Shown here: in pieces, positions 1-64,000 of the stretch
Numbering within the stretch: the stretch's first letter is position 1
Layout of the letters: the number at the start of each line of letters is the position of its first letter
Source of the DNA: Acidovorax defluvii
Lineage (GTDB): Bacteria; Pseudomonadota; Gammaproteobacteria; Burkholderiales; Burkholderiaceae_C
NCBI GenBank assembly: GCA_003268905.1
Contig: QLTU01000014.1
Coordinates: 1-64,000 of the forward strand
Direction of reading: 5' to 3'
DNA length: 64,000 nucleotides
Program-made: the position numbers and the translations under genes
The notes under the pieces: generated by a model
Databases searched by the model: none
What the model was told of the DNA's origin: nothing
What the model saw: the letters and a program-made list of their open reading frames with translations, nothing else

Positions 1-60
1 CTGACACCTGGGCGGGAAAATCGAGTGTCTCAGCCGGCTTGATGGCGCTTCCGCGGTGCG

Positions 61-116
61 ATACTTGGCCTCATGCGGTTAAAACGCCTATCCGTTAAAA
101 CGCCTATCCGTGTCCG
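61..116. repeat. left copy of direct repeat flanking a 3-kb block
   Basis: The 20-mer ATACTTGGCCTCATGCGGTT at 61-80 recurs exactly at 3119-3138. Both copies are followed a few bases later by CCTATCCGTGT. The left copy also holds a tandem duplication of the 16-mer TTAAAACGCCTATCCG (79-94 and 95-110), which the right copy lacks. In the right copy this sequence lies in the upstream region of the patatin gene, so the left copy may be a duplicated piece of that promoter region. Confidence 0.8.
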
Positions 117-155
117 GTATACTGGCCCAAGGGGACCACTCGCAGGGGATACTTG

Positions 156-1901
156 ATGCGACAGGACGACGACGCTGCACTCGCTTCCGGTACTACATCC
201 GATGGCTGGTTCACCCGGCTCCGGCGTTCGCTGCTGGCGCGCCTTGGCAATACCGGGCTCGTGCTGGGGACGTTGTTCTTCGCCGCCTCGCTCACGCCCA
301 GCCTCACGCCACGGATCACGGTCGCGCAGGCGGTGCTGTCGGGCATGTGCCTGGCCGCCGGCTACGGCCTGGGCGTGCTGCTGCGCTGGCTGTGGGGATA
401 CCTGGAGCTGCCGCTCCCCGGGCCGGCGGGACAGCCGCGTCGCCGCCGTATCGCGGTCGTCGCCTGCGCGGTCATCGCCGCGCTCGCGCTTTGGCGCAGC
501 CAGCATTGGGAAAACATCGTCCGCGAACTGATGCACCTGGCTCCCGCCGGTCCATCGCGCATCCTGGGCGTACTCGCGGGTGCGGCGGTCGTGGCGCTGC
601 TGCTGGTCGTGCTGTGCCGCATCGCGCTGATGATCATCAAGGCGGTGATGCGCCTGGTCACCCGCAAGGTGCCGCGACGGATCGCGCACGTGGTCGGTGC
701 GATCGCCGGCGTGCTGCTGCTGGTGGGCCTGGTCAACGGCGTGATCCTGTCCTCGTTGCTGGACACCCTGGACGCCTCCTATCGCCAGGCCGATGCACTG
801 ATCCCGCCCGACATGCCGCCGCCGACCGAATGGGACAGCCCCGGCAGCGCGCAGTCGCTAGTGGCCTGGAACCAGCTCGGGCGCATGGGCCGGCGCTACG
901 TCGATGCCCGCCCCACCGCCGACGAACTCGCCGCCTACGCCGGTCCCGGCGCCAAGGCGCCGCTGCGCGTGTACGCGGGCCTGCCCACCGGCGACACGCC
1001 CGAAGAGCGCGCCCAGCTGGCGCTGGAAGAACTCAAGCGCGTCGGCGGCTTCGAGCGCAAGGCGCTGATCATCATCACTCCGACCGGCACCGGTTGGGTC
1101 GACCCGTCCGGCATCGACGGCATCGAATATCTCTACCGCGGCGATGTGGCCAGCGTCGCGGTGCAGTACTCGTACCTGTCCAGTCCGCTGACGCTGTTCC
1201 TGGATCCGGACACAGGCGGGGTCACCGCGCGCGCACTGTTCCGCGAGGTCTACGGCTACTGGCGCACGCTGCCGCCCAAGCGGCGGCCGAAGCTGTACCT
1301 GCACGGCCTGAGCCTGGGCGCGCTCAATTCGGAACGCTCGTTCGAGATGTTCGAGCTGCTCGGCGAACCATTCGATGGCGCGGTCTGGAGCGGACCTCCG
1401 TTCGCCGCCAGCAAGTGGGCCGGGCTGACCCGCTCGCGCAATCCCGGTTCGCCGGTGTGGCTGCCGCAGTTCCAGGACGGCTCGTTCGTCCGCTTCATGA
1501 ACCAGGACGGCAGCTCCACCCCGCCCGGCACGCCGTGGGGCCCGATGCGCGTGGTCTACCTGCAGTACGGCAGCGACGCGGTGACGTTCTTCGACCGTCA
1601 CGGCTTCTTCCGCGAACCGGAACTGCTCGATGCCCCGCGCCCGCCGGACGTATCCCCGGCGATGCGCTGGTATCCGGTCGTGACGATGATGCAGATGGCA
1701 ATGGATACTTCGCTGTCGATGAGCGCACCAATGGGTTTCGGCCACGTCTACGCGCCATCGCACTACATCAACGCCTGGCTGGAAGTCACCGGCATCGACG
1801 ACTGGTCGCCCGAAGACGTGGCCCGCCTGCAGCGCCACCTGGATGAGCGCCGGGCCGAAGAGCTGTCCAAGGATGGCGGCGAGGAGACCGTGGACGGCTG
1901 A
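156..1901 (+). CDS. alpha/beta-hydrolase family membrane protein (Abhydrolase_9)
   Basis: This is a 581-residue protein with hydrophobic segments in the first about 200 residues and a predicted cytosolic or periplasmic hydrolase domain after that. The N-terminal motif FFAASLTPSLTPR is typical of the Abhydrolase_9 N-terminal domain. A nucleophile elbow GLSLG (G-x-S-x-G) lies near residue 388. The substrate is unknown; family members are presumed esterases or lipases at the membrane. The ATG at 156 is preferred over an adjacent TTG at 153 because AGGGG sits 8 bases upstream. The gene is convergent with the broken barrel gene that follows, and both look more like gammaproteobacterial (Xanthomonadales) genes than the rest of the window. 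That origin is an impression, not a measurement. Confidence 0.8.
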   Translation: MRQDDDAALASGTTSDGWFTRLRRSLLARLGNTGLVLGTLFFAASLTPSLTPRITVAQAVLSGMCLAAGYGLGVLLRWLWGYLELPLPGPAGQPRRRRIAVVACAVIAALALWRSQHWENIVRELMHLAPAGPSRILGVLAGAAVVALLLVVLCRIALMIIKAVMRLVTRKVPRRIAHVVGAIAGVLLLVGLVNGVILSSLLDTLDASYRQADALIPPDMPPPTEWDSPGSAQSLVAWNQLGRMGRRYVDARPTADELAAYAGPGAKAPLRVYAGLPTGDTPEERAQLALEELKRVGGFERKALIIITPTGTGWVDPSGIDGIEYLYRGDVASVAVQYSYLSSPLTLFLDPDTGGVTARALFREVYGYWRTLPPKRRPKLYLHGLSLGALNSERSFEMFELLGEPFDGAVWSGPPFAASKWAGLTRSRNPGSPVWLPQFQDGSFVRFMNQDGSSTPPGTPWGPMRVVYLQYGSDAVTFFDRHGFFREPELLDAPRPPDVSPAMRWYPVVTMMQMAMDTSLSMSAPMGFGHVYAPSHYINAWLEVTGIDDWSPEDVARLQRHLDERRAEELSKDGGEETVDG

Positions 1902-1931
1902 ACGTCGACGGTCTTGCGTGGACCGGCACCC

Positions 1932-2570
1932 TCAGTACATCCCGACCACGTTGAGGAACCAGCCCTCGTGGTCGTAGTCGAAGTCGGTCAGGTCGTCGCT
2001 GAACTCGGTGAAGTTGTAGCCGGCGCCGATGCGGAAGTTCTTGCCGATGTCGCGGTCCAGTCCGACCAGCCAGCCCTGCCGCGTGCCGCCGGCCTTCACG
2101 TCCAGCCAGCGGTATTCGGCCAGAGCGTGCCAGGCGTAGACCACCTCGTAGCGCAGCTGTAGCGCGGCGAAGTCGGTGGCCGAGTCGAACCACGGCCCGC
2201 TGCCGCGTCCGTAGCGCACCTCGCCCTCGCGCCGGGCGAGCTTGCCGGCCACTTCCCAATGCTGGTCGTGGCGGTAGACGCCTTCCACCGACAGCACCTG
2301 GGTTTTCTGGTCGTAGTCCTGCTCGCGCTGGCCCAGGCTGGAGAGGTCGTACAGGTAGGTGTAGCGGCCGAACATTTCCCAGCGCGCGCTATCCCACGGC
2401 CGCCAGGCGAAGCCGGCGTTGCCTTCGATGAAGCGCGCGTTCGCCAGGCGGTCGCGATGGTCGTCGGTGTCGGCGTAGTTCAGCCGGCCGGCGATGCGGA
2501 AGCTTTCGTTGAACTTGTGCACGAGCCGGTTGGTGGTGACCCAACCAATGGCCCGCCCACCCGGTGCGCC
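1932..2570 (-). pseudogene. C-terminal fragment of an outer-membrane beta-barrel protein
   Basis: About 210 residues read without interruption to a stop at 1932. They alternate polar and aromatic residues in short strands (for example RYTYLYDL, LRYEVVYAW, AEYRWLDV, RIGAGYNF) and end in an aromatic residue, as outer-membrane barrels do. Acidic turn motifs such as DDLTDFDYD appear near the end. Upstream of about 2570 the reading frame continues into unrelated low-complexity sequence with no start or signal peptide, so the N-terminal part of what was probably a large surface protein is missing. I cannot name the parent protein. It is convergent with the hydrolase gene. Confidence 0.6.
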
Positions 2571-2693
2571 ATGGTGCTGTGCTCGTGGTGACCACGGTGG
2601 TGGCGTCCTGGATTGCGTTGGCACTCACACGCAAGCGGTTCAAGGGGAAACAAACACCCCCAGGGCTTCGCTGCGCTCTCTCCGCCCCTCGTA

Positions 2694-2723
2694 CAGGCCT
2701 GTCCTGAGCCTGTCGAAGGGGGC
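2694..2723. repeat. REP-like palindromic unit (CCTGTCCTGAGCCTGTCGAA)
   Basis: The sequence CCTGTCCTGAGCCTGTCGAA with flanking CAGG/GGGG is a form I recall as dispersed in high-GC beta- and gammaproteobacteria. It contains the short complementary arms ACAGGC and GCCTGT. It sits exactly where the ribF-like reading frame on the minus strand loses similarity, so it may mark an insertion or a recombination point. Confidence 0.6.
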
Positions 2724-2897
2724 CGGCACCAGCAGCCTGGCCGGATCGAGCGAGGGCCGCACACCCAGGTTGGCCACGCCGGCCAGCGGCTGGTCGGTCA
2801 AGCCGTGCACCTGCACCACGAAGATGCCGCTGGCGGCGGGCTTCCACGCATGGGCGCGGCGTGAAAAGCGCAGGTTGAGGGTGCGAAAGCCGTCCGC
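2720..2897 (-). pseudogene. ribF: remnant of ribF (riboflavin kinase domain)
   Basis: Read on the minus strand, this stretch encodes about 59 residues matching the flavokinase domain of bifunctional RibF: TLNLRF, then WKPAASGIFVVQVHGL, then PLAGVANLGVRPSLDP. In the intact enzyme this domain phosphorylates riboflavin to FMN. Here the adenylyltransferase half is absent upstream and the C-terminal end is absent downstream, where a REP-like unit begins. It is a non-functional scrap or an assembly join. The family call is good, but the gene is certainly incomplete. Confidence 0.65.
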
Positions 2898-3118
2898 CGC
2901 AAGGCGAGCCGGATTGGGATCTGGCAGCTCAACCCGACGAGGTAGACCAGCGCGTCAATTGGTGACCCAGTGAAGCGGCGGTATCCATCGCTGCGGGGAA
3001 GCAGCTGCGCGCGCGCCAGGCCCAAATGCATACTGCCTCCCAAGCTCTTGCCATTGAGCGGCAAGCGAGCGCTCAACCTTCCTTGGCCGAACGTGTTTCG
3101 AGGCCCAAAACTCGTGCC
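2898..3118. other. spacer without recognisable gene
   Basis: An open frame on the minus strand crosses this stretch, but it shows no family motif, no ribosome-binding site and no continuity with the ribF fragment. I see nothing else here except the approach to the right-hand direct repeat. Confidence 0.5.
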
Positions 3119-3159
3119 ATACTTGGCCTCATGCGGTTGAATTTCCTATCCGTGTGTAT
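3119..3159. repeat. right copy of direct repeat, upstream of the patatin gene
   Basis: This copy shares 20 of 20 bases at its left end with 61-80, and the CCTATCCGTGT block further on. It lies 54-94 bases before the patatin start codon, so it probably overlaps that operon's native promoter. The 3.06 kb between the two copies carries sequence that looks foreign to the rest of the window. Confidence 0.8.
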
Positions 3160-3212
3160 GGCAAAATGGTTTCCATCATTTCGCATGCAAAGCATGTCAC
3201 GTCCAGGAAAAT

Positions 3213-4262
3213 ATGCCAACGCCCACCCCCAGTACTCCCGCTGCACGTTCCAAACCTTTGCTGGTGGATTTTGCTTTGCAAGGTGGGGGATCCCATGGCG
3301 CTTTTACCTGGGGGGTTCTGGACCGCTTATTACAAGAGCCTTGGCTGCAGATTGATGGCATTTCGGGGACTTCTGCCGGGGCCATGAATGCGGCAGTTTT
3401 GAGTGACGGGTATGCAGAGGGCGGGGCGGAGGGAGGGCGTGCCGCGCTGGAGGCGTTCTGGCAGCGGGTGTCCAAAGCGGCAGTGATGAGCCCTTTTCGC
3501 CGTGGACCCATGGATATACTGCTGGGGCGCTGGACGATGGACAGCTCGCCGATGTTTGTCGCTTTCGACCTGGCATCCCGCCTTTTTTCTCCGTACGACC
3601 TGAACCCCACCGCTTTTAATCCGCTGGCGGACATTCTTGCGGAAAGTATCAACTTTGAACGCCTGGTGGCATCTCCCATCAAGGTTTTTGTGACGGCAAC
3701 CAATGTACGCACGGGGCGCGGACGTATTTTTCGCAACGCGGAGTTGTCGCCGAATGTGCTCCTGGCGTCGGCCTGTTTGCCCACCATATTCCAGGCCATC
3801 GAAGTTGATGGTGACCCTTATTGGGACGGTGGCTACCTTGGCAACCCCACGATCACGCCCTTGGTGCGTGAATGCCAGTCACGGGACACAATTTTGGTGC
3901 AAATCAACCCGGTCGAGCGCTCTGGCACACCGCGCTCTGCGTCGGAAATTCTGAACCGCCTCAACGAAATCTCTTTTAATGCGCCCTTGTTGAAGGAGCT
4001 TCGCATGATCGCGTTGCTGCGTCAGGTGGCCGACCCAGGCCAGACAGAAGGTGCGCAGTGGGCGGGTATGCGTATTCACCGGGTGGCCACCGAGGCCATG
4101 GCTGACCTGGGTTCTTCGTCCAAGATGAACGCAGAGTGGGACTTCCTGTGCATGCTGCGGGACCAAGGGCGCCGCAGCGCCGAAGAATTTTTGAAGAACC
4201 ATGGTGCCGACCTGGGCAAACGGTCATCGCTGGACCTTGACGCATTGCTGGAAGGAACCTGA
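3213..4262 (+). CDS. patatin-like phospholipase family protein
   Basis: This is a 349-residue serine hydrolase of the patatin fold, expected to deacylate lipids or polyesters. The oxyanion loop GGGSHG is near residue 25, the nucleophile motif GTSAG (G-x-S-x-G) near residue 52, and the catalytic Asp in the DGG of WDGGYLGNP near residue 207. No signal peptide is seen, so it should be cytosolic. AGGAA at 3205-3209 supports the start. The gene is followed after 3 bases by a GntP-type permease, so the two are surely co-transcribed. Patatin plus GntP suggests hydroxybutyrate or polyhydroxyalkanoate handling, which is an inference from the pairing only. Confidence 0.9.
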   Translation: MPTPTPSTPAARSKPLLVDFALQGGGSHGAFTWGVLDRLLQEPWLQIDGISGTSAGAMNAAVLSDGYAEGGAEGGRAALEAFWQRVSKAAVMSPFRRGPMDILLGRWTMDSSPMFVAFDLASRLFSPYDLNPTAFNPLADILAESINFERLVASPIKVFVTATNVRTGRGRIFRNAELSPNVLLASACLPTIFQAIEVDGDPYWDGGYLGNPTITPLVRECQSRDTILVQINPVERSGTPRSASEILNRLNEISFNAPLLKELRMIALLRQVADPGQTEGAQWAGMRIHRVATEAMADLGSSSKMNAEWDFLCMLRDQGRRSAEEFLKNHGADLGKRSSLDLDALLEGT

Positions 4263-4265
4263 TCT

Positions 4266-5726
4266 ATGTTGATGGGTCTGCTTGGTATTCTTCTCGCGCT
4301 GGCCCTGCTGATTGGTATGGCCTACCGCGGATGGAGCGTTTTGTTGCTCGCGCCTGCCGCGGCTTTGGTGGCGGCAGGTGTCGCGGGCGAGCCGGTGCTG
4401 GCGCATTGGACCCAGACCTTCATGCCTGCGGCGGCAGGGTTTCTGGCCCAGTTTTTCCCGATCTTTCTGCTGGGCGCGCTGTTTGGCAAGCTGATGGACG
4501 ACAGCGGTTCGGTGCGGGCCATCTCGGCCTTCATGGCTGAAAAAATGGGGCTGCGCCATGCCATTCTGGCCGTGGTGCTGGCGGGCGCTTTTGTGACCTA
4601 TGGCGGGGTGAGCCTGTTCGTTGCATTTTTTGTGCTGGCCCCCATGGCGCATTCGCTTTTTAAAGCCGCCAACATTCCCAACCACCTGATGCCTGCGGCG
4701 ATTGTGCTGGGAACCTCCACGTTCACCATGTCGGCATTGCCAGGCACGCCCTCTATCCAGAACGCGATTCCCATGCCGTTTTTTGGTACCACACCCTTTG
4801 CTGCACCGGGCTTGGGCGTTATTGCCTCACTCATCATGATGGGGTTTGGCATGTGGTGGCTGGGGCGGGCCGAGGCGGGGGCCCGCCGTGCAGGTGTGGG
4901 TTATGAAGAGGTCTCTGCGGCGACGCATGAAAAGGCAGCCGACGATGCACTGGTGCGTGAGCGCGCAGTCGCCTCGCATGAGTTTGACCCGCAGGAAATG
5001 GGCCACGGAAAACGCAGCGCAGAGCTGCCCGCCGTGTGGGCGGCTGCGTTGCCGCTGGTGGTGGTGGTGGCGGTCAACCTGGTGATGAGTTTTTGGGTGC
5101 TGCCGCGGATGGACGTGGCTTTCTTGCAGGAACCCCAGTGGGGGCAAACCACACTGGCGGGAGTGGGGGGCGTCTGGTCGGTGGTGGTGGCACTGGCGGT
5201 GGCGATTGTTTTGGTCATCGTGCTCAACTGGTCACGCCTGACCAATCTGCGCGACAGCATGGATGCAGGTGCCAATGCATCGGCTTTGCCAGCCTTGAGC
5301 GTGGCCAGCCTGGTGGGTTTTGGCGGTGTGGTGGCGGCCTTGCCGGCATTTGCGATGGTCAAGGCCTGGGTGCTGGGTATCGAAGGGGGCCCGCTGGTTT
5401 CTCTGGCGGTCTCGACCAATGTGCTGGCGGCTCTGACGGGCTCTGCATCGGGCGGTCTCACCATCGCACTGGAGGCCTTGGGTAGCACCTACATGCAACT
5501 GGCCTACGAACTGGGCATTGACCCATCCCTGATGCACCGGGTGGCCGTGATTGGCGCCGGCACCCTGGACAGCCTGCCGCACAACGGGGCAGTGGTGACC
5601 CTGCTGGCGGTCTGTGGTTCAACCCACCGCAAGAGTTACTTCGACATTGTGGTTGTGGGCATCATTGGGCCTATTCTGGCGCTGGTAGCAGTGATTGTTT
5701 TGGGCACTGCGTTTGGCTCGTTCTGA
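4266..5726 (+). CDS. GntP family permease
   Basis: This is a 486-residue polytopic inner-membrane protein with about 12 hydrophobic segments and the GntP family layout. It has a glycine-rich segment FVTYGGVSLFVAF near residue 115, TSTFTMSALPGTPSIQN near residue 155, and SGGLTIALEALG then LDSLPHNGA in the last third. GntP proteins import gluconate, hydroxybutyrate or related carboxylates with protons. A charged cytosolic loop lies around residues 205-255. The gene starts 3 bases after the patatin stop. A short piece resembling its last residues recurs at about 14367-14402. The substrate cannot be read from sequence; hydroxybutyrate is the guess the neighbour suggests. Confidence 0.88.
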   Translation: MLMGLLGILLALALLIGMAYRGWSVLLLAPAAALVAAGVAGEPVLAHWTQTFMPAAAGFLAQFFPIFLLGALFGKLMDDSGSVRAISAFMAEKMGLRHAILAVVLAGAFVTYGGVSLFVAFFVLAPMAHSLFKAANIPNHLMPAAIVLGTSTFTMSALPGTPSIQNAIPMPFFGTTPFAAPGLGVIASLIMMGFGMWWLGRAEAGARRAGVGYEEVSAATHEKAADDALVRERAVASHEFDPQEMGHGKRSAELPAVWAAALPLVVVVAVNLVMSFWVLPRMDVAFLQEPQWGQTTLAGVGGVWSVVVALAVAIVLVIVLNWSRLTNLRDSMDAGANASALPALSVASLVGFGGVVAALPAFAMVKAWVLGIEGGPLVSLAVSTNVLAALTGSASGGLTIALEALGSTYMQLAYELGIDPSLMHRVAVIGAGTLDSLPHNGAVVTLLAVCGSTHRKSYFDIVVVGIIGPILALVAVIVLGTAFGSF

Positions 5727-5749
5727 GTGTGTGAACCGTAACCCTGGGG

Positions 5750-6656
5750 TCAACGCGACATCCAACTGATCACCAAAGCATTCACCAGATCGATGAAAAA
5801 ACCTCCCACCAGGGGGACGATGATGAAGGCGCGGTGGGCTGCGCCATACTGGCGGGTGACAGCACTCATATTGGCCACGGCGGTGGAGGTGGAGCCCAGT
5901 GCAATACCGCCAAACCCGGCGCACAACACGGCGGCTTCGTAGTCTTTGCCCATAAAGCGAAAAACAATCCAGAGTGTGTACACCACAGTCAGCACCACCT
6001 GCAGCACCAGGGTGGCAAACACAAAGCTGAACACACCCTTCAGTGCCCACAGCTGCAGCCCCATCAGGGCCATGGTCAGGAACATACCCAGGCAAATGTC
6101 AGAGATCAGGGCCAGGCCCTGGGTGGTTTTTTTCCAGTTGCGGGCAGACTGTTTCGGTAGCAGCAAGGGCAGGGTGTTGCGCAGCACGATACCGGCCATC
6201 AGGCTGCCGACAAAATCGGGCAGATTGAGCCCGGTGTAACCAAGCACCCTCGTCAGGCCCTGCCCCAGCAACAACGCCAGATTCAGCCAGAGCCAGGCGC
6301 GTAACACGCCGTAGTAATCAAGGCGTGTTTCGCTGCTGTCGGCGTTGTGTGCCACGCCAATGTCCAGCCGGGTGTCATGGGACGGCGTGAGTTTGTGTTC
6401 CCGCATGAGGTAGCTGGCAATGGGCCCCAATGATGCAGGCAATGATGAGCCCGAGCATGCTGCCCGCAGTGCCAATCTCCAGTGCGTTGTGGATACCCAG
6501 CCGCTCGACGAAATCAGGCACCCATGCCAGCGTGGTACCGATACCCCCGACCAGCGACACGGAGCCGACCAGTAAACCCGCCCGGGGGTCGAGTCCAAAA
6601 ATATTGGCAATTCCCATGCCAAGCATGTTCTGCAGCACGATAAAAGTGGCGGACAA
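5750..6656 (-). pseudogene. gltS: gltS-like sodium/glutamate symporter, N-truncated and frameshifted
   Basis: Two overlapping minus-strand frames together give about 300 residues of a GltS-type sodium-glutamate symporter. The first (6656 to about 6432) has LQNMLGMGIANIFGLDP and LVGSVSLVGGIGT. The second (about 6432 to 5750) has ALMGLQLWAL, FMGKDYEAAVL and FFIDLVNALVISW. They are joined by a one-base shift at a GGGG run near 6430-6435, where three G would restore the frame. About the first 100 residues of the usual about 400 are missing, because the sequence switches at about 6655 to an lpd fragment on the other strand. The gene is therefore doubly broken. It converges on the GntP gene with a 23-base gap. 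Confidence 0.85.
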
Positions 6657-7141
6657 TGCAAGTCATCGCCGGTGAACTGCAGGGCAACAAGGAACTGGCC
6701 AGCGCCGCTTTCAACGCCCGCGTGATCCCCAGCGTGGCGTACACCGACCCCGAAGTGGCTTGGGTGGGCCTCACCGAAGACCAGGCCAAGGCCCAGGGCG
6801 TCAAGGTCAAGAAAGGCCTGTTCCCCTGGGCCGCCTCCGGCCGTGCCATTGCCAACGGGCGCGACGAAGGCTTCACCAAGCTGCTGTTCGACGACAGCCC
6901 CGAAGCAGGATCAGGAGACGGCCATGCTGGCCGGGGCCACGGCAAGATCCTGGGCGGCGGCATGGTCGGCACGCATGCGGGCGACATGATCGGCGAGATT
7001 GCCCTGGCCATCGAGATGGGCGCCGATGCGGTGGACATCGGCAAGACCATCCACCCGCACCCCACGCTTGGGGAATCCATCGGCATGGCAGCGGAAGTGG
7101 CGCAAGGGTCGTGCACCGACGTGCCCCCTGCGCGCAAGTAG
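6656..7141 (+). pseudogene. lpdA: dihydrolipoamide dehydrogenase, C-terminal fragment
   Basis: The frame encodes the last about 160 residues of the E3 flavoprotein of 2-oxoacid dehydrogenase complexes. Landmarks are ARVIPSVAYTDPEVAWVGLT, the interface motif GGGMVGTHAGDMIGEIALAIEMG, and the active-site His region TIHPHPTLGES. The FAD- and NAD-binding parts (about 450 residues) are missing, as the sequence before 6656 belongs to gltS on the opposite strand. The ATG at 6656 is accidental. After SPEA, where relatives as I recall them continue directly with HGHGKIL, about nine extra residues (GSGDGHAGR) appear in place of one. A product, if made, could not be an active enzyme. Confidence 0.85.
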
Positions 7142-7169
7142 GCCGGAGCACAGCCACCGGAGCCTGGCC

Positions 7170-7394
7170 ATGGCAGTCAAGAAGTTCCCCCAGGCCCCCG
7201 CCCACCCCGAGCGGGTGTGCTGGGGCTGCGACTTGTACTGCCCTGCCAAGGACATGCGCTGCGGCAATGGGTCGGACCGCACGCAGCACCCGGCGGAGCT
7301 GTTTGGGGACGATTGGGACCAGTGGGGCCTGCTGGACGACCGGGGTACGCCGCCCGATGCCACGGCAGAAATGGGAAAACCCTCTGTGCGTTGA
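7170..7394 (+). CDS. small cysteine-rich protein, DUF3079 family
   Basis: This is a 74-residue cytosolic protein with a run of cysteines in CWGCDLYCPAKDMRC and a following acidic stretch ELFGDDWDQWGL. The pattern fits the DUF3079 family, whose function is unknown; the cysteines could bind a metal. The start ATG at 7170 is chosen because the conserved MAVKKFPQAP sequence begins there. It lies 28 bases after the lpd stop, which is also its usual sort of setting in relatives as I recall them. Confidence 0.75.
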   Translation: MAVKKFPQAPAHPERVCWGCDLYCPAKDMRCGNGSDRTQHPAELFGDDWDQWGLLDDRGTPPDATAEMGKPSVR

Positions 7395-7454
7395 ATGCGG
7401 TATCGTGGCTGGGCGTATTTGCGGGCGGTCCCTTTTTTCTGCGTTTGACTTATC

Positions 7455-8619
7455 GTGCTTCGACTTTCATTGCTGACGGGCCTGTTCGGGGTCCTGATTC
7501 TTTTTGTCGCCACCCTGTGGCCTGCCCGGTTTACTGCAGCAGAGCCGGACGGGAACGGCCCGGTGCTGACCGTTTTTGTGCGCGATGACTGCCCGCACTG
7601 TGCGGATGCCAAGGCCTATCTTGCCGGGCTGGCCCGCGAGAGACCCGCGCTGCGCATTGACTACCGCGCCATCGACCGCGACCCGCAAGCACGCCAAGCA
7701 CTGGAGCAGGTCTCGCGCCAGGCCGGTATCTGACCGCCGGGCGTTCCGACCTTTGTCGTCGGCGAGCGGGTGATGATCGGCTTCGGGGACGCCGCAGACA
7801 GCGGCCCTGAGCTGCTTGCGCTGCTCGATGCGGCGCCGCCTGCCGCGTCTATCCCGCAGGCATCGCCTGCACCGCGCCAGGCGATCGACGCGCCGCTTGT
7901 TGGCACGCTCAGCGTCGCACAGCTCGGCTTGCCGCTGTTCACGCTGGCCATCGGTCTGCTCGACGGCTTCAACCCCCTGCGCCACCTGGGTGCTGCTCTT
8001 CCTGCTCTCGCTGCTGGTGCGGCTGCACGACCGCCGGCGCATGGCGCTGATTGCCGGCACCTTTGTGCTGGTCAGTGGCGCGGTTTACTACGCGATGATG
8101 GCGGCGTGGCTCAACCTTTTCCTTGCGGTCGGCCTGTCAGTGCCGCTGCGCGTGGGGCTGGCCCTGCTGGCCATCGCCATTGGTGCCATTAATACCAAGG
8201 ATTACTTTGCATGGGGACGCGGTGTCTCGCTGTCGATTCCCGAAAAGACCAAACCCGGCCTCTTTGAGCGCATGCGCCGGGTAATGAACGCGCCATCGCT
8301 GCCAGCGGCCATGGCCGGTGTCGCGCTGCTGGCCATCGCCGTCAATCTGATCGAATTGTTGTGCACTGCAGGTCTGCCAGCCATCTACACGGCAATCCTG
8401 ACGCAGCAGGACCTGGGACACCTTGCCTACCACGGCTACCTGGGCTTGTACATCATTGGCTACATCACCGACGACGCACTGATGGTCACGCTTGCGGTCA
8501 GCGCACTCTCCAGCAGCAAGCTCACAGAGCAAGGTGGGCGCTGGCTCAAGCTGCTGTCCGGTCTGGTGATGCTTGCGCTCGGCCTGGTCATGCTGTTGCG
8601 GCCGCAGTGGCGGGGGTGA
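7455..8619 (+). pseudogene. glutaredoxin-like domain fused to CcdA/DsbD-type membrane protein, interrupted
   Basis: The gene reads as an N-terminal membrane anchor, a thioredoxin-fold domain with CPHC (residues 46-49), then PGVPTFVVGERV and a polytopic domain of about 220 residues resembling CcdA/DsbD proteins (GFNPCATWVLLFLLSLL once reframed, GYITDDALMV, WLKLLSGLVMLALG). Such proteins move reducing equivalents across the inner membrane. Two lesions interrupt it. There is a TGA at 7731-7733 where TGG would fit (GI-W-PPGVP). There is also a one-base gain in the run of five C at about 7972-7976. The last segment is open from about 7977 to the stop at 8619. This is either a decayed gene or sequencing error. 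Confidence 0.75.
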
Positions 8620-8910
8620 GGCTTGCCGCGCAGCGCCATGCGCCAGATTCCCATTGACCTGCCCCCCGTTTCGTGTAGTTCTTACCCCACGATTCACGCG
8701 GCTTTTTGCGCTCCGCCGCCCAGCAGCGCCTCGGCCATCTGGCCGGTGCCGCCGGTCATCGACTCGTAAGCGATGAGCAGGGTTTTGGGTATTGCGCAGG
8801 GTAAAGCAGGGTTTTTACAGGGGCTGTGGCGGGCGAGGGGGTTGTAGCCTGTAGCGGCGCAACGCTCTGCCTGCGCAGCACGCGCTGGCGTGTGAACGGA
8901 TGCCTCTCTC
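8620..8910. other. spacer with a short flavodoxin-like remnant
   Basis: Apart from the minus-strand remnant at 8694-8793 I see no gene, promoter or terminator here. The stretch is probably decayed sequence between the broken membrane protein gene and the next open frame. Confidence 0.5.
8694..8793 (-). pseudogene. N-terminal remnant of an NAD(P)H-dependent FMN reductase/flavodoxin-like protein
   Basis: On the minus strand the short frame reads KTLLIAYESMTGGTGQMAEALLGG and stops at 8694. The core LLIAYxSMTGGTxQMAEA matches the FMN phosphate-binding loop at the N-terminus of flavodoxin-like oxidoreductases. Only about 32 residues remain, with no clear start codon. I regard it as a leftover. 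Confidence 0.45.
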
Positions 8911-9276
8911 ATGGTCCCTGCCTCTGGTCAATGGAAATGCAGTCTGCCCACCTGGGCGGCGCAGCAGTGGGTGGCGCTGCGGCAGGATGCTGCGGACACA
9001 TGGCCCGGTGAGGAGCCGCTGGGTCCACACTGGCAAGGCCAGGTGATGCAGCGCCTGAATGCTTTTGCCCCAGCGCCGGACTGGGGCGACTCTCAGGCAG
9101 TTGTGGGGCAGATGCTCTGGGCTGCACAGGCGGCGCGCAACCGGGGCCAGTCTGAAGCCCCCTTGCTGCACCGCGCCGACCAGGCCATGTACCAGTCCAA
9201 GAACCAGGGTGCAACCGCGTCACGGCGGCACCCTGCAACCCCTGAACGCCCATGGACATCCACAGCAAACCCATAG
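8911..9276 (+). CDS. hypothetical protein; tail resembles the end of a GGDEF domain
   Basis: This open frame of 121 residues has weak coding evidence. Near its end LLHRADQAMYQSKNQG looks like the last helix of diguanylate cyclase (GGDEF) domains (LLRRADxAMYxAK). No GGDEF motif or other part of that domain precedes it; the region before is Trp- and Gln-rich without a family match. It overlaps the start of the next gene by 25 bases. It may be a decayed diguanylate cyclase or a chance frame. Confidence 0.3.
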   Translation: MVPASGQWKCSLPTWAAQQWVALRQDAADTWPGEEPLGPHWQGQVMQRLNAFAPAPDWGDSQAVVGQMLWAAQAARNRGQSEAPLLHRADQAMYQSKNQGATASRRHPATPERPWTSTANP

Positions 9277-10304
9277 CCCAGCGCATCGACTGGCTTTTTG
9301 AGCGCGCACGCGACCACTCGGCCCGATTCTGCAGCCCCGAGAACTGGCTCGCCCGCGAGCGCTACCTGGCCTTGCACCCCACGGCCATTGGCGTGCTCAA
9401 GTGCATGGACGGGCGCATCAACATTCCGGTGGCCACGCACACGCCACTGGGCATCATCCAGCCGTTTCGCAACCTGGGGGGCATGTTCGACCTGGGCTGG
9501 CCGCACCTGGGCGAGGTGCTGGCCGGGTATGTGCAGCGCTGCGTGCGTGAGGGGCGGCGGGTGCTGCTGCTCATCACTTACCACTTCTCGCGCGGCAGCG
9601 TGCACCGGGGCTGCGCCGGGTTCCATGGCGACACGGCAGCGGCCATCGAGCACACCCGGCGCATCAAGCAGCAGGTGGAAACCGTGTTCGGGCTGGGGCG
9701 CGACACCGTGTACCCCGTGCTGTGCGGCTTTGAAACCGACGAAGACGCCCTGCTGGTGCATGGCGAGCAGGGCGGGCTGCTGGACCTGGCGCAGTGCGCA
9801 GGCATGGCCGAAGACGCCCTGGCACAGCACCTGGCGGCCCTGTTTCCCGACATGCCCCGCCAGATGCGTGACGACCTGCTGCCGCTGTTGGCGGGCAATC
9901 TGCGGCGCATCGACGAGGTGCGGCAGATGCACCGGGCGGCCAACATCGAGCACCGCGAATGGATGATTTGCCTGGGCCAGGGCTTTGACTTTCTGCACAT
10001 GCCCAACATCGCCTTGATCGTCGGCCCCTACAGCCCCGAGCTGGCCGAACCCGTGGGACAGGCGGCGGCCATCATCGAAGCCAACATGGCCAAAGGGCGC
10101 ATACCGGACGATGGTTTTTTGTTGCTGGCTTCGGTGCCCTACGAGGAACTGGGGGTGGACAGCGCCCGGGCAGGGCTCAAGTCGGCCTTTCTGGCGGACT
10201 TTGCCGCTGGGGTGATTGCCCGCCAATCGCCCGCCCTGGCGGGCAAGATGCATGTGCGCACCGCCGTGCTGGACTGGCGCTCGCGCAGGCTGGAGCCGGT
10301 TTGA
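9252..10304 (+). CDS. beta-carbonic-anhydrase-like zinc protein
   Basis: This is a 350-residue soluble protein without a signal peptide. It carries the zinc-site signature of beta-carbonic anhydrases: CMDGR (Cys51, Asp53, Arg55), FRNLGG (residues 72-77, matching the RNAGN loop) and HRGC (His118, Cys121) in the H-x-x-C arrangement. The C-terminal 200 residues do not match classical enzymes, and the protein is much longer than their about 220 residues. It may be distantly related to the carboxysomal CsoSCA group, but no carboxysome genes are nearby. The role could be CO2/bicarbonate conversion or something different on the same fold. The IS element lies 70 bases downstream. Confidence 0.7.
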   Translation: MDIHSKPIAQRIDWLFERARDHSARFCSPENWLARERYLALHPTAIGVLKCMDGRINIPVATHTPLGIIQPFRNLGGMFDLGWPHLGEVLAGYVQRCVREGRRVLLLITYHFSRGSVHRGCAGFHGDTAAAIEHTRRIKQQVETVFGLGRDTVYPVLCGFETDEDALLVHGEQGGLLDLAQCAGMAEDALAQHLAALFPDMPRQMRDDLLPLLAGNLRRIDEVRQMHRAANIEHREWMICLGQGFDFLHMPNIALIVGPYSPELAEPVGQAAAIIEANMAKGRIPDDGFLLLASVPYEELGVDSARAGLKSAFLADFAAGVIARQSPALAGKMHVRTAVLDWRSRRLEPV

Positions 10305-10373
10305 GCCTGCGCACCTGTGGAGGCGGGCTTGCCCATACCGCATTTGCGGTATCAATGAAAACCCCGACACCCT

Positions 10374-11716
10374 CTAGCAGGCTGCTGAAATACTCCCCTG
10401 CGCCCGTCCAGATTCATAGGCCCTCCCGCGACAATCAAGGCACCCCTACCGACCAGACAGACGAGCCATCCATGCGCGGAGCCGACACCTTCACCGAGAG
10501 CCTGTTCACCATGCGCCACCTCGATGACTTCGTGCCCGCCGATCACCCCTTGCGCGTGATCCGTGTGATGGTCAATAAAGCCCTGGCCAACATGGACGAG
10601 CTGTTTGCCCGGGTGTATGCGGCCGACATCAAGGGCGGGCGCCCCAGCATTGCCCCCGAGAAGCTGCTGCGCGCCATGCTCATCCAGGTGCTCTACAGCG
10701 TGCGCTCGGAGCGCCAGCTCATGGAGCAGACCCAGTACAACCTTCTGTTTCGCTGGTTCATTGGCCTGGCCATGGACGATGCCGTTTGGGTGCCCACCGT
10801 CTTCAGCAAGAACCGTGAACGCCTGATCGAGCACGATGCCGTCATCGAGTTCTTCAACCAGATCGTGCAACAAGCCCAGGAGCAGGAACTGCTCTCGGGC
10901 GAGCACTTCAGCGTAGATGGCACCCTGATCCAGGCCTGGGCGGGCCACAAGAGTTTTGTGCGCAAAGACCGCCCAGAGAGCGATGACCCGGATGCGGGTA
11001 ACTTCAAAGACCAAAAGCGCAGCAACGACACCCATGAATCCACCACGGACGCAGACGCAAGGCTGTACCGCAAGGGTAAGACGGCCAGCGAGTTGCGCTT
11101 CATGGGCCACACACTCACCGACAACCGCCATGGGCTGGTGGTCAGCGCCGTGGTCACACAGGCCGACGGATATGCAGAGCGCGAAGCGGCCAAGGCCATG
11201 ATCAACGATGCGCGCCAGGCACTGCCCGGCGATGACCCCATCACGATCACGCTGGGCGCAGACAAGGGTTACGACGCCAGGGAGTTCATCGACGCGCTGC
11301 AAGAGATGAACGTGCTGCCCCATGTGGCGCAGAACAAATCAGGGCGTCAATCGGCGGTGCCTGACAGGATCGCGGGCAGCGAAGGCTACGCCATCTCGCA
11401 GCAAAAGAGAAAGCTGATCGAACAAGGCTTTGGCTGGGCCAAGACGGTGGGTCGCATGCGCCAGGTGCTGGTGCGCGGGATCAAGAAAGTGGACCAGATG
11501 TTTGTGCTGACGATGGCGGGCTACAACCTCACGCGACTGCGCAGCTTGGGGCAAATCCGTCTGCAGGGGCAGGTGTGAAGGCAAAAGGGGCAAAAAAACC
11601 GTGCTTTGCGACTGAAAGCAGGCGATTTTGAGGGGTTGACTTTCAGGATACGGAAAAATGCGGCTACAGCCGCTGAACAGGTTCGGACGCTGGGGAGTAT
11701 TTCAGCAGCCTGCTAG
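10374..11716 (+). mobile_element. complete IS5-type insertion sequence
   Basis: Perfect 25-base inverted repeats bound the element: 10374-10398 (CTAGCAGGCTGCTGAAATAC then TCCCC) and its reverse complement at 11692-11716. The outer CTAG is itself palindromic, so it is either the tip of the element or a CTAG target duplication; in the latter case the element is 10378-11712 with 21-base ends. One transposase gene fills the inside. The intact ends and frame suggest recent activity. It lies between the carbonic-anhydrase-like gene and the Tat-signal protein gene and disrupts no recognisable frame. Confidence 0.93.
10472..11578 (+). CDS. IS5 family DDE transposase
   Basis: This is a 368-residue cut-and-paste transposase. 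Its N-terminal part (HPLRVIRVMV, then LLRAMLIQVLYSVRSERQLMEQ) matches the DUF772 domain. The catalytic part shows the first Asp in FSVDGTLI, the second in GADKGYDA and a Glu in the EQGFGWAKTVGRMRQ helix, i.e. a DDE triad. The ATG at 10472 opens the conserved MRGADTFTESLF N-terminus. It is full length, with no frameshift. Confidence 0.95.
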   Translation: MRGADTFTESLFTMRHLDDFVPADHPLRVIRVMVNKALANMDELFARVYAADIKGGRPSIAPEKLLRAMLIQVLYSVRSERQLMEQTQYNLLFRWFIGLAMDDAVWVPTVFSKNRERLIEHDAVIEFFNQIVQQAQEQELLSGEHFSVDGTLIQAWAGHKSFVRKDRPESDDPDAGNFKDQKRSNDTHESTTDADARLYRKGKTASELRFMGHTLTDNRHGLVVSAVVTQADGYAEREAAKAMINDARQALPGDDPITITLGADKGYDAREFIDALQEMNVLPHVAQNKSGRQSAVPDRIAGSEGYAISQQKRKLIEQGFGWAKTVGRMRQVLVRGIKKVDQMFVLTMAGYNLTRLRSLGQIRLQGQV

Positions 11717-11763
11717 GCGGCTGCGTCTAGAGGCAGGGGGCTGGTGCGTGCGATAGTCGAAAA

Positions 11764-12270
11764 ATGCAAAGACGAACTTTATTGAAGCTGGGCCTGGTGT
11801 CGGGCGCTGTGCTGGCGCTGGCGGGCGGGGCGGCCATGCTTCTGCAGCCGGGTCTGGTGCAGGGACGCCTGTCTGACGCGGGGCGGGGGCTGTTCATCAG
11901 CGCGGGCCGTGCCATTCTGCAGGGCACACTGCCGCAAGACGCGGGCGCCCAGCAGCAGGCGCTGCAGGGCATGGCAGACCGTGTGGACGCCCTGGCGCAA
12001 AACCTGCCACCGCATGTGCAGGCCGAACTGTCGCAACTGGTGGGACTGCTGTGCACCAGCGCCGGACGCCGGGGGCTGGCCGGCCTGTCCAGCGACTGGC
12101 TTGATGCCGACCCGGCACAGGTGCTGGCTGCACTCGAGGACATGCGCTTTTCGCGCCTGGCGGTGCGCCAGCAGGCCTACCAGGCGCTGCACGAGATTGT
12201 GGGCGGTGCCTATTTTTCTGACGAAGCCACCTGGTCGACCCTGGGTTACCCAGGCCCTGTGGATATCTGA
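11764..12270 (+). CDS. Tat-signal protein, probable small subunit of the GMC dehydrogenase
   Basis: This is a 168-residue protein with a twin-arginine leader: MQRRTLLKLG, then a hydrophobic stretch to about residue 27. The mature part is alpha-helical with no cofactor motif. It lies upstream of a GMC-type oxidoreductase on the same strand. The arrangement is that of membrane-bound sugar/alcohol dehydrogenases, where a small Tat-exported subunit carries the leaderless flavoprotein across the membrane. No cytochrome subunit is seen nearby. The pairing argument is stronger than the sequence match. Confidence 0.6.
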   Translation: MQRRTLLKLGLVSGAVLALAGGAAMLLQPGLVQGRLSDAGRGLFISAGRAILQGTLPQDAGAQQQALQGMADRVDALAQNLPPHVQAELSQLVGLLCTSAGRRGLAGLSSDWLDADPAQVLAALEDMRFSRLAVRQQAYQALHEIVGGAYFSDEATWSTLGYPGPVDI

Positions 12271-12487
12271 GCGGCTGAGAAGTCTTTTGCCTGTGCCCGC
12301 CTTGCACGCCAAAACACCCCTGCTCCGTGTTGCAAATGCTCGCCATAGCACGTGCGATGGCTGTGCTTTGCGCCTTGATCAGGGCTGTTTTGACGCAACT
12401 TTCGGGCACGAGCAAAAAACTCTCAGCCTCTGACACCCCGAACCGGTGTGAACCCATCCGTTCGTCACACCTTATGAACCAAACACC
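12271..12487. other. 217-base spacer between the Tat-signal gene and the GMC gene
   Basis: The block around 12340-12420 (GGCTGTGCTTTGCGCCTTGA and GGGCTGTTTTGACGCAACTT) resembles sequence that I recall recurring between Comamonadaceae genes, but no second copy is in this window. No gene is seen. A promoter for the GMC gene may lie near its end. Confidence 0.35.
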
Positions 12488-14110
12488 ATGAGCAAACTCC
12501 CCGATCCCATTCGCAGCGGCCTGCAGCGCGGCTGGAAAGTGCTGGGCGGCCCCCACGGCGCCGCGCCGCAAACCATCGCTTGCGACGTGGCCATCATCGG
12601 CTCGGGCGCGGGTGCGGGCATCACGGCCGAGCTGCTGACCCGCGCCGGTCTGTCCGTGGTCATCGTCGAAGAAGGCCCGCTGCGCAGCAGCAGCGATTTT
12701 CGCCAGCGCGAGTCTGAGGCCTACCCCCAGATCTACCAGGAAAGCGCCGGCCGCAAGACCGAGGACAAGGCCATCTCCATCCTGCAGGGGCGCTGCGTGG
12801 GGGGCTCCACCACGGTGAACTGGACCAGCTCCTTCCGCACGCCGCCCGCAACCCTGGCGTACTGGGAGCAATACTTTGGGCTGAAGGACTACAACGAGCA
12901 GGCGCTGGAGCCGTATTTCGAGCAGGCCGAGCGCAGGCTCAACGTGTCGTCATGGCAGGTGCCGCCCAACGAAAACAACGAACTGCTGCGTTCTGGCGCG
13001 GTCAAGCTGGGCATTCCGGTCGAGTCGATCCGGCGCAACGTGCAGGGCTGCTGGAACCTGGGCTCCTGCGGCATGGGCTGCCCCACCAATGCCAAGCAGT
13101 CCATGCTGGTGACCACCATTCCGGCTGCGCTCGACAAAGGCGCCACGCTACTGGTGCAGACGCGTGCCGAGAAGCTCGATCTGGCCTCGGGCAAGGTGCA
13201 GGCACTGCGCTGCGTGGGCGTGCAACTCAACGGCGCGGTGACGGCAGACGCCGTGCGCACCACCATCACGGCGCGGCATTTCGTGCTCTCGGGCGGGGCC
13301 ATCAACTCGCCCGCCGTGCTGATGCGCTCGGGCGTCCCCGACCCGCATGGCCGCCTGGGGCAGCGCACCTTCCTGCACCCGGTAGTGATGACGGCCGCCG
13401 TGATGGAGAAGCGTGTGGAGGGCTGGGCGGGTGCACCGCAGTCCCTGTACTCCGACCACTACCTGCGCACCCAGCCCATCGACGGCCCCATGGGCTTCAA
13501 GATCGAGGCGCCGCCGCTGCATCCACTGATTCTGGCCACGTCGATGCCCGGCTCGGGGCAGCCCCAGGCTGACCTGCTGAGCCAGTTTCCGCACACACAT
13601 GTGCTGCTGGCGCTGCTGCGCGACGGCTTCCACGACCAGGCCCGGGGCGGGCACGTCAAGCTGCGCGGCGATGGCTCGGCCGTGCTCGACTACCCGCTCA
13701 CCGACTATGTGATGGACGGTGCACGCCGCGCCATGCTGGCCATGACCGAAATCCAGTTTGCCGCCGGTGCAAAGCAGGTGCTGCCCGTGCATGAGAGGGG
13801 CCAGCTCTACACCTCCTGGGCGCAGGCCAGGGAGGCCATCGGGCAACTGCCCATGAAGCCGCTGCTGACCAGGGTGGTCAGCGCCCACGTAATGGGCGGC
13901 TGCGGCCTGGCGGCCGATGAGCGGATGGGCGTGGTGCGGCCCGATGGCGTGCACTGGCAGCTGGAAAACCTCTCGGTCCACGACGGCTCGCTCTTTCCCA
14001 CCAGCGTCGGGGCGAACCCGCAGTTGTCGGTCTACGGTGTCGTCAACCGGCTTGCGCAGGGGCTGGTGCAGCGCCTGACCGGCCAGGCCGAGGCGCAGGC
14101 GCTGGCCTGA
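12488..14110 (+). CDS. GMC family oxidoreductase
   Basis: This is a 540-residue FAD-dependent dehydrogenase or oxidase acting on alcohol groups. The dinucleotide-binding motif VAIIGSGAGAG is near residues 33-43, GGSTTVNW (the second GMC signature region) near residues 100-107, and the C-terminal HVMGGC and SVGANPQLSVYGVVNRLAQ carry the active-site His/Asn region. Four cysteines lie in CWNLGSCGMGC and nearby, a feature of the membrane-linked gluconate/fructose dehydrogenase-like branch. It has no leader of its own and may be exported with the Tat protein upstream. The substrate is not evident. Confidence 0.88.
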   Translation: MSKLPDPIRSGLQRGWKVLGGPHGAAPQTIACDVAIIGSGAGAGITAELLTRAGLSVVIVEEGPLRSSSDFRQRESEAYPQIYQESAGRKTEDKAISILQGRCVGGSTTVNWTSSFRTPPATLAYWEQYFGLKDYNEQALEPYFEQAERRLNVSSWQVPPNENNELLRSGAVKLGIPVESIRRNVQGCWNLGSCGMGCPTNAKQSMLVTTIPAALDKGATLLVQTRAEKLDLASGKVQALRCVGVQLNGAVTADAVRTTITARHFVLSGGAINSPAVLMRSGVPDPHGRLGQRTFLHPVVMTAAVMEKRVEGWAGAPQSLYSDHYLRTQPIDGPMGFKIEAPPLHPLILATSMPGSGQPQADLLSQFPHTHVLLALLRDGFHDQARGGHVKLRGDGSAVLDYPLTDYVMDGARRAMLAMTEIQFAAGAKQVLPVHERGQLYTSWAQAREAIGQLPMKPLLTRVVSAHVMGGCGLAADERMGVVRPDGVHWQLENLSVHDGSLFPTSVGANPQLSVYGVVNRLAQGLVQRLTGQAEAQALA

Positions 14111-14116
14111 GAGCGA

Positions 14117-14296
14117 TTACCGCCCGGGTACGTCCACCATCTCGCGCATGCGCTTGCGCAGTGTGCGCTCGCGGCGTTGCTCTTCGTTCCAGTCATTGCG
14201 CACGCCGCGCCACAAGGCAATCGCCAGCAGCATCACATCGGCAAAGGGCAGGGCGAACACGATGGTGGCCGTCTGCACCGCCGCTACGCTGCCCGC
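14117..14296 (-). pseudogene. small membrane protein gene, N-terminus replaced by the tandem repeat
   Basis: On the minus strand about 59 residues read ATIVFALPFADVMLLAIALW, then a basic Arg-rich tail ending in MVDVPGR at 14117. This looks like the C-terminus of a small one-helix membrane protein. Upstream the frame runs straight into the hexanucleotide array, giving a Ser-Thr dipeptide run. The true N-terminus is probably lost at that junction. The function is unknown. Confidence 0.4.
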
Positions 14297-14366
14297 GCTG
14301 GTGCTGGTGCTGGTGCTGGTGCTGGTGCTGGTGCTGGTGCTGGTGCTGGTGCTGGTGCTGGTGCTG
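14297..14366. repeat. (GCTGGT)n hexanucleotide tandem array
   Basis: About 11.7 perfect copies of GCTGGT fill 14297-14366. On the plus strand in one frame they encode alternating Leu-Val. The array passes directly into CTCATTGTGCTGGGCACGGT and on to a stop at 14400-14402, encoding IVLGTVFGSF. That tail closely matches the end of the GntP permease at 5726 (IVLGTAFGSF). Confidence 0.9.
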
Positions 14367-14402
14367 CTCATTGTGCTGGGCACGGTGTTCGGCAGTTTTT
14401 GA
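14367..14402 (+). pseudogene. C-terminal tail of a second GntP-like permease
   Basis: Eleven codons and a stop (LIVLGTVFGSF) match the extreme C-terminus of GntP family permeases, including the intact one in this window. The rest of the gene is absent, replaced by the GCTGGT array, which could have expanded from an Leu-Val-rich last membrane helix. The fragment is too short for certainty, but the match with 5690-5726 is striking. Confidence 0.5.
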
Positions 14403-14500
14403 ACGCGCGCTGCCTGTGGTCACAACGCAGTGGAGGCCTCTGGCAGACCCCGCACCGGGCCACGGCAACCTGATTGATAGTGGTTTGAGATGCTACGTTA

Positions 14501-14543
14501 TTTATAGCTATCTGCGCTTATCCAGTAAGCGCTAGAGGCCTGA
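14501..14543. repeat. interspersed palindromic repeat, copy A
   Basis: TATAGCTATCTGCGCTTATC followed by CAGTAAGCGCTAGAGGCC is a member of the dispersed family with the core AGCGCTTAT-n-ATAAGCGC. It lies 16 bases before the methyltransferase start. Confidence 0.85.
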
Positions 14544-14559
14544 AACATCTAATATTTTT

Positions 14560-15534
14560 ATGCAGCCCTTGCTCGACGCCATTGCCGCCATGCCCTTGCC
14601 CACCGACGCCTGCCGCATCTTTCACGGCCGGGGCGGGCGCTACCCCGGCTGCGAGCAGTGGACGCTGGATGCCTACCCGCCCGTTTGGGTGCTGACCAGC
14701 TTTCTGCCCGCGGGCGACGAGACCGAGGCGCAACTGGCCAGCATTGGTGCCGCGCTGGCCAAGCGCTGGGAGGCCCTGGCGCTGGGCCAGCCGCTGAACT
14801 GGGTGTTTCAGTGCCGCAACGAGGCGCTGCGCACCCAGGGCCGCACAGAAACGCGCTTGATGGCGGGCAGCGTGCCCGACCCCCATGTGGTGACCGAGCA
14901 GGGCGCCCAGTTCAAGGTGCATGTGCTGCGCGGCCAGAACCACGGCCTGTTTCTGGACATGGCCGAGGGCCGCCGCTGGGTGCGCGACTACGCGGCCGCG
15001 CACAGCGCCGACCGCTATGGCCTCAAGGTGCTGAACCTGTTTGCCTACACCTGCGCGTTCTCGGTGGTGGCGCTGCAGGCGGGCGCCAGGCAGGTGGTCA
15101 ACGTGGACATGAGCCACGGCGCCATGGCGATTGGGCAGCAGAACCACCAGCTCAACGGCATCACCACGGGCGCCAGCTTTCTGGCGCACGACATCTTCAG
15201 CAGCTGGGGCAAGATCACCCGCAGCGGGCCCTATGGCCTGGTCGTCGTGGACCCGCCCAGCTACCAAAAAGGCAGCTTTGTGGCCACCAAAGACTACGCC
15301 CGCCTCATGCGCCGCTTGCCGGATTTGCTGGCGCCCGGCGGCCACGCGCTGCTTTGCCTGAACGCACCCGAGCTGGGCGTGGACTTTTTGCAAGACCAGA
15401 TGCGCGAGCTGGCGCCCGAACTGGGTTTTGTAGAGCGTGTGGCCAACCCGGCGGTGTTTGCGGATGTGCAGGACGGGCGGGCGCTGAAGGTGCTGGTGTA
15501 CCAGGCGCCAGAGCTGCCCGGCCAGGGCGGGTGA
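14560..15534 (+). CDS. class I SAM-dependent methyltransferase (RlmI/RlmK-like)
   Basis: This is a 324-residue protein related to the catalytic part of 23S rRNA methyltransferases of the RlmI type, probably methylating rRNA or another nucleic acid. The SAM-binding motif I is VLNLFAYTCAFSVVALQAGA around residue 160-180, and the catalytic loop DPPSYQKG lies near residues 231-238. The PUA domain found in full RlmI is not present. The N-terminal about 120 residues are family specific. The start is the ATG 16 bases after repeat copy A; no strong ribosome-binding site is seen. Confidence 0.82.
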   Translation: MQPLLDAIAAMPLPTDACRIFHGRGGRYPGCEQWTLDAYPPVWVLTSFLPAGDETEAQLASIGAALAKRWEALALGQPLNWVFQCRNEALRTQGRTETRLMAGSVPDPHVVTEQGAQFKVHVLRGQNHGLFLDMAEGRRWVRDYAAAHSADRYGLKVLNLFAYTCAFSVVALQAGARQVVNVDMSHGAMAIGQQNHQLNGITTGASFLAHDIFSSWGKITRSGPYGLVVVDPPSYQKGSFVATKDYARLMRRLPDLLAPGGHALLCLNAPELGVDFLQDQMRELAPELGFVERVANPAVFADVQDGRALKVLVYQAPELPGQGG

Positions 15535-15673
15535 GAGCGCAACGCCTGTTCGCACATCCGCAAAAAACCCGTCAACCAGCCCTGCTGCCACCGCCTTGCG
15601 CCGGGCGCTGCGGTGCGCCAGCGCTTTCGCACAGCGTTCTGGCCACGGCTGCTGGCGCAACCAGCGGCCGTTT

Positions 15674-16189
15674 TCAGGCGCAGCCTTTGCCGAGCAGGGC
15701 CACGATGTGGTTCCAGTGCACAGCGTCCACCGGGGTGATGGAAAGGCGGCTGCCTTTTTGCAGCACGCGCAGGTCGGCCAGTGGAGGATGGCTGCGCAGT
15801 TCAGAAAGGGGCAGCAGCCGTGTCTTGCGCAGCGCCTGCACATCCAGCAGCAGCCAGCGGGGTGCATCGGGTGAGGATTTGGGGTCGTGGTAGGGCGATG
15901 CGGGTTCGAACTGCGCGGGGTCGGGCCGCGTGCCGCTGGCCACGCGCGCAAGGCCGGCGATGCCTGGCTCGGGGCAGCTGGAGTGGTAGAACAGCACGCC
16001 ATCGCCCACCTGCATGTCGTCGCGCATGAAGTTGCGGGCCTGGTAATTGCGCACGCCGGTCCAGGGCACGGTGGCGTCCTTTGCCGCCAGTGCGTCGTCA
16101 ATCGAGCACTCTGCGGGCTCGGACTTCATGAGCCAGTAGCGCGGGGCGCGGACTGGGGGGCTAGAAGGAGTAATGGCAGGCGCGGTCAT
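15674..16189 (-). CDS. EVE domain-containing protein
   Basis: This is a 171-residue protein with the hallmark EVE/YTH-like start YWLMKSEPAECSIDD followed by WTGVRNYQARNFMRDDMQVGDGVLFYHS. EVE domains read modified bases or bind RNA in the PUA-like fold. The ATG at 16189 begins MTAPAITPSS, a short variable leader before the domain. Upstream in-frame codons have no conservation. It is convergent with the methyltransferase gene. The biological ligand is unknown. Confidence 0.9.
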   Translation of the reverse strand: MTAPAITPSSPPVRAPRYWLMKSEPAECSIDDALAAKDATVPWTGVRNYQARNFMRDDMQVGDGVLFYHSSCPEPGIAGLARVASGTRPDPAQFEPASPYHDPKSSPDAPRWLLLDVQALRKTRLLPLSELRSHPPLADLRVLQKGSRLSITPVDAVHWNHIVALLGKGCA

Positions 16190-16270
16190 GGCGCCATTGT
16201 GGCAAACGGGCAGGTGGGTTGCCCGGCTTGCTGAGGCCTGCGCTGGTGCGGTGATAGGCCTCATTAGATT

Positions 16271-16315
16271 CAATTTTGATAGCTGCTTGCGCTTATTAAA
16301 TAAGCGCTAGAGCCA
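16271..16315. repeat. interspersed palindromic repeat, copy B
   Basis: TTGATAGCTGCTTGCGCTTA then TTAAATAAGCGCTAGAGCC: a near-consensus copy with a perfect inner hairpin GCGCTTATT/AATAAGCGC. It lies just downstream of the helicase stop and could form a hairpin at the 3' end of that transcript. Confidence 0.9.
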
Positions 16316-16323
16316 CAAAACAC

Positions 16324-19248
16324 TCAAACTTCTGGCGGTTGCATCGGCCGGGTCCGCCGCTGGCCGGTGCCGCCCCAGCGCAGCGCGTCTTCGCCCGGCA
16401 AGCCCAGCGGGTTGTTGGCCGGCTCGCTCAACGGCGCCAGCAGCGCGTGCAGGTCGGCCTCGCTAAATTTCACTGCGCCCTCGGCGTCGTGCCCCAGCAC
16501 CCCCTGCGCCAGCGCGGCCTTGCGGGTCTGCAGTTCCAGAATGCGCTCTTCGATGCTGCCTTCCACCACCAGCTTGTAGACAAACACCGGCTGGTCTTGC
16601 CCGATGCGGTGGGCGCGGGCGGTGGCCTGTTCTTCCACGGCGGGGTTCCACCAGGGGTCGAGGTGGATCACGGTGTCGGCGGCGGTGAGGTTCAGGCCCA
16701 CGCCCCCCGCCTTGAGGCTGACGAGCAGGATGGGCGCGCTGGTGTCGTCCTGCGCCTGGAACTGCCGCACCACCGCGCCGCGCTGGCGGGGCGGCGTCTG
16801 GCCGGTGAGGGTGAGGTAGGGCAGGGCCAAAGCGTCCAGCAGCTCGGCAGCGAGCGTCAGCATTTCGGTGAACTGAGAGAACACCAGCACGCGTCGGCCC
16901 TCATCGACCAGGGCGGGCAGCATGTCGGCCAGCAGTTCGAGCTTGGCGCGTTCCATCGTCTGTGCGGTTCTTTTTGCCGCTGGGCCGCCCCCAGGCAAAA
17001 AGGCCTCCCCTTCACGAAGATGCGGCGGAGCGTGGGGGCCTTGTTGGATGCCTTTCACCAGGCGCGGGTCGCAGCAGACCTGACGCAGTTTCAATAACGC
17101 ATCCAGGATGGTGATCTGCGCACCCTCGAAGCTCTGGCGCTCCAGCGCGCGGCGCACCTGTTTGTCGGCGGTGGCGCGCACGGCCTCGTACAGGTCGCGC
17201 TGCTTGCCTTGGAGCTGCACACGCAGGATGGTTTCGGTGCGCGGCGGCAATTCGGTGGCCACGTCCTGCTTGCGGCGGCGCAGGATGAAGGGGCGCACGC
17301 GCTGGGCGAGCAGCTGGGCGCGCAGGGTTTCGCCGTTCTCCTCGATGGGCTTGCGCCAGCGGGCGTTGAAGCTGCGCACGTCGCCCAGAAAGCCGGGCAT
17401 CAAAAAATCGAACTGCGCCCACAGCTCGCCCAGGTGGTTTTCGAGCGGCGTGCCCGTCAGGCACAACAGGTGCGGGGCCTGCAGCTTGCGCAGGGCGCGG
17501 GCGCTGCGACTGCCCGCGTTTTTCACCATCTGGGCTTCGTCCAGGATGAGCAGGTGAAACGGCTGGGCAGCCAGCGCGTCCACATCGCGCCAGAGCAGGG
17601 GGTAGGTGGTGAGCACCAGGTCGTGTCGGGTGATGTCGGCGTAGCTGTGCGCGCGCCGGGGGCCATGCAGCGCCAGCAGACGCAGGCCGGGGGCCATGCG
17701 CGCGGCCTCGGCCTGCCAGTTGAAGAGCAGCGAGGTGGGCAGCACCACCAGGGCGGGGCGGGTCAGGCGCCCGGTATTTTTCTCGGTCAGCACATGGGCC
17801 AGGGCTTGTGCGGTTTTGCCCAGGCCCATGTCGTCGGCCAGAATGCCGCCCAGCCCTTGTGCACGCAGGTATTGCAGCCAGGCCAGTCCTTCGAGCTGGT
17901 AGGGGCGCAGTTGCACCTGCAGGCCCTGCGGCGCATACACCGGCTGCGGGGTGCCGATGGTGCGCAGGCGCTGGGCCAGTTGCGCCAGGCCGGCGTCGCC
18001 CTGCAGTTGCCAGGCGTTGTTCCAGCCATTCACCGTGCCCACGCGGTGGGCCTGCACCAGCCCCGCACGCAGGGCTTCGACGCGGCGGGCCTCCCATGCG
18101 CCCAGGTGCAGCGGGTCGCCGTCCTTGCGCTGGTTGCGCGTGGGGTCGGTCAGCAGGTCCACCATCGCGCCCACGATGGCTTTGAGCGGGCCGGCGGGCG
18201 CATCGATGCGTTTGCCGCCGGGGGCGCGCAGCGAAATGATGGCGATGTCGTCGATGGCGGCCATCTGCTGCGCATGGAGCCAGCGGGCATCACGGCGCAG
18301 CAGATCGGCCAGCATGGGCGCCAGGTCCAGCGTTTCCCCGTCGATCTCTATGCCCAGGCTCAATAGCCAGGCGCCTTCGCGCTCGGGCAGCATGAGCTTT
18401 TGCACGGGGCGCTCGCGCACGCCCAGAGGGCCATCCACCTCCTTGCCCAACAGCTCGCCGGTGTCGGGGGCGATGTGCAGCTTCCAGCGCTGCACGGGCA
18501 CGCTTTCGTGTGCAAAGCCGGGCTGCACCACCACGCTCCAGCCTTCGGCACGCAGCTTTGGAATCTGCTCGGCCCAGAAGTCGCCAAAGTGCGCCTCTTG
18601 CGCCAGCGTCCACACGGGGCCCAGTGCGGCGGCGGCTGCGCGGTGGCGCCATTGCAGCTTGTTGGCGTCCACAGGGATCAGGCCCAGGTCCCACACGCGG
18701 TCCATGGCGTCGGCCTCGGCAGCCAGGTTGCGCTGCATGCGCAGCACCGGGCCGCCGGTGTCAAACAGCTGTTGTATGGCGGGTGGGCGGGAGTTGAGCA
18801 CCGAGGTAGGCGCAGGTGTGTGCCAGGCGATGGTGTTGGGCGCCGCGCTCTCTCCCGCATGGGTGGTGTACGTCCAGTCGATCTGCGCCAGCGTCACGCT
18901 GTCGCCACGCGGGCCCAGCGGGCCTTGCGGGCCTTGCGGGCGCAGGCCCAGCAGGCCGTCGCCCCGCCCCAGGGTCATCAGGGTGATGCGCGGGCGAAAG
19001 TGGCCCGTGGCAATGCCGGGCGTGGCGGCTGGCTGTGTGGGGTGTGCGGGAGGCGTGGCACCTGGCGTTTCGTGGCGCAGCCGTGCCATCACGCGGGCGG
19101 CGTCGGCATCGGTCAAGGGCGGGAGCTGCTGCAGCGTGGCGGCGTCCGCATGGCTGCGCAGGGCTGTCAGCCACATTGCCACGGCGTTTTCGTGCACCGC
19201 GGGGTCTTGGTTTGAGAGGGAAGGGGCACTTTTGCCTGCGGTGGCCAT
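16324..19248 (-). CDS. SNF2-family helicase/ATPase
   Basis: This is a 974-residue DEAD/DEAH-box ATPase of the bacterial Swi2/Snf2 group (HepA-like), which translocates on DNA to remodel protein-DNA contacts. The N-terminal about 420 residues hold a bacterial SNF2-associated region. Walker A GILADDMGLGKT lies near residue 470 and the DEAQ box LLILDEAQ near residue 567. The C-terminal helicase lobe has VLVFSQFTEML, LVSLKAGGVGLNL and ARAHRIGQ. A repeat-derived segment (about residues 735-760) is inserted between CCDPRLVKG and TMERAKLELL without breaking the frame. The start ATG at 19248 gives a typical length. Confidence 0.93.
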   Translation of the reverse strand: MATAGKSAPSLSNQDPAVHENAVAMWLTALRSHADAATLQQLPPLTDADAARVMARLRHETPGATPPAHPTQPAATPGIATGHFRPRITLMTLGRGDGLLGLRPQGPQGPLGPRGDSVTLAQIDWTYTTHAGESAAPNTIAWHTPAPTSVLNSRPPAIQQLFDTGGPVLRMQRNLAAEADAMDRVWDLGLIPVDANKLQWRHRAAAAALGPVWTLAQEAHFGDFWAEQIPKLRAEGWSVVVQPGFAHESVPVQRWKLHIAPDTGELLGKEVDGPLGVRERPVQKLMLPEREGAWLLSLGIEIDGETLDLAPMLADLLRRDARWLHAQQMAAIDDIAIISLRAPGGKRIDAPAGPLKAIVGAMVDLLTDPTRNQRKDGDPLHLGAWEARRVEALRAGLVQAHRVGTVNGWNNAWQLQGDAGLAQLAQRLRTIGTPQPVYAPQGLQVQLRPYQLEGLAWLQYLRAQGLGGILADDMGLGKTAQALAHVLTEKNTGRLTRPALVVLPTSLLFNWQAEAARMAPGLRLLALHGPRRAHSYADITRHDLVLTTYPLLWRDVDALAAQPFHLLILDEAQMVKNAGSRSARALRKLQAPHLLCLTGTPLENHLGELWAQFDFLMPGFLGDVRSFNARWRKPIEENGETLRAQLLAQRVRPFILRRRKQDVATELPPRTETILRVQLQGKQRDLYEAVRATADKQVRRALERQSFEGAQITILDALLKLRQVCCDPRLVKGIQQGPHAPPHLREGEAFLPGGGPAAKRTAQTMERAKLELLADMLPALVDEGRRVLVFSQFTEMLTLAAELLDALALPYLTLTGQTPPRQRGAVVRQFQAQDDTSAPILLVSLKAGGVGLNLTAADTVIHLDPWWNPAVEEQATARAHRIGQDQPVFVYKLVVEGSIEERILELQTRKAALAQGVLGHDAEGAVKFSEADLHALLAPLSEPANNPLGLPGEDALRWGGTGQRRTRPMQPPEV
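16970..17045. repeat. G/C-rich repeat element inside the helicase gene
   Basis: Read on the minus strand, CCCCCACGCTCCGCCGC, then GGGGAGGCCTTTTTGCCTGG and GGCGGCCCAGCGGC resemble the element at 51728-51835 (shared CCCCCACGCT, then GGGGGCC, then TTGGGGCGGC-type blocks). Here it adds about 25 residues (including PHAPPHLREGEAFLPGGGPAAK) to the protein. Confidence 0.65.
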
Positions 19249-19335
19249 GGGCTGCGATTTTGCCTTGGGGCAGGGCGCTGGCGGGCGACCTGGTGCGACG
19301 CAGCGCGTGCCACTGGCCCCTGGGCGATAAGTTAA

Positions 19336-19394
19336 TGGCTAAAAGTGCCTCTGGCCATTGCGCATAAAGCGCCAGTAGCTCCTTTTTCAGGAGC
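19336..19394. repeat. interspersed palindromic repeat, copy C (variant), with hairpin
   Basis: TAAAAGTGCCTCTGGCCATT, GCGCATAAAGCGCCAGTAGC is a diverged copy in reverse orientation. It ends in a separate small hairpin GCTCC-TTTTTCA-GGAGC at 19378-19394. It lies between the helicase start and the end of the next minus-strand gene. Confidence 0.65.
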
Positions 19395-19396
19395 AA

Positions 19397-19891
19397 TCAG
19401 CGGGGCACGGGCAGCTGCAATTGACTCTGTTGCACCACCAGAACGCAATCGCGCAGGTGCTGCTCTCCCAGGTAGCGCAAAGTGGCATAGCCCACAGTGG
19501 CGGCCACCGCCTGGCCTGCCAGGGGAACATATTTGGCGAGCTGCTTGGTGGTGAGGCGCAGGCCCACCGTGCGGGTGATGCGCAGCACGAGCTCTTTGGT
19601 AATCAACTTGCCAATCAGCACCGACCCCACCAGGGTGACCGCTTTTTGTACCTGTTCGCGCTTGCCGGGGTCCAGCTGATCGAGCTGCTCGGGGGTGAGC
19701 CCGAATTGGGCACTGATTTGCGGCAGCAGCCGCGACAGCAGGGCGGCATCCACCGCCCAGTCCAACCCCGGCACCGGAACGGTGCTGGCCGCTGCCGCCA
19801 CCAGCGCGCGCCGGTGCAGCAGGCGGCGGCTGCGCTGCACGGCCGCAGCCAGTTGGGGGTTGTCAGCAGCCATTTGTTGGGCAGATGCCAT
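19397..19891 (-). CDS. conserved membrane-associated protein (EcsC/DUF697-like)
   Basis: This 164-residue protein has an amphipathic helical N-terminus, then VPGLDWAVDAALLSRLLPQI, a basic middle part and a C-terminal helix AGQAVAATVGYATLRYLG. The pattern resembles EcsC- or DUF697-type proteins, whose function is unclear; membrane association through helix-turn-helix amphipathic segments is expected. The assignment is by general likeness only. It shares its strand with the YeaQ-like gene upstream, 66 bases away. Confidence 0.6.
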   Translation of the reverse strand: MASAQQMAADNPQLAAAVQRSRRLLHRRALVAAAASTVPVPGLDWAVDAALLSRLLPQISAQFGLTPEQLDQLDPGKREQVQKAVTLVGSVLIGKLITKELVLRITRTVGLRLTTKQLAKYVPLAGQAVAATVGYATLRYLGEQHLRDCVLVVQQSQLQLPVPR

Positions 19892-19957
19892 GAAGCGTGC
19901 CTTGCCTGTGGTGGTTGAACTGGGGTCAGAGCCCGTTCTTTCGAACGCAGCCGTGGG

Positions 19958-20209
19958 TCAGGACTTGCCTTTGACCATGCTGTAGATCACCAGCAGCACC
20001 ACGGCGCCCAGCACCGAGGCGATCCAGCCTGCGGCGTCACCTTGCGCATACCAGCCCATGGCGGTACCCACGTAACTGGCAAGAAAAGACCCCGCCACGC
20101 CCAGCAAGGCGGTCATGATCCAGCCCAGCTTGTCGTCGCCCGGTTTGACCGCCCTCGCGATGAAGCCGACAACGAGTCCGACAAGAATGGTTCCGAGAAT
20201 AGAAAGCAT
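19958..20209 (-). CDS. GlsB/YeaQ/YmgE family stress-response membrane protein
   Basis: This 83-residue inner-membrane protein has three hydrophobic segments: ILGTILVGLVVGFIAR, IMTALLGVAGSFLASYVG and IASVLGAVVLLVIYS. The pattern and the GDDKLGW loop fit the transglycosylase-associated/YeaQ family, induced in many bacteria by envelope or osmotic stress; its molecular role is not settled. The ATG at 20209 is the only sensible start. Confidence 0.9.
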   Translation of the reverse strand: MLSILGTILVGLVVGFIARAVKPGDDKLGWIMTALLGVAGSFLASYVGTAMGWYAQGDAAGWIASVLGAVVLLVIYSMVKGKS

Positions 20210-20543
20210 GTGTGCACCCGATGAAAAAGATGGGTGTCACTTTAAGACATATCTGCACGGAGGGTTGTCAGACAAGACCGTTTGTGCGGGTGCGAAGCGG
20301 TTGTATCCGCCGGATTGGCAGGCGAGGCGCTTCGGGTATGCGGCAAGGGGTATGGAGGCCGCAAAGGCTCCCGGGTGGTTGTTTTGTAGCAGCCTTAGGG
20401 CAGCGGCATGGCAGCGGTGCGTGGGTGTTTGTCTGACAGCCCGGCGCGCTGCTCGCCTTCGCTGGGCTTGGGGGCTGGCCTAGGCGTGCGGTGCAGTGCG
20501 GCCCCTAGAGTCAAGCACTCTGATGGAATCAAAAGGAAACCGC

Positions 20544-20918
20544 ATGAAGAACTATTCGACCACCGGCCTGTTGGCCACCGCAGCGTGGGTGGTGGCGGGC
20601 GTTTTTTCAATGCCAGCATTTGCGCAAGGTGGCGATGAGGCATCACTGAAGCGTGGTGCGGCACCCGATACCACCGCACAGCAGCGTTACCAGTCTGCTA
20701 TCCGCGAGGCGGGAGGCGGGCTCAAGATCAGCCTGCAGGAGTGCAAGACCCTGCCCGCAGGCAAGGATCGCAAGGCGTGCGAGGGTGATGCCCGGTCGCG
20801 CTATCAGCAGGACATGGCCGATGCGCGGGCCATGCGCAGCAACCCGAATCTGGGCCCGGTCAATATCACCGGTGGATCCATTCGAAGCACTGAAACGGTG
20901 ACGGTAGTCAAACCCTAA
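20544..20918 (+). CDS. small exported protein of unknown function
   Basis: This 124-residue protein has a clear Sec signal peptide (about residues 1-27, cleavage after MPAFA-QG). The mature part is hydrophilic, with a central pair of cysteines (QECKTLPAGKDRKACEGDA) that could form a disulfide. AAGGAAA at 20534-20540 fixes the start at 20544 over in-frame ATG codons further upstream. It is expected to be periplasmic. I do not recognise a named family. Confidence 0.7.
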   Translation: MKNYSTTGLLATAAWVVAGVFSMPAFAQGGDEASLKRGAAPDTTAQQRYQSAIREAGGGLKISLQECKTLPAGKDRKACEGDARSRYQQDMADARAMRSNPNLGPVNITGGSIRSTETVTVVKP

Positions 20919-20926
20919 CCGGGGTG

Positions 20927-20948
20927 AGCGCTGCACAACGGCAGCGCT
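20927..20948. terminator. possible hairpin between convergent genes
   Basis: AGCGCTGC (20927-20934) pairs perfectly with GCAGCGCT (20941-20948) over a 6-base loop, 9 bases after the stop of the exported-protein gene and 22 bases before the end of the convergent peptidase gene. No U-run follows, so it may not be an intrinsic terminator. Confidence 0.4.
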
Positions 20949-20969
20949 GCAGGCACTGCAGTCCGTGCC

Positions 20970-21542
20970 TTAGGGCTGGGCCTTTGCTTCGACCGTGACA
21001 CGGCGCGCGCCGTCAAAGCGGCGCTGCCAGTAGGACTGGCGCATGTCTTCCACGCGCACTTCACTGCCTGTGCGGGGTGAATGGATGAATTTGCCGTCGC
21101 CCACATAAATGCCCACGTGGCTGAAGGCGCGGCGCATGGTGTTGAAGAACACCAGATCGCCGGGTTGCAGTTCTTTTTTGTCGATGACCTGGGTGCTGGC
21201 AGCTTGCTGAGCGGCCTTGCGCGGCAGGACCATGCCCACGGTTTTTTCGTAAACAGCGCGCACGAAGCCGCTGCAGTCAAAACCAGTGGAGGCGCTGGTG
21301 CCGCCACGGCGGTAAGGCACGCCAATGAATCCCATGGCGTTGCCAATCAGATCGGCGGTGCGGTCTGCGACCACATGGGCTTTGTCTGCGACCGAATGGC
21401 GCACATCATCGAGTTGCACCAACAAACCTTTGTCTGTCAGAAATCGTTCGATGCGCTCAATTTCTTCGGGGGAAGCCGTTGCAGGCGCAGCCTGCGCAGC
21501 AGAGGCACAGGTGAGAAGTAAGGCAATGATCCAGCGAGACAT
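20970..21542 (-). CDS. C40 (NlpC/P60) family cell-wall peptidase
   Basis: This 190-residue exported enzyme would cleave peptidoglycan cross-link peptides. A signal peptide spans about residues 1-19 ([19 protein letters not shown]). The catalytic Cys is in GFDCSGFV, the His in [12 protein letters not shown], and a second His in FIHSPRTG. The length and order fit single-domain NlpC/P60 enzymes with a short N-terminal extension. The start at 21542 is chosen because the signal peptide begins there; an ATG 18 bases upstream would add six residues. Confidence 0.93.
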
Positions 21543-21655
21543 GGGGGCGGAGGGTAACACGCTTTGCGCAAGGGTCTGTAACCGGATGGCAGCGCTTGAT
21601 GTGCATCATCGTTTTCCCGCTTGGGTGCCCGTCATTCCGGTGTAGGCTGATGCCC

Positions 21656-23254
21656 ATGCATATCGAGACCAGCGAACCCCAGGATCTTCCCCCTGCACCC
21701 GTTACCAACCAAACCCCCTCACGACTGGCCTTGCGCCGTGTGGCCATCGACACCTGGCGCGAAAACGTGGCCTACCTGCACCGCGATTGCGCGGTGTACC
21801 GGGCCGAGGGTTTTCAGGCGCTGTCCAAGATAGAGGTGCGCGCCAACGGGCGCCACGTCCTGGCCACCGTGAATGTGGTGGATGACGCCTCCATCGTCGG
21901 CTGCAACGAACTGGGGCTGTCGCAAGACGCCTTTGCCCAACTCGATGTGGAAAACGGCCACACCGTATCGGTCACGCAGGCAGAGCCGCCCGAATCGATG
22001 GGCGCGCTGTTTCGCAAAATTGCCGGCGAGCGCCTGACACGGGCCGATTACGCGGCCATCGTGCGCGACATTGCCGGCCACCACTATTCCAAGATTGAGC
22101 TGACGGCCTTTGTCGTGGCCTGCAACCGCGACGAACTGGACCGCGAAGAGGTGTTCTTCCTGTCTGACGCCATGGTGGCCAGCGGCCGACGGCTCGACTG
22201 GCACGAGCCGCTGGTGGTGGATAAACACTGCATCGGCGGAATTCCCGGCAACCGCACCACCATGCTGGTCGTGCCCATCGTGGCAGCGCACGGCATGTTG
22301 TGCCCCAAGACCTCATCGCGTGCCATCACCTCCCCGGCTGGCACGGCCGACACCATGGAGGTTCTGGCCAAGGTGGAATTGCCGTTTGAACAGCTGGCCG
22401 ACATCGTGCGGGACTACCGCGGCTGCCTCGCCTGGGGTGGCACGGCCAATCTTTCCCCGGCCGACGACGTTCTGATCTCGGTGGAGCGCCCCCTGTCGAT
22501 CGACTCGCCCGGGCAGATGGTGGCCTCCATTTTGTCCAAGAAGGTGGCCGCCGGTGCCACCCATCTGGTGCTCGACATTCCCATCGGCCCCACGGCCAAG
22601 GTGCGCTCCATGCCCGAGGCCCAGCGCCTGCGCCGCCTGTTTGAATATGTGGCGCGGCGCATGGGCCTGTCACTGGACGTGGTCATCACCGACGGCCGCC
22701 AGCCCGTGGGCAACGGCATTGGCCCGGTGCTGGAGGCGCGCGATGTGATGCGCGTACTGCAAAACGACCCGCGTGCGCCCGACGACCTGCGCCAGAAGGC
22801 CCTGCGCCTGGCGGGCCGCCTGATCGAGTGCGACCCCGACGTGCGCGGCGGCGACGGCTACGGCATCGCGCGCGACATCCTCGACTCCGGCCGCGCCCTG
22901 GCGCGCATGCGCGACATCATCGCCGCGCAGGGCGCCAAGGAGTTCGACCACAACAGCCCCAACCTGGGCGCACTGCACTTCGAGATCTGCGCACCCGCCG
23001 CCGGCGTGGTGGCGGGCATAGACAACCAGCAGATCGCCCGCATCGCCCGCCTGGCCGGCGCGCCCAAGGTGCAGGGCGCGGGCGTGGACCTGCTGTGCAA
23101 GCTCGGCGACGCCGTGGCCCCGGGCCAGCCCATGTACCGCGTGCATGCGGGCTTCCCGGCCGACCTGGAGTTCGCCCGCCAGGCCAGCCAGCGCGCCAGC
23201 GGCTACCGCATCGGCAGCGCCGACGAGGTGCCCCACGTGTTCGTGGAGTTCTGA
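21656..23254 (+). CDS. thymidine phosphorylase family protein (AMP-phosphorylase-like)
   Basis: This is a 532-residue enzyme of the pyrimidine-nucleoside phosphorylase fold with the extra N-terminal about 90 residues seen in the archaeal AMP phosphorylase (DeoA) branch. Motifs include [11 protein letters not shown] near residue 190, [21 protein letters not shown], and the C-terminal domain [10 protein letters not shown] to [13 protein letters not shown] phosphorylases convert nucleoside monophosphates and phosphate to a base plus ribose 1,5-bisphosphate. The next gene, a PRPP-synthetase-like protein, starts 2 bases after the stop, which supports a nucleotide salvage role. Two ATG codons (21650, 21656) are possible; the second has better spacing from AGG. 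Confidence 0.85.
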
Positions 23255-23256
23255 GC

Positions 23257-24192
23257 ATGGCCGCGCCCGACGCCCCCGCGGCCTGCCTGCTGCACTTCGG
23301 CGACGAACGCGCCGCCGCCGCCCGCCTGGCCGCCGCCTGCGGCCTTCCCGCGCTGGAGATCGCGCGCCACCGCTTCCCCGACGGCGAGCTCAAGCTCACC
23401 CTGCCCGTGGACGCCGCGGGCCAACTGCCCGCGCGCGCCGTGCTGCTGCGCAGCCTGGACCAGCCCAACGAAAAGCTCATCGAGCTGCTGCTGGCCGCGC
23501 GCAGCGCGCGCAGCCTGGGCGTGCGGCAGCTCACGCTGGTGGCGCCCTACCTGGCCTATATGCGCCAGGACATCGCCTTCCACCCCGGCGAGGCCGTGAG
23601 CCAGCGCATCGTCGGCCCCTTCCTGGCCAGCCTATTCGACGCCGTGGTCACCGTGGACCCGCACCTGCACCGCGTCGCCACGCTCGACGAAGCCGTGCCC
23701 GCCGCGCGCACCGTGGCCCTGAGCGGCGCGCCCCTGCTGGCCGACTGGATCGTGCAGCAGCGCCCCGGCGCGCTGCTGGTGGGCCCCGACGGCGAATCCG
23801 CCCAATGGGTGGCCCAGGCCGCCGCGCGCCACGGCCTGGAGCACGCCGTCTGCACCAAGGAACGCCACGGCGACCGCAGCGTCACCATCCACCTGCCACC
23901 CGTGGCCGTGCAGGGCAGGGCGGTGGTGCTGCTCGACGACATGGCCAGCACCGGCCACACCCTGGCCCAGGCGGCGCGGTTGCTGCTGCAGGACGGTGCT
24001 GCCTCGGTGGACGTGGCGGTGACGCACGCGCTGATCGACGCAGAGGCCTTGGCCGCGCTGCACGCGGCAGGGGTGGGAGAGTTCTGGAGCACGGATTGCG
24101 TGGCGCACCCTACGAACGCGGTGGCGATGGCGGTGGAGCTGGCGCGGGGGGTAGGGCAGTTGTGGGGCTTTGGGGCTGATATTCCCGGTTGA
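23257..24192 (+). CDS. ribose-phosphate diphosphokinase family protein
   Basis: This 311-residue protein resembles PRPP synthetase, which makes PRPP from ribose 5-phosphate and ATP. It has HRFPDGELKL near residue 40, YMRQDIAFHPGEAVSQR near residue 103 and the PRPP-binding loop VVLLDDMASTGHT near residue 230 (DDMxSTG). It departs from housekeeping Prs in the flexible loop (CTKERHGDRSV) and in length. It follows the phosphorylase gene with a 2-base gap and is clearly translated with it. It is probably a specialised second PRPP enzyme for ribose phosphate released in nucleotide breakdown. Confidence 0.88.
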   Translation: MAAPDAPAACLLHFGDERAAAARLAAACGLPALEIARHRFPDGELKLTLPVDAAGQLPARAVLLRSLDQPNEKLIELLLAARSARSLGVRQLTLVAPYLAYMRQDIAFHPGEAVSQRIVGPFLASLFDAVVTVDPHLHRVATLDEAVPAARTVALSGAPLLADWIVQQRPGALLVGPDGESAQWVAQAAARHGLEHAVCTKERHGDRSVTIHLPPVAVQGRAVVLLDDMASTGHTLAQAARLLLQDGAASVDVAVTHALIDAEALAALHAAGVGEFWSTDCVAHPTNAVAMAVELARGVGQLWGFGADIPG

Positions 24193-24560
24193 ATGTGTTT
24201 GCCCGACTGGATATGTAGCACTGTCGGCCATGGTTCAGCAGCCGGTTTTCTGGTGGCCGGCTTGTGTGAAACGACGGTTTGCAGCAGCCGACTCGTTCCA
24301 ACTGCTCGTCGATTTTTGGCGAGCGACCGCTTGGGCAAGCATCGGGGGGGGCCAAAACTCCAAATTCATCGGCCCGATTTCACCCAACCCTTTGGGCAAT
24401 TGCCTTGCCGGGCGGTCTGCGGCGTTACGGCGCTTGTGGATAGCCGAGCTGTACGCAGCGCCCCGTGCCTTGCATCCCAACCCAGCAAAGGACTCGTGCA
24501 ACTCCAAAAAGACTTTGAACCAAGGCTCTTGGAAGATTTAGCGTGGCCCACAAGGGGCTC
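24193..24560. other. 368-base spacer, no gene seen
   Basis: Open frames cross this stretch on both strands, but none shows a family motif or ribosome-binding site. A run of seven G is at about 24346-24352. The piece separates the salvage pair from the LysR regulator. A decayed gene cannot be excluded. Confidence 0.5.
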
Positions 24561-25463
24561 TCAGTCATGCAGATGCTCGGCTACAAACTGGCGAAAAATT
24601 CCCATGGCAGGCGCTTCAGTACGGTCGGCCAGGGTAACGAACGCAAAGTGTGCGCCCTCGTTCAACGCCGGAGTGATGGGCAACTCCACCAAGCTACCGT
24701 TGGCGATGGCTTCACGCGCGGGGCTGACGAGGCCGAGGAACACCGCGTCACTGCCGTGTACCGCGTGTAGCAAACTGTTGACATCGTTGCAGCGCAAGGT
24801 CACCGCGACCTGGGGATCCGCTGCGGGTCCATAGCGGGTGATCAGAAGACGTGCCAACTCCGGATTGAGTGAAGTCGACGCTAACGGATAGCGTTGGAGG
24901 TGTGCAAATGTAATGGGGGTGTTGAGTTTGGCAAGGGGGTGACCCACGCGACAGATGAAACCACCGCGCATTTGGCCCAAATCTTCGATCAACAGGTCAT
25001 CAGCTGGCGTGACGCTGCGTAGATCCACGACCAGTGCGTCGAATCCACGTTCGCGCAAGCGGTTGGTCTGCAACTCGGGGGGGCCGGATTCGAGGCTGAC
25101 CTGCACTCTCGGGTGCATGCTGGCCATGTAACGCAGAAAGGGCTGCATCAGCAGTGCAGTAGGCCCCGCGCCGAGCCCAATGCGGATGACCCCCAAGTAG
25201 CCCTCTTGCAATAGCTGTGCGCTGCGTTTTAGCTCAACGGCATCCAGCACCATGCGGCGCGCCCGGCTTGCAACGGTCTGGCCGAACGGCGTCAACTCGT
25301 TGCGCTTGCCCATTCGGTCGATCAGACGTGCTCCGAGGTCGTCTTCGAGGGTCTGGATGCTGCGACTCAGGGCGGACTGGGTGATGTGGCACCGCTCCGC
25401 GGCGCGGCTGAACGAACCGGTGTCCGCCACAGCCAGCAGGTACTCCAGATGGCGCAGGTTCAT
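24561..25463 (-). CDS. LysR family transcriptional regulator
   Basis: This 300-residue regulator has an N-terminal winged helix (MNLRHLEYLLAVADTGSFSRAAERCHITQSALSRSI) and a periplasmic-binding-protein-like effector domain from about residue 90. It is transcribed away from the MFS-M20-glutaminase operon across a 126-base divergent promoter, the standard arrangement for a LysR activator of a catabolic operon. The co-inducer is probably the compound imported or an intermediate. It is full length. Confidence 0.95.
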   Translation of the reverse strand: MNLRHLEYLLAVADTGSFSRAAERCHITQSALSRSIQTLEDDLGARLIDRMGKRNELTPFGQTVASRARRMVLDAVELKRSAQLLQEGYLGVIRIGLGAGPTALLMQPFLRYMASMHPRVQVSLESGPPELQTNRLRERGFDALVVDLRSVTPADDLLIEDLGQMRGGFICRVGHPLAKLNTPITFAHLQRYPLASTSLNPELARLLITRYGPAADPQVAVTLRCNDVNSLLHAVHGSDAVFLGLVSPAREAIANGSLVELPITPALNEGAHFAFVTLADRTEAPAMGIFRQFVAEHLHD

Positions 25464-25589
25464 TTCGTTCGTTGCATGAGTTTTTTGAATGCATTCAGAA
25501 TATATTACGCATTAGACGCATTTGATCATGATTCCTATGATTTCGCACGCTGTCGTCCAAGGCAGCAGCAATCATCCGGAGACAAATTC
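25464..25589. promoter_or_regulatory. divergent promoter with palindromic operator
   Basis: An exact 12-base palindrome TGAATGCATTCA at 25486-25497 is followed by AT-rich AATATATTACGCATTAGACG, in a region otherwise of high GC. A second dyad, TGATCATGA, lies at about 25524-25532. LysR proteins typically bind such sites. GGAGA at 25578-25582 is the ribosome-binding site of the MFS gene. Confidence 0.65.
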
Positions 25590-26930
25590 ATGGGCGTTCA
25601 AAATTCCAGTATGGGCGACGTTGCGTTGCCGCCCACATCCCAGCGCGTATCGAACAATTCAACTGCCGCGAAGAGCAAGGTGCATCCCCGCGTCGTGGCT
25701 GCAACAGTGGCGGGCAACGCGCTGGAGTTCTTTGATTTCACCACCTACGCGTTCTTCGCGGTGTATATTGGCCAGACCTTCTTTCCTGCTGACGAGCCGC
25801 TGGTCACGGTGATGCTGTCGGTAGCAGTGTTTGGCGTTGGCTTCATCACGCGTCCTTTGGGCGGGCTGCTGATCGGCTCTTTTGCTGATCGTGTCGGACG
25901 CAAGCCGGCCATGCTGTTGACCATTGCGCTCATCACGATCGGCACGATCGGCATGGCGCTCACCCCCTCATACGCAAGCATCGGATTGGCGGCACCCATC
26001 ATCGTCATTGTTTGTCGGCTGGTGCAGGGGTTGGCCCTGGGCGGCGAGGTCGGGCCGTCTACGACGTATCTGATCGAGATCGCACCCCAGGGGCGGCGCG
26101 GCCTGTATGGCAGCTGGCAGCTTGCCAGCCAAGGCATAGCCTCGCTGGCGGCTGGCGTCGTCGGCATTGTGCTCACGCTGGCGCTAAGCAAGGAGCAGAT
26201 GCTGGCGTGGGGTTGGCGTATCCCTTTTTTGCTCGGTCTGGCATTGATCCCCATTGCTTTCTTTTTGCGCCGCCACATGCCTGAGAGCCTCGAGCATCCC
26301 ACGCATAGCGGACCCATCAAGAGCCCGCTGGTCGATATCCGGCACCATCTGCGACCGATCATGCTGGCGCTCATGGTCATCCTGGGTGTGACGATCTCGA
26401 CCTATGCGGCGATCTACATGACCACTTATGCCGTGACCACGCTCAAGCTCTCCGCGACGATCGCCATGTCGGCGACCATCGTATTCGGCGTGGCGACCTG
26501 GGCGGGTGCGCTGCTGGGGGGCTGGCTGTCAGATATGTATGGGCGCAAGCCTGTGATGCTCTGGGCTCGCGTGGCATTGTTTGTTCTGGTCTATCCGGCT
26601 TACATGCTGCTCATTGAGCACACCAGCTTTGCCACTCTGGCACTGGCGACTGCGCTGCTGGCGTTGCTCACGGGCATTGGTGGCGCGCCAATGCTGGTGG
26701 CCATCCCGGAGCTGTTCCCTGGTCATGTACGCGCGCTCGGGCTGTCGATTTCCTATGCCTTCGGTGTGGCGCTGTTTGGCGGCACCGCGCAGCTGGTGAT
26801 CACCTGGCTCATCAAGGTGACCAACAACCCGGCGGCGCCAGCGCTCTACGTACTTATCACCAGCTTGATCGCCATCGTCGGCATTCTGCTCATGCGCGAA
26901 ACCGGCGGTGACAAGGAACTACAGAAATGA
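25590..26930 (+). CDS. MFS transporter, metabolite:H+ symporter type
   Basis: This 446-residue inner-membrane symporter has about 12 hydrophobic segments. The first helix NALEFFDFTTYAFFAVYIG and the loop FADRVGRKPAM are typical of the metabolite:H+ symporter branch (shikimate, citrate, alpha-ketoglutarate carriers). The GGEVGPSTTYLIE and RGLYGSWQLASQG motifs fit. GGAGA 7 bases upstream sets the start at 25590. It is the first gene of a three-gene operon with an amidohydrolase and a glutaminase, so it probably imports the amide substrate. The exact substrate is unknown. Confidence 0.92.
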   Translation: MGVQNSSMGDVALPPTSQRVSNNSTAAKSKVHPRVVAATVAGNALEFFDFTTYAFFAVYIGQTFFPADEPLVTVMLSVAVFGVGFITRPLGGLLIGSFADRVGRKPAMLLTIALITIGTIGMALTPSYASIGLAAPIIVIVCRLVQGLALGGEVGPSTTYLIEIAPQGRRGLYGSWQLASQGIASLAAGVVGIVLTLALSKEQMLAWGWRIPFLLGLALIPIAFFLRRHMPESLEHPTHSGPIKSPLVDIRHHLRPIMLALMVILGVTISTYAAIYMTTYAVTTLKLSATIAMSATIVFGVATWAGALLGGWLSDMYGRKPVMLWARVALFVLVYPAYMLLIEHTSFATLALATALLALLTGIGGAPMLVAIPELFPGHVRALGLSISYAFGVALFGGTAQLVITWLIKVTNNPAAPALYVLITSLIAIVGILLMRETGGDKELQK

Positions 26931-26967
26931 TCACCAGGCGAATTTTTCCGGACTGTGAGTTCATAGC

Positions 26968-28155
26968 ATGACTGTTCAAGACACCTTGCAGGCGGTACGC
27001 GCACACGAAGACGAATTCATCGCTTTGCGCCGTGATATCCATCAGCACCCCGAGCTGCCATTCGAAGAGCTACGCACCAGTGATTTGGTGGCTGCGCGAC
27101 TGCGGGACTGGGGTTACCACGTTGAGCGCGGCCTGGGCGGAACCGGTGTGGTCGGGCAACTCAAGCGTGGCGACGGCAAGCGCACGCTGGGTCTGCGCGC
27201 GGACATGGATGCACTGCCGATCCAGGAAACCACGGGGCTGCAGTACGCAAGTCGCAACCAGGGCGTCATGCACGCCTGCGGCCACGACGGACATACGGCC
27301 ATGCTGCTGGCGGCAGCCAAGGTGCTGGCAGAGCAGGGTGACTTCTCAGGGACACTCAACCTGATCTTCCAGCCCGCAGAGGAATACGGCACCAGCGACT
27401 GTGGCGCCGTACGCATGATCAACGACGGCCTGTTCGACAAATACCCATGTGACGCTATCTTCAGCATGCACAACATGCCCGGCTGGCCGCAGGGGCACTT
27501 GATCTTTCGCGAAGGCCCAATGATGGCCTCCTCTGACAAGGTCTACATCACGCTGGTAGGCCACGGTGGTCACGGTGCTGTGCCGCACAAGACAGCCGAT
27601 CCGGTGGTGGCGGCTGCCAGCCTGGTGATGGCGTTGCAGACCGTGGTCTCGCGCAACGTCGATCCACTGCAAACAGCGGTGGTTACCGTAGGGGTGCTGC
27701 AATCCGGGCGCGCCAATAACGTCATCCCCGACAGCGCATATCTCGAGCTGAGCGTGCGCGCGCTCGATTCTGAGGTGCGCAGCCTGCTGCAGCAGCGCAT
27801 TACCGAAATCGCCCACGCACAGGCGCAGAGCTTTGGCGTCAAGGCTGAAATCGACTATCGGCGCGGCTACGCGGCACTGGTCAACAGCAAGGACGAAACC
27901 GACTTCGCCCGCCAGATTGGCACCGAATTGGTTGGTGCCGAGCGCGTCGTGCCGCAGGCCCCGCCACTCACCGGCAGCGAAGACTTCGCTTTCATGCTGG
28001 AGAAGTGCCCCGGCAGCTACCTGTTGATCGGAAACGGGGATGGCGACAAGCTGGGCGCCTGCATGGTGCACAACCCGGGTTACGACTTCAACGACGCCAA
28101 CCTGGCCATTGGCGCTGCATACTGGACGCTGCTGGCGCGGCGTTATCTGGTTTGA
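26968..28155 (+). CDS. M20 family metallo-amidohydrolase
   Basis: This 395-residue cytosolic di-zinc hydrolase belongs to the amino-acylase/hippurate hydrolase group, which splits N-acyl amino acids. Metal ligands lie in HACGHDGHTAM near residues 100-110 and in FQPAEEYG near residue 135. The dimerisation lid contains GHGGHGAVPH, and TGSEDFAFM near residue 337 gives the last ligand. The gene lies 37 bases after the MFS gene and overlaps the glutaminase start. A glutaminase behind an acylase points to an N-acyl-glutamine or a similar conjugate as substrate. That is inference. Confidence 0.92.
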   Translation: MTVQDTLQAVRAHEDEFIALRRDIHQHPELPFEELRTSDLVAARLRDWGYHVERGLGGTGVVGQLKRGDGKRTLGLRADMDALPIQETTGLQYASRNQGVMHACGHDGHTAMLLAAAKVLAEQGDFSGTLNLIFQPAEEYGTSDCGAVRMINDGLFDKYPCDAIFSMHNMPGWPQGHLIFREGPMMASSDKVYITLVGHGGHGAVPHKTADPVVAAASLVMALQTVVSRNVDPLQTAVVTVGVLQSGRANNVIPDSAYLELSVRALDSEVRSLLQQRITEIAHAQAQSFGVKAEIDYRRGYAALVNSKDETDFARQIGTELVGAERVVPQAPPLTGSEDFAFMLEKCPGSYLLIGNGDGDKLGACMVHNPGYDFNDANLAIGAAYWTLLARRYLV

Positions 28156-29084
28156 ACGATGGATCGCGCCGCTTTGGAAAGCTCCAGGGCTTTCTGGTAG
28201 CGCTCGACGCGCGCATGAAGCGCGCACACAAACGCGGCCAGGTGGCGCACTACATTCCGCAACTGGCTAGCGTTGATGTGCATCAGTTCGGGATCAGTGT
28301 GTGCCTGGCCAGTGGTGAGCAGCTGAGCGCGGGCGACGCTGCGACGCCGTTTTCGATCCAGAGCATCTCAAAGGTCTTCTCGCTGGCGATCGCATTGGGC
28401 CGTCACGGCGACCGGCTCTGGAAGCGGGTGGGCAAGGAACCATCTAACTACACCTTCAACTCGGTCATTGAGCTTGAGCAGGAAGGCGGCAAACCGCGCA
28501 ATCCTTTCGTCAATGCGGGTGCACTGGTCACCACCGACGCCATGCTTGATGCGCCTGACGCGGGCGGCGGACTCGACGAATTGATGGATTTCGTTCGCAC
28601 GGCGGCTGGAGATGACCGGATCTCGATTGATGAACAGGTTGCCGCCTCGGAATACCGCACGGCCTACCGCAACTTCTCCCTGGCGTACTTTCTACGCTCG
28701 TGCGGCAATCTGCACACGGAATGCGAACGGCTGCTGCAGATTTACTGTCGCCAATGCGCGATCGCGATGAACTGCCAGCAATTGGCCAGCGTCGGCCGGT
28801 TTCTGGCCGGCTTCGACTCCGCAGCCCACCTGCTGAACCCAGCTCAGGCACGCAGCATCAACGCCTTGATGCTGGTCGCGGGGCACTATGATGGTTCAGG
28901 GGACTTCGCCTATTCGGTCGGCTTCCCCGGCAAGAGTGGCGTCGGAGGCGGCATTCTTGCCGTCGTTCCGGGACATGCATCGATCGCGGTCTGGTCTCCT
29001 GGCCTGAATGCGTTTGGCAATTCACTGCTCGGCACGCGCGCGCTGCAAGAGTTGTCAGAGTTCACCGGCTGGTCGGTGTTCTGA
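28152..29084 (+). CDS. glsA: glutaminase (beta-lactamase-like fold)
   Basis: This enzyme hydrolyses glutamine to glutamate and ammonia. It has the S-x-x-K catalytic pair in QSISKVFSLA, plus NPFVNAGAL and the C-terminal GFPGKSGVGGGILAVVPG. A TTG start at 28152 overlaps the M20 stop by four bases (TTGA) and gives 310 residues, the usual length. The first ATG in frame (28215) would leave the protein about 20 residues short. Alternatively an ATG at 28159 in another frame (MDRAALES) joined by a one-base shift would give a plausible N-terminus, so a frameshift near 28180 is possible. It is last in the operon. Confidence 0.88.
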   Translation: MNDGSRRFGKLQGFLVALDARMKRAHKRGQVAHYIPQLASVDVHQFGISVCLASGEQLSAGDAATPFSIQSISKVFSLAIALGRHGDRLWKRVGKEPSNYTFNSVIELEQEGGKPRNPFVNAGALVTTDAMLDAPDAGGGLDELMDFVRTAAGDDRISIDEQVAASEYRTAYRNFSLAYFLRSCGNLHTECERLLQIYCRQCAIAMNCQQLASVGRFLAGFDSAAHLLNPAQARSINALMLVAGHYDGSGDFAYSVGFPGKSGVGGGILAVVPGHASIAVWSPGLNAFGNSLLGTRALQELSEFTGWSVF

Positions 29085-29556
29085 CGTGCAGGCTTTATCG
29101 TTTGCCCCGACATGAACAGCCCCGGATTTTGAGCAGGCTGGTTGGTTTGAATGGAGGTCGGTGAGACTGCCTCGCTGGCCCATTGCCGCCAGACTGCTTG
29201 GAGTGCCGGCATGGTCGGCCTGCCTGAGCAAGGCAATCCCAGCGGCTCTGCGATGACGTTGCACTCCGGGTTGGCAAGGCATTCCTGAATCAAGGAAGGC
29301 CAGGCAAGACCGGCCCATGATGTTGCCCTTTGCGTCATCCCGGGTGGTCATGACGACCGCCGGCCCGGATTCCAGCGGGTAAAAGCCTTGTTCAGAGCCA
29401 AGGGTTGCATGAAGCTACCTCCCATGCTCCTGCCCGCCAAGCGCGCTGGGGCCTGCCCACAAAGTTCAAGATACGCCTGCTGGCGCAAAGCCCCCGGCGC
29501 TGCGCTACGGCTGCGACAATCCGGCCCTTGCACCCACACGAGAGAAAGACCCTGCC
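29085..29556. other. 472-base spacer without a confident gene
   Basis: Several minus-strand frames are open here, but none has a family match, a start with a ribosome-binding site or strand-consistent codon use. The last about 100 bases must hold the promoter of the isochorismatase-like gene, whose ribosome-binding site is GAGAGAAAGA just before 29557. No repeat or terminator is seen. Confidence 0.5.
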
Positions 29557-30159
29557 ATGCTGCTTGACGCCGCCGAATCCCAACTCGTCCTGGTCGACTA
29601 CCAGGAGCGCCTCATGCCCGCCATCTTTGAGGGCCCCGCCGTGGTGGCCAACGCCCGCCGCCTTGCCGAGATCGCCCGCATGCTGGAAGTGCCCGTGTGG
29701 GGCACCGAGCAAAACCCCTCCCGCCTGGGTGCCAACGATGCCGCGCTGCGCGCCCTGTGCCAGAAGACCCTGGCCAAGATGCACTTCAGCGCCGCCGAAG
29801 AAGGCCTGGGCGAATGGCTGCGCCCCCCGGCCAAGCCCCAGGGCGGCAACGCACGCAGCCTGCCCAAGCACCTGCAAAAGCCCGCCCAGCAGGCGCCCGA
29901 GCGCGGCACCATCGTCATTGCCGGGTGCGAAGCCCATGTCTGCCTGCTGCAAACCGCGCTTGACCTGATCGACGACGAGTTTGAAGTGTGGGTGGTGACC
30001 GACGCGTGCGGCTCGCGCACCGAACGCAACCGCGACGCTGCCTTTGACCGCCTGGCCGGCGCAGGCGCCGAGCTGGTGACCACCGAGATGGTGGCGTTTG
30101 AATGGCTGGGCAGCTGCGAGCACCCGGCGTTCAAGGACGTTTTGGGGTTGATCAAGTAA
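29557..30159 (+). CDS. isochorismatase-family cysteine hydrolase
   Basis: This is a 200-residue cytosolic hydrolase. The family triad is visible: Asp in LVLVDYQERL near residue 14, Lys in KTLAKMHF near residue 72, and Cys in VIAGCEAHVCLLQTA near residue 128. Members hydrolyse amides or enol ethers (nicotinamide, carbamates, isochorismate). An insertion of about 25 residues rich in Pro, Gln and Lys (PPAKPQGGNARSLPKHLQKP) before the Cys strand is unusual. No pathway is suggested by the neighbours. Confidence 0.9.
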   Translation: MLLDAAESQLVLVDYQERLMPAIFEGPAVVANARRLAEIARMLEVPVWGTEQNPSRLGANDAALRALCQKTLAKMHFSAAEEGLGEWLRPPAKPQGGNARSLPKHLQKPAQQAPERGTIVIAGCEAHVCLLQTALDLIDDEFEVWVVTDACGSRTERNRDAAFDRLAGAGAELVTTEMVAFEWLGSCEHPAFKDVLGLIK

Positions 30160-30186
30160 CCGGTTCTTGGTTATTTTTGGCCTTCA

Positions 30187-30226
30187 GGGCTTTCTCAGAA
30201 AGCGCGAGCAGCTATGTAAGCTATAG
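30187..30226. repeat. interspersed palindromic repeat, copy D (degenerate)
   Basis: GGCTTTCTCAGAAAGCGCGA followed by GCAGCTATGTAAGC resembles the dispersed repeat in reverse orientation, with a shortened first arm. It lies downstream of the isochorismatase-like gene. Confidence 0.5.
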
Positions 30227-30340
30227 TAATTGCAATGCTCGGACAGTGCTGCCATCAACGCTGCGAGGGCCTTCGCGGGTCCGTCAGCAAAGCCCTGTGG
30301 TGCCCACAATTCATCGACGCTACAGGGTGGAGGAGTGCAC

Positions 30341-31654
30341 ATGAAATGGGTGGTGTCGCTAGAAAAGTGGCGTTTTCTGATGCGCCGCATCCGCGAGCGT
30401 TTGTGGGTCAAGCCGCTGTTGATCTGCGCTGTCTCGATCATTGCGGTGTTCGGCGCCAAGGTGTCGGACACCTTGCCACTGGCGCGCCTGGCACCCGACG
30501 TGTCGAACGGCTCGTTGGAGAGCCTTCTGTCCATCATGGCGGCCAGCATGCTGGCCATTGCCACCTTTGCGGTGGCCTCCATGGTGGCAGCGTATTCCTC
30601 CGCCAGCACCACGGCGACTCCGCGCGCGTTTCCTCTGGTGATTGCAGACGATGTGTCGCAGAACGCGTTGTCCACGTTTGTGGGGGCCTTCATTTTCAGT
30701 GTCGTGGCCCTCGTGGCCATGAAAAACGGCTACTTCGACATCGCCGGGCGCTTCACGCTTTTTTCGATGACGGTGTCTGTTCTGGGTTTCGTAGTGTTCA
30801 CCTTTGTGCGCTGGACAGACCGCATCGCGCGCCTGGGGCGGCTGGGGGCCACGGTACAACAGGTGGAGGCTGCAACCGCCTCAGCCCTGCAACGCCGCCT
30901 GAAGGCACCCGCGCTCGGCGGCATTGCGCGCGACCCACAGGCCCCGGCGACGGGGGTGGCGGTTTATGCCTCTGAAGTGGGCTATGTGCAGCAGATTGAC
31001 ACGCAAGCCCTGCAGGCATTTGCGCAGGACATCGGTGGTTGGGTCGTGGTGGATGCGCTGCCTGGCACGTTCGCCATGCCGGGTACTGCGCTGGCGCACG
31101 TCGTCCAAGGCGCGGTCTCGCCAGGCGATACGGATGCACAGCGGGTGGTCTCGGCGTTCACGATCGGGCGTGACCGCATTTTTGACCACGACCCGCGCCT
31201 GGGCCTGATCGTCCTGTCCGAGATTGCCGGGCGTGCGTTGTCTCCAGGCGTCAATGATCCTGGCACGGCCATCGGTGTCTTGGGTACGCTGGTGCGTTTG
31301 TTCACACTGTGGGCACAGCGGGATGAAAACCTTGCAGGGCCGCCTGTTGAGTTCGACCGGGTAGTGGTTCCCTTGCTGCAAGTGGGCGACCTGTTCGATG
31401 ATGCTTTCACCGCCATCGCCCGCGATGGCGCTGGCGCGGTGGAAGTGGGCGTACGGCTGCAAAAATCGCTTCGATCGTTGGCGTCTGCGGGCGACGACGC
31501 CATGCGAGTGGCGGCCGTGAAACACGCTCAACATGCGCTCGCCAGGGCGGAGCAGGCGCTGTCCCTGCCGCACGAGGTTGGCACGATTCGCGCACTGGCG
31601 CAAAGCGTGGGCGTGCCGCTGGCCACGGACGGGTCGTCGAATACTCTGCGGTAA
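30341..31654 (+). CDS. DUF2254 domain-containing membrane protein
   Basis: This 437-residue protein has four hydrophobic segments in the first about 155 residues (LLICAVSIIAVFGAK; SIMAASMLAIATFAVASMVAAY; FVGAFIFSVVALVAM; TVSVLGFVVFTFV), followed by a large soluble domain with YVQQIDTQAL, DRIFDHDPRLGL and SPGVNDPGTAI. This is the DUF2254 layout; the function is unknown. GGAGGAG at 30329-30335 supports the ATG at 30341. It appears monocistronic. Confidence 0.9.
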   Translation: MKWVVSLEKWRFLMRRIRERLWVKPLLICAVSIIAVFGAKVSDTLPLARLAPDVSNGSLESLLSIMAASMLAIATFAVASMVAAYSSASTTATPRAFPLVIADDVSQNALSTFVGAFIFSVVALVAMKNGYFDIAGRFTLFSMTVSVLGFVVFTFVRWTDRIARLGRLGATVQQVEAATASALQRRLKAPALGGIARDPQAPATGVAVYASEVGYVQQIDTQALQAFAQDIGGWVVVDALPGTFAMPGTALAHVVQGAVSPGDTDAQRVVSAFTIGRDRIFDHDPRLGLIVLSEIAGRALSPGVNDPGTAIGVLGTLVRLFTLWAQRDENLAGPPVEFDRVVVPLLQVGDLFDDAFTAIARDGAGAVEVGVRLQKSLRSLASAGDDAMRVAAVKHAQHALARAEQALSLPHEVGTIRALAQSVGVPLATDGSSNTLR

Positions 31655-31699
31655 AGCCGTGCGATAGTGGCGTCCTTTCTTTGAGTTGACAGTCTTTTT

Positions 31700-31742
31700 T
31701 GCTCTGACGCCGATGGATAAAGCGCGAATAGCTATAAAAAAC
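31700..31742. repeat. interspersed palindromic repeat, copy E
   Basis: CTCTGACGCCGATGGATAAA then GCGCGAATAGCTATAAAAAA is a partial copy (right arm and AT-rich tail) of the dispersed family. It lies between the DUF2254 gene and prpE. Confidence 0.6.
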
Positions 31743-31887
31743 GCAGCAATTGCTGTCGTCGATCCTTGAAGGTCGACGGACTCGGCCACGCACAACTGCG
31801 TCAGCTTCCCGCAAGCCCGTCATGAATAATTATGAATTCAAAACCTGCTGTCCCGGCAGGGGGAGAGAGTTGAGGAGACACCACACC

Positions 31888-33783
31888 ATGACCGCATACG
31901 CTGACTTTTACCGCCAATCCATCGATCACCGCGACGCGTTCTGGAGCGAACAGGCGAAGTTGATCGACTGGAAGACCCAGCCTGCGCAGGTGTGCGACTA
32001 CAGCAACCCGCCGTTTGCCAAATGGTTTGTGGGCGGCACCACCAACCTGTGCCACAACGCGATCGACCGCCACCTGAAGGACCGTGCCAGCCAGCCGGCG
32101 CTGGTGGCCATCTCCACCGAAACCAATACCGAGCGCAGCTACAGCTTTGCCGAGCTGCACGCCGAGGTGCAGCGTATGGCCGCCAGCCTGATTGCGCTGG
32201 GCGTCAAAAAGGGCGACCGCGTCCTGATCTACATGCCCATGATCGCCGAGGCGGCCTTTGCCATGCTGGCCTGCGTGCGCATTGGCGCCCTGCACTCGGT
32301 GGTGTTTGGCGGCTTTGCCTCAGGCTCGCTGGCCTCGCGCATCGAAGACGCCGAGCCGGTGGCCATTGTCAGTGCCGACGCGGGCTCGCGCGGCGGCAAG
32401 GCCGTGCCCTACAAGCCGCTGCTCGACGAGGCCATTCGCCTGTCGCGCCACAAACCTGCCGCCGTGCTGCTGGTGGATCGGGGCCTGGTTCCCATGGACC
32501 TGGTGGCCGGGCGCGACCACCTCTGGGCCAGCTTGCGCGAGCAGCACCTGAACGCCACCGTGCCCTGCGAGTGGGTGGAATCCACGCACCCCAGCTACAC
32601 GCTTTACACCAGCGGCACCACCGGCAAGCCCAAGGGCGTGCAGCGCGACACCGGTGGCTACACCGTGGCGTTGGCGGCCAGCATGAAGCACATCTTTGAT
32701 GCCAAAGCCGGACAGACCTACTTTGCCACCAGCGACATTGGCTGGGTGGTGGGGCACAGCTACATCATTTATGGCCCGCTGATTGCCGGCATGACCACCA
32801 TCATGTATGAAGGCCTGCCCACGCGGCCCGATGCGGGCGTGTGGTGGAGCATTGTCGAAAAATACAAGGTCACGCACATGTTCTCGGCCCCTACGGCGGT
32901 GCGCGTGCTCAAGAAACACGACGCTTCGTGGCTGAAGAAATACGACGTTTCCACCCTCAAGGCCCTGTGGCTGGCGGGGGAGCCGCTCGACGAACCCACG
33001 GCACAGTGGATCAGCGATGCGCTCTCGGTGCCCATCATCGACAACTATTGGCAGACCGAGACCGGCTGGCCCATCCTGACGCTGGCCAACGGCGTGGAGC
33101 AGCAGACCACGCGCTTTGGCAGCCCCGGCAAGGCCATGTATGGCTACCACGTCAAGCTGATCGACGAAAGCAATGGCGAAGAACTGACCCAGCCCAACCA
33201 GAAGGGCGTGGTCGCCATCGAAGGCCCGCTGCCCCCCGGCTGCATGCAGACGGTGTGGCGCGACGACGAGCGGTTTGTGAACACCTACTGGAAAAGCATT
33301 CCGGGCCGCATGATCTACAGCACCTTTGACTGGGGCATCCGCGATGCCGACGGCTACCACTTCATCCTGGGCCGCACCGACGACGTGATCAACGTGGCCG
33401 GGCACCGCCTGGGCACGCGCGAGATCGAAGAATCCATCTCTTCGCACCCCAACATTGCCGAGGTGGCCGTGGTGGGCGTGGCCGACAGCCTCAAGGGCCA
33501 GGTGGCCATGGCATTTGCCGTGCCGCGCGATGCCTCGGGCCTTACTGACGACGCCGCGCGCCTCAAGCTCGAAGGCGAGGTGATGAAGCAGGTGGACACC
33601 CAGCTCGGCGCCGTGGCGCGTCCATCGCGCGTGTACTTTGTAACGGTGCTGCCCAAAACCCGCAGCGGCAAGCTGCTGCGCCGCGCCCTGCAGGCCGTGG
33701 CCGAGCGGCGCGACCCGGGCGATTTGACCACCATGGACGACCCCGCCGCGCTGCAGCAGGTCAAAGACCTGGTGGGTGATTGA
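31888..33783 (+). CDS. prpE: propionyl-CoA synthetase (propionate-CoA ligase)
   Basis: This 631-residue AMP-forming ligase would activate propionate (and acetate) with CoA, feeding the methylcitrate or methylmalonyl route. It has the AMP-binding P-loop YTSGTTGKPKGV near residue 245, the adenylate motif DNYWQTETGWP near residue 388, ILGRTDDVINVAGHRLGTREIE near residue 490 and the C-terminal catalytic Lys in KTRSGKLLRR near residue 592. The overall sequence is closer to PrpE than to Acs. GAGGAGA at 31872-31878 supports the start. A strong intrinsic terminator follows, so it is monocistronic. Confidence 0.93.
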   Translation: MTAYADFYRQSIDHRDAFWSEQAKLIDWKTQPAQVCDYSNPPFAKWFVGGTTNLCHNAIDRHLKDRASQPALVAISTETNTERSYSFAELHAEVQRMAASLIALGVKKGDRVLIYMPMIAEAAFAMLACVRIGALHSVVFGGFASGSLASRIEDAEPVAIVSADAGSRGGKAVPYKPLLDEAIRLSRHKPAAVLLVDRGLVPMDLVAGRDHLWASLREQHLNATVPCEWVESTHPSYTLYTSGTTGKPKGVQRDTGGYTVALAASMKHIFDAKAGQTYFATSDIGWVVGHSYIIYGPLIAGMTTIMYEGLPTRPDAGVWWSIVEKYKVTHMFSAPTAVRVLKKHDASWLKKYDVSTLKALWLAGEPLDEPTAQWISDALSVPIIDNYWQTETGWPILTLANGVEQQTTRFGSPGKAMYGYHVKLIDESNGEELTQPNQKGVVAIEGPLPPGCMQTVWRDDERFVNTYWKSIPGRMIYSTFDWGIRDADGYHFILGRTDDVINVAGHRLGTREIEESISSHPNIAEVAVVGVADSLKGQVAMAFAVPRDASGLTDDAARLKLEGEVMKQVDTQLGAVARPSRVYFVTVLPKTRSGKLLRRALQAVAERRDPGDLTTMDDPAALQQVKDLVGD

Positions 33784-33812
33784 TGGCCCGATAGCCCGGC
33801 TGCCGGACAACG

Positions 33813-33838
33813 CCCAGGCCTGCCGTGGCCTGGGTTTT
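33813..33838 (+). terminator. intrinsic terminator after prpE
   Basis: CCCAGGCC (33813-33820) pairs perfectly with GGCCTGGG (33827-33834) over a 6-base loop and is followed by TTTT. It lies 30 bases after the prpE stop. Confidence 0.85.
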
Positions 33839-33856
33839 GTCAAAAAATCTTGTCAA

Positions 33857-33906
33857 AAACAATAGCTGCAAGCGCTTGATGGATAAGCGCTGCGGCTATT
33901 TTCATA
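33857..33906. repeat. interspersed palindromic repeat, copy F
   Basis: AACAATAGCTGCAAGCGCTT, GATGGATAAGCGCTGCGGCT, ATTTTC: the copy has both arms and an outer pair AATAGC/GCTATT. Its right end reaches the stop codon of the PAS-GGDEF-EAL gene (minus strand) and may serve as its 3' hairpin. Confidence 0.85.
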
Positions 33907-36900
33907 TCGAATAATCCTCGGCATGCTGGTGCTGCCACTGCACAGGCGGTTGCCAGCGGCGGGCCCAGTCGATGAAGGTGTCGATGGGCATGGGGCGCGC
34001 AATGCAGTAACCCTGGCCATGGGCGCAACCGAGCTGCTGCAGCATCTGTCCCTGTTCGATGGTTTCCACGCCCTCGGCAACCACCTGGTAGCCAAACGAG
34101 CGGGCCAGCCCGATCACCCCCTGCACAATGGCCCGGTCGCCCGTGTCGTCCAGCATGCCCTGCACGAAGCTCTGGTCGATCTTGAGTGTGTCCATGGGCA
34201 GGCGGCGCAGGTAGGTCAGTGATGAGTAGCCGGTGCCAAAATCGTCCAGCGCAACCGACAGGCCCAGAGCGCGCAGCCCGGCCAGGGTGTCGGCCACGGC
34301 GGCCAGGTCGTACAGCGCCGCGCTTTCGGTAATTTCGAGCTCGACCCGGCTGGGCGCTACCCCGGGGTAGCGGGCCAGGCATTGCACGATCCACGCCCCG
34401 AAGCCGGGGTGCTGCAGGTGCCGGGCCGAGATGTTGATGCTCACGGGCATGTGCAGGCCCGCCTCCTGAAGGAGTTCAAGCTGGGCCAGCGCCGCTTCGA
34501 CCACCCACTGGCCAAAAACGATTTCGAGGGCGGTTCCGTCCAGCAGCGGCAAAAAGGCGCCTGGGGGCAGCAGGCCGCGTTCGGGGTGCTGCCAGCGTGC
34601 CAGGGCCTCCGCGCCCACCACCTGTCCGGTCTGCATGACCACCTTGGGTTGCAGAAACAGCACGAACTGCGCCTGCGTGAGCGCTTCGCTCAGGAGCAGG
34701 CCCTGCTCATGGTGTTCGCGCTGGGCGCGCTCTTGCGCTGCGTCGAACTGGTGAAACCGGTTGCGCCCCGCCTGTTTGGCGGCATACATGGCCTGGTCGG
34801 CGTGGCGCAGCAGGGTGTCGGCGTCCGCGTCGTCACAGGGAAATACCGTGTAGCCAATGCTGGCCGTTACCGCCACGCGCTCGGTGTCCAGGGTGTAGGG
34901 CGAAGAAATGCTTTCCATCACGCGCCCCAGTAGTCGTTCGCCATCCGTGTGCGTGTTCAGGCCCGGCATGAGGATTACGAATTCGTCGCCGCCCAGGCGG
35001 GCCACGCAGTCTTGCGGGAGCAGCGCGCGCGAAAGCCGGCCCGCCACCACCACCAGCAGCCGGTCGCCGGCGCCGTGGCCCAGGCGGTCGTTGATGGGTT
35101 TGAAGCCATCCAGATCCAGATAGGCCACGCCCAGCTGGGTGCCGTGGGCGCGGGCCTGGGCCATGCCGGCCTGCAGCCGGTGCGCCAGCAGCACGCGATT
35201 GGGCAGGCCCGTGAGGGCGTCGTAATGGGCCAGTTTTTGCAGCAGCTCTTGCTGCTCATGCTGCGGTGTGACGTCGATGGCCACGCCCAGCATCCGCGTG
35301 GGCTGCCCTGTGCCGCCCGGTCCGATGATCTTGCCCACGTTGCGTATCCAGCGGGCGCCTCCCTGGGGCAGCACCACTTTCCAGGTGGCGTCGAACGGAG
35401 TGGCTGGATGGTCCGTGTGGCGGGCCAGTTCCGCCGAGATGCCGGCCAGCGCCTCGGCCGCCACTCCTGTCGTCCAGTGCACTGGGGGCGCGGAGGCATC
35501 GCCGGTGGGAGCACCGCGCAGGGCGCACCAGCGCGCATCGCCGTGGACCATGCCGGTTTGCAGTTCCCAGTCCCACAGCCCCAGCGCGGCTGCCGATATG
35601 GTGAGCGACAGCAGCGCCTCGCGTTCGCGCACCTGCTCCTCGCTGCGCTTGCGGTCGGTGATGTCGTGCACGGCGAACAGCCAGCAGGGCTCGCCATCGA
35701 ACTCCGTGGCGCGCATCGACTGCAGCGCGGTGCGCTCTTCGCCACTGCGCGTGATGATCTTGACCTCGTAGGCATCGAGCTGGCCGGTCTTTCGGGCCTC
35801 GTCAATGAGGCGGATACGATCCTGCGCCTGAAAGATACCCAGCTGGATGGGTGAAACGCCCACCGCTTGCGCCCGGGTGTAGCCCAGCATTTGTTCCCAC
35901 GCAGGATTCACCTCGACATAGCACCCGTCGCTTTGGCGTGTCATCCCCATGGGGTAGGGCATGAGCTGGAAGATGCGCGAGAAGCGGTCTTCTGACTGGC
36001 GCAACCGCTGCTCGGAGCGCTTGGCCTCGTCGATGTCCTGCAGCACACCGCGCATGCCGGTGACGGTGCCGTCCTGCAACACCGGTTCGCCGCGTGCACG
36101 CACCCATATCTGGCGTCCATCGGCACGGATGATTTCGTGTTCCAGGCTCCATTCAGTTTGGTGGTGGTGGCAGTCGTGTAATTTGGCACGCACCATTTCC
36201 TGCCAGGCGGGCGCCACGAAGCGCTGAACATAATCGTGGGGTGGCGGGGCGCCCGGGGGCAGGCAGTGGATGTCACAGCAGACATCCGACCAATAGACCA
36301 TGCCTGCTTCGCGCGTGCTCTCCCACGCCCCCAGGCGCGCCATGCGGCCGGCCTGCTGCAGCAGATTGTTCAGCGCACGCAACTCGTCGCTGGCGCGCTG
36401 CGCCTCGGTCGTGTCGTGAAAGACGAACAGGAAACAGTCTTCGCCCTCCACCACCACAGGGCGGGCCGACATCAGGCCGGGCACGCGCACACCGTCACGA
36501 TGGGCCGCCATGGGCAGGCGGTCCACCTTGCCTTCGCGCTGGTAGGTTTCCAGCATGCGTGCGCGCTCCTGGTCCGAGGCCCAGACATTCAGCTCTCTGG
36601 AGGTGCGCCCCAGCACGGCTTCGCGTTCAGCACCCAGCAGTGCACAAAAGGCGGGATTTACGTCGATATAGCACCCGTCCGAAATCCGCGAAATGCCCGC
36701 AGCGTCGGGCAGCGTCTGGTAGATGGTGGTGTATTTGGCTTCCGAGGCGCGCAGTGCATCCTCGACCTCATGCTGGGCCGTGATGTCCACGTCCATGCCA
36801 ATCAGCGTCAAGGGGCGGCCGGCGGCATCGCGCTCGCCCACCAGGCCCCGCGACATCACCCAGCGCCAACGGCCCGCCGTGTCAAGAATGCGGAACTCGG

Positions 36901-37171
36901 CTTCGTAGGTGGCCAGCTGCCCCCGCTTGGCCCGCTCCATCTTGTCAGCAAGGCGGGCAGCATCGGCCGGGTGCCTGCGGGCGTGCCAGCGTTCCCAGGC
37001 GTCGTCACTGTCGGCGGCCTCCATGCCGAAGGCGGCATAGAAACGACCGTAGCAGCTGAGTTTCTGGTGCGCAATGTCCCATTCCCAGCGCCCTCCGCCC
37101 AGCGAATCGAGCGCCAGGCGCATCTGCTGGTCGCGCTCGCGCAATTGGTGGTTGGCCAACTGCGAGGCCAC
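33902..37171 (-). CDS. multi-PAS diguanylate cyclase/phosphodiesterase (GGDEF-EAL)
   Basis: This 1089-residue signalling protein should adjust cyclic-di-GMP. About five PAS/PAC sensor units fill residues 10-670 (ends such as MDVDITAQHE, FHDTTEAQR, LQDIDEAKRSEQ, VHDITDRKRSEE, AIDVTPQHEQQ). The GGDEF domain follows, with ARLGGDEF near residue 728, an intact active site. The EAL domain has EALARW near residue 853 and DDFGTGYSSL, also intact. No membrane segment or signal peptide is seen. The GTG start lies three codons after an in-frame stop, with no good ribosome-binding site, so the N-terminus may be truncated or shifted; related proteins often begin with a sensor or membrane part. Confidence 0.9.
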   Translation of the reverse strand: MASQLANHQLRERDQQMRLALDSLGGGRWEWDIAHQKLSCYGRFYAAFGMEAADSDDAWERWHARRHPADAARLADKMERAKRGQLATYEAEFRILDTAGRWRWVMSRGLVGERDAAGRPLTLIGMDVDITAQHEVEDALRASEAKYTTIYQTLPDAAGISRISDGCYIDVNPAFCALLGAEREAVLGRTSRELNVWASDQERARMLETYQREGKVDRLPMAAHRDGVRVPGLMSARPVVVEGEDCFLFVFHDTTEAQRASDELRALNNLLQQAGRMARLGAWESTREAGMVYWSDVCCDIHCLPPGAPPPHDYVQRFVAPAWQEMVRAKLHDCHHHQTEWSLEHEIIRADGRQIWVRARGEPVLQDGTVTGMRGVLQDIDEAKRSEQRLRQSEDRFSRIFQLMPYPMGMTRQSDGCYVEVNPAWEQMLGYTRAQAVGVSPIQLGIFQAQDRIRLIDEARKTGQLDAYEVKIITRSGEERTALQSMRATEFDGEPCWLFAVHDITDRKRSEEQVREREALLSLTISAAALGLWDWELQTGMVHGDARWCALRGAPTGDASAPPVHWTTGVAAEALAGISAELARHTDHPATPFDATWKVVLPQGGARWIRNVGKIIGPGGTGQPTRMLGVAIDVTPQHEQQELLQKLAHYDALTGLPNRVLLAHRLQAGMAQARAHGTQLGVAYLDLDGFKPINDRLGHGAGDRLLVVVAGRLSRALLPQDCVARLGGDEFVILMPGLNTHTDGERLLGRVMESISSPYTLDTERVAVTASIGYTVFPCDDADADTLLRHADQAMYAAKQAGRNRFHQFDAAQERAQREHHEQGLLLSEALTQAQFVLFLQPKVVMQTGQVVGAEALARWQHPERGLLPPGAFLPLLDGTALEIVFGQWVVEAALAQLELLQEAGLHMPVSINISARHLQHPGFGAWIVQCLARYPGVAPSRVELEITESAALYDLAAVADTLAGLRALGLSVALDDFGTGYSSLTYLRRLPMDTLKIDQSFVQGMLDDTGDRAIVQGVIGLARSFGYQVVAEGVETIEQGQMLQQLGCAHGQGYCIARPMPIDTFIDWARRWQPPVQWQHQHAEDYSI

Positions 37172-37213
37172 GAGGCATTTTTAGAGGGCCGGCACAACAT
37201 CCATGCAGGGAGT

Positions 37214-38143
37214 TTAGGTCCGTTTCGCAGCCTCTAAAGGCTTGCGCGACGTACTGATAAGCCCCGTTGACAACATGGTGCCGCACACAATGACCAGCCC
37301 GCAGCCAATCATCCACGGCGTGATGGCCTCGTTCAGGAATACGGTGCCGTACAGCAGTGCAAACACAGGCGCCAGAAACGTCACCGCCAAAGCCCGGCTG
37401 GGGCCGGCGTGGGCAATGAGGCGAAAGTAAAGGATGTAGGCGATGCCGGTGCAAAGCACCGCAATGGCCACGATGGCGGCCCATGCGCGCGGCCCCGGCA
37501 TGGTGGCGGGCCAGAACCACAGCATGGGCACCAACAGCCCCAGCGCCGCACCGAGTTGGCTGCCCGTCGCCGCGGCCAGGGGCGGCACGCCCACCAGGTA
37601 GCGCCGGGCATAGCTGGCCGCAATGGCATAGCAGGTGGTGGCGCCCATGCAGGCCGCAATGGCCCAGGGCGCATAGTCTGACTTGATGCCCGCTCCCCCC
37701 GGCGCGCGCCAGGCCAGCAGCGCCACCCCGACAAAACCAATGGCCAGCCCCAGCCCGCGCAGGCGGTTGATGCGATCGCCCAGCCACACCCAGGCCACCA
37801 GGGCGCCAAACAGCGGCACCGTGGCGTTGAGGATGGAGGCCAGCCCCGTGGTGATGTGCAGCACCGCCCACGAATACAGCGCAAACGGAATGGCCGAATT
37901 CACCAGCCCCGACAGCAGCGCAGGCTTCCAGTGCTGGCGCAGCTGCGGCCACTGGCCCTGGTACAGCAGGATGGGCCACAGGAACACCGTGGCCAGCAGC
38001 ACGCGCATCCCGGCCGTGGGCAGCGGGCCAAACTCTGACGCACCCATGCGCATGAACAGAAACGAGGCGCCCCACAGGGCCGCCAGCACGACAAACTCGC
38101 CGATCCACGCGGAAACCGGTTGGGTGACGGGTGCTGCGCTCAT
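37214..38143 (-). CDS. EamA family (DMT) transporter
   Basis: This 309-residue inner-membrane protein has ten hydrophobic segments in two EamA repeats. Motifs include LAALWGASFLFMRMGA at the N-terminus and LYGTVFLNEAITPWMIGCGLV near the end. Family members export metabolites or amino acids. Its ATG overlaps the stop of the upstream ogt-like gene by four bases (38140-38143), so the two are translationally coupled. The substrate is unknown. Confidence 0.93.
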   Translation of the reverse strand: MSAAPVTQPVSAWIGEFVVLAALWGASFLFMRMGASEFGPLPTAGMRVLLATVFLWPILLYQGQWPQLRQHWKPALLSGLVNSAIPFALYSWAVLHITTGLASILNATVPLFGALVAWVWLGDRINRLRGLGLAIGFVGVALLAWRAPGGAGIKSDYAPWAIAACMGATTCYAIAASYARRYLVGVPPLAAATGSQLGAALGLLVPMLWFWPATMPGPRAWAAIVAIAVLCTGIAYILYFRLIAHAGPSRALAVTFLAPVFALLYGTVFLNEAITPWMIGCGLVIVCGTMLSTGLISTSRKPLEAAKRT

Positions 38144-38742
38144 GCAGCGGCCTTTGCCGGGGCCTTGGCCCGTCCTGTTGGCTGTGCTTTGGCATGCGCG
38201 TGTTCTGGTTGCGTGGCCCGTTTTTCTGGCTCGGAGGGCAGGGCGCCCTCCAGCTGCAGCAATGCCGCCTTGCGCTCCAGCCCGCCGGCGTAGCCCGTCA
38301 GGCTGCCGTCACGTCCCAGCACCCGATGGCATGGCACCAGCACGCTGACCGGGTTGCGTCCCACGGCGGCACCCACGGCGCGCACCGCGCCCGGGCGGCC
38401 CAGTTGCTGGCTGAGCGCGCCGTAGCTGGTGGTGCGGCCACACCCGATGGACAGCAGCGCGCGCCACACGTCCTGCTGAAACGGCGTGCCGCCCGCCAGG
38501 TCCAGCGGCAGCTCGAACCCGGTGCGCTCGCCACGCAGGTACTGGTGCAGTTGCTCGATGGCGGCCACCAGCACCGGATGGTGCAGGTCTTGCGGCCAGG
38601 CGTGGGGCCCGTCGAGTTGCGCGGGCTGGTGGCGCTGGCCGTCAAACCACAGGCCGACCAGGCCCTGGGGAGATGCGGCCAGCCGCACAGTGCCCAGGCG
38701 GGTAGAGGTGCTCGTCTGCACGGTGGAGGGGTGGTATTGCAT
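38140..38742 (-). CDS. ogt: methylated-DNA-[protein]-cysteine S-methyltransferase
   Basis: This 200-residue suicide repair protein moves a methyl group from O6-methylguanine to its own cysteine. The acceptor lies in VPCHRVLGRDGSLTGYAGG near residue 140, and TPFQQDVWRALL is the helix preceding the DNA-binding region. The C-terminal 35 residues are a Lys/Ala/Pro-rich tail (AKAQPTGRAKAPAKAAA) not needed for activity. The ATG at 38742 is preferred over an in-frame TTG at 38748. It lies between the Ada/AlkA fusion and the EamA gene on the same strand, forming an alkylation-repair cluster. Confidence 0.93.
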   Translation of the reverse strand: MQYHPSTVQTSTSTRLGTVRLAASPQGLVGLWFDGQRHQPAQLDGPHAWPQDLHHPVLVAAIEQLHQYLRGERTGFELPLDLAGGTPFQQDVWRALLSIGCGRTTSYGALSQQLGRPGAVRAVGAAVGRNPVSVLVPCHRVLGRDGSLTGYAGGLERKAALLQLEGALPSEPEKRATQPEHAHAKAQPTGRAKAPAKAAA

Positions 38743-38769
38743 GGTCAATCAATATTGAATGAAATTGAC

Positions 38770-38812
38770 TTGTAGCGCTTATGGGATAAGCGCAAACAGC
38801 TATTATTTTGAT
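38770..38812. repeat. interspersed palindromic repeat, copy G, overlapping the Ada/AlkA stop
   Basis: TTGTAGCGCTTATGGGATAA then GCGCAAACAGCTATTATTTT: both arms are present. The left end of the Ada/AlkA gene lies inside this copy, so its last few codons (ELISK) come from repeat sequence. Confidence 0.85.
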
Positions 38813-40401
38813 ATTAATTCCAGCGCTGTCGCACTGGGGTTGCTGGCGATGCTGCCCGCCGCCCATGCGCGCACCACGGCATAACTGCGCCAGGGTTGCC
38901 AGGCCAGCGAGGCCTGGGTGGCCGCGCGTGCCGGGTTTTTGTGCGCCTGCACGCCCAGGGATTTTTGCAGCGCCACGTCGCCCGCCGGAAACGCATCGGG
39001 CCAGCGCAGCACGCGCATGGCGATGTACTGCGCCGTCCAGTCGCCAATGCCGGGCAATGCGCACAGCGCCGCCGTGGTGGCGGCCACGTCTGCGCCACCT
39101 TGCAACTGCAACTGGCCGCCGTCCACCGCCCGCGCCAGCGCCACGATGGCCGCTTGGCGCTGGCGCACGATGCCCAGCTGCCCCAGGGCTTCGCCGGGCG
39201 CCTGCGCCAGCACGGCCGGGGAGGGGAAAAGCCGTGTGAGTTCAGGCCAGGGCGTGGCGATGGGCTCGCCAAACCGCTCCACCAGCCGCTGCCCCAGCGT
39301 GCGTGCGGCCGCCACGGTGATCTGCTGCCCCAGCACGGCACGCACGGCCAGCTCAAAACCATCAAAGGCGCCGGGCACGCGCAGGCCATCGCCCTCGGGA
39401 AAACTGGCGTGCAGCACGGCATTGATGGCCGCAGGGTCGGCGTCCAGGTCGAGCATGGCGCGCACGCGGCGCATCACCAGTGGCAGCACGGGGTACAGGC
39501 TGTCGCTGGTCTGCACCAGCACCTGGTGGCGGTCGGGGTCAAAGTGGGCATTCAGCCAGCCGCAATGGTCTTGCAGCCCGCCAGCACCCCGAGTTTGCAG
39601 GCGCACCGTGCGGCGCAGCGCCGGGGTGGCCGCGTCGCCCGCCCACTCCACCCCGTGAAACTGGCGGCGGGCAAAAAAGGCCAGCAAGGCCGGCACATCC
39701 AGCGGTGGCCGATAAGCCAGCCGCAGCGTGGCCGCCTGCACGCCCGCGGCCCGGGTGCCGCCCCGGCGCAGCGCGGTCGGGTTGAGCCCATAGTGCTGCG
39801 CAAACGCAGCATTGAAACGGCGCACGCTCGCAAAACCACTGGCCAAGGCCACCTGCGTGACAGGCATGGGCGTGTCGGTCAGCAACTGCTTGGCGGTCAA
39901 CAGCTGCCGCGTCTGCAGATATTGCAGCGGCGACACCCCCAATGCCGCCTCGAATATGCGGCGCAGGTGCCGGTCGCTCACGCCAAGGCGAGCCGCCAGC
40001 CGGGCCACGGTGGCATTGCGGCCTTCGCTGGGGGCGTGGCTTGCATCCCAGGCGTCGGGGGCATCCAGCAGCTGCACGGCCTGCTGCACCAGAATGCCGC
40101 TGGCGTCCTGCACCGACCACGCCAGTGCCTGCGGCGCCAGCTCGGGCCGGCAGCGCAGGCAGGGCCGAAAGCCTGCGCCCTCGGCCTGCGCGGCCAGCGT
40201 GAAGAACCGGCAGTTTTCGCGCCGGGGTGTGCGCACGGCACACACCGGGCGGCAGTAAATGCCGGTGGAGGTGACGCCAGTGAAAAACCGCCCGTCAAAG
40301 CGCGCATCCCGGGCCTGCAGGGCACGGTAGCAGCCATCGTCAGCCGACGGGTCGACTGCCGTGTCGGCTGGCGGGGCGGGGCGAGGGGCGGGCGTTGTCA
40401 T
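38803..40401 (-). CDS. Ada-AraC-AlkA fusion: DNA-3-methyladenine glycosylase 2 / adaptive response regulator
   Basis: This is a 532-residue three-part repair protein. Residues 20-95 form the Ada zinc/methyl-phosphotriester domain (GCYRAL, STGIYCRPVC, FRPCLRC). Residues 125-215 form an AraC-type DNA-binding domain (SDRHLRRIFEAALGVSPLQYLQ). Residues 235-530 form the AlkA glycosylase, with the helix-hairpin-helix LPGIGDWTAQYIAMRVL and a catalytic Asp in FPAGDVAL. It would sense methylated DNA, activate repair genes and excise alkylated bases. It heads the ogt/EamA group on its strand. Its last codons lie within a dispersed repeat. Confidence 0.93.
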   Translation of the reverse strand: MTTPAPRPAPPADTAVDPSADDGCYRALQARDARFDGRFFTGVTSTGIYCRPVCAVRTPRRENCRFFTLAAQAEGAGFRPCLRCRPELAPQALAWSVQDASGILVQQAVQLLDAPDAWDASHAPSEGRNATVARLAARLGVSDRHLRRIFEAALGVSPLQYLQTRQLLTAKQLLTDTPMPVTQVALASGFASVRRFNAAFAQHYGLNPTALRRGGTRAAGVQAATLRLAYRPPLDVPALLAFFARRQFHGVEWAGDAATPALRRTVRLQTRGAGGLQDHCGWLNAHFDPDRHQVLVQTSDSLYPVLPLVMRRVRAMLDLDADPAAINAVLHASFPEGDGLRVPGAFDGFELAVRAVLGQQITVAAARTLGQRLVERFGEPIATPWPELTRLFPSPAVLAQAPGEALGQLGIVRQRQAAIVALARAVDGGQLQLQGGADVAATTAALCALPGIGDWTAQYIAMRVLRWPDAFPAGDVALQKSLGVQAHKNPARAATQASLAWQPWRSYAVVRAWAAGSIASNPSATALELISK

Positions 40402-40545
40402 GGGCTCGATGATAGGCCGCCGGTGCGGCCGGGCTGGCCGTTTTCGGACCTGTGCCTGCGCTCCCCGGGCTTGGGTGGGGTACTGCGCGGGGCGCCCCTA
40501 CAATGCAGCGGACATTCGACCCCCCTCGCAGCGAAAGACCTTTCC

Positions 40546-41934
40546 GTGCAACCTACACCCGCCATCTTCAAGGCCTACGACATCCGCGGCATCGTGCCTT
40601 CCACCCTGAACGAAGAAGTGGCCCTGGGCCTGGGCCGGGCCTTTGGCACCGCCGCCCGCGCCGAAGGCCAGACCACGGTGGCCGTGGGGCGCGATGGCCG
40701 GCTCTCCGGCCCCGCTATCAGCAGCGCGCTGGTGCAAGGCCTGATCGAAGCGGGCATCGAAGTGATCGACGTGGGCCTGGTCACCACGCCCCTGCTGTAT
40801 TTCGCGGCCAGCACGCTGTGCACCAGCGGCATCCAGGTCACCGGCAGCCACAACCCGCGCGACTACAACGGTTTCAAGATGGTGCTGAACGGCCGCGCCA
40901 TCTATGGCGATGAAATCCAGGCGCTGCGCCGCACCATGGAGGCCGAGACCTGGCAACTGCTGCCCGGCGGCAGCGTGCGCACGGTGGATGTGCTGCCTGC
41001 CTATGCGCAGCGCATCACCGGCGACGTCAAGCTGGCACGCCCCATGAAGATCGTGGTTGATTGTGGCAACGGCATTGCCGGCGCGTCGGCCCCGGCCATC
41101 TTTCGCGCGCTGGGCTGCGAGGTGATCGAGCTGTTCTCCGAGGTGGATGGCAACTTTCCCAACCACCACCCTGATCCGAGCAAGCCCGAAAACCTGCGCG
41201 ACCTGATTGCCGCCCTGCAGGCCAGCGACGCCGAACTGGGCCTGGCCTTTGACGGTGACGGCGACCGTTTGGGCATCGTCACCAAGGACGGCACCAACAT
41301 CTTCCCCGACCGCCAGATGATGCTTTTTGCGCAAGACGTGCTCAGCCGTTCGCCGGGCGGGCACATTCTGTTTGACGTGAAGTGCACCCAGCGCCTGGCG
41401 CCCGCCATTGCGGCGGCGGGCGGCCAGCCGGTGATGTTCAAGACCGGCCACTCGCTCATCAAGGCGCGCATGAAAGAACTCGATTCGCCGCTGGGCGGCG
41501 AGATGAGCGGCCATATCTTCTTCAAGGAGCGCTGGTTCGGCTTTGATGACGGCACCTACGCCGGCTGCCGCCTGCTCGAAATCCTCTCGCGCAGCGCCGA
41601 CCCGAGTGCGGTGCTCAACGCGTTGCCCACCAGCCACAGCACCCCTGAGCTCAATGTCACCTGTGCCGAGGGCGAGCCGCACCGCCTCACGGCACAGTTG
41701 CAGGCCCTGGCGGCAGGCACCTTTGCCGCGCCGGCGCAGATCAACACCATTGATGGCTTGCGGGTGGACTGGCCCGATGGTTTTGGCCTGATCCGCGCCA
41801 GCAACACCACGCCCGTGCTGGTGCTGCGCTTTGAAGGCCACACGCCCGAGGCGCTGGCCCGCATCGAAGCGGCCATGCTGGCCCTGTTGCACCGCGTCAA
41901 ACCCGACGCCCAGGTGGGCAGCGCGGCGCACTGA
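40546..41934 (+). CDS. phosphomannomutase/phosphoglucomutase
   Basis: This 462-residue enzyme of the alpha-D-phosphohexomutase family would interconvert hexose 1- and 6-phosphates for LPS, capsule or alginate precursors. It has the phosphoserine loop TGSHNPRDYNGFK near residue 105, the Mg loop AFDGDGDRLGI near residue 240, the sugar loop GGEMSGHIFF near residue 323 and the phosphate loop RASNTTPVLVLRFE near the end. It starts at GTG 40546 (VQPTPAIFKAYDIRG), the only start that fits the family N-terminus. The open frame extends far upstream antisense to Ada/AlkA, but that part is not coding. The next gene, waaA, is also for LPS. Confidence 0.92.
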   Translation: MQPTPAIFKAYDIRGIVPSTLNEEVALGLGRAFGTAARAEGQTTVAVGRDGRLSGPAISSALVQGLIEAGIEVIDVGLVTTPLLYFAASTLCTSGIQVTGSHNPRDYNGFKMVLNGRAIYGDEIQALRRTMEAETWQLLPGGSVRTVDVLPAYAQRITGDVKLARPMKIVVDCGNGIAGASAPAIFRALGCEVIELFSEVDGNFPNHHPDPSKPENLRDLIAALQASDAELGLAFDGDGDRLGIVTKDGTNIFPDRQMMLFAQDVLSRSPGGHILFDVKCTQRLAPAIAAAGGQPVMFKTGHSLIKARMKELDSPLGGEMSGHIFFKERWFGFDDGTYAGCRLLEILSRSADPSAVLNALPTSHSTPELNVTCAEGEPHRLTAQLQALAAGTFAAPAQINTIDGLRVDWPDGFGLIRASNTTPVLVLRFEGHTPEALARIEAAMLALLHRVKPDAQVGSAAH

Positions 41935-41949
41935 AGTGAAACAACCGCC

Positions 41950-42012
41950 TGAGTCGCTTCGCGCCTTCCCCCCGCTCTTGCAGCGCTGTGCGCTGCGGGC
42001 AGGGGGACGCAG
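41950..42012. repeat. G/C-rich dispersed repeat between the mutase gene and waaA
   Basis: CGCCTGAGTCGCTTCGCGCC, then TTCCCCCCGCTCTTG, then GGCAGGGGGACGCAGCC belongs to a loose family of CCCCC...GGGGG elements seen also at 51728-51835, 16970-17045 and 59085-59193. I judge the similarity by eye only. Confidence 0.45.
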
Positions 42013-42116
42013 CCAGCGCCTACGCGTTGTGATGACGGCCCTTGCGCGGCTGCCCGCGCATGGGCTGCGTCAGTTTCATCGGTCACGGGTGGCATGTGGA
42101 ATCCGGTATCCCTGAG

Positions 42117-43475
42117 ATGTCCCTCGCCCGCGCCCTCTATTCCGTCCTGACCTGGGCTGCCCAACCGTTGCTGCTGCGCAAGCTTCGGCGCCGCGCCGTG
42201 GCCGAGCCCGGCTATGGCCGCGCGGTGGGCGAGCGGTTTGGCCGCTATGCACGGCCCATCGACAGCCTGATGCCCCCAAGCAGCACCGACCCGCTGCACA
42301 GCTTTGTTTGGATCCACGCCGTATCGCTGGGCGAAACCCGGGCCGCCGCCATTTTGCTGGCCGAGTTGCGCCAGCAGCTGCCTGGCATGCGGCTGCTGCT
42401 CACCCACGGCACCGCCACCGGCCGCGCCGAGGGCGAAAAGCTGCTTTTGCCGGGCGATGTGCAGGTGTGGCAGCCCTGGGACACGCGGGGGGCGGTGCGC
42501 CGCTTTTTGCGCCAGTTCCGGCCCGCCATCGGCATCCTCATGGAAACCGAGGTCTGGCCCAACCTCGTGGCGGGTTGCCAGCAGCGCGGCATACCCCTGG
42601 TGCTGGCCAATGCGCGGTTCAACGCCACATCGCTGCGCAAATCGCAGCGCCTGGGCGCATTGGCCCGGCCGGCCTATGGCGGGCTGACGGCCGTCTGGGC
42701 ACAGACCGATGCCGACGCCGAACGCCTGCAGCGCATGGGCGCGCCGGTGCAGGGTGTATTCGGCAACCTCAAGTTCGACGTGGTTCCGGATGCCGCGCAA
42801 CGGGCGCGGGGGCGAGCATGGCGCGCGCGCAGTGCCCGGCCCGTGGTGATGCTCGCCAGCAGCCGCCAAGGCGAAGAAGCCATGTGGCTGGATGTTTTTA
42901 AGCGAAATTGGCACCCAGCCCTTTCGCAGCGAGCGCCTGCAGCTATCAATAGTGAAGCAAACCAGGGCGCCAGCCCGGTGCAGTGGCTGGTGGTGCCGCG
43001 CCATCCCCAGCGCTTTGCCGAGGTGCAGCAGCTGCTGCGCAGCGCCGGCCTGACCGTGTCCAGCCGCAGCCAGTGGGCTGATGCGCCCGAGCCGGCCGAT
43101 GTGTGGCTGGGCGACTCGCTGGGCGAGATGGTGCTGTATTACGGCCTCGCCGATGTGGCCATGCTGGGCGGCAGCTTTGCCCCGCTGGGCGGGCAGAACC
43201 TCATCGAGGCCATTGCCTGTGGCTGCCCCGTCGTGCTGGGGCCACACACCTTCAATTTTGCCGAGGCGGCCACGCTGGCCTGCGAACAGGGCGTGGCACA
43301 CCGCGTGGCTGACATCGGCCAGGGCGTGCAGCAGGCCTGCGATCTGGCCACAAACGCCCCCCGGCTGGCCGCTGCCCGTGGCCTGACCCAGGACTTCACC
43401 CTGCAGCACCGGGGCGCTGCGCGCCTGACGGCCACCGCCATCCGGGCCCTGCTGGGCACTCCTGCCACGCACTGA
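42117..43475 (+). CDS. waaA: 3-deoxy-D-manno-octulosonic acid (Kdo) transferase
   Basis: This 452-residue inner-membrane-bound glycosyltransferase adds Kdo to lipid A. The N-terminal anchor is SLARALYSVLTWAAQPLLL. The catalytic Glu lies in the HAVSLGETRAA motif near residue 70, METEVWPNL near residue 142 and GSFAPLGGQNLIEAIACG near residue 350. It is about 25 residues longer than usual because of an insertion at about 259-283 (KRNWHPALSQRAPAAINSEA...), encoded by a degenerate dispersed repeat. The start ATG at 42117 follows a weak ribosome-binding site. Confidence 0.93.
   Translation: MSLARALYSVLTWAAQPLLLRKLRRRAVAEPGYGRAVGERFGRYARPIDSLMPPSSTDPLHSFVWIHAVSLGETRAAAILLAELRQQLPGMRLLLTHGTATGRAEGEKLLLPGDVQVWQPWDTRGAVRRFLRQFRPAIGILMETEVWPNLVAGCQQRGIPLVLANARFNATSLRKSQRLGALARPAYGGLTAVWAQTDADAERLQRMGAPVQGVFGNLKFDVVPDAAQRARGRAWRARSARPVVMLASSRQGEEAMWLDVFKRNWHPALSQRAPAAINSEANQGASPVQWLVVPRHPQRFAEVQQLLRSAGLTVSSRSQWADAPEPADVWLGDSLGEMVLYYGLADVAMLGGSFAPLGGQNLIEAIACGCPVVLGPHTFNFAEAATLACEQGVAHRVADIGQGVQQACDLATNAPRLAAARGLTQDFTLQHRGAARLTATAIRALLGTPATH
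42897..42962. repeat. interspersed palindromic repeat, copy H (degenerate), inside waaA
   Basis: TTTTTAAGCGAAATTGGCAC, CCAGCCCTTTCGCAGCGAGC and GCCTGCAGCTATCAATAGTG correspond to the AAATTGGC-CCAGCGCTTAT...GAGCAGCTAT form of the dispersed family (compare 57455-57513). It sits in frame in the waaA coding region, adding about 22 residues. Confidence 0.6.
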
Positions 43476-43647
43476 ACAGGGTTGCGTGGGGGCCGAATGC
43501 CCTGCGCCCGGTGTTTTGGGCCATCTTGTACCCTGACAATGTCACCTCGGGCACTCGGCTTTGTGTGGATTGGGCGCGAGCTGTGCCACAGTCACACCCA
43601 AACGCCGCAAGTTTTTTGATGGCCCCACCGACGCTGCTGCAACACCC

Positions 43648-46338
43648 ATGGACAAACACTACCTCACGCCGCTATTTGCGCCTGCTTCCATTGCCGTTCT
43701 GGCGGGCAGGGCCGACAACCCCGAATCGCTGACCTCGTATGCGCAGGCACTGCATCCGGCCCTGCGGGCGCAGCGTTTTGCCGGTAGCCTGCAGTTTGTG
43801 GACACCCACACCAGCGGCACGCTGGCCGACCTGGCGCAAAGAAAGTCGGACCTGGCCATCATCGCGCTGCCCCCGGCCGAAGTGCCCGCCGCGCTGGAAG
43901 TGGCGGGGCGCATTGGCTGCCGCGCCGCACTGGTACTGTCCAGCGGCATGGACGCAGACCAGGCCGCCAATCTCAAGAAAATAGCGCGGCGTGAGGGCCT
44001 GTATCTGCTGGGCCCCAATTCACTCGGGTTCCAGCGCCCGCACCTGCAGCTCAATGCGAGCGCGGCCGGCCCCCTGGCCAGCGATGGCCCTCTGGCGCTG
44101 GTGTGCCAGTCGGGGGCACTCACCTCGTCCATCCTCGACTGGGCCAGCAACAACGCCGTGGGGTTTTCTGCCGTGGTGTCGCTCGGGCCCAACACCGATG
44201 TGGACATTGCCCAGGTGCTCGATTTTCTGGCCCACGATGCGCGCACGCAAAGCATCGTCGTGTACATGGAAGGCATTTCCAACGCACGCCGTTTCATGAG
44301 CGCGCTGCGTTCGGCGGCCAATGCCAAGCCGGTGGTGGTGCTCAAGGCCGGGCGCAAGCCCGCGGGCAACGAGGCAGCCCAGACGCACAGCGGCACCATT
44401 GTGGGCAGCGACGATGTGTTTGATGCAGCCCTGCGCCGCGCGGGCGCGGTGCGCGTGCGTTCGTTTGTCGAGCTGTTTTCGGCGGCCAAGTGCCTGGCGT
44501 CGCGTTACCGGCCGGTGGGCAAGCGCCTGGCCATCGTCACCAATGGCGGTGGGCCTGGTGTGCTGGCGGCCGACTGGGTCAATGAAATTTTGCTCAACCT
44601 GGGCAAGCTGTCGCCCGAATCGGTGCGCGCACTCGCGCCGCAGTTGCCGCCCTTGGCGTCGCTGTCAGACTTGATCGACCTGTCGGAAGACGTCGGCGCA
44701 GAGCACTTTCGCCTGGCCATCGAGGCCGCCAGCAAAGACCGTCAGGTGGATGGCGTTCTGGCCATCTATTCGCCCAAGGTGGGTTCGGACTCGTGCGGGG
44801 TGGCCACCGCGCTCGCCGAGGTCAAGAAGCACATGAGCAAGCCGCTGCTGGCCTGCTGGATGGGCGATGCCTCGGTGGTGCCAGCGCGCGCCATCCTTCG
44901 CGATGCGTCCATCCCGAGTTTTCGCACGCCGGAGGCCGCCGTGGGGGCCTTTGGCAACATCGCATCGTTCTACCAGAACCAGCAACTGCTGCAGCAAACG
45001 CCGCCGCCGCTGTCCACGCTGGCCAAGCCCGACATTGAAGGCGCGCGCCTGGTGATCGAAAGCGTGCTGGCCGAGCGGCGCAAGGTGCTCACCGAGATGG
45101 AGTCCAAGACGCTGCTGGCGGCGTTCCATATTCCGGTGACCAAGACCATCCTTGCGCGCAATGCGCACGAGGCCATGATGATCGCCACGCAGATGGGCTT
45201 CCCGGTGGCGCTGAAGATCGATTCCCCCGATATCAGCCACAAGTCGGATGTGGGTGGCGTTGCCCTCAACATCCACAGCGGCACTGCCGCCCGCGACGCC
45301 TATACCGATATGGTTCAGCGCGTGGCGCGTCTGCAGCCGCAGGCACGCATCAATGGTGTGACCGTGCAGAACATGGCGAGCGCCCGGCGCGGGCGCGAGA
45401 TCTGCATCGGCCTCGTCACAGACGATCCGTTTGGCCCGGTCATCACCTTTGGTGCGGGCGGCACCATGATCGAGCTGATCGACGACCGCGCCACGGAACT
45501 GCCGCCGCTGAACCAGTTTCTGGCGCGCCGGCTGATCGAACGTTCCCGCGTGGCCGAGACACTGGGCGAGTGGCGCGGCGCCAGCGCGGTCGATCGTGAC
45601 GCGCTGGAGCAGGTGCTGCTGCGCGTGTCGGAAATGGTGTGTGCCTTGCCCCAGCTGCGCGAGATGGACATCAACCCGCTCATCGTGGACGAGCAGGGCG
45701 CCGTGGCGGTGGATGCGCGCATTGCCATTGACCAGGCGGCCAACACCTCGGGAGGGCGGACGGACAACTTCAGCCACCTGGCCATCCTGCCCTATCCCGC
45801 GCGCTATGAGCAGCTGTGGCCCATGCGCGGGGGCGGTGAATACCTGGTGCGCCCCATTCACCCCGACGATGCGCAGATGCTGCAGCAATTGGTGCAGAAC
45901 CTGTCGCCCGAAAGCCGGTATTTCCGTTTCATCTCGTCCATGGTAGAGCTGCCCGCCTCTATGCTGGCGCGCTTTACGCTGATCGACTACGACCGCGAAA
46001 TGGCCCTGGTGGCCGTGTTCCGCGAGCGCACGGTGGGTGCTGACGGCGAGATCAAGGAAACCGATCGCATCGTGGGGGTGTCGCGCTACGTCACCAACCC
46101 CGATCAGTCGAGCTGCGAGTTCGCGCTGGTGGTGGCCGACGACTTCAATGGCAAGGGCCTGGGCTCGCGCCTGATGCTGAGCATCATGGATGTGGCGCGC
46201 GACAAAGGCCTGGCCGAGATCGACGGCCTGGTGCTGGCCAACAACCCCGGCATGCTCAAGCTGATGCGCAGCCTGGGGTTTGTGGTCAAGCCCTTCCCGG
46301 AAGATGCCGATTTCAAGCTGGTGACGCACACGCTGTAG
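43648..46338 (+). CDS. Pat-type protein lysine acetyltransferase (NDP-forming acyl-CoA synthetase-like + GNAT)
   Basis: This is an 896-residue protein with the layout of Pat/YfiQ. An NDP-forming acyl-CoA synthetase-like body spans about residues 1-720, with CoA-binding FAPASIAVLAGR, LLGPNSLGFQRP, LVCQSGALTSSILDWA and an ATP-grasp part with GFPVALKIDSPDISHKSDVGGV. It ends in a GNAT acetyltransferase domain (about 740-896) with the acetyl-CoA loop GKGLGSRLM. Such proteins acetylate and inactivate acetyl-CoA synthetase and other enzymes. The conserved start MDKHYLTPLF at 43648 is preferred over an upstream ATG at 43561. Confidence 0.92.
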   Translation: MDKHYLTPLFAPASIAVLAGRADNPESLTSYAQALHPALRAQRFAGSLQFVDTHTSGTLADLAQRKSDLAIIALPPAEVPAALEVAGRIGCRAALVLSSGMDADQAANLKKIARREGLYLLGPNSLGFQRPHLQLNASAAGPLASDGPLALVCQSGALTSSILDWASNNAVGFSAVVSLGPNTDVDIAQVLDFLAHDARTQSIVVYMEGISNARRFMSALRSAANAKPVVVLKAGRKPAGNEAAQTHSGTIVGSDDVFDAALRRAGAVRVRSFVELFSAAKCLASRYRPVGKRLAIVTNGGGPGVLAADWVNEILLNLGKLSPESVRALAPQLPPLASLSDLIDLSEDVGAEHFRLAIEAASKDRQVDGVLAIYSPKVGSDSCGVATALAEVKKHMSKPLLACWMGDASVVPARAILRDASIPSFRTPEAAVGAFGNIASFYQNQQLLQQTPPPLSTLAKPDIEGARLVIESVLAERRKVLTEMESKTLLAAFHIPVTKTILARNAHEAMMIATQMGFPVALKIDSPDISHKSDVGGVALNIHSGTAARDAYTDMVQRVARLQPQARINGVTVQNMASARRGREICIGLVTDDPFGPVITFGAGGTMIELIDDRATELPPLNQFLARRLIERSRVAETLGEWRGASAVDRDALEQVLLRVSEMVCALPQLREMDINPLIVDEQGAVAVDARIAIDQAANTSGGRTDNFSHLAILPYPARYEQLWPMRGGGEYLVRPIHPDDAQMLQQLVQNLSPESRYFRFISSMVELPASMLARFTLIDYDREMALVAVFRERTVGADGEIKETDRIVGVSRYVTNPDQSSCEFALVVADDFNGKGLGSRLMLSIMDVARDKGLAEIDGLVLANNPGMLKLMRSLGFVVKPFPEDADFKLVTHTL

Positions 46339-46408
46339 TCCATCACGCGCCTGTCCTGCGACCCTGGCGCGTCGCGTCCCGGCCATTGGTGCCGGGCTGG
46401 CGCGGCGG

Positions 46409-47737
46409 TCAGGGCTGGAGCAAAAGGCGGTTGATGGCGGCCACGTCGTCTTCGCTCAGCGAGCCTGCCGCCTGGCGCAGCTTGAGGGTGCCCAGCAGCA
46501 CGTTGTAGCGCGCCTGGGCCAGGTCACGCTTGGTCTGGAAGAGCTGGCTTTGTGCATTGAGCACATCAATATTGATGCGCACGCCCACCTGGTAACCCAG
46601 CTTGTTGGCATCCAGCGCGCTCTGGCTGGATGCTTCAGCGGCCTCCAGTGCCCGCACCTGGCCCTGGCCAGACTGCACGCCAAAAAATGCCGCCCGCGTG
46701 GCCTGCGCCACGTTGCGGCGCGTGGTTTCAAGGTCGGCCTGGGCCTTTTCTTCGAGGGCCAGCGTTTCCTTGATGCGGTTTTGCACCGCAAAGCCCGCAA
46801 ACAAAGGCAGGTTGAGTGCCACGCCCACGCTGGCATTGTTGGTGCGGCTGTTCATGCCCGGTGTGGTGACGGTGCCGTTCGGGTTGCGCGCAATGTTGTA
46901 GCCCGCCTGCAGGTCCACCGTGGGCAAATGCCCGGTGCCCGCCTTGCGCGTTTCAAGGCGCGCAATGTCCAGGGCGATCTGGGCCTGGCGCACGCCGGGC
47001 TGCTGGTCTTGTGCCGTTTGCACCCAGGCTGCCACATCGTCTGGCTGCACGCTGGGCAACTGCACCGGCTGGGCCAGTGCCACGGGGTGGGTGCCGGTGA
47101 TGCCCACCAGCTGGTCAAGCGCCAGCTTTTTCACGCGCAGGTCGTTCTCGGCAGCGATTTCCTGGGCAATCACCAGGTCGTAGCGGGCCTGGGCCTCGCG
47201 GGAATCGGTGACGGTGGAGGTGCCCACCTCGAAATTGCGTTTGGCAGAGGCCAGCTGCTCGGAGACCGCCGCTTTTTGCGCCTGCACAAAGGTGAGCGTG
47301 TCTTGGGCAGCCAGCACGTCAAAGTAAGCCTGGCTCACGCGCACCAGCAGGTCCTGGGTGGCGGCGTCGAGCTGGGCACGGGCCACGTCGATACCGCGCT
47401 GGCCCTGCTGAAAATTGATGCGGTTGGCCGGGCGGTACAGGGGTTGCGATGCACTCAACCCCACGTTCTGCGCGCTGCCACTGAAGTCCACCGGGGGGCG
47501 GGTGACTTCGGTGTTGGCGCGGGACACTCCTGCAGACAGGCCCACGCTGGGCAGCAGGCCGGCACGGGCTTGTTCAGCGCGGCTGGAGGCCGCATCCAGC
47601 TGAAGCTTGGCTGCCTGCCACACCGTGTCGTAGCCACGCGCGGCATCCACCAGCTGCAAAAGGCTCTGGGCGTGCACCGGCGCGCAAAAAACGGCACTGA
47701 GTGCCAGGGACAGGGGAAGAAGCCGAAGCGGGTTCAT
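46409..47737 (-). CDS. tolC: TolC family outer-membrane efflux protein
   Basis: This 442-residue protein has a signal peptide (about residues 1-23, ending PVHAQ). The mature part has two repeated TolC halves of long coiled coils (SRAEQARAGLLPSVGLSAG; QAYFDVLAAQDTLTFVQAQKAAVSEQLASAKRNFEVGTSTVTDSREAQARYDL begins the first barrel return). It forms the outer-membrane duct of tripartite export systems. It lies with rhodanese and Pcm-like genes on the minus strand and downstream of an RND permease/adaptor pair, which could use it. Confidence 0.93.
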   Translation of the reverse strand: MNPLRLLPLSLALSAVFCAPVHAQSLLQLVDAARGYDTVWQAAKLQLDAASSRAEQARAGLLPSVGLSAGVSRANTEVTRPPVDFSGSAQNVGLSASQPLYRPANRINFQQGQRGIDVARAQLDAATQDLLVRVSQAYFDVLAAQDTLTFVQAQKAAVSEQLASAKRNFEVGTSTVTDSREAQARYDLVIAQEIAAENDLRVKKLALDQLVGITGTHPVALAQPVQLPSVQPDDVAAWVQTAQDQQPGVRQAQIALDIARLETRKAGTGHLPTVDLQAGYNIARNPNGTVTTPGMNSRTNNASVGVALNLPLFAGFAVQNRIKETLALEEKAQADLETTRRNVAQATRAAFFGVQSGQGQVRALEAAEASSQSALDANKLGYQVGVRINIDVLNAQSQLFQTKRDLAQARYNVLLGTLKLRQAAGSLSEDDVAAINRLLLQP

Positions 47738-47863
47738 GGAGGTCCTTCAGGTAGTTCTGCGCGGGCAAGGGGTTGTGAACCAAGGGCTGTGGTGAGCACG
47801 GGCAACAACGAGCCGGCGGTTTTGGGCAAGGTGGGCGCACATGATCAAAACACTCACCGCCGC

Positions 47864-48205
47864 TCAATACCGAGGCACGCTGGTGTCGCGTTCGCGGGAC
47901 CAGGCATCAATGCCACCCGTGATGTTGGCCAGTGTTCCAAAACCCTGCTGATCCAGGAAAACCGCCACATGCAGGCTGCGCACGCCATGGTGGCACAGAC
48001 ACGCCAAGGGGCGCGACGGGTCCAGTTCGCTCAGTCGGCCGGGCAGCTCGCCCATGGGAATCGCAACCAGTTCAAAGCCGTCTGTTCGCACGCTGGCGGT
48101 CTGCAGCTCCCAGGGCTCGCGCACGTCCAGCACCAGGGGCTGGCCTTCGGCAGCGGCCTGCGCAAACCAGTCGGACAGCAGCGCAGGGCGGACATGGTCG
48201 ATCAC
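47864..48205 (-). CDS. rhodanese-like sulfurtransferase domain protein
   Basis: This 113-residue single-domain cytosolic rhodanese has the active-site loop CHHGVRS near residue 71, with the persulfide-carrying Cys, and the N-terminal LVLDVREPWE. It may transfer sulfur to an acceptor. It lies 21 bases from the Pcm-like gene (upstream) and 126 from tolC (downstream), so the three are likely one transcript. Confidence 0.92.
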   Translation of the reverse strand: MIDHVRPALLSDWFAQAAAEGQPLVLDVREPWELQTASVRTDGFELVAIPMGELPGRLSELDPSRPLACLCHHGVRSLHVAVFLDQQGFGTLANITGGIDAWSRERDTSVPRY

Positions 48206-48226
48206 GCAGAACTCCAGGACGCCAGA

Positions 48227-48940
48227 TCAGAACGAAAAGCCCGAGGGTTCGGCAAAGCCGACCAGGCGCGGGGCAACGGTGTCCCAGGGCGAGGTGGTGT
48301 CAAAACGATCACCGGTGCGGCGCACCAGCGTGAAGCGCATGACGGGTTCCTGGCCCACGATGGCAGCCAGGCGGCCGCCATCGCGCAGCATCGACAACAG
48401 GTGTTTAGGAATTTCAGCCACGGAGCCACTGAGCACGATCACGTCGAACGGACCTTCGGGCACGGCATCGCGGGAACCGTCGGACACGCGCACATGGGCG
48501 TTGGTGACACCGGCGCGCTGCAGGTTGTCTTGTGCCATTTCAGCCAGGGCGGGCAAGATTTCGAGCGAGACCACGCTTTGCGCACGGTGCGCCAGCAGGG
48601 CGGCCATATAGCCCGAGCCCGCACCGATTTCGAGCACACGGTCGGTGGGCAAAATCTTCACGTCTTGCAGGATGCGTGCCTCAATCCGGGGCTGCAGCAT
48701 GCTGTGACCCAGGCGCACGGCCTCTTCGGCATCGGTGCCCAGAAGGGGGATTTCGATGTCCATGAACGCCATGCTGCGGCAGGCCGGGGGCACGAAGTCT
48801 TCGCGGTGCACCACAGCCAGCAGCTCCAGCACGTCTGCGTCCAGCACATTCCACGGGCGGATCTGCTGCTCGATCAGGTTGTAGCGGGCCTGTTCAATAG
48901 GGTCGCTGATGTTGGCGGACGTGTTCAAAGGCATGTTCAT
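48227..48940 (-). CDS. protein-L-isoaspartate O-methyltransferase family protein
   Basis: This is a 237-residue SAM-dependent methyltransferase. Motif I is VLEIGAGSGYMAALLA near residue 96, preceded by HSMLQPRIEARILQDV, which is altered from the classical Pcm active-site motif (QTISQP region). The family repairs isoaspartyl residues in aged proteins, but members with this altered region may have another substrate. The start is MNMPLN at 48940 or the second ATG at 48934. It lies between the RND permease and the rhodanese gene. Confidence 0.88.
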   Translation of the reverse strand: MNMPLNTSANISDPIEQARYNLIEQQIRPWNVLDADVLELLAVVHREDFVPPACRSMAFMDIEIPLLGTDAEEAVRLGHSMLQPRIEARILQDVKILPTDRVLEIGAGSGYMAALLAHRAQSVVSLEILPALAEMAQDNLQRAGVTNAHVRVSDGSRDAVPEGPFDVIVLSGSVAEIPKHLLSMLRDGGRLAAIVGQEPVMRFTLVRRTGDRFDTTSPWDTVAPRLVGFAEPSGFSF

Positions 48941-48964
48941 GGAATCTCTCCAGGGGAAGGCGGG

Positions 48965-51900
48965 TCAGGACAAACCCTTGATTTTAGGGGGCACGGGCGC
49001 GGGCTGGCCGCGGCCCATGCGGGCACGTGCCCAGCGGGCCAGATCGTCCATGTAGCAATACACCACCGGAACCACCACCAGCGTCAAAAGCGACGAGGTG
49101 ATGACACCGCCAATCACGGCCTGGCCCATGGGCGCGCGCTGCTCCGAACCCTCGGACAGCGCAAACGCCAGCGGCACCATGCCGAAGATCATGGCCAGCG
49201 TGGTCATGAGGATGGGGCGCAGCCGCACGCGGGCGGCCAGCAACAGGGCCTCGGCACGGGGCAGGCCGGGCACGGTGCGGCCGGTGTCGTCAATGAATTC
49301 CTCGCGGGCGCGAATGGCAAAGTCCACCAGCAAAATGGCATTCTTGGTGACCAGGCCCATCAGCATCACCACGCCAATGATCGAGAACATCGACAGCGTG
49401 GAGCGGAACATCAGCAGCGCCAGCACCACGCCGATCAGCGTGAGCGGCAGCGAGGTCATCAGCGCCAGCGGCTGCAAGAAGCTCTTGAACTGGCTGGCCA
49501 GGATCATGTAGATGAACACGATGGCCAGCACCAGCGCCGAGATGGCATAGCCAAACGACTCGGCCATGTTTTTGGTGGAGCCACCAAACTGGTAGCGGTA
49601 GCCCGGTGGAAACACCACGCTGTCGAGCGCCTTCTTGATGTCGTTGGATACCTCGCCCGCAGAACGGTCGGCCACGTTGGCGGTGACGGCCACCTCGCGC
49701 GTGAGGTCACGGCGGTTGATCTGGTTGGCGCCAGTGGACTCCGTCACCCGGGCCACCTGGTTCAGTCGCACGATGCGGGTGCTGCCGTCGGCCGCCGTCA
49801 GGGCAAAGGGCAGGCGCTCCAGGTCTTGTGGGGTGGTGCGGGCTTCCGGCGCCAGGCGCACATTCACGTCGTAGGTCTGGTCATCGGGTGCACGCCAATT
49901 GCCCACCGTGGTGCCGGCCACCAGCATGCGCAGCGATGCGGCCAGCTGGGCCACGGAAACCCCCAGGTCGGACGCTGCGTCACGCTGCACATCGAGCGCA
50001 ATCACCGGCTTGTCTGGCTTGGCGCTCGTATCCAGGTCCACCAGGCCCGGAATATCACGGATCTTCTCGTTGACGATGCGGGTCAGGCGCTCCAATTCCT
50101 GCAGATCAGGCCCCTGCAGCGAGAACTCCACCTGCTTTTGGCCACCCACCGGGTCCAGCAGGCCCACATGGGTCACGGTAATGCCTGGCACCTGCTTGAG
50201 GCGCTCGCGCAGCACGCCCGACATGGCATCCACGCTGCGGCTGCGGTCCTTGCGGTCGACCAGGCGCACATAAATGCTGGCGTACATCTTGCCCTGCGCG
50301 CTGCCGGTGTTGATGGTGGACAGCGTGTAGCGCACCTCGGGAAACTCGCGCAGGATGCCTTCCACCTGCCGCGCCTTGGCCTCGGTGGCCTCCAGCGACG
50401 AGCCCACGGGCGTATAGAAGTTGACGGTGGTTTCCGAAAAATCGGCCTTGGGAACGAACTCGGTGCCCAGCAGCGGCACCATGAAAACGCTCAGCACGAA
50501 GATGGCCAGCGCAATGCCCAGCGTGGACAGCTTGTGTACCAGCGACCAGCGCAGGATGCCCTGGTAGCCTTCGGCCAGGGCATCGGTGGCGCGGTCAAAC
50601 CAGCCGGTGACACGGCCGATGGTCTTGTCGTAAAAAGTGACGGGCTCAGTGCGCTGCCCGTGCGCGTGGATGGTGGGGTCGTGCCAGATGCTCGACAGCA
50701 TGGGGTCGAGCGTGAAGCTGACAAACATCGAGATCAGCACCGCAGCCACGATGGTGATGCCGAACTCGTGGAAGAACTTGCCGATGATGCCGCCCATGAA
50801 GCCGATGGGCATGAACACCGCCACGATGGACAGCGTGGTGGCCAGCACGGCCAGGCCAATCTCCTGCGTGCCATCCATGGCCGCCTGGTAGGCACCTTTG
50901 CCCATCTGCACATGGCGCACGATGTTCTCCCGCACCACGATGGCGTCGTCGATCAGCAGACCCACACACAGGCTGAGCGCCATCAGCGTGATCATGTTGA
51001 TGGTGAAGCCGAACATGTTCATGAACAAGAACGTGCCGATCAGCGCAATCGGCAGCGTGAGGCCCGTGATGACGGTGGAACGCCACGAGTTCAGAAACAG
51101 AAACACAATCAGCACCGTGAGCAGGGCGCCCTCGATCAGCGTCTGGCGCACGTTATCCACGGCCACGCGAATGGGGCGGGCACTGTCGCCAATGGTCTCG
51201 AGGCGCACACCGGGCGGCAGCTGGCTCTTGAGTTCGGCCACGGCGGCATTCAGGCCGTCTACCACCTCGATGGTGTTTTCGCCCTGCGACTTTTGCACCG
51301 ACAGCAGCAGCGTGCGTTGGCCGTTGTAAAGCGCCAGGCTCTCCACCTCTTGCGCGCCATCTTGCACGCGGGCCAGTTGCTCCACCCGCACGGGCGCGCC
51401 CGCGCTGGCCTGGCCTGCGGTTCCGGTGCCCTTGCGCGTCACGATGATGCGGCCAAAGTCTTCGGGCCGCTGCATGCGCGCATCGATCTGCACCACGCGC
51501 TCCTGCGCCAACGAGCGGATGGCGCCCACAGGCAAATCCTGGTTTTCGTTGCGCACCGCAGCGGCCACCTGGTCGGGGGTGACGCCAAAGGCTTCCAGCG
51601 CCTGCGGATTGAGGTAGATATTGATCTCGCGCTTGGTGGCGCCCACGAGGTTGACAGCGCCCACGCCGCGGACGTTTTCGAGCCGTTTTTTGAGAATCTG
51701 TTCGGCCCATGTGGTCAGCTCCACTGCAGAGGGAGCCCCCACGCTTCCCGCTGCGCGTGGTTCGCTGCTCCCCGAGGGGGCCTTCGCGCCTTGGGGCGGC
51801 ACGGCGGCGCTCACGCTGCGCTCTGTTGCCCCGGCCTTGTCATCCGGCAGCACCGCCAGCGACCACACGGCGCGGCTGGCCGGGTCAAAGCGCAGCACGC

Positions 51901-52279
51901 GCGGCTCTTTCACCTCGGTGCGCAGCGTTGGGCGAACAATGGCCACCTTCTCGCGCACGTCTTCTGCGGCCTTGCGCCCATCAATGTGCAGCTGAAATTC
52001 GATGATGACGACGGCCGTGCCCTCGTAGCTGCGCGAGGTGAGGGCGTTGATGCCCGCAATGGAGTTGACGCCTTCCTCGATTTTCTTGGTGACTTCGCTC
52101 TCCACGATTTCGGGCGAAGCGCCGGGGTAGTCCACCGTGACCACCACCACCGGAAAGTCGATGTCCGGAAACTGGTCTACCTTGAGCCGCTGGTAAGAAA
52201 ACAGACCCAGCACCACGATGGCGAGCATCACCATGGTGGCGAACACCGGGTTTTTCAGACTGACCTGGGTGAACCACAT
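48965..52279 (-). CDS. RND family efflux permease
   Basis: This 1104-residue inner-membrane proton antiporter exports drugs or metals with an adaptor and TolC. It has the usual 12 membrane helices and two large periplasmic loops. Features include [22 protein letters not shown] at the N-terminus, [13 protein letters not shown] in helix 4 (the antiport Asp region) and [14 protein letters not shown] in the second half. Residues about 148-183 are a repeat-derived insertion ([20 protein letters not shown] and on) just before [16 protein letters not shown]. It lies 6 bases downstream of the adaptor gene. Confidence 0.95.
51728..51835. repeat. G/C-rich repeat element inside the RND permease gene
   Basis: GAGGGAGCCCCCACGCTTCC, then GCTGCTCCCCGAGGGGGCCT and TTGGGGCGGCACGGCGGCGC form an about 108-base insertion whose blocks match the minus strand of 16970-17045. 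Its length keeps the permease frame open. Confidence 0.7.
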
Positions 52280-52285
52280 GGCGGG

Positions 52286-53467
52286 TTACGGCGCGGGGCG
52301 CGATGCAGGGGTTGCGGCGGCAGCAGGCGCGGCTGGCGCATCCTGCACGCGAACCGGAGTGCCTTCGCGCAGCGACCCCATGCGCCCGGCCACCACCGCC
52401 GTGCCTTCGGCAACGCCCTCAATCGCCACCAGCGTGTCACCCGCCACCACGGCCCGGGCGCCCGGTTTTACCGGCACATACACCACGCGGCCGTTTTGCA
52501 CCGCCTGCACATAGGGCGCCGGCCTGTCGGTGCGCACGGCATCCAGTGGCAAGGCCAGCACATCGGCGTGGCCCGTGTCGAGCGTGCCCTGCACAAACAG
52601 ACCCTGGCGCAGCACCGATGCCGCTGCGCCTTGTTCGATGACAAGGTACACCGGTACCGTGCGGCTGGCGGCCTGTGCACTGGGGTTGATGCGGGCCACC
52701 GTGGCCTCGATGGGGGCGGCCACACCCTCGATCTGCAGGCGGGCCTTCTGGCCCACACGCACGGCCAACGAATCGGCAGGGTTCAGCAGGGCCTCAAGCT
52801 CCAGTTTTGACAGGTCCACCACCTCGACAATACGGGTATCCATGCCCACGCGCTCGCCGGGCTGCGCCAGCCGCTGCGACACCTGGCCCGTCAACGGGCT
52901 GCGCACAACCGTGTCGTCGAGCGATTTGCGCGTCACATCGGCAGCGGCCAGCGCCGCCCGGTAGGTGGACTGCGCGGCGTCCAGGCTGGCCTGCGAGGTG
53001 GCAAGCGCCGTGGCAGAGATGAAGCCCTGGTCCACCAGCGCGCGGTTGTTGGTGAACTGGCGCTGGCTGATGTCCACCTGGGCCTTGGCGGCATCGGCTT
53101 GCTGCTGGGCCTGGCGCAGGCGTGCGCGCGCCTCGGTGCTGTCGATGCGGGCGATTTCCTGCCCGGCGCGCACGCTGTCGCCCTCGCGCAGGGTCAGGCC
53201 CTGCAATTCGCCTGCCGCGCGGGCCTTGACCATGGCCGATTCGACGGCGCGGAGCGAGCCAGACACGGGCACCCCCAGCGCAATGCGCTGGCGCAGCACC
53301 GTGACCATTTCACCGGGCGCCAGGTCCAGGGTGGCTTCTTTGCGTTGCGCGCTGGATTCGGCCAGGGCCTTTTGCTGCGCCTGCCGCGCGGCCAGGGCAC
53401 GCCAGACGCCACCGCCCACCAGCACCACAGCGATGGCGACAGCCACCCAGAGAATCCAGCGTTTCAT
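52286..53467 (-). CDS. RND efflux periplasmic adaptor (HlyD/MFP family)
   Basis: This 393-residue protein has an N-terminal membrane anchor (MKRWILWVAVAIAVVLVGGGVW), a lipoyl half motif GELQGLTLREGDSVRAGQEIARID near residue 92, an alpha-hairpin (ARARLRQAQQQADAAKAQVD), a second lipoyl half (RSPLTGQVSQRLAQPGERV) and a beta-barrel domain. It bridges the permease and the TolC duct. A Pro/Ala-rich C-terminal tail is unneeded for the fold. The ATG at 53467 lies 4 bases after the TetR stop. It is co-transcribed with tetR and the permease. Confidence 0.95.
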   Translation of the reverse strand: MKRWILWVAVAIAVVLVGGGVWRALAARQAQQKALAESSAQRKEATLDLAPGEMVTVLRQRIALGVPVSGSLRAVESAMVKARAAGELQGLTLREGDSVRAGQEIARIDSTEARARLRQAQQQADAAKAQVDISQRQFTNNRALVDQGFISATALATSQASLDAAQSTYRAALAAADVTRKSLDDTVVRSPLTGQVSQRLAQPGERVGMDTRIVEVVDLSKLELEALLNPADSLAVRVGQKARLQIEGVAAPIEATVARINPSAQAASRTVPVYLVIEQGAAASVLRQGLFVQGTLDTGHADVLALPLDAVRTDRPAPYVQAVQNGRVVYVPVKPGARAVVAGDTLVAIEGVAEGTAVVAGRMGSLREGTPVRVQDAPAAPAAAATPASRPAP

Positions 53468-53471
53468 GGTG

Positions 53472-54152
53472 TCAGAGCGGTGTAGGGGACGGGGAGGGCG
53501 CAGCCGCATACAGGCCGTGCAGAAGGTTGTCGGCCTGCATGGCCAGGTATTTTTCGGGGTCCAGGTCCAGGGCATCTGGCACGCAGGCGCCCATGGAGTG
53601 TTTCCACAGCGTAAGAAAGATCATCGGGGCCAGTACCAGATACACCGCGTAGTCCATGTCGAGCGGGCGAAACTCGTTGCGGTCCACGCCCCGCTGGAGT
53701 ATCCGGCGAATCAGCATCTGGCCAGGGCGCATCACTTCGCACTGATAAAACTCGGTGATCTCGGGGAAATGGTGCGCTTCGCTCAGCATGAGCTTGGTGA
53801 TGCCCGAGGTTTTGGTGTTGCCAATGCGCTCCCACCACACCTTGTAGCAATAGCGCAGCAAGTCGTCCGTGCTGCCCTCAAAAGCGTCCAGCTCCAGCGT
53901 CCATTCGGCAAACCGGCCAGCAATGTTTTCGCGCACGGCGGCCTTGAACAGCTCTTCCTTGCTGGGAAAATACAAAAACAGTGTGCCTTTGGACACCCCC
54001 GCACGCGCCGCCACTTCATCCACCCGCGTGGCCGCAAAACCCTTTTCGACAAACAGCTCCAGCGCGGCTTCGATGAGTTCGCCGGGGCGCGCTTCCTTGC
54101 GACGTTCGCGTTTGACCGCAGTGGTGGGATGTGAAGAGGTGGGGACGTGCAT
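53472..54152 (-). CDS. TetR/AcrR family regulator of the RND operon
   Basis: This 226-residue repressor has an N-terminal TetR DNA-binding domain (ELIEAALELFVEKGFAATRVDEVAARAGVSKGTLFLYFPSKEELF) spanning residues 25-69, and a ligand-binding helical domain behind it. It is the first gene of the minus-strand operon with adaptor and permease, and a palindromic site lies just before its start codon. It therefore probably represses its own operon and is released by an efflux substrate. Confidence 0.93.
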   Translation of the reverse strand: MHVPTSSHPTTAVKRERRKEARPGELIEAALELFVEKGFAATRVDEVAARAGVSKGTLFLYFPSKEELFKAAVRENIAGRFAEWTLELDAFEGSTDDLLRYCYKVWWERIGNTKTSGITKLMLSEAHHFPEITEFYQCEVMRPGQMLIRRILQRGVDRNEFRPLDMDYAVYLVLAPMIFLTLWKHSMGACVPDALDLDPEKYLAMQADNLLHGLYAAAPSPSPTPL

Positions 54153-54154
54153 TT

Positions 54155-54176
54155 TTACTGACTGACTGGTTAGTAA
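54155..54176. promoter_or_regulatory. probable TetR operator
   Basis: A 22-base site with outer arms TTACT (54155-54159) and AGTAA (54172-54176) and inner GACTGACTGG lies 3 bases before the tetR start codon. TTACTGACTGACTGGT also contains a short tandem TGAC repeat. Position and dyad fit an autorepressor site. Confidence 0.7.
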
Positions 54177-54247
54177 TGTAGCAAGCGCCTGCTACAGCGT
54201 CAATTCATAATGCGGTGTTGCACAACCACCTTGGCAAGGAAACATCC

Positions 54248-54784
54248 ATGACACAGCAAACCATCACCCTGGGAGGCGGATGCTTTTGGTGCACCGAGGC
54301 GGTTTTTGACCGCGTGCGCGGCATCACCGATGTGGAAAGCGGTTACACCAACGGCCACACCATCCATCCCAGCTACGAGCAGATCTGCCAGGGCGACACC
54401 GGCCACGCCGAGGTGGTGCGCCTGACCTTTGATGCCGACGAGATCAGCCTGCAGGAGGTGTTGGAAATCTTCTTCCACACCCACGACCCCACCACCCTTA
54501 ATCGCCAGGGCAACGACGTGGGCACGCAATACCGCAGCGGCATCTATTACGAGTCCCCCGAGCACGGCGACATCGCCAACGACATGATCCGCCAGATGTC
54601 GCAAGACAAGCTGTTTGGCGCGCCAATCACCACCGAGGTGAAGCCACTGACCAACTACAGCGCGGCCGAGGCGTACCACCAAGACTATTTTGCGAACAAC
54701 CCCAATGCCGGGTATTGCGCGTTTGTGGTGGGGCCGAAGGTGGAAAAGTTTCGCAAGACATTTGCGCGGTATTTGAAAGCGTAA
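54248..54784 (+). CDS. msrA: peptide-methionine (S)-S-oxide reductase
   Basis: This 178-residue cytosolic enzyme repairs oxidised methionine. The catalytic motif GGGCFWCTEAVF is near residue 10. TGHAEVVRLTFD and HTHDPTTLNRQGNDVGTQYRS follow, with the recycling region near the C-terminus (AYHQDYFANNPNAGYCAFVV, including a Cys). AAGGAAA at 54237-54243 sets the start at 54248. It is divergent from the tetR-RND operon and probably monocistronic. Confidence 0.96.
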   Translation: MTQQTITLGGGCFWCTEAVFDRVRGITDVESGYTNGHTIHPSYEQICQGDTGHAEVVRLTFDADEISLQEVLEIFFHTHDPTTLNRQGNDVGTQYRSGIYYESPEHGDIANDMIRQMSQDKLFGAPITTEVKPLTNYSAAEAYHQDYFANNPNAGYCAFVVGPKVEKFRKTFARYLKA

Positions 54785-54876
54785 GGCTCGCAGCGAGCGG
54801 GCCAACGTCCACTCGCTGCGACACGCAGCGCCGCCCGGGCACCAGGCGCCTGTGGGCAATCTGCGCACCAGCCCAG

Positions 54877-56079
54877 TCAGAGCAGCAGCGCGAGGTGGTT
54901 GTCGGGGGCCAGCATCTCGGGCCAGGGCAGCATTTGTGCTTCACCTGCCTGCCACCGGGCCAGGCCGCGGCCTGCGCCCATCAACATGCCCATGCCACGC
55001 GCGTCGCGCCAGCTGCCCAGGGCGCAGACTTCCTTAAGCTCCCCCAGCGGGATCAACCCGTCGGGCGCATCGGGGTGCCACAACAGGGCGTTGCCACTGC
55101 GCTGGGCACTGAGCAAAAAGCTGCCGCCGGGGCCGGCGCAAATATCGCCTGCATAACCTTGATGGTCGATGGCGGGGCAGGGGGGCAGCGTGAGCGTACT
55201 GCCGTCCCACACGGCGATCATGGGCGCGTTGCGGCGCTCCTGGCGTTCGTCGTGCTGCGCCTGCAGCGCAATGCCCAGCAGGCGCTGGTCTCCGTCCACT
55301 GACCATGCCATGTGGCGCACGCTCAGGCGGGGGTCTTCAAGCGCCCAGCGCTGCTGCACGGTGCCAGAGTCCGTGTCCAGGCGCAGCAGGGCAGGCGCCA
55401 GGCGCTTGTGGGGCACACGGCGGCCGCGTTCGTCGCGGGGTATGCCGCCCAGGGCGACGAGCACATGGCGTTCGTCGGCGTCAAACAGCATCTGGTGCGC
55501 ATCCACGCCCGGCAGCTGCCACGCGGCAACAGCGCGCAGCGTCTGCGCATCGCGGCGAACCACCCAGGCGCTGCCGTCAATGCGCCCGGTCTCGCTGCTG
55601 TAAAGCCAGCGGCCATCCGAGCTGAGCAGCAGGTGCCCATTGAGAGTGCGGGTCGATGCCTCGTCGCGGCCGGGGTGCAGCCAGCGCGGCGCCTGTGCCG
55701 CATCGGCTGGCAGGTGCACCAGCCAGTCGCCAGGGCGCGCGGACACTGCATAGAGACCACCCCGCCCGTCGGGCGTGAGCCCGTGTGCCCGGTTGGGCAC
55801 AGGCTGCACGCGGCTCCAGGTGCTGCGCCGCTGGTCCCAGTCAACCTGCAGCAGCCCGATGCGATGGGCTTTGGGGTCGCTGTCTTCAGCGGGTGCAGCG
55901 CCGGCACGCCAGGCCATGGCCACTGTTTGCGGGGCAAGCGGGTCGGCTTTGCGGTCCGGATGGGATGAAGTGGCCAGGGCGGTGGTCTGTGCCGAGGCAA
56001 GCGCTGTCCAGGCGCTGATGGCGCCCATCACACGCAGGCTATGTCGACGATTCAGTGAGGAGAGCATCTTCAGATTCAT
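54877..56079 (-). CDS. DUF1513 domain-containing exported protein
   Basis: This is a 400-residue protein with a twin-arginine-like leader (NRRHSLRVMGAISAWTALASA). The mature part looks like a beta-propeller with repeated blocks such as HGLTPDGRGGLYAVSARPGD, RTLNGHLLLSSDGRWLYSSE and YAGDICAGPGGSFLLSAQRSG. DUF1513 proteins are often encoded with iron-uptake lipoproteins. Here no such neighbour remains, but the zinc locus starts 260 bases away on the other strand. The function is unknown. Confidence 0.85.
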   Translation of the reverse strand: MNLKMLSSLNRRHSLRVMGAISAWTALASAQTTALATSSHPDRKADPLAPQTVAMAWRAGAAPAEDSDPKAHRIGLLQVDWDQRRSTWSRVQPVPNRAHGLTPDGRGGLYAVSARPGDWLVHLPADAAQAPRWLHPGRDEASTRTLNGHLLLSSDGRWLYSSETGRIDGSAWVVRRDAQTLRAVAAWQLPGVDAHQMLFDADERHVLVALGGIPRDERGRRVPHKRLAPALLRLDTDSGTVQQRWALEDPRLSVRHMAWSVDGDQRLLGIALQAQHDERQERRNAPMIAVWDGSTLTLPPCPAIDHQGYAGDICAGPGGSFLLSAQRSGNALLWHPDAPDGLIPLGELKEVCALGSWRDARGMGMLMGAGRGLARWQAGEAQMLPWPEMLAPDNHLALLL

Positions 56080-56292
56080 TCATTTCAAGCGAAGCTGCAG
56101 ACTATAGGCAGCGTGTGCGCGTCCCGCACTGGAGAGCAGCGAAGTGTTTTGCGGTGGCTCAAACGAGAGCTTTGACACAAGGCAGCCGCCAGCGCCGCCT
56201 GAGATGACGCAAAACCGTGCCGGCAACGAGGGCGGCAGGCATCCACCCGCAAGGCCGACGGGATGAATCTGCTGACGGATTGCATCAGGGCA

Positions 56293-56313
56293 TAATGCAA
56301 CCCGATTGCGTTA
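56293..56313. promoter_or_regulatory. probable Zur box
   Basis: TAATGCAA (56293-56300), 5-base spacer, TTGCGTTA (56306-56313): seven of eight arm positions are complementary. It lies 28 bases before the Fur-family start codon. Fur-type regulators bind such dyads in their own promoters. The half-site form GCAACGCAGT recurs before DUF3299 (about 59269-59278) and before the TonB receptor (about 60834-60843). Confidence 0.7.
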
Positions 56314-56340
56314 CACGCGCTTGCCGCCTATCCGTAACCC

Positions 56341-56829
56341 ATGCCGAGCTCATCCACCTTTTCTACCTCCCGCCTCGGCACGCCCTGGACGTTGCCGCCC
56401 GGCATGCGCGCCACCCGTGCCACGCGGGCGCTGGCGCAGCTGTACGAAGCCCGCCCAGACGCAGCGCTGTCCGAAGCCGAAGTCGAGACAGCCCTTGCCA
56501 CCGCAGGTGCCGCCGTCAACAAAGTCACCGTTTACCGCCTGCTCGACCGCTTTGCCGCCGCAGGCCTGCTGCACAAGCAGGTGGATGCTGCCCGCGTCAC
56601 GCGCTATGCGCTGGCGCCGCAGGGTGGCGATGGCGCGGCGCCGCGCTTTGAGTGCGACGACTGCCACCGCCAGTTCCGCCTGTCGCAGGGTTCGGCCAAG
56701 GTGCAAACCGCCCTCAAGCAGGTGCTGCAGGCGCTGGCCACGGCCGGGCATGAGAGCCTGGCGGTAGACATTGCGGTGCATGGGCGCTGCGCAGACTGCG
56801 CCCACCCGGCCGGGGGTGCCGCCGCATGA
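56341..56829 (+). CDS. zur: Fur family regulator, probably Zur
   Basis: This 162-residue metalloregulator has a winged helix from about residue 22 (TRATRALAQLYEARPDAALSEAEVETAL) with the recognition helix NKVTVYRLLDRFAAAGLL, then ECDDCHRQFRL and CADCAHP, the two Cys pairs of the structural zinc site. It heads an ABC transporter and a zinc receptor gene cluster, and a dyad lies in its promoter, so zinc is the likely signal. Its stop overlaps the ABC ATPase start by four bases. Zur is inferred from this context; the family itself is certain. Confidence 0.85.
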   Translation: MPSSSTFSTSRLGTPWTLPPGMRATRATRALAQLYEARPDAALSEAEVETALATAGAAVNKVTVYRLLDRFAAAGLLHKQVDAARVTRYALAPQGGDGAAPRFECDDCHRQFRLSQGSAKVQTALKQVLQALATAGHESLAVDIAVHGRCADCAHPAGGAAA

Positions 56830-57509
56830 TCCGCACCCGGGGCCTTTCTTATCGCTATGCCACCGACGGCACCGCGCCGCTGCGCTTTCCCGATGTGGAC
56901 CTGCGCCAGGGCGGCACGCTGCTGCTGCGCGGGCGCTCGGGCTCGGGCAAATCGACCTGGCTGTCATTGATAGCCGGGCTGCGCGGGGCCAGCGGGGGCG
57001 ACCTGTTTGTTGCGGGCACGCAGCTGGGCACGCAGCGCGGGGCCGAAATGGACGCCTGGCGCGCCCGCAGCATCGGGTTTTTGCCGCAAAAGTTGCACCT
57101 CTCGAGTGCGCTCACGGTGGCCGACAACCTGGTGCTGGTCTACTTTGCGGCCGGGCTGCCGCGCGACGATGCGGCCATCACACGCGCGCTGGCGCAGGTG
57201 GGTGTGGCCGAGCTGGCCGCGCGCAAGCCGCACCAGCTCTCGGGCGGGCAGGCGCAGCGCGTGGCGCTGGCGCGGGCCGTGCTGCTGGCGCCGCAACTGC
57301 TGTTGGCCGACGAGCCCACGGCCAGCCTGGACGATGAGGCCGCTGCCGACGCGCTGGCGCTGCTGCAGCAAAGCGCCGCCGCTTGCGATGCCAGCCTGGT
57401 GATTGCCACGCACGACCAGCGTGTGGTGCAGGCCCTGGCCGGTGTGCAGCAGCTGAATTTGAATGAAATTGGCGCCCAGCGCTTATTGGATAAGCGCGAG
57501 CAGCTATGA
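56826..57509 (+). CDS. ABC transporter ATP-binding protein (MacB/LolD type)
   Basis: This 227-residue ATPase has Walker A GRSGSGKST near residue 36, signature LSGGQAQRVALARA near residue 138, and Walker B LLLADEPTASLD near residue 160. It pairs with the FtsX-type permease downstream, whose start overlaps its stop (ATGA at 57506-57509). The last about 14 residues (NEIGAQRLLDKREQL) are encoded by a dispersed palindromic repeat, which also supplies the stop codon. Context suggests a zinc-linked transport or lipoprotein/periplasm-remodelling role. Confidence 0.9.
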   Translation: MIRTRGLSYRYATDGTAPLRFPDVDLRQGGTLLLRGRSGSGKSTWLSLIAGLRGASGGDLFVAGTQLGTQRGAEMDAWRARSIGFLPQKLHLSSALTVADNLVLVYFAAGLPRDDAAITRALAQVGVAELAARKPHQLSGGQAQRVALARAVLLAPQLLLADEPTASLDDEAAADALALLQQSAAACDASLVIATHDQRVVQALAGVQQLNLNEIGAQRLLDKREQL

Positions 57510-57513
57510 ATTC
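57455..57513. repeat. interspersed palindromic repeat, copy I, forming the ABC ATPase C-terminus
   Basis: AATTTGAATGAAATTGGCGC, CCAGCGCTTATTGGATAAGC, GCGAGCAGCTATGAATTC: a complete copy of the family, with perfect GCGCTTAT/ATAAGCGC arms. It contains the stop codon of one gene and the start codon of the next. Confidence 0.9.
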
Positions 57514-58753
57514 AGGAGTCTTCAAACTGGCGCGTCTGTCATGGCGCTACCTGTGGTCCCGCCCGCTGGCGGCGGTGCTCAACCTGCTGGTGCTGACGCT
57601 CGGCCTGGCCGCCATCACGCTGGTGCTGCTGGTGGCCACCCAGCTCGACAAGGCATTTGAGCGCGACCTCGCAGGCATCGACCTGGTGGTGGGCGCCAGG
57701 GGCAGCCCGCTGCAGCTCATCCTGGCGGGCGTGTTCCACATCGATGTGCCCGCGGGCAACATCCCGCTGCAAGAGGTGCAGGCCCTGCAGAAGAACCCGC
57801 TGGTGGCGCAGGTGATTCCGCTGAGCCTGGGTGACAGCTACCAGGGCTTTCGCATTGTGGGCACCACGCCCGACTACGTGGTGCACTACGAGGCCACGCT
57901 GGCGGAAGGCGCGCTGTGGCAGCAGCCCATGGACGCGGTGCTGGGCGCCAGCGTGGCGCGCGGCATTGTCAAAGCCAGCCATGCGGGCGCGCCGCTGGTG
58001 GGCGCCACCTTCATCGGCAGCCACGGCCTGGGTGGATCGGGTGGGGGAGGGCACGCGCACGGCAACCACCCCTACCGTGTGAACGGCGTGCTCGCGCCCT
58101 GCGGCTGCGTGCTCGACCGGCTGATCCTGACCGGCTCCGAATCCGTCTGGATGGTGCACGAGACCGCCACGGCCAACGACGCCGAAGATCTGGAAATATT
58201 GAAAGAAGAGCGTGAAGTGACCGTGGCCCTGGTCCGCTACCGCACGCCTATGGCCGCCATCACGCTGCCGCGCCAGATCAATGCCGACACCGCCCTGCAG
58301 GCAGCGGCGCCCGCCATCGAGGTCACGCGCCTGCTGCGCCTGCTGGGCGTGGGCGCCGACGTGCTGCGCGCCTTTGGCGGCGTGCTGCTGGCGGTGGCGG
58401 CGCTCAGCGTGTTCATTGCGCTGTGGAACGCCGTGCGCGAGCGCCGCGCCGACCTGGCCATGCTGCGCATGCTGGGCGCGCCCCCGGGCCGCGTGGCCGG
58501 GCTGGTGCTGTGCGAGGCGCTGTGGCTGGCCGCGCTGGCGTCTGCCCTGGGCCTGCTGCTGGGCCACGCACTGGCCCACGGCCTGGGCTGGGCGCTGCAG
58601 GCGCAGGGCCTGCTGCCGGTTACCGGCTGGATCTGGCTGCCCGCCGAAGCCGGTGTGCCGCTGCTGGCCGCAGGCGTGGCCGCGCTGGCGGCGCTGCTGC
58701 CCGCCGTGCAGGCCTACCGCACCGACGTGGCCGACTTGCTGAGTCAGCCCTGA
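57506..58753 (+). CDS. FtsX-family ABC transporter permease with His-rich loop
   Basis: This 415-residue inner-membrane permease of the MacB/FtsX type has an N-terminal helix (AAVLNLLVLTLGLAAITLVLLVA), a periplasmic core, and three C-terminal helices (from about residue 285). The periplasmic core contains GGSGGGGHAHGNH followed by VLAPCGCVLDRLIL, a His/Cys-rich stretch that could bind zinc. This differs from lipoprotein- and macrolide-exporting relatives. It starts within the ATPase stop codon region. In Vibrio cholerae an ABC system of this kind (Zrg) takes part in zinc uptake; the likeness here is by arrangement. Confidence 0.88.
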   Translation: MNSGVFKLARLSWRYLWSRPLAAVLNLLVLTLGLAAITLVLLVATQLDKAFERDLAGIDLVVGARGSPLQLILAGVFHIDVPAGNIPLQEVQALQKNPLVAQVIPLSLGDSYQGFRIVGTTPDYVVHYEATLAEGALWQQPMDAVLGASVARGIVKASHAGAPLVGATFIGSHGLGGSGGGGHAHGNHPYRVNGVLAPCGCVLDRLILTGSESVWMVHETATANDAEDLEILKEEREVTVALVRYRTPMAAITLPRQINADTALQAAAPAIEVTRLLRLLGVGADVLRAFGGVLLAVAALSVFIALWNAVRERRADLAMLRMLGAPPGRVAGLVLCEALWLAALASALGLLLGHALAHGLGWALQAQGLLPVTGWIWLPAEAGVPLLAAGVAALAALLPAVQAYRTDVADLLSQP

Positions 58754-58802
58754 CCCGCCCGGTGACTCCTGTTTTCAACCCAACCTACCTGAAAGGCTCT
58801 CC

Positions 58803-59054
58803 ATGAAAAAGCTCCTCACCGCATTGGCCCTGGCCCCCCTGTTGCTGGCTGGTGCCCTGGCACATGCCCAGACCCACAGCGACAAGGAAACCAAGGCCGA
58901 CATCGAGCGCCACCGCGCCATGGCCGCCGCGCACGAGGCCGCTGCCAAATGCCTTGAGACGGGCAAGGGCCACGACGTTTGCCAAAAAGAACTCCAGACC
59001 GCCTGCAAAGGCCTGGGCATTGGCAAAAACTGCGGCATGCGCCACAGCCACTGA
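58803..59054 (+). CDS. small periplasmic His/Cys-containing protein
   Basis: This 83-residue protein has a Sec signal peptide (about residues 1-22, ending ALAHAQ). The mature part is helical and charged, with four cysteines (AAKCLETGKGHDVCQKEL and ACKGLGIGKNCGMRHSH) and a His-rich tail. It could bind zinc or form two disulfides. GAAAGG at 58790-58795 is the ribosome-binding site. It lies 49 bases after the permease. I do not recognise a named family. Confidence 0.75.
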   Translation: MKKLLTALALAPLLLAGALAHAQTHSDKETKADIERHRAMAAAHEAAAKCLETGKGHDVCQKELQTACKGLGIGKNCGMRHSH

Positions 59055-59084
59055 AGCCCGCACCTGAGCCCTCCTGCGTTGCTT

Positions 59085-59193
59085 GCAGCGCCTTACCCCG
59101 AGGGGGACGCCACCGGTGTCCTGGCCGCAAGGAGTGAATACCATGGCAACCGCAGCGCCTTACCCCGAGGGGGACGCCACCGGTGTCCTGGCC
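59085..59193. repeat. 42-base direct duplication
   Basis: GCAGCGCCTTACCCCGAGGG and the next 22 bases occur at 59085-59126 and again, identically, at 59152-59193, with 25 bases between. The block contains CCCCGAGGGGG, a short G/C hairpin related in look to the other dispersed G/C elements. It separates the small periplasmic protein gene from DUF3299 gene. Confidence 0.92.
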
Positions 59194-59295
59194 TCGGTGG
59201 CATGGGCTTGAGGCGCCCACGCACTTATGCGCGTTGAAACTGCGCAAAATAATCCGGCCCTGTTGCTGCAACGCAGTTCACTGAAGGTTATTTCC

Positions 59296-59916
59296 ATGCC
59301 CCATCCCGCAATGGTTTGTTCCCGGCGATACGGCTCTGCCCCACGGCGCGCTGCCGCACTGGTGGTGGCGCTGGCCGCGTGCTTTGCGGCCCCCGCGCAG
59401 GTGGGTGCGCAGGGCGCCAAGCCTGCGGCCGAGGCACCGGCGCCCGGCGCTCCGTTGCCCGGCGCCGGTGGTGCAGCGGGGGCGGCTGCAGGTGTGCCAG
59501 CGGGCGCGGGCGCCGGTTACCACAGCCCCAGCAGCCCGATTGCGCCGCTGCCCCAACGCAACGACGTGGTGCCATGGTCGGTGCTGACCGACCTGACCAA
59601 GAAAACCACCAAAGACCGCATCGTGCCCATGTTCAACGACGCGCAAAAGGGCCTGGACAAGACCACGCAGCGCATCCAGGGCTTCATGGTGCCGCTGGAC
59701 GCCAAGCCCACGCAGACCCACTTCATCCTCACCTCGGTGCCGCTGACCTGCTCGTTCTGCACGCCGGGCGGGCCGGAGAGCATGGTCGAGGTCAAGGCCA
59801 AAACCCCCGTACGGTATTCGCTGGAACCGGTGGTGGTGGAGGGCAAATTCACCGTGCTCCCCAACGACCCCTACGGCCTGTACTACCGCATGGTGGATGC
59901 GGTGCCGGTGAAATAA
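59296..59916 (+). CDS. DUF3299 domain-containing exported protein
   Basis: This is a 206-residue protein with a long signal peptide (hydrophobic core AAALVVALAACFAAPAQ). A Gly/Ala/Pro-rich linker follows to about residue 75, and then the DUF3299 domain with IQGFMVPLDAKPTQTHFILTSVPLTCSFCTPGGPESMVEV (two Cys in C-S-F-C). Such proteins occur in zinc-regulated clusters; a metal-binding or assembly role in the periplasm is plausible. GAAGG at 59283-59287 supports the ATG at 59296; an ATG at 59311 is possible. Confidence 0.85.
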   Translation: MPHPAMVCSRRYGSAPRRAAALVVALAACFAAPAQVGAQGAKPAAEAPAPGAPLPGAGGAAGAAAGVPAGAGAGYHSPSSPIAPLPQRNDVVPWSVLTDLTKKTTKDRIVPMFNDAQKGLDKTTQRIQGFMVPLDAKPTQTHFILTSVPLTCSFCTPGGPESMVEVKAKTPVRYSLEPVVVEGKFTVLPNDPYGLYYRMVDAVPVK

Positions 59917-59958
59917 CCGCCGCCTTTTTCTTTTCTGCTGCCCATTCGCCCCGGCCCC

Positions 59959-60516
59959 GTGACCAGCCCTGTGACCCGCGCCCACCCCCATCCGCACGCC
60001 CCAACGGCAAGCCTTGCACCCAGGCAAGCCCAAGCCGTTGCCCGCCGCAGGGCAGGGCTGCGCGCACCCGGAGCGCTTGGCACGCCTGGCACATCTGGCA
60101 AGTGCGGGCGGCGTTACACCCATTGGGCGCAGGCCGCGCTGGTGTGGCTGCTGCTGGCGTTGGTGGTGGTGCCTTCGCTGGGGCGCCTGCACCAGGTAAT
60201 GCACGCCCCGGCGCTGCAGGCGCACGCACTTTCACCAGCCGCAGCAGGGGCGGGCGCACCCATCACCGCCGCGCACACCGGCGAATCCAGCCACACCGCC
60301 CACGCACAGGGCCTGCTCGATTTGCTGTTGGCCCACCACGCGCCGGTGGATTGCCTGTTGCTCGACCAGCTGGCGCTGGGCGACGCATTGCACAGCGCCC
60401 CCACAGCGCTTGCCGCCCCGACGCCCGCGCAGGCGCCGCTGGTGCACCCGGCCGCCACCGCAGCGGCCCGCCATGTTGCGCTTTTTCAGGCCCGCGGCCC
60501 GCCTGCGGTCGGGTGA
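59959..60516 (+). CDS. membrane-anchored His-rich protein (DUF2946-like)
   Basis: This 185-residue protein has His/Pro-rich N-terminus (THPHPHAP-like pattern RAHPHPHAPTAS), one hydrophobic segment (AALVWLLLALVVVPSLG near residue 60), and a periplasmic tail with LHQVMHAP, LLLAHHAPVDCLLLDQLALGD and final ALFQARGPPAVG. This layout resembles DUF2946 proteins encoded beside metal-linked TonB receptors. The GTG start at 59959 lies 42 bases after the DUF3299 stop; a GTG at 59971 is also possible. The function is unknown; metal exposure to the receptor system is a guess. Confidence 0.6.
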   Translation: MTSPVTRAHPHPHAPTASLAPRQAQAVARRRAGLRAPGALGTPGTSGKCGRRYTHWAQAALVWLLLALVVVPSLGRLHQVMHAPALQAHALSPAAAGAGAPITAAHTGESSHTAHAQGLLDLLLAHHAPVDCLLLDQLALGDALHSAPTALAAPTPAQAPLVHPAATAAARHVALFQARGPPAVG

Positions 60517-60844
60517 CGGGTTCAGCCGGTTGAGCGTGTTGGCTGCCCTGCGCTGCGTTGTCAGCGTGTGGGCGGGCAGGCCACTTTCATCGGGCTTGAA
60601 TCCATACGCCACCCCGGCGCAGCGCCAGGTGCCAGGTCTGCACTCCCCCGTGCCGGTCGGAAGCCCTTTGCGCGCACCGCAATGGCCGCCTTTTGCTGCA
60701 AACGCTCCTTATTTCATAGCTGCTAGCGCTTATCCATAAAGCGCTAGAGGCACTTTTTACTCATATTTTTGGTGGTTTCCTGTCCCCGGACCGGAAAGCC
60801 GCGTGCCGCCCGGCACGCCCACCTATTTCTATTGCAACGCAGTC
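60517..60844. promoter_or_regulatory. 328-base region upstream of the TonB receptor
   Basis: It contains dispersed repeat copy J (60711-60753), a small hairpin GTGCC-GCCC-GGCAC near 60802-60815, and TTGCAACGCAGT just before the start codon of the receptor, resembling a half Zur box. The region before the repeat holds no evident gene. Confidence 0.5.
60711..60753. repeat. interspersed palindromic repeat, copy J
   Basis: TTTCATAGCTGCTAGCGCTT then ATCCATAAAGCGCTAGAGGC: both arms are present, AGCGCTTAT and ATAAAGCGCT. It separates the DUF2946-like gene from the TonB receptor. Confidence 0.9.
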
Positions 60845-62992
60845 ATGACACACCACACGCACCCCCTTTGCCCAGCCGATCGCACTGCACATCGCCACCC
60901 AGCCCTGCACCCTGTGGCCCTGGCCGCCATCCTCACGCTGTGGGGCACCGGTTTGGCACATGCACAGGCCAATGCGCAGGCAGCACCACCAACCGCAGGC
61001 AGCCTGCCCCCCGTCACCGTGTCGGCCAGCGGCCTGCAACTGGGCGCCAATGAAATGACCACGCCCACCGCCGTGCTGGAGGGCGACGAACTCGTGCTCC
61101 GCCGCGAGGCCACGCTGGGCGAAACACTGGGCAGCGAGCCCGGCATCACCAGCAGCCACTTTGGCGCCGGTGCCAGCCGCCCCATCATTCGCGGCATGGA
61201 TGGCCCGCGCGTCAAGGTGCTGAGCGACGGCGCCGAGCTGCACGATGCCTCCACCATCAGCCCCGACCACGCCGTGGTGTCCGAGCCGCTGCTTGCCACG
61301 CAGATCGAAGTGCTGCGCGGCCCCTCGGCGCTGGTGTATGGCGGCGGCGCCGTGGGTGGCGTGGTCAACGTGCTCGACGGCAAGGTACCCACCGCCATCC
61401 CGCAAAAGGGCATTGAGGGCAGCGCTGAGCTGCGCGCCAACACCGGCGCGGGCGAGGGGGCAGGGGCCTTCTCACTGACCGGCGGCGCTGGCAACCTGGC
61501 CGTGCACGCAGAAGGCGTGGCGCGCGACGCGGGCGACTACCGCGTGGGCAAAGGCTGGGCGCCCGATGGCGAGCCCACCCGCAAAGTGCCGGGCAGCTTT
61601 AACCGCACCGACACCGGCAGCGTGGGCCTGTCGTGGGTGGGCGAGCGCGGTTACCTGGGTGCCGCCTACACCCGCCAAGCCGCCCGCTACGGCCTGCCGG
61701 GCCACAACCACAGCTTTGAAGGCTGCCACACCCACGGCACCCACCTGCACTGCGGCGCCCACGAAGAAGAGGAAGACGGCGGCCACGACCACGGCGCCGA
61801 AGAGCATGGAGATGTGCCCGTGGTCGACCTGCGCAGCGAGCGCTTTGACATCCGTGGCGAGCTGCGCAACCCCTTCACCGGCTTTTCGGCCCTGCGCCTG
61901 CGCGCGGGGGTTACCGACTACGTGCACGACGAAGTCGAAGACGGCGCTATTGCCACCACCTTCAAAAACAAGGCCTACGACACCCGCATCGAACTGCAGC
62001 ACGAGCCGATTGCCGGGTTCAAGGGCGTGGTCGGCCTGCAAACCTCGCGGCGCAAGTTCAGCGCCATTGGCGAAGAGGCCTATGTGCAGCCCACAGTTAC
62101 CCGCAAAACCGGCCTGTTTGTGCTGGAGGAATACCGCCTGAACGACTGGTATGGCGACTGGCGCTTTGAAGCCGCCCTGCGCCACGACCGCCAGACGGCC
62201 GAGGCCTTAGCGTCAGGTTCGGCCGGCGGCACCGAACGCAGCCACAACGGCACGTCCGCATCGCTGGGCGCGGTGTGGAAGTTCACGCCCGGCTACCAGG
62301 TGGGTACATCCTTCACCCGCGCCAGCCGCGCCCCGTCGGCCGAAGAGCTGTATGCGCGCGGCCTGCACATGGCCACCAGCACCTACGAACGCGGCAACGC
62401 CAACCTGCGCTCCGAAACATCGCAAAACATCGACCTGAGCCTGAAGAAGACCAGCGGCGACACCACCTTTGGCGTCAGCGTCTTTCGCAACCGCATCAGC
62501 AACTACATCTACGGCCGCACGCTGGATGAAGTGGATGGCCTGCAACTGCTGCAATACAGCCAGGCCGACGCCACCTTCACCGGCATCGAAGGCCAGGTGC
62601 GCCAGCGCGTCACGCGCAACATGGGCGTCACCCTGTTCGGCGACACCGTGCGCGCCAAACTCGACGGCGGCGGCCTGCTGCCCCGCATCCCCGCCACCCG
62701 CGCAGGCGTGCGGCTGGATGCCAACTGGAACGCCTGGGAAGGCCAGGTCGAATGGGTGCAAGTGGCCCGCCAAAACCGCGTGGCAGCGTTTGAAACCGCC
62801 ACGCCCGGCTACGGCATGCTGAACCTGGGGGTGAGCTACCGCGGCCAACTGAGCAGCGGCACGCCGTGGCAGGTGTACCTGAAGGCCAACAACCTGACGG
62901 ATCGCTTGGCGTATGCGCACACCAGCTTCATCAAAAACGCAGCGCCGTTAATGGGGCGCAATATCACCGTGGGGATGAAGGTGGCGTTTTGA
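60845..62992 (+). CDS. znuD: TonB-dependent zinc receptor (ZnuD type)
   Basis: This 715-residue outer-membrane receptor has a His-rich leader and signal peptide (to about residue 41, ending GLAHAQ), a TonB box region (LPPVTVSA), a plug domain with LGSEPGITSSHFGAGASRPIIRGMDGPRVKVLSDGAELHDAS, and a 22-strand barrel ending in NITVGMKVAF. A long external loop is packed with metal ligands (HNHSFEGCHTHGTHLHCGAH, then HDHGAEEHGD, near residues 287-325), the hallmark of the zinc receptor ZnuD. It ends the zinc cluster led by zur. ATG at 60845 is chosen over one at 60803, because the His-rich signal sequence begins there. Confidence 0.9.
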   Translation: MTHHTHPLCPADRTAHRHPALHPVALAAILTLWGTGLAHAQANAQAAPPTAGSLPPVTVSASGLQLGANEMTTPTAVLEGDELVLRREATLGETLGSEPGITSSHFGAGASRPIIRGMDGPRVKVLSDGAELHDASTISPDHAVVSEPLLATQIEVLRGPSALVYGGGAVGGVVNVLDGKVPTAIPQKGIEGSAELRANTGAGEGAGAFSLTGGAGNLAVHAEGVARDAGDYRVGKGWAPDGEPTRKVPGSFNRTDTGSVGLSWVGERGYLGAAYTRQAARYGLPGHNHSFEGCHTHGTHLHCGAHEEEEDGGHDHGAEEHGDVPVVDLRSERFDIRGELRNPFTGFSALRLRAGVTDYVHDEVEDGAIATTFKNKAYDTRIELQHEPIAGFKGVVGLQTSRRKFSAIGEEAYVQPTVTRKTGLFVLEEYRLNDWYGDWRFEAALRHDRQTAEALASGSAGGTERSHNGTSASLGAVWKFTPGYQVGTSFTRASRAPSAEELYARGLHMATSTYERGNANLRSETSQNIDLSLKKTSGDTTFGVSVFRNRISNYIYGRTLDEVDGLQLLQYSQADATFTGIEGQVRQRVTRNMGVTLFGDTVRAKLDGGGLLPRIPATRAGVRLDANWNAWEGQVEWVQVARQNRVAAFETATPGYGMLNLGVSYRGQLSSGTPWQVYLKANNLTDRLAYAHTSFIKNAAPLMGRNITVGMKVAF

Positions 62993-63285
62993 TGTGGATG
63001 ACGGTTTGATGTGATTTGGCGCGACCGGGCTGGCAGTGGAGAGAAATGCGCTGCTGGCGCCGGTTGCAATTGGTGAGTTTGGGTTGAACTTGTGTGGGGG
63101 AGTCGGATGGAGAGACGGCTTTCGACCCGTTGTAGTCAGTCGTATCGCGTCTAAGCAGACGTTCGCAAGTCGTTAGCTCGCGCATCACATGTACCTGTCG
63201 ATTGACAGCGGCGGAGTCACTCAAGCCGGGGTCGGCCGCGCGCAGACCGGCAAAGAAGCTGCACGCTACGGCATCGAACTGATCA
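62993..63285. other. 293-base spacer
   Basis: A 38-residue open frame (63189-63305; begins MYLSIDSGGVTQAG) has a faint look of a TonB C-terminal domain end but no other support. CTGTCGATTGACAG at 63195-63208 is a small palindrome. The sequence character changes about here from the zinc cluster to the ynfA segment, which may have a different origin. Confidence 0.35.
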
Positions 63286-63603
63286 TCAGCGCGGCTGAAA
63301 CATGATGAGGCCCATGCCCGTCAGCGCGACGGCGACGCCCGCCACGTCCCATGCCGTCGGCCTGATGCCGTCCACGATCCACAGCCAAAGCAGCGCGACG
63401 CCGATGTAGACCCCGCCGTACGCCGCATACACCCGCCCCGCCGCAGTCTCGTGCAACGTGAGCAGCCAGGCGAAGAGGGCCAGGCTCGCCGCCGCCGGAA
63501 CGAGCAACCATGCGGACCTGCCCTGCTTCAGCCACAGGTAGGGCAGATAGCAGCCAACGATCTCGGCCAGGGCCGTGGCGATGAACAGGGCAAATGTCCT
63601 CAT
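63286..63603 (-). CDS. ynfA: YnfA family membrane protein
   Basis: This 105-residue inner-membrane protein has four hydrophobic segments and the family motifs [21 protein letters not shown] at the N-terminus and [20 protein letters not shown] in the middle. YnfA proteins are small-multidrug-resistance relatives with no settled substrate. The start ATG at 63603 follows 4 bases after the end of the DUF2846-like gene on the same strand, so they are co-transcribed. Confidence 0.95.
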
Positions 63604-63607
63604 GCGG

Positions 63608-64000
63608 TCATCGTACCGTCAAGTCGGCCACCAGCCTGGCCTTCAGTGCGCGCTCGCGGATCGCGTCATCGGACTCGGTCGCCCTGGTGAACGTGCTCTT
63701 CCAGGACCAGACCATGCCGTCGAGCCGGACGAAACGCACTTCGCCTGCCTTGCCCGCGACCGTCGTCGCTGGACGCTGCCCCTCGAAATCGAAGGCGATC
63801 GTGTGCGAGCCCGGCTTCAGCCTGTATCGCACCATCGTGTTCGGCAGGGTCTCGACGGTGGCTCCGTCATCTGCCTGGACCTTCACGAAGTTGCGGCCGT
63901 CGCCCCAGTTGCGCCGAACGACGTACACAGTGAGCGCATTCGGGTCAGGCGCGAACTGCTTGGCCTGCGCATCGGCGTTCAGGCTCGGTACCGGGGCCGT
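63608..64000 (-). CDS. DUF2846-like protein, partial (start beyond window)
   Basis: The frame is open from the right window edge to the stop at 63608, giving at least 131 residues; the N-terminus is outside the window. Visible are [35 protein letters not shown] and [13 protein letters not shown], a beta-sandwich pattern seen in DUF2846 lipoproteins. The function is unknown. It may be exported, but the signal peptide would lie upstream of the edge. Codon use and the ynfA pairing look like Xanthomonadales, which is an impression only. Confidence 0.7.

Follow-up and report, generated by a model that had tools for sequence, protein, structure and literature searches.

A ZrgA-less, Zrg-like ABC cassette in a putative Zur-controlled zinc-starvation operon of Acidovorax defluvii

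The closest described systems are Zrg of Vibrio and the PA4063-PA4066 kind of Pseudomonas, in which an ABC ATPase, a permease of the MacB_PCD/FtsX type and a DUF3299 protein appear under Zur-type control. The role of such ABC transporters, zinc import or export, is disputed between the work on the two genera. Zrg is counted as a zinc importer in Vibrio (PMC9820375), while the Pseudomonas system is counted as an exporter of the pyochelin-cobalt complex (PMC11481552). A structure of PA4066 is available (PDB 4hsp, PMC8561739). Among the matches listed in a literature search, made mostly outside subscription journals, there was no ZrgA-less variant of these systems, no Zur operon of Acidovorax and no experiment on the locus described here.

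Gene content and relation to described ABC systems

A stretch of 64,000 nt of Acidovorax defluvii (assembly GCA_003268905.1, contig QLTU01000014.1, positions 1-64,000), hereafter the window, was analysed together with its genome of 4.11 Mb. The gene order proposed by a sequence-only reading of this DNA exists as described and is kept in relatives, and the Fur-family gene, the ABC ATPase, the FtsX permease, the small exported Cys/His protein and the DUF3299 protein were confirmed. A counterpart of the locus (L034) is also present in A. delafieldii DSM 64. The following features were considered:

56293..56313, no strand assigned: predicted Zur-type operator TAATGCAACCCGATTGCGTTA, an 8-5-8 inverted repeat with 0 mismatches to the footprint consensus
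56341..56829, + strand: Fur-family regulator, Zur-like (PF01475, 24.4 bits, cut-off 23.1)
56826..57509, + strand: ABC ATPase of the LolD/MacB type (PF00005, 102 bits)
57506..58753, + strand: FtsX/MacB_PCD permease with a type VII fold
58803..59054, + strand: small exported Cys/His protein of 83 aa
59296..59916 (listed ORF from 59227), + strand: exported DUF3299 protein, a divergent member of the ZrgE/PA4066 family (PF11736, 26.6 bits, cut-off 22)
59959..60516, + strand: small protein without a Pfam family, with a homologue in 39 of 80 named loci
60845..62992 (ORF listed from 60803), + strand: ZnuD-like TonB-dependent receptor with a His-rich loop

The start of the ATPase gene overlaps the zur stop by 4 bases, and the true starts of the DUF3299 and receptor genes are probably the internal ATGs at about 59296 and 60845, respectively. 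A scan for sigma-70 promoters gave no match. The protein at 59959..60516 had been called DUF2946-like, a label that did not hold, as it had no Pfam match and none of five relatives scored over the cut-off.

For the ATPase, the best 25 of 188 NCBIfam matches (DevA, FtsE, LolD and others) were all under their cut-offs. Fold comparison placed the permease with MacB and LolCDE (type VII), and also with HrtB. No solved zinc importer appeared in its fold match lists, which excludes nothing, and no importer is known to have the MacB/LolCDE/HrtB fold. Unlike MacAB-TolC, where a fused ATPase-permease works with a MacA adaptor, the ATPase and the permease are here encoded by separate genes, and no MacA-type adaptor was found by Pfam among the cassette proteins. 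The invariant histidines, established for cassette and ZrgA-linked permeases, may be a further difference from the MacB/LolCDE/HrtB class.

In the permease tree, a branch with 100/100 support split 36 sequences of the cassette type from 40 others; the comparison set consisted of ZrgA-linked relatives, with no Vibrio or Pseudomonas permease included by name. The cassette permeases thus form, with full support in this sequence tree, a sister clade to the ZrgA-linked permeases, to which they are about 29-38% identical. The periplasmic residues D59, D110, H173, H185, D204 and H218 were invariant in both clades (76 and 75 sequences, in overlapping sets), so that the same His/Asp set occurs in the Zrg-type permeases, as judged from these relatives and not from the Vibrio or Pseudomonas proteins themselves. 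These residues may form one site, which could bind zinc. The GHAHGNH segment corresponds to H183, H185 and H188, and the CGC segment to C199 and C201; the latter was rejected as the key motif, being limited to part of the Comamonadaceae sequences, while H173, H185 and H218 were invariant. The cassette differs from Zrg in lacking ZrgA (PF10986), the defining soluble component of that system, in having a permease outside the ZrgA-linked clade, and in adding the small Cys/His protein and the ZnuD-like receptor. Taken together, we read it as a probable ZrgA-less variant of the Zrg/PA4063-PA4066 kind.

Operator and regulator

The palindrome that had been pointed out before the regulator gene was recovered at exactly 56293-56313, and it is conserved upstream of zur in relatives. 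This site was the sole perfect match to the footprint TAAYGCAA-N5-TTGCRTTA in the 4.11 Mb genome. With up to 2 mismatches, the genome held 3 operator sites per strand vs. 3 for the reversed control, and with up to 3 mismatches the window held 1 match, at least one match being also found in 19 of 100 shuffles. The operator count alone is therefore unremarkable, and the evidence rests on the conserved footprint. With up to 2 mismatches, this footprint occurred in 45 of the 80 named loci (reversed control, 0/80), and 56 matches were found in 1.14 Mb, vs. none for the reversed pattern. Moreover, among the 71 named loci whose upstream DNA was long enough to be judged, the operator preceded the cassette in all 44 with a linked zur (reversed pattern, 0) and in none of the 27 without one. 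The site at 56293-56313 is thus a predicted operator, conserved upstream of the cassette. In the zur-unlinked loci, msrA was present in 20 of 27, directly 5′ of the ATPase gene in those inspected, and overall it was present in 56 of the 80 named loci. An alternative palindrome before the zur-unlinked loci was rejected, as the 26 of these 27 loci that were examined gave 2 chance-like matches in all.

Pfam recognises a FUR domain in the regulator, and the alignment shows that both of its CxxC zinc motifs are retained. In its HAHFxC region the alignment reads APRFEC, HAHFxC being retained in relatives such as those of loci L163 and L164; the histidines of the HxHFxC region are what we take to be the canonical sensing-site ligands of Zur. 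Its best NCBIfam resemblance was to Irr, far under the cut-off, and its best solved relative carries only the name Fur family. These traits, together with the loss of the canonical histidines, would fit a non-Zur Fur-family regulator answering to iron, manganese, nickel or copper. However, the same operator lies, in locus L191, between zur and a divergent znuC-znuB-znuA operon, the genome has a separate strong Fur match besides the cassette regulator, zinc-related neighbours (ZigA, AztC-like and AztD-like proteins) occur in relatives, and the receptor keeps the ZnuD ligands, so that control by another metal is considered very unlikely. Zinc would be the signal of the operon.

Receptor and its upstream region

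The ZnuD-like receptor with a His-rich loop was also confirmed. Its best solved relative was ZnuD (4rdr, 392 bits), and D155, H156, E377 and H522 correspond to the ZnuD zinc ligands Asp99, His100, Glu340 and His499, all four being kept. It thus resembles the Neisseria ZnuD in this match, in the ligands and in the His-rich loops, but differs in sharing an operon with an ABC pair and in scoring 660.3 bits against NF038289, under the curated cut-off of 950. Since this model is of the type 'exception' and the score is under its cut-off, only the name 'ZnuD-like' is claimed.

Further Zur sites had been suggested at about 59265 and 60834. Full boxes at both positions were rejected: the window scan with up to 3 mismatches gave no operator match there, the exact cores of the two boxes were not found in 29 and 26 relatives, respectively, and in the last 150 bases at these places in relatives the nearest match to the operator had 5 mismatches for 59265 (27 relatives) and 6 for 60834 (26 relatives). 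Part of the second suggestion stood, as the half-site-like GTTGC recurs before the receptor, within 45 bases of its start, in 13 of 26 relatives, many of them close kin (1.1 expected), and TTGCAA in 7 of 26 (0.2 expected). Position 60834 may therefore hold a half site or a degenerate box. At 59265, GTTGC was found in 4 of 27 relatives (1.1 expected) and TTGCAA in 1 of 27 (0.2 expected).

The receptor also bears on the possibility that the ABC pair works like MacB and exports a metallophore or an excess metal complex during zinc starvation, as argued for PA4064/PA4065. The fold class common to MacB and the cassette permease agrees with such export, as does the PA4065 znuA zrmB mutant, which was reported to build up pyochelin and cobalt without its zinc content changing to a relevant extent (PMC11481552). 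However, the receptor is ZnuD-like with ligands for free zinc, the cassette proteins include no MacA-type adaptor, and no metallophore genes lie within the cassette, which makes export unlikely.

Distribution, partner proteins and proposed role

The cassette was compared across 120 family genomes, 38 with and 82 without it; the genome searches scored the best 15 permease candidates per genome in the family and the best 7 in the order, so that copies may be missed. The small exported protein was found in 31 of the 120 genomes, 29 of which carry the cassette, that is, in 29 of 38 cassette genomes vs. 2 of 82 others, and this four-cysteine protein is a dedicated partner of the cassette. Its residues H37, H44, C50, C60, C68, C77 and H81 and a CGM motif were invariant in 40 sequences. 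It is likely a periplasmic metal carrier and might bind zinc. A sequence search for solved relatives of this protein or of the DUF3299 protein gave nothing meaningful, the PA4066 structure being absent from the matches. Furthermore, one locus (L212) has a unit of the small protein and ZnuD without the ABC genes.

The noted absence of ZnuA extends from the locus to the whole genome, where no match was found, and ZrgA (PF10986) was likewise absent from the genome and the cassette. The cassette need not be the sole zinc entry, as the genome also encodes a ZIP-family transporter. Among the family genomes, ZnuA was present in 17 of the 38 with the cassette vs. 33 of the 82 others (P = 0.69), so the two are unrelated; the cassette looks unlike a simple replacement importer, and its role as a ZnuA replacement was rejected. 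ZrgA was found in 1 of 38 cassette genomes vs. 19 of 82 others (P = 0.0036, without correction for kinship). Strict exclusion does not hold, since the order sample of 250 genomes contains two, G061 and G219, that have ZrgA as well as the cassette. Of the 17 family genomes holding both ZnuA and the cassette, 7 had a ZnuA-family gene no more than 10 kb from the permease, as did at least 8 order genomes. Locus L164 encodes an AztC-like protein that stays under its cut-off (315.6 bits, cut-off 350), as well as a ZigA equivalog that exceeds its own, and L194 a weak AztD-like match. The cassette shares its operator with ZnuABC/AztABCD in relatives, often adjacent to them, but contains neither ZnuA (PF01297) nor ABC-3 (PF00950).

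Two other roles can be weighed against this distribution. The ABC pair may be a true importer that completes an outer-to-inner route by carrying zinc from periplasm to cytoplasm, which is what has been proposed for ZrgBC. The lack of ZnuA and ZrgA matches in the genome favours this, as does the V. cholerae znuA zrgA double mutant, with about 100-fold lower survival in zinc-deficient medium (PMC9820375). Against it stand the fold, the missing ZrgA, and an ABC pair that is not anticorrelated with ZnuA and is often encoded beside it; import is considered rather unlikely. The present evidence did not establish the complete outer-to-inner zinc route of the sequence-only reading, given the MacB/LolCDE fold, the disputed relatives, the unrelated ZnuA and the missing ZrgA. 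Alternatively, the ABC, DUF3299 and small proteins may help to maintain the envelope, in a Lol-like or a redox role (with msrA), their co-regulation with zinc genes being a coincidence. The fold near LolCDE and the frequent msrA are consistent with this, but the invariant permease histidines, the zinc genes that recur beside the cassette in other families of the order and the ABC-less unit in L212 make it very unlikely.

The shared operator, the znuCBA, azt and zigA neighbours in relatives and the ZnuD ligands give good support to the broader proposal that a Zur-like repressor controls a locus for zinc starvation which differs from ZnuABC and can be compared to Zrg. We consider it probable that the whole is a Zur-repressed zinc-starvation operon with a ZnuD-like receptor, a carrier and a type VII ABC of a ZrgA-less Zrg branch. 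A Zur-type repressor on 56293-56313 would keep the operon off when zinc is sufficient, and zinc starvation would allow its expression. As we infer the transport steps, the ZnuD-like receptor would use TonB energy to bring zinc across the outer membrane, the small four-Cys/His protein would receive or carry it in the periplasm, and the type VII ABC, with its invariant periplasmic His/Asp residues, would use ATP to pass zinc, either as such or in a small complex, onward to the cytoplasm or elsewhere, the DUF3299 protein being a presumed accessory. That this ABC binds zinc directly through an invariant His3/Asp site of its periplasmic domain and passes it on by ATP-driven motion with no soluble binding protein, fed by the ZnuD receptor and the dedicated four-cysteine carrier, is rather unlikely; if true, zinc ABC systems would gain a third kind beside ZnuABC/AztABC and Zrg, or type VII its first importer.

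With a branch that lacks ZrgA, is found without ZnuA and has a ZnuD-like receptor under one operator, a deletion in one species could separate the disputed import and export roles. Moreover, D59, D110, H173, H185, D204 and H218 are direct targets for functional dissection, and the operator sequence is usable for finding zinc genes in Comamonadaceae. Judged from its sequences, the cassette seems to represent a new branch within a family that is known, though poorly understood.

Organization and conservation of the cassette

Seven co-directional genes were found at 56341-62992 of the window, preceded by an inverted repeat.

Features of the cassette, with Pfam assignments
56293-56313, inverted repeat (operator) ahead of gene 1
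Gene 1, from 56341, Fur-family protein (24.4 bits, cut-off 23.1)
Gene 2, ABC ATPase
Gene 3, FtsX permease with MacB periplasmic domain
Gene 4, small Cys/His protein, no family above cut-off
Gene 5, DUF3299 protein
Gene 6, no family above cut-off
Gene 7, to 62992, TonB-dependent receptor

The 4-base overlaps of gene 1 with gene 2 and of gene 2 with gene 3 suggest translational coupling of both pairs. Among 80 named loci located via the permease, some of them cut by contig ends, the ATPase appeared in 77, DUF3299 in 78, the small protein in 70, a zur homologue in 46 and a receptor homologue in 42. Moreover, msrA (54215-54784 in the window) was a frequent neighbour (56 of these loci), and a TetR homologue appeared in 41. 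The best ATPase match of L056 (Acidovorax temperans DSM 7270, ~1312-7992) lay ~6 kb from the permease, as if an insertion separated them. L050 and L101, from metagenome-assembled genomes titled Gammaproteobacteria and Gemmatimonadetes, had Comamonadaceae-like cassettes; these titles or bins may be wrong.

Within the window, a 42-nt exact direct repeat (59085-59193, spacing 67) lies between the small-protein and DUF3299 genes, and two AGCGCTTAT elements, 74% alike, occupy the 3′ end of the ATPase gene (57478-57500) and the region upstream of the receptor (60725-60747), where several Acidovorax relatives have similar stretches. A DUF1513 gene (54877-56079), divergent from zur, faces the operator; no DUF1513 match was found in 120 related loci scanned.

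The operator and its putative regulator

In the alignment of Acidovorax and Paracidovorax relatives, TAATGCAA-N5-TTGCGTTA stood out upstream of zur, with variable flanking DNA. At a tolerance of two mismatches, the consensus TAAYGCAAN5TTGCRTTA matched 56 times, in 45 of the 80 named loci, and the reversed pattern not once in their 1.14 Mb. After excluding nine loci with too little upstream DNA or no ATPase, the box was present in all 44 zur-linked loci vs. none of the 27 without linked zur; the palindromic box proposed by the sequence-only reading is conserved. The window genome held a single perfect match and two more sites with two mismatches, not above control, and 19 of 100 window shuffles contained a match at up to three mismatches. 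Near-identical two-mismatch matches in this genome (G000:C39:8781-8801 and G000:C59:1567-1587) are perhaps copies of one repeat. Furthermore, L191 had the box in the promoter region from which zur and a znuC-znuB-znuA operon (ZnuA 288 bits, ABC-3 171 bits) diverge; L192, L193, L195 and L196 had a similar layout, judged by position.

Since 27 of the 71 loci lacked both a linked zur and the box, and 20 of these had msrA, directly ahead of the ATPase in the several inspected, control of the cassette may differ there.

Only two PF01475 matches were found in the genome, this regulator and a strong Fur match (151.9 bits). Both CxxC pairs were retained in the alignment, but the histidines that Zur relatives of other families carry ahead of these pairs were lost, and the regulator is therefore named Zur-like.

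The further Zur sites proposed at ~59265 and ~60834 were not borne out as full operators: no operator match within three mismatches was found near either in the window, their exact cores were present in 0/29 and 0/26 relatives, respectively, and the nearest sequences to the operator in the relatives' upstream 150 bases had five and six mismatches. For the receptor start (window 60800-60845 and relatives, many of them close kin), GTTGC occurred within 45 bases in 13/26 relatives (1.1 expected) and TTGCAA in 7/26 (0.2 expected), and a half or degenerate operator site is possible there. For the DUF3299 start, the counts were 4/27 and 1/27 (1.1 and 0.2 expected).

The receptor and the small Cys/His protein

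The best solved relative of the receptor was Neisseria ZnuD (392 bits), and D155, H156, E377 and H522 of the 729-residue receptor ORF align with the four zinc ligands named in PMC4557270. The score fell under the NCBIfam ZnuD cut-off, so the ZnuD assignment of the sequence-only reading is kept as 'ZnuD-like'.

H37, H44, C50, C60, C68, C77 and a CGMxH end were common to 40 relatives of the small protein, for which a helical hairpin was predicted with moderate confidence (pLDDT 78.9). Of 120 family genomes, 31 encoded it, 29 of these together with the cassette, and no copy was detectable in 9 of the 38 cassette genomes. At L212 of genome G259 (G259:C8:126500-137500), msrA and the small protein are grouped at positions 2490-6150 with homologues of gene 6 and of ZnuD (1168 bits for the latter). 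The 11 kb read there gave no match to the ABC genes, DUF3299 or zur, a hint that the small protein serves the receptor. In G049 (L211), it adjoins msrA, and no receptor match was found at the locus.

Zinc genes and relation to Zrg systems

The claimed absence of ZnuA from the locus extended to the whole window genome, in which no ZnuA match was found; two ZIP-family matches were present (best 123 bits). The cassette permease type, called at ≥53% identity over full length or as split pieces at 57-67%, appeared in 38 of 120 sampled family genomes. ZnuA-family proteins were present in 17 of these, less than 10 kb from the permease in seven, and at least eight further genomes in the order sample (250 genomes) had a ZnuA-family gene near the permease. 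In addition, ZigA (656.6 bits, against a cut-off of 600) occurred in L164 along with an AztC-like protein (315.6 bits, below its cut-off of 350); the AztD-like match of L194 was weak (92 bits, against a cut-off of 400).

In the family sample, by a test that ignores kinship, ZnuA was not less frequent in cassette genomes than in the rest (17/38 vs. 33/82, P = 0.69), while ZrgA was less frequent (1/38 vs. 19/82, P = 0.0036). The sole family genome with both ZrgA and cassette (G262) had two permeases, one per type; ZrgA and cassette also co-occurred in G061 and G219 of the order sample.

The studied relatives are read as importers in PMC9820375 and PMC9817125, or as exporters with pyochelin-cobalt cargo in PMC11481552; in PMC8561739 the P. 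aeruginosa operon is called the most elusive among those linked to zinc deficiency in that species. The outer-to-inner zinc route proposed by the sequence-only reading is putative, including transport and its direction. The operon itself is real and conserved and is very probably a zinc-starvation operon. ZrgA is part of the Zrg system, whereas no ZrgA match was found in the whole window genome, and the operon is read as a new variant of the Zrg kind that lacks ZrgA, not as a Zrg member.
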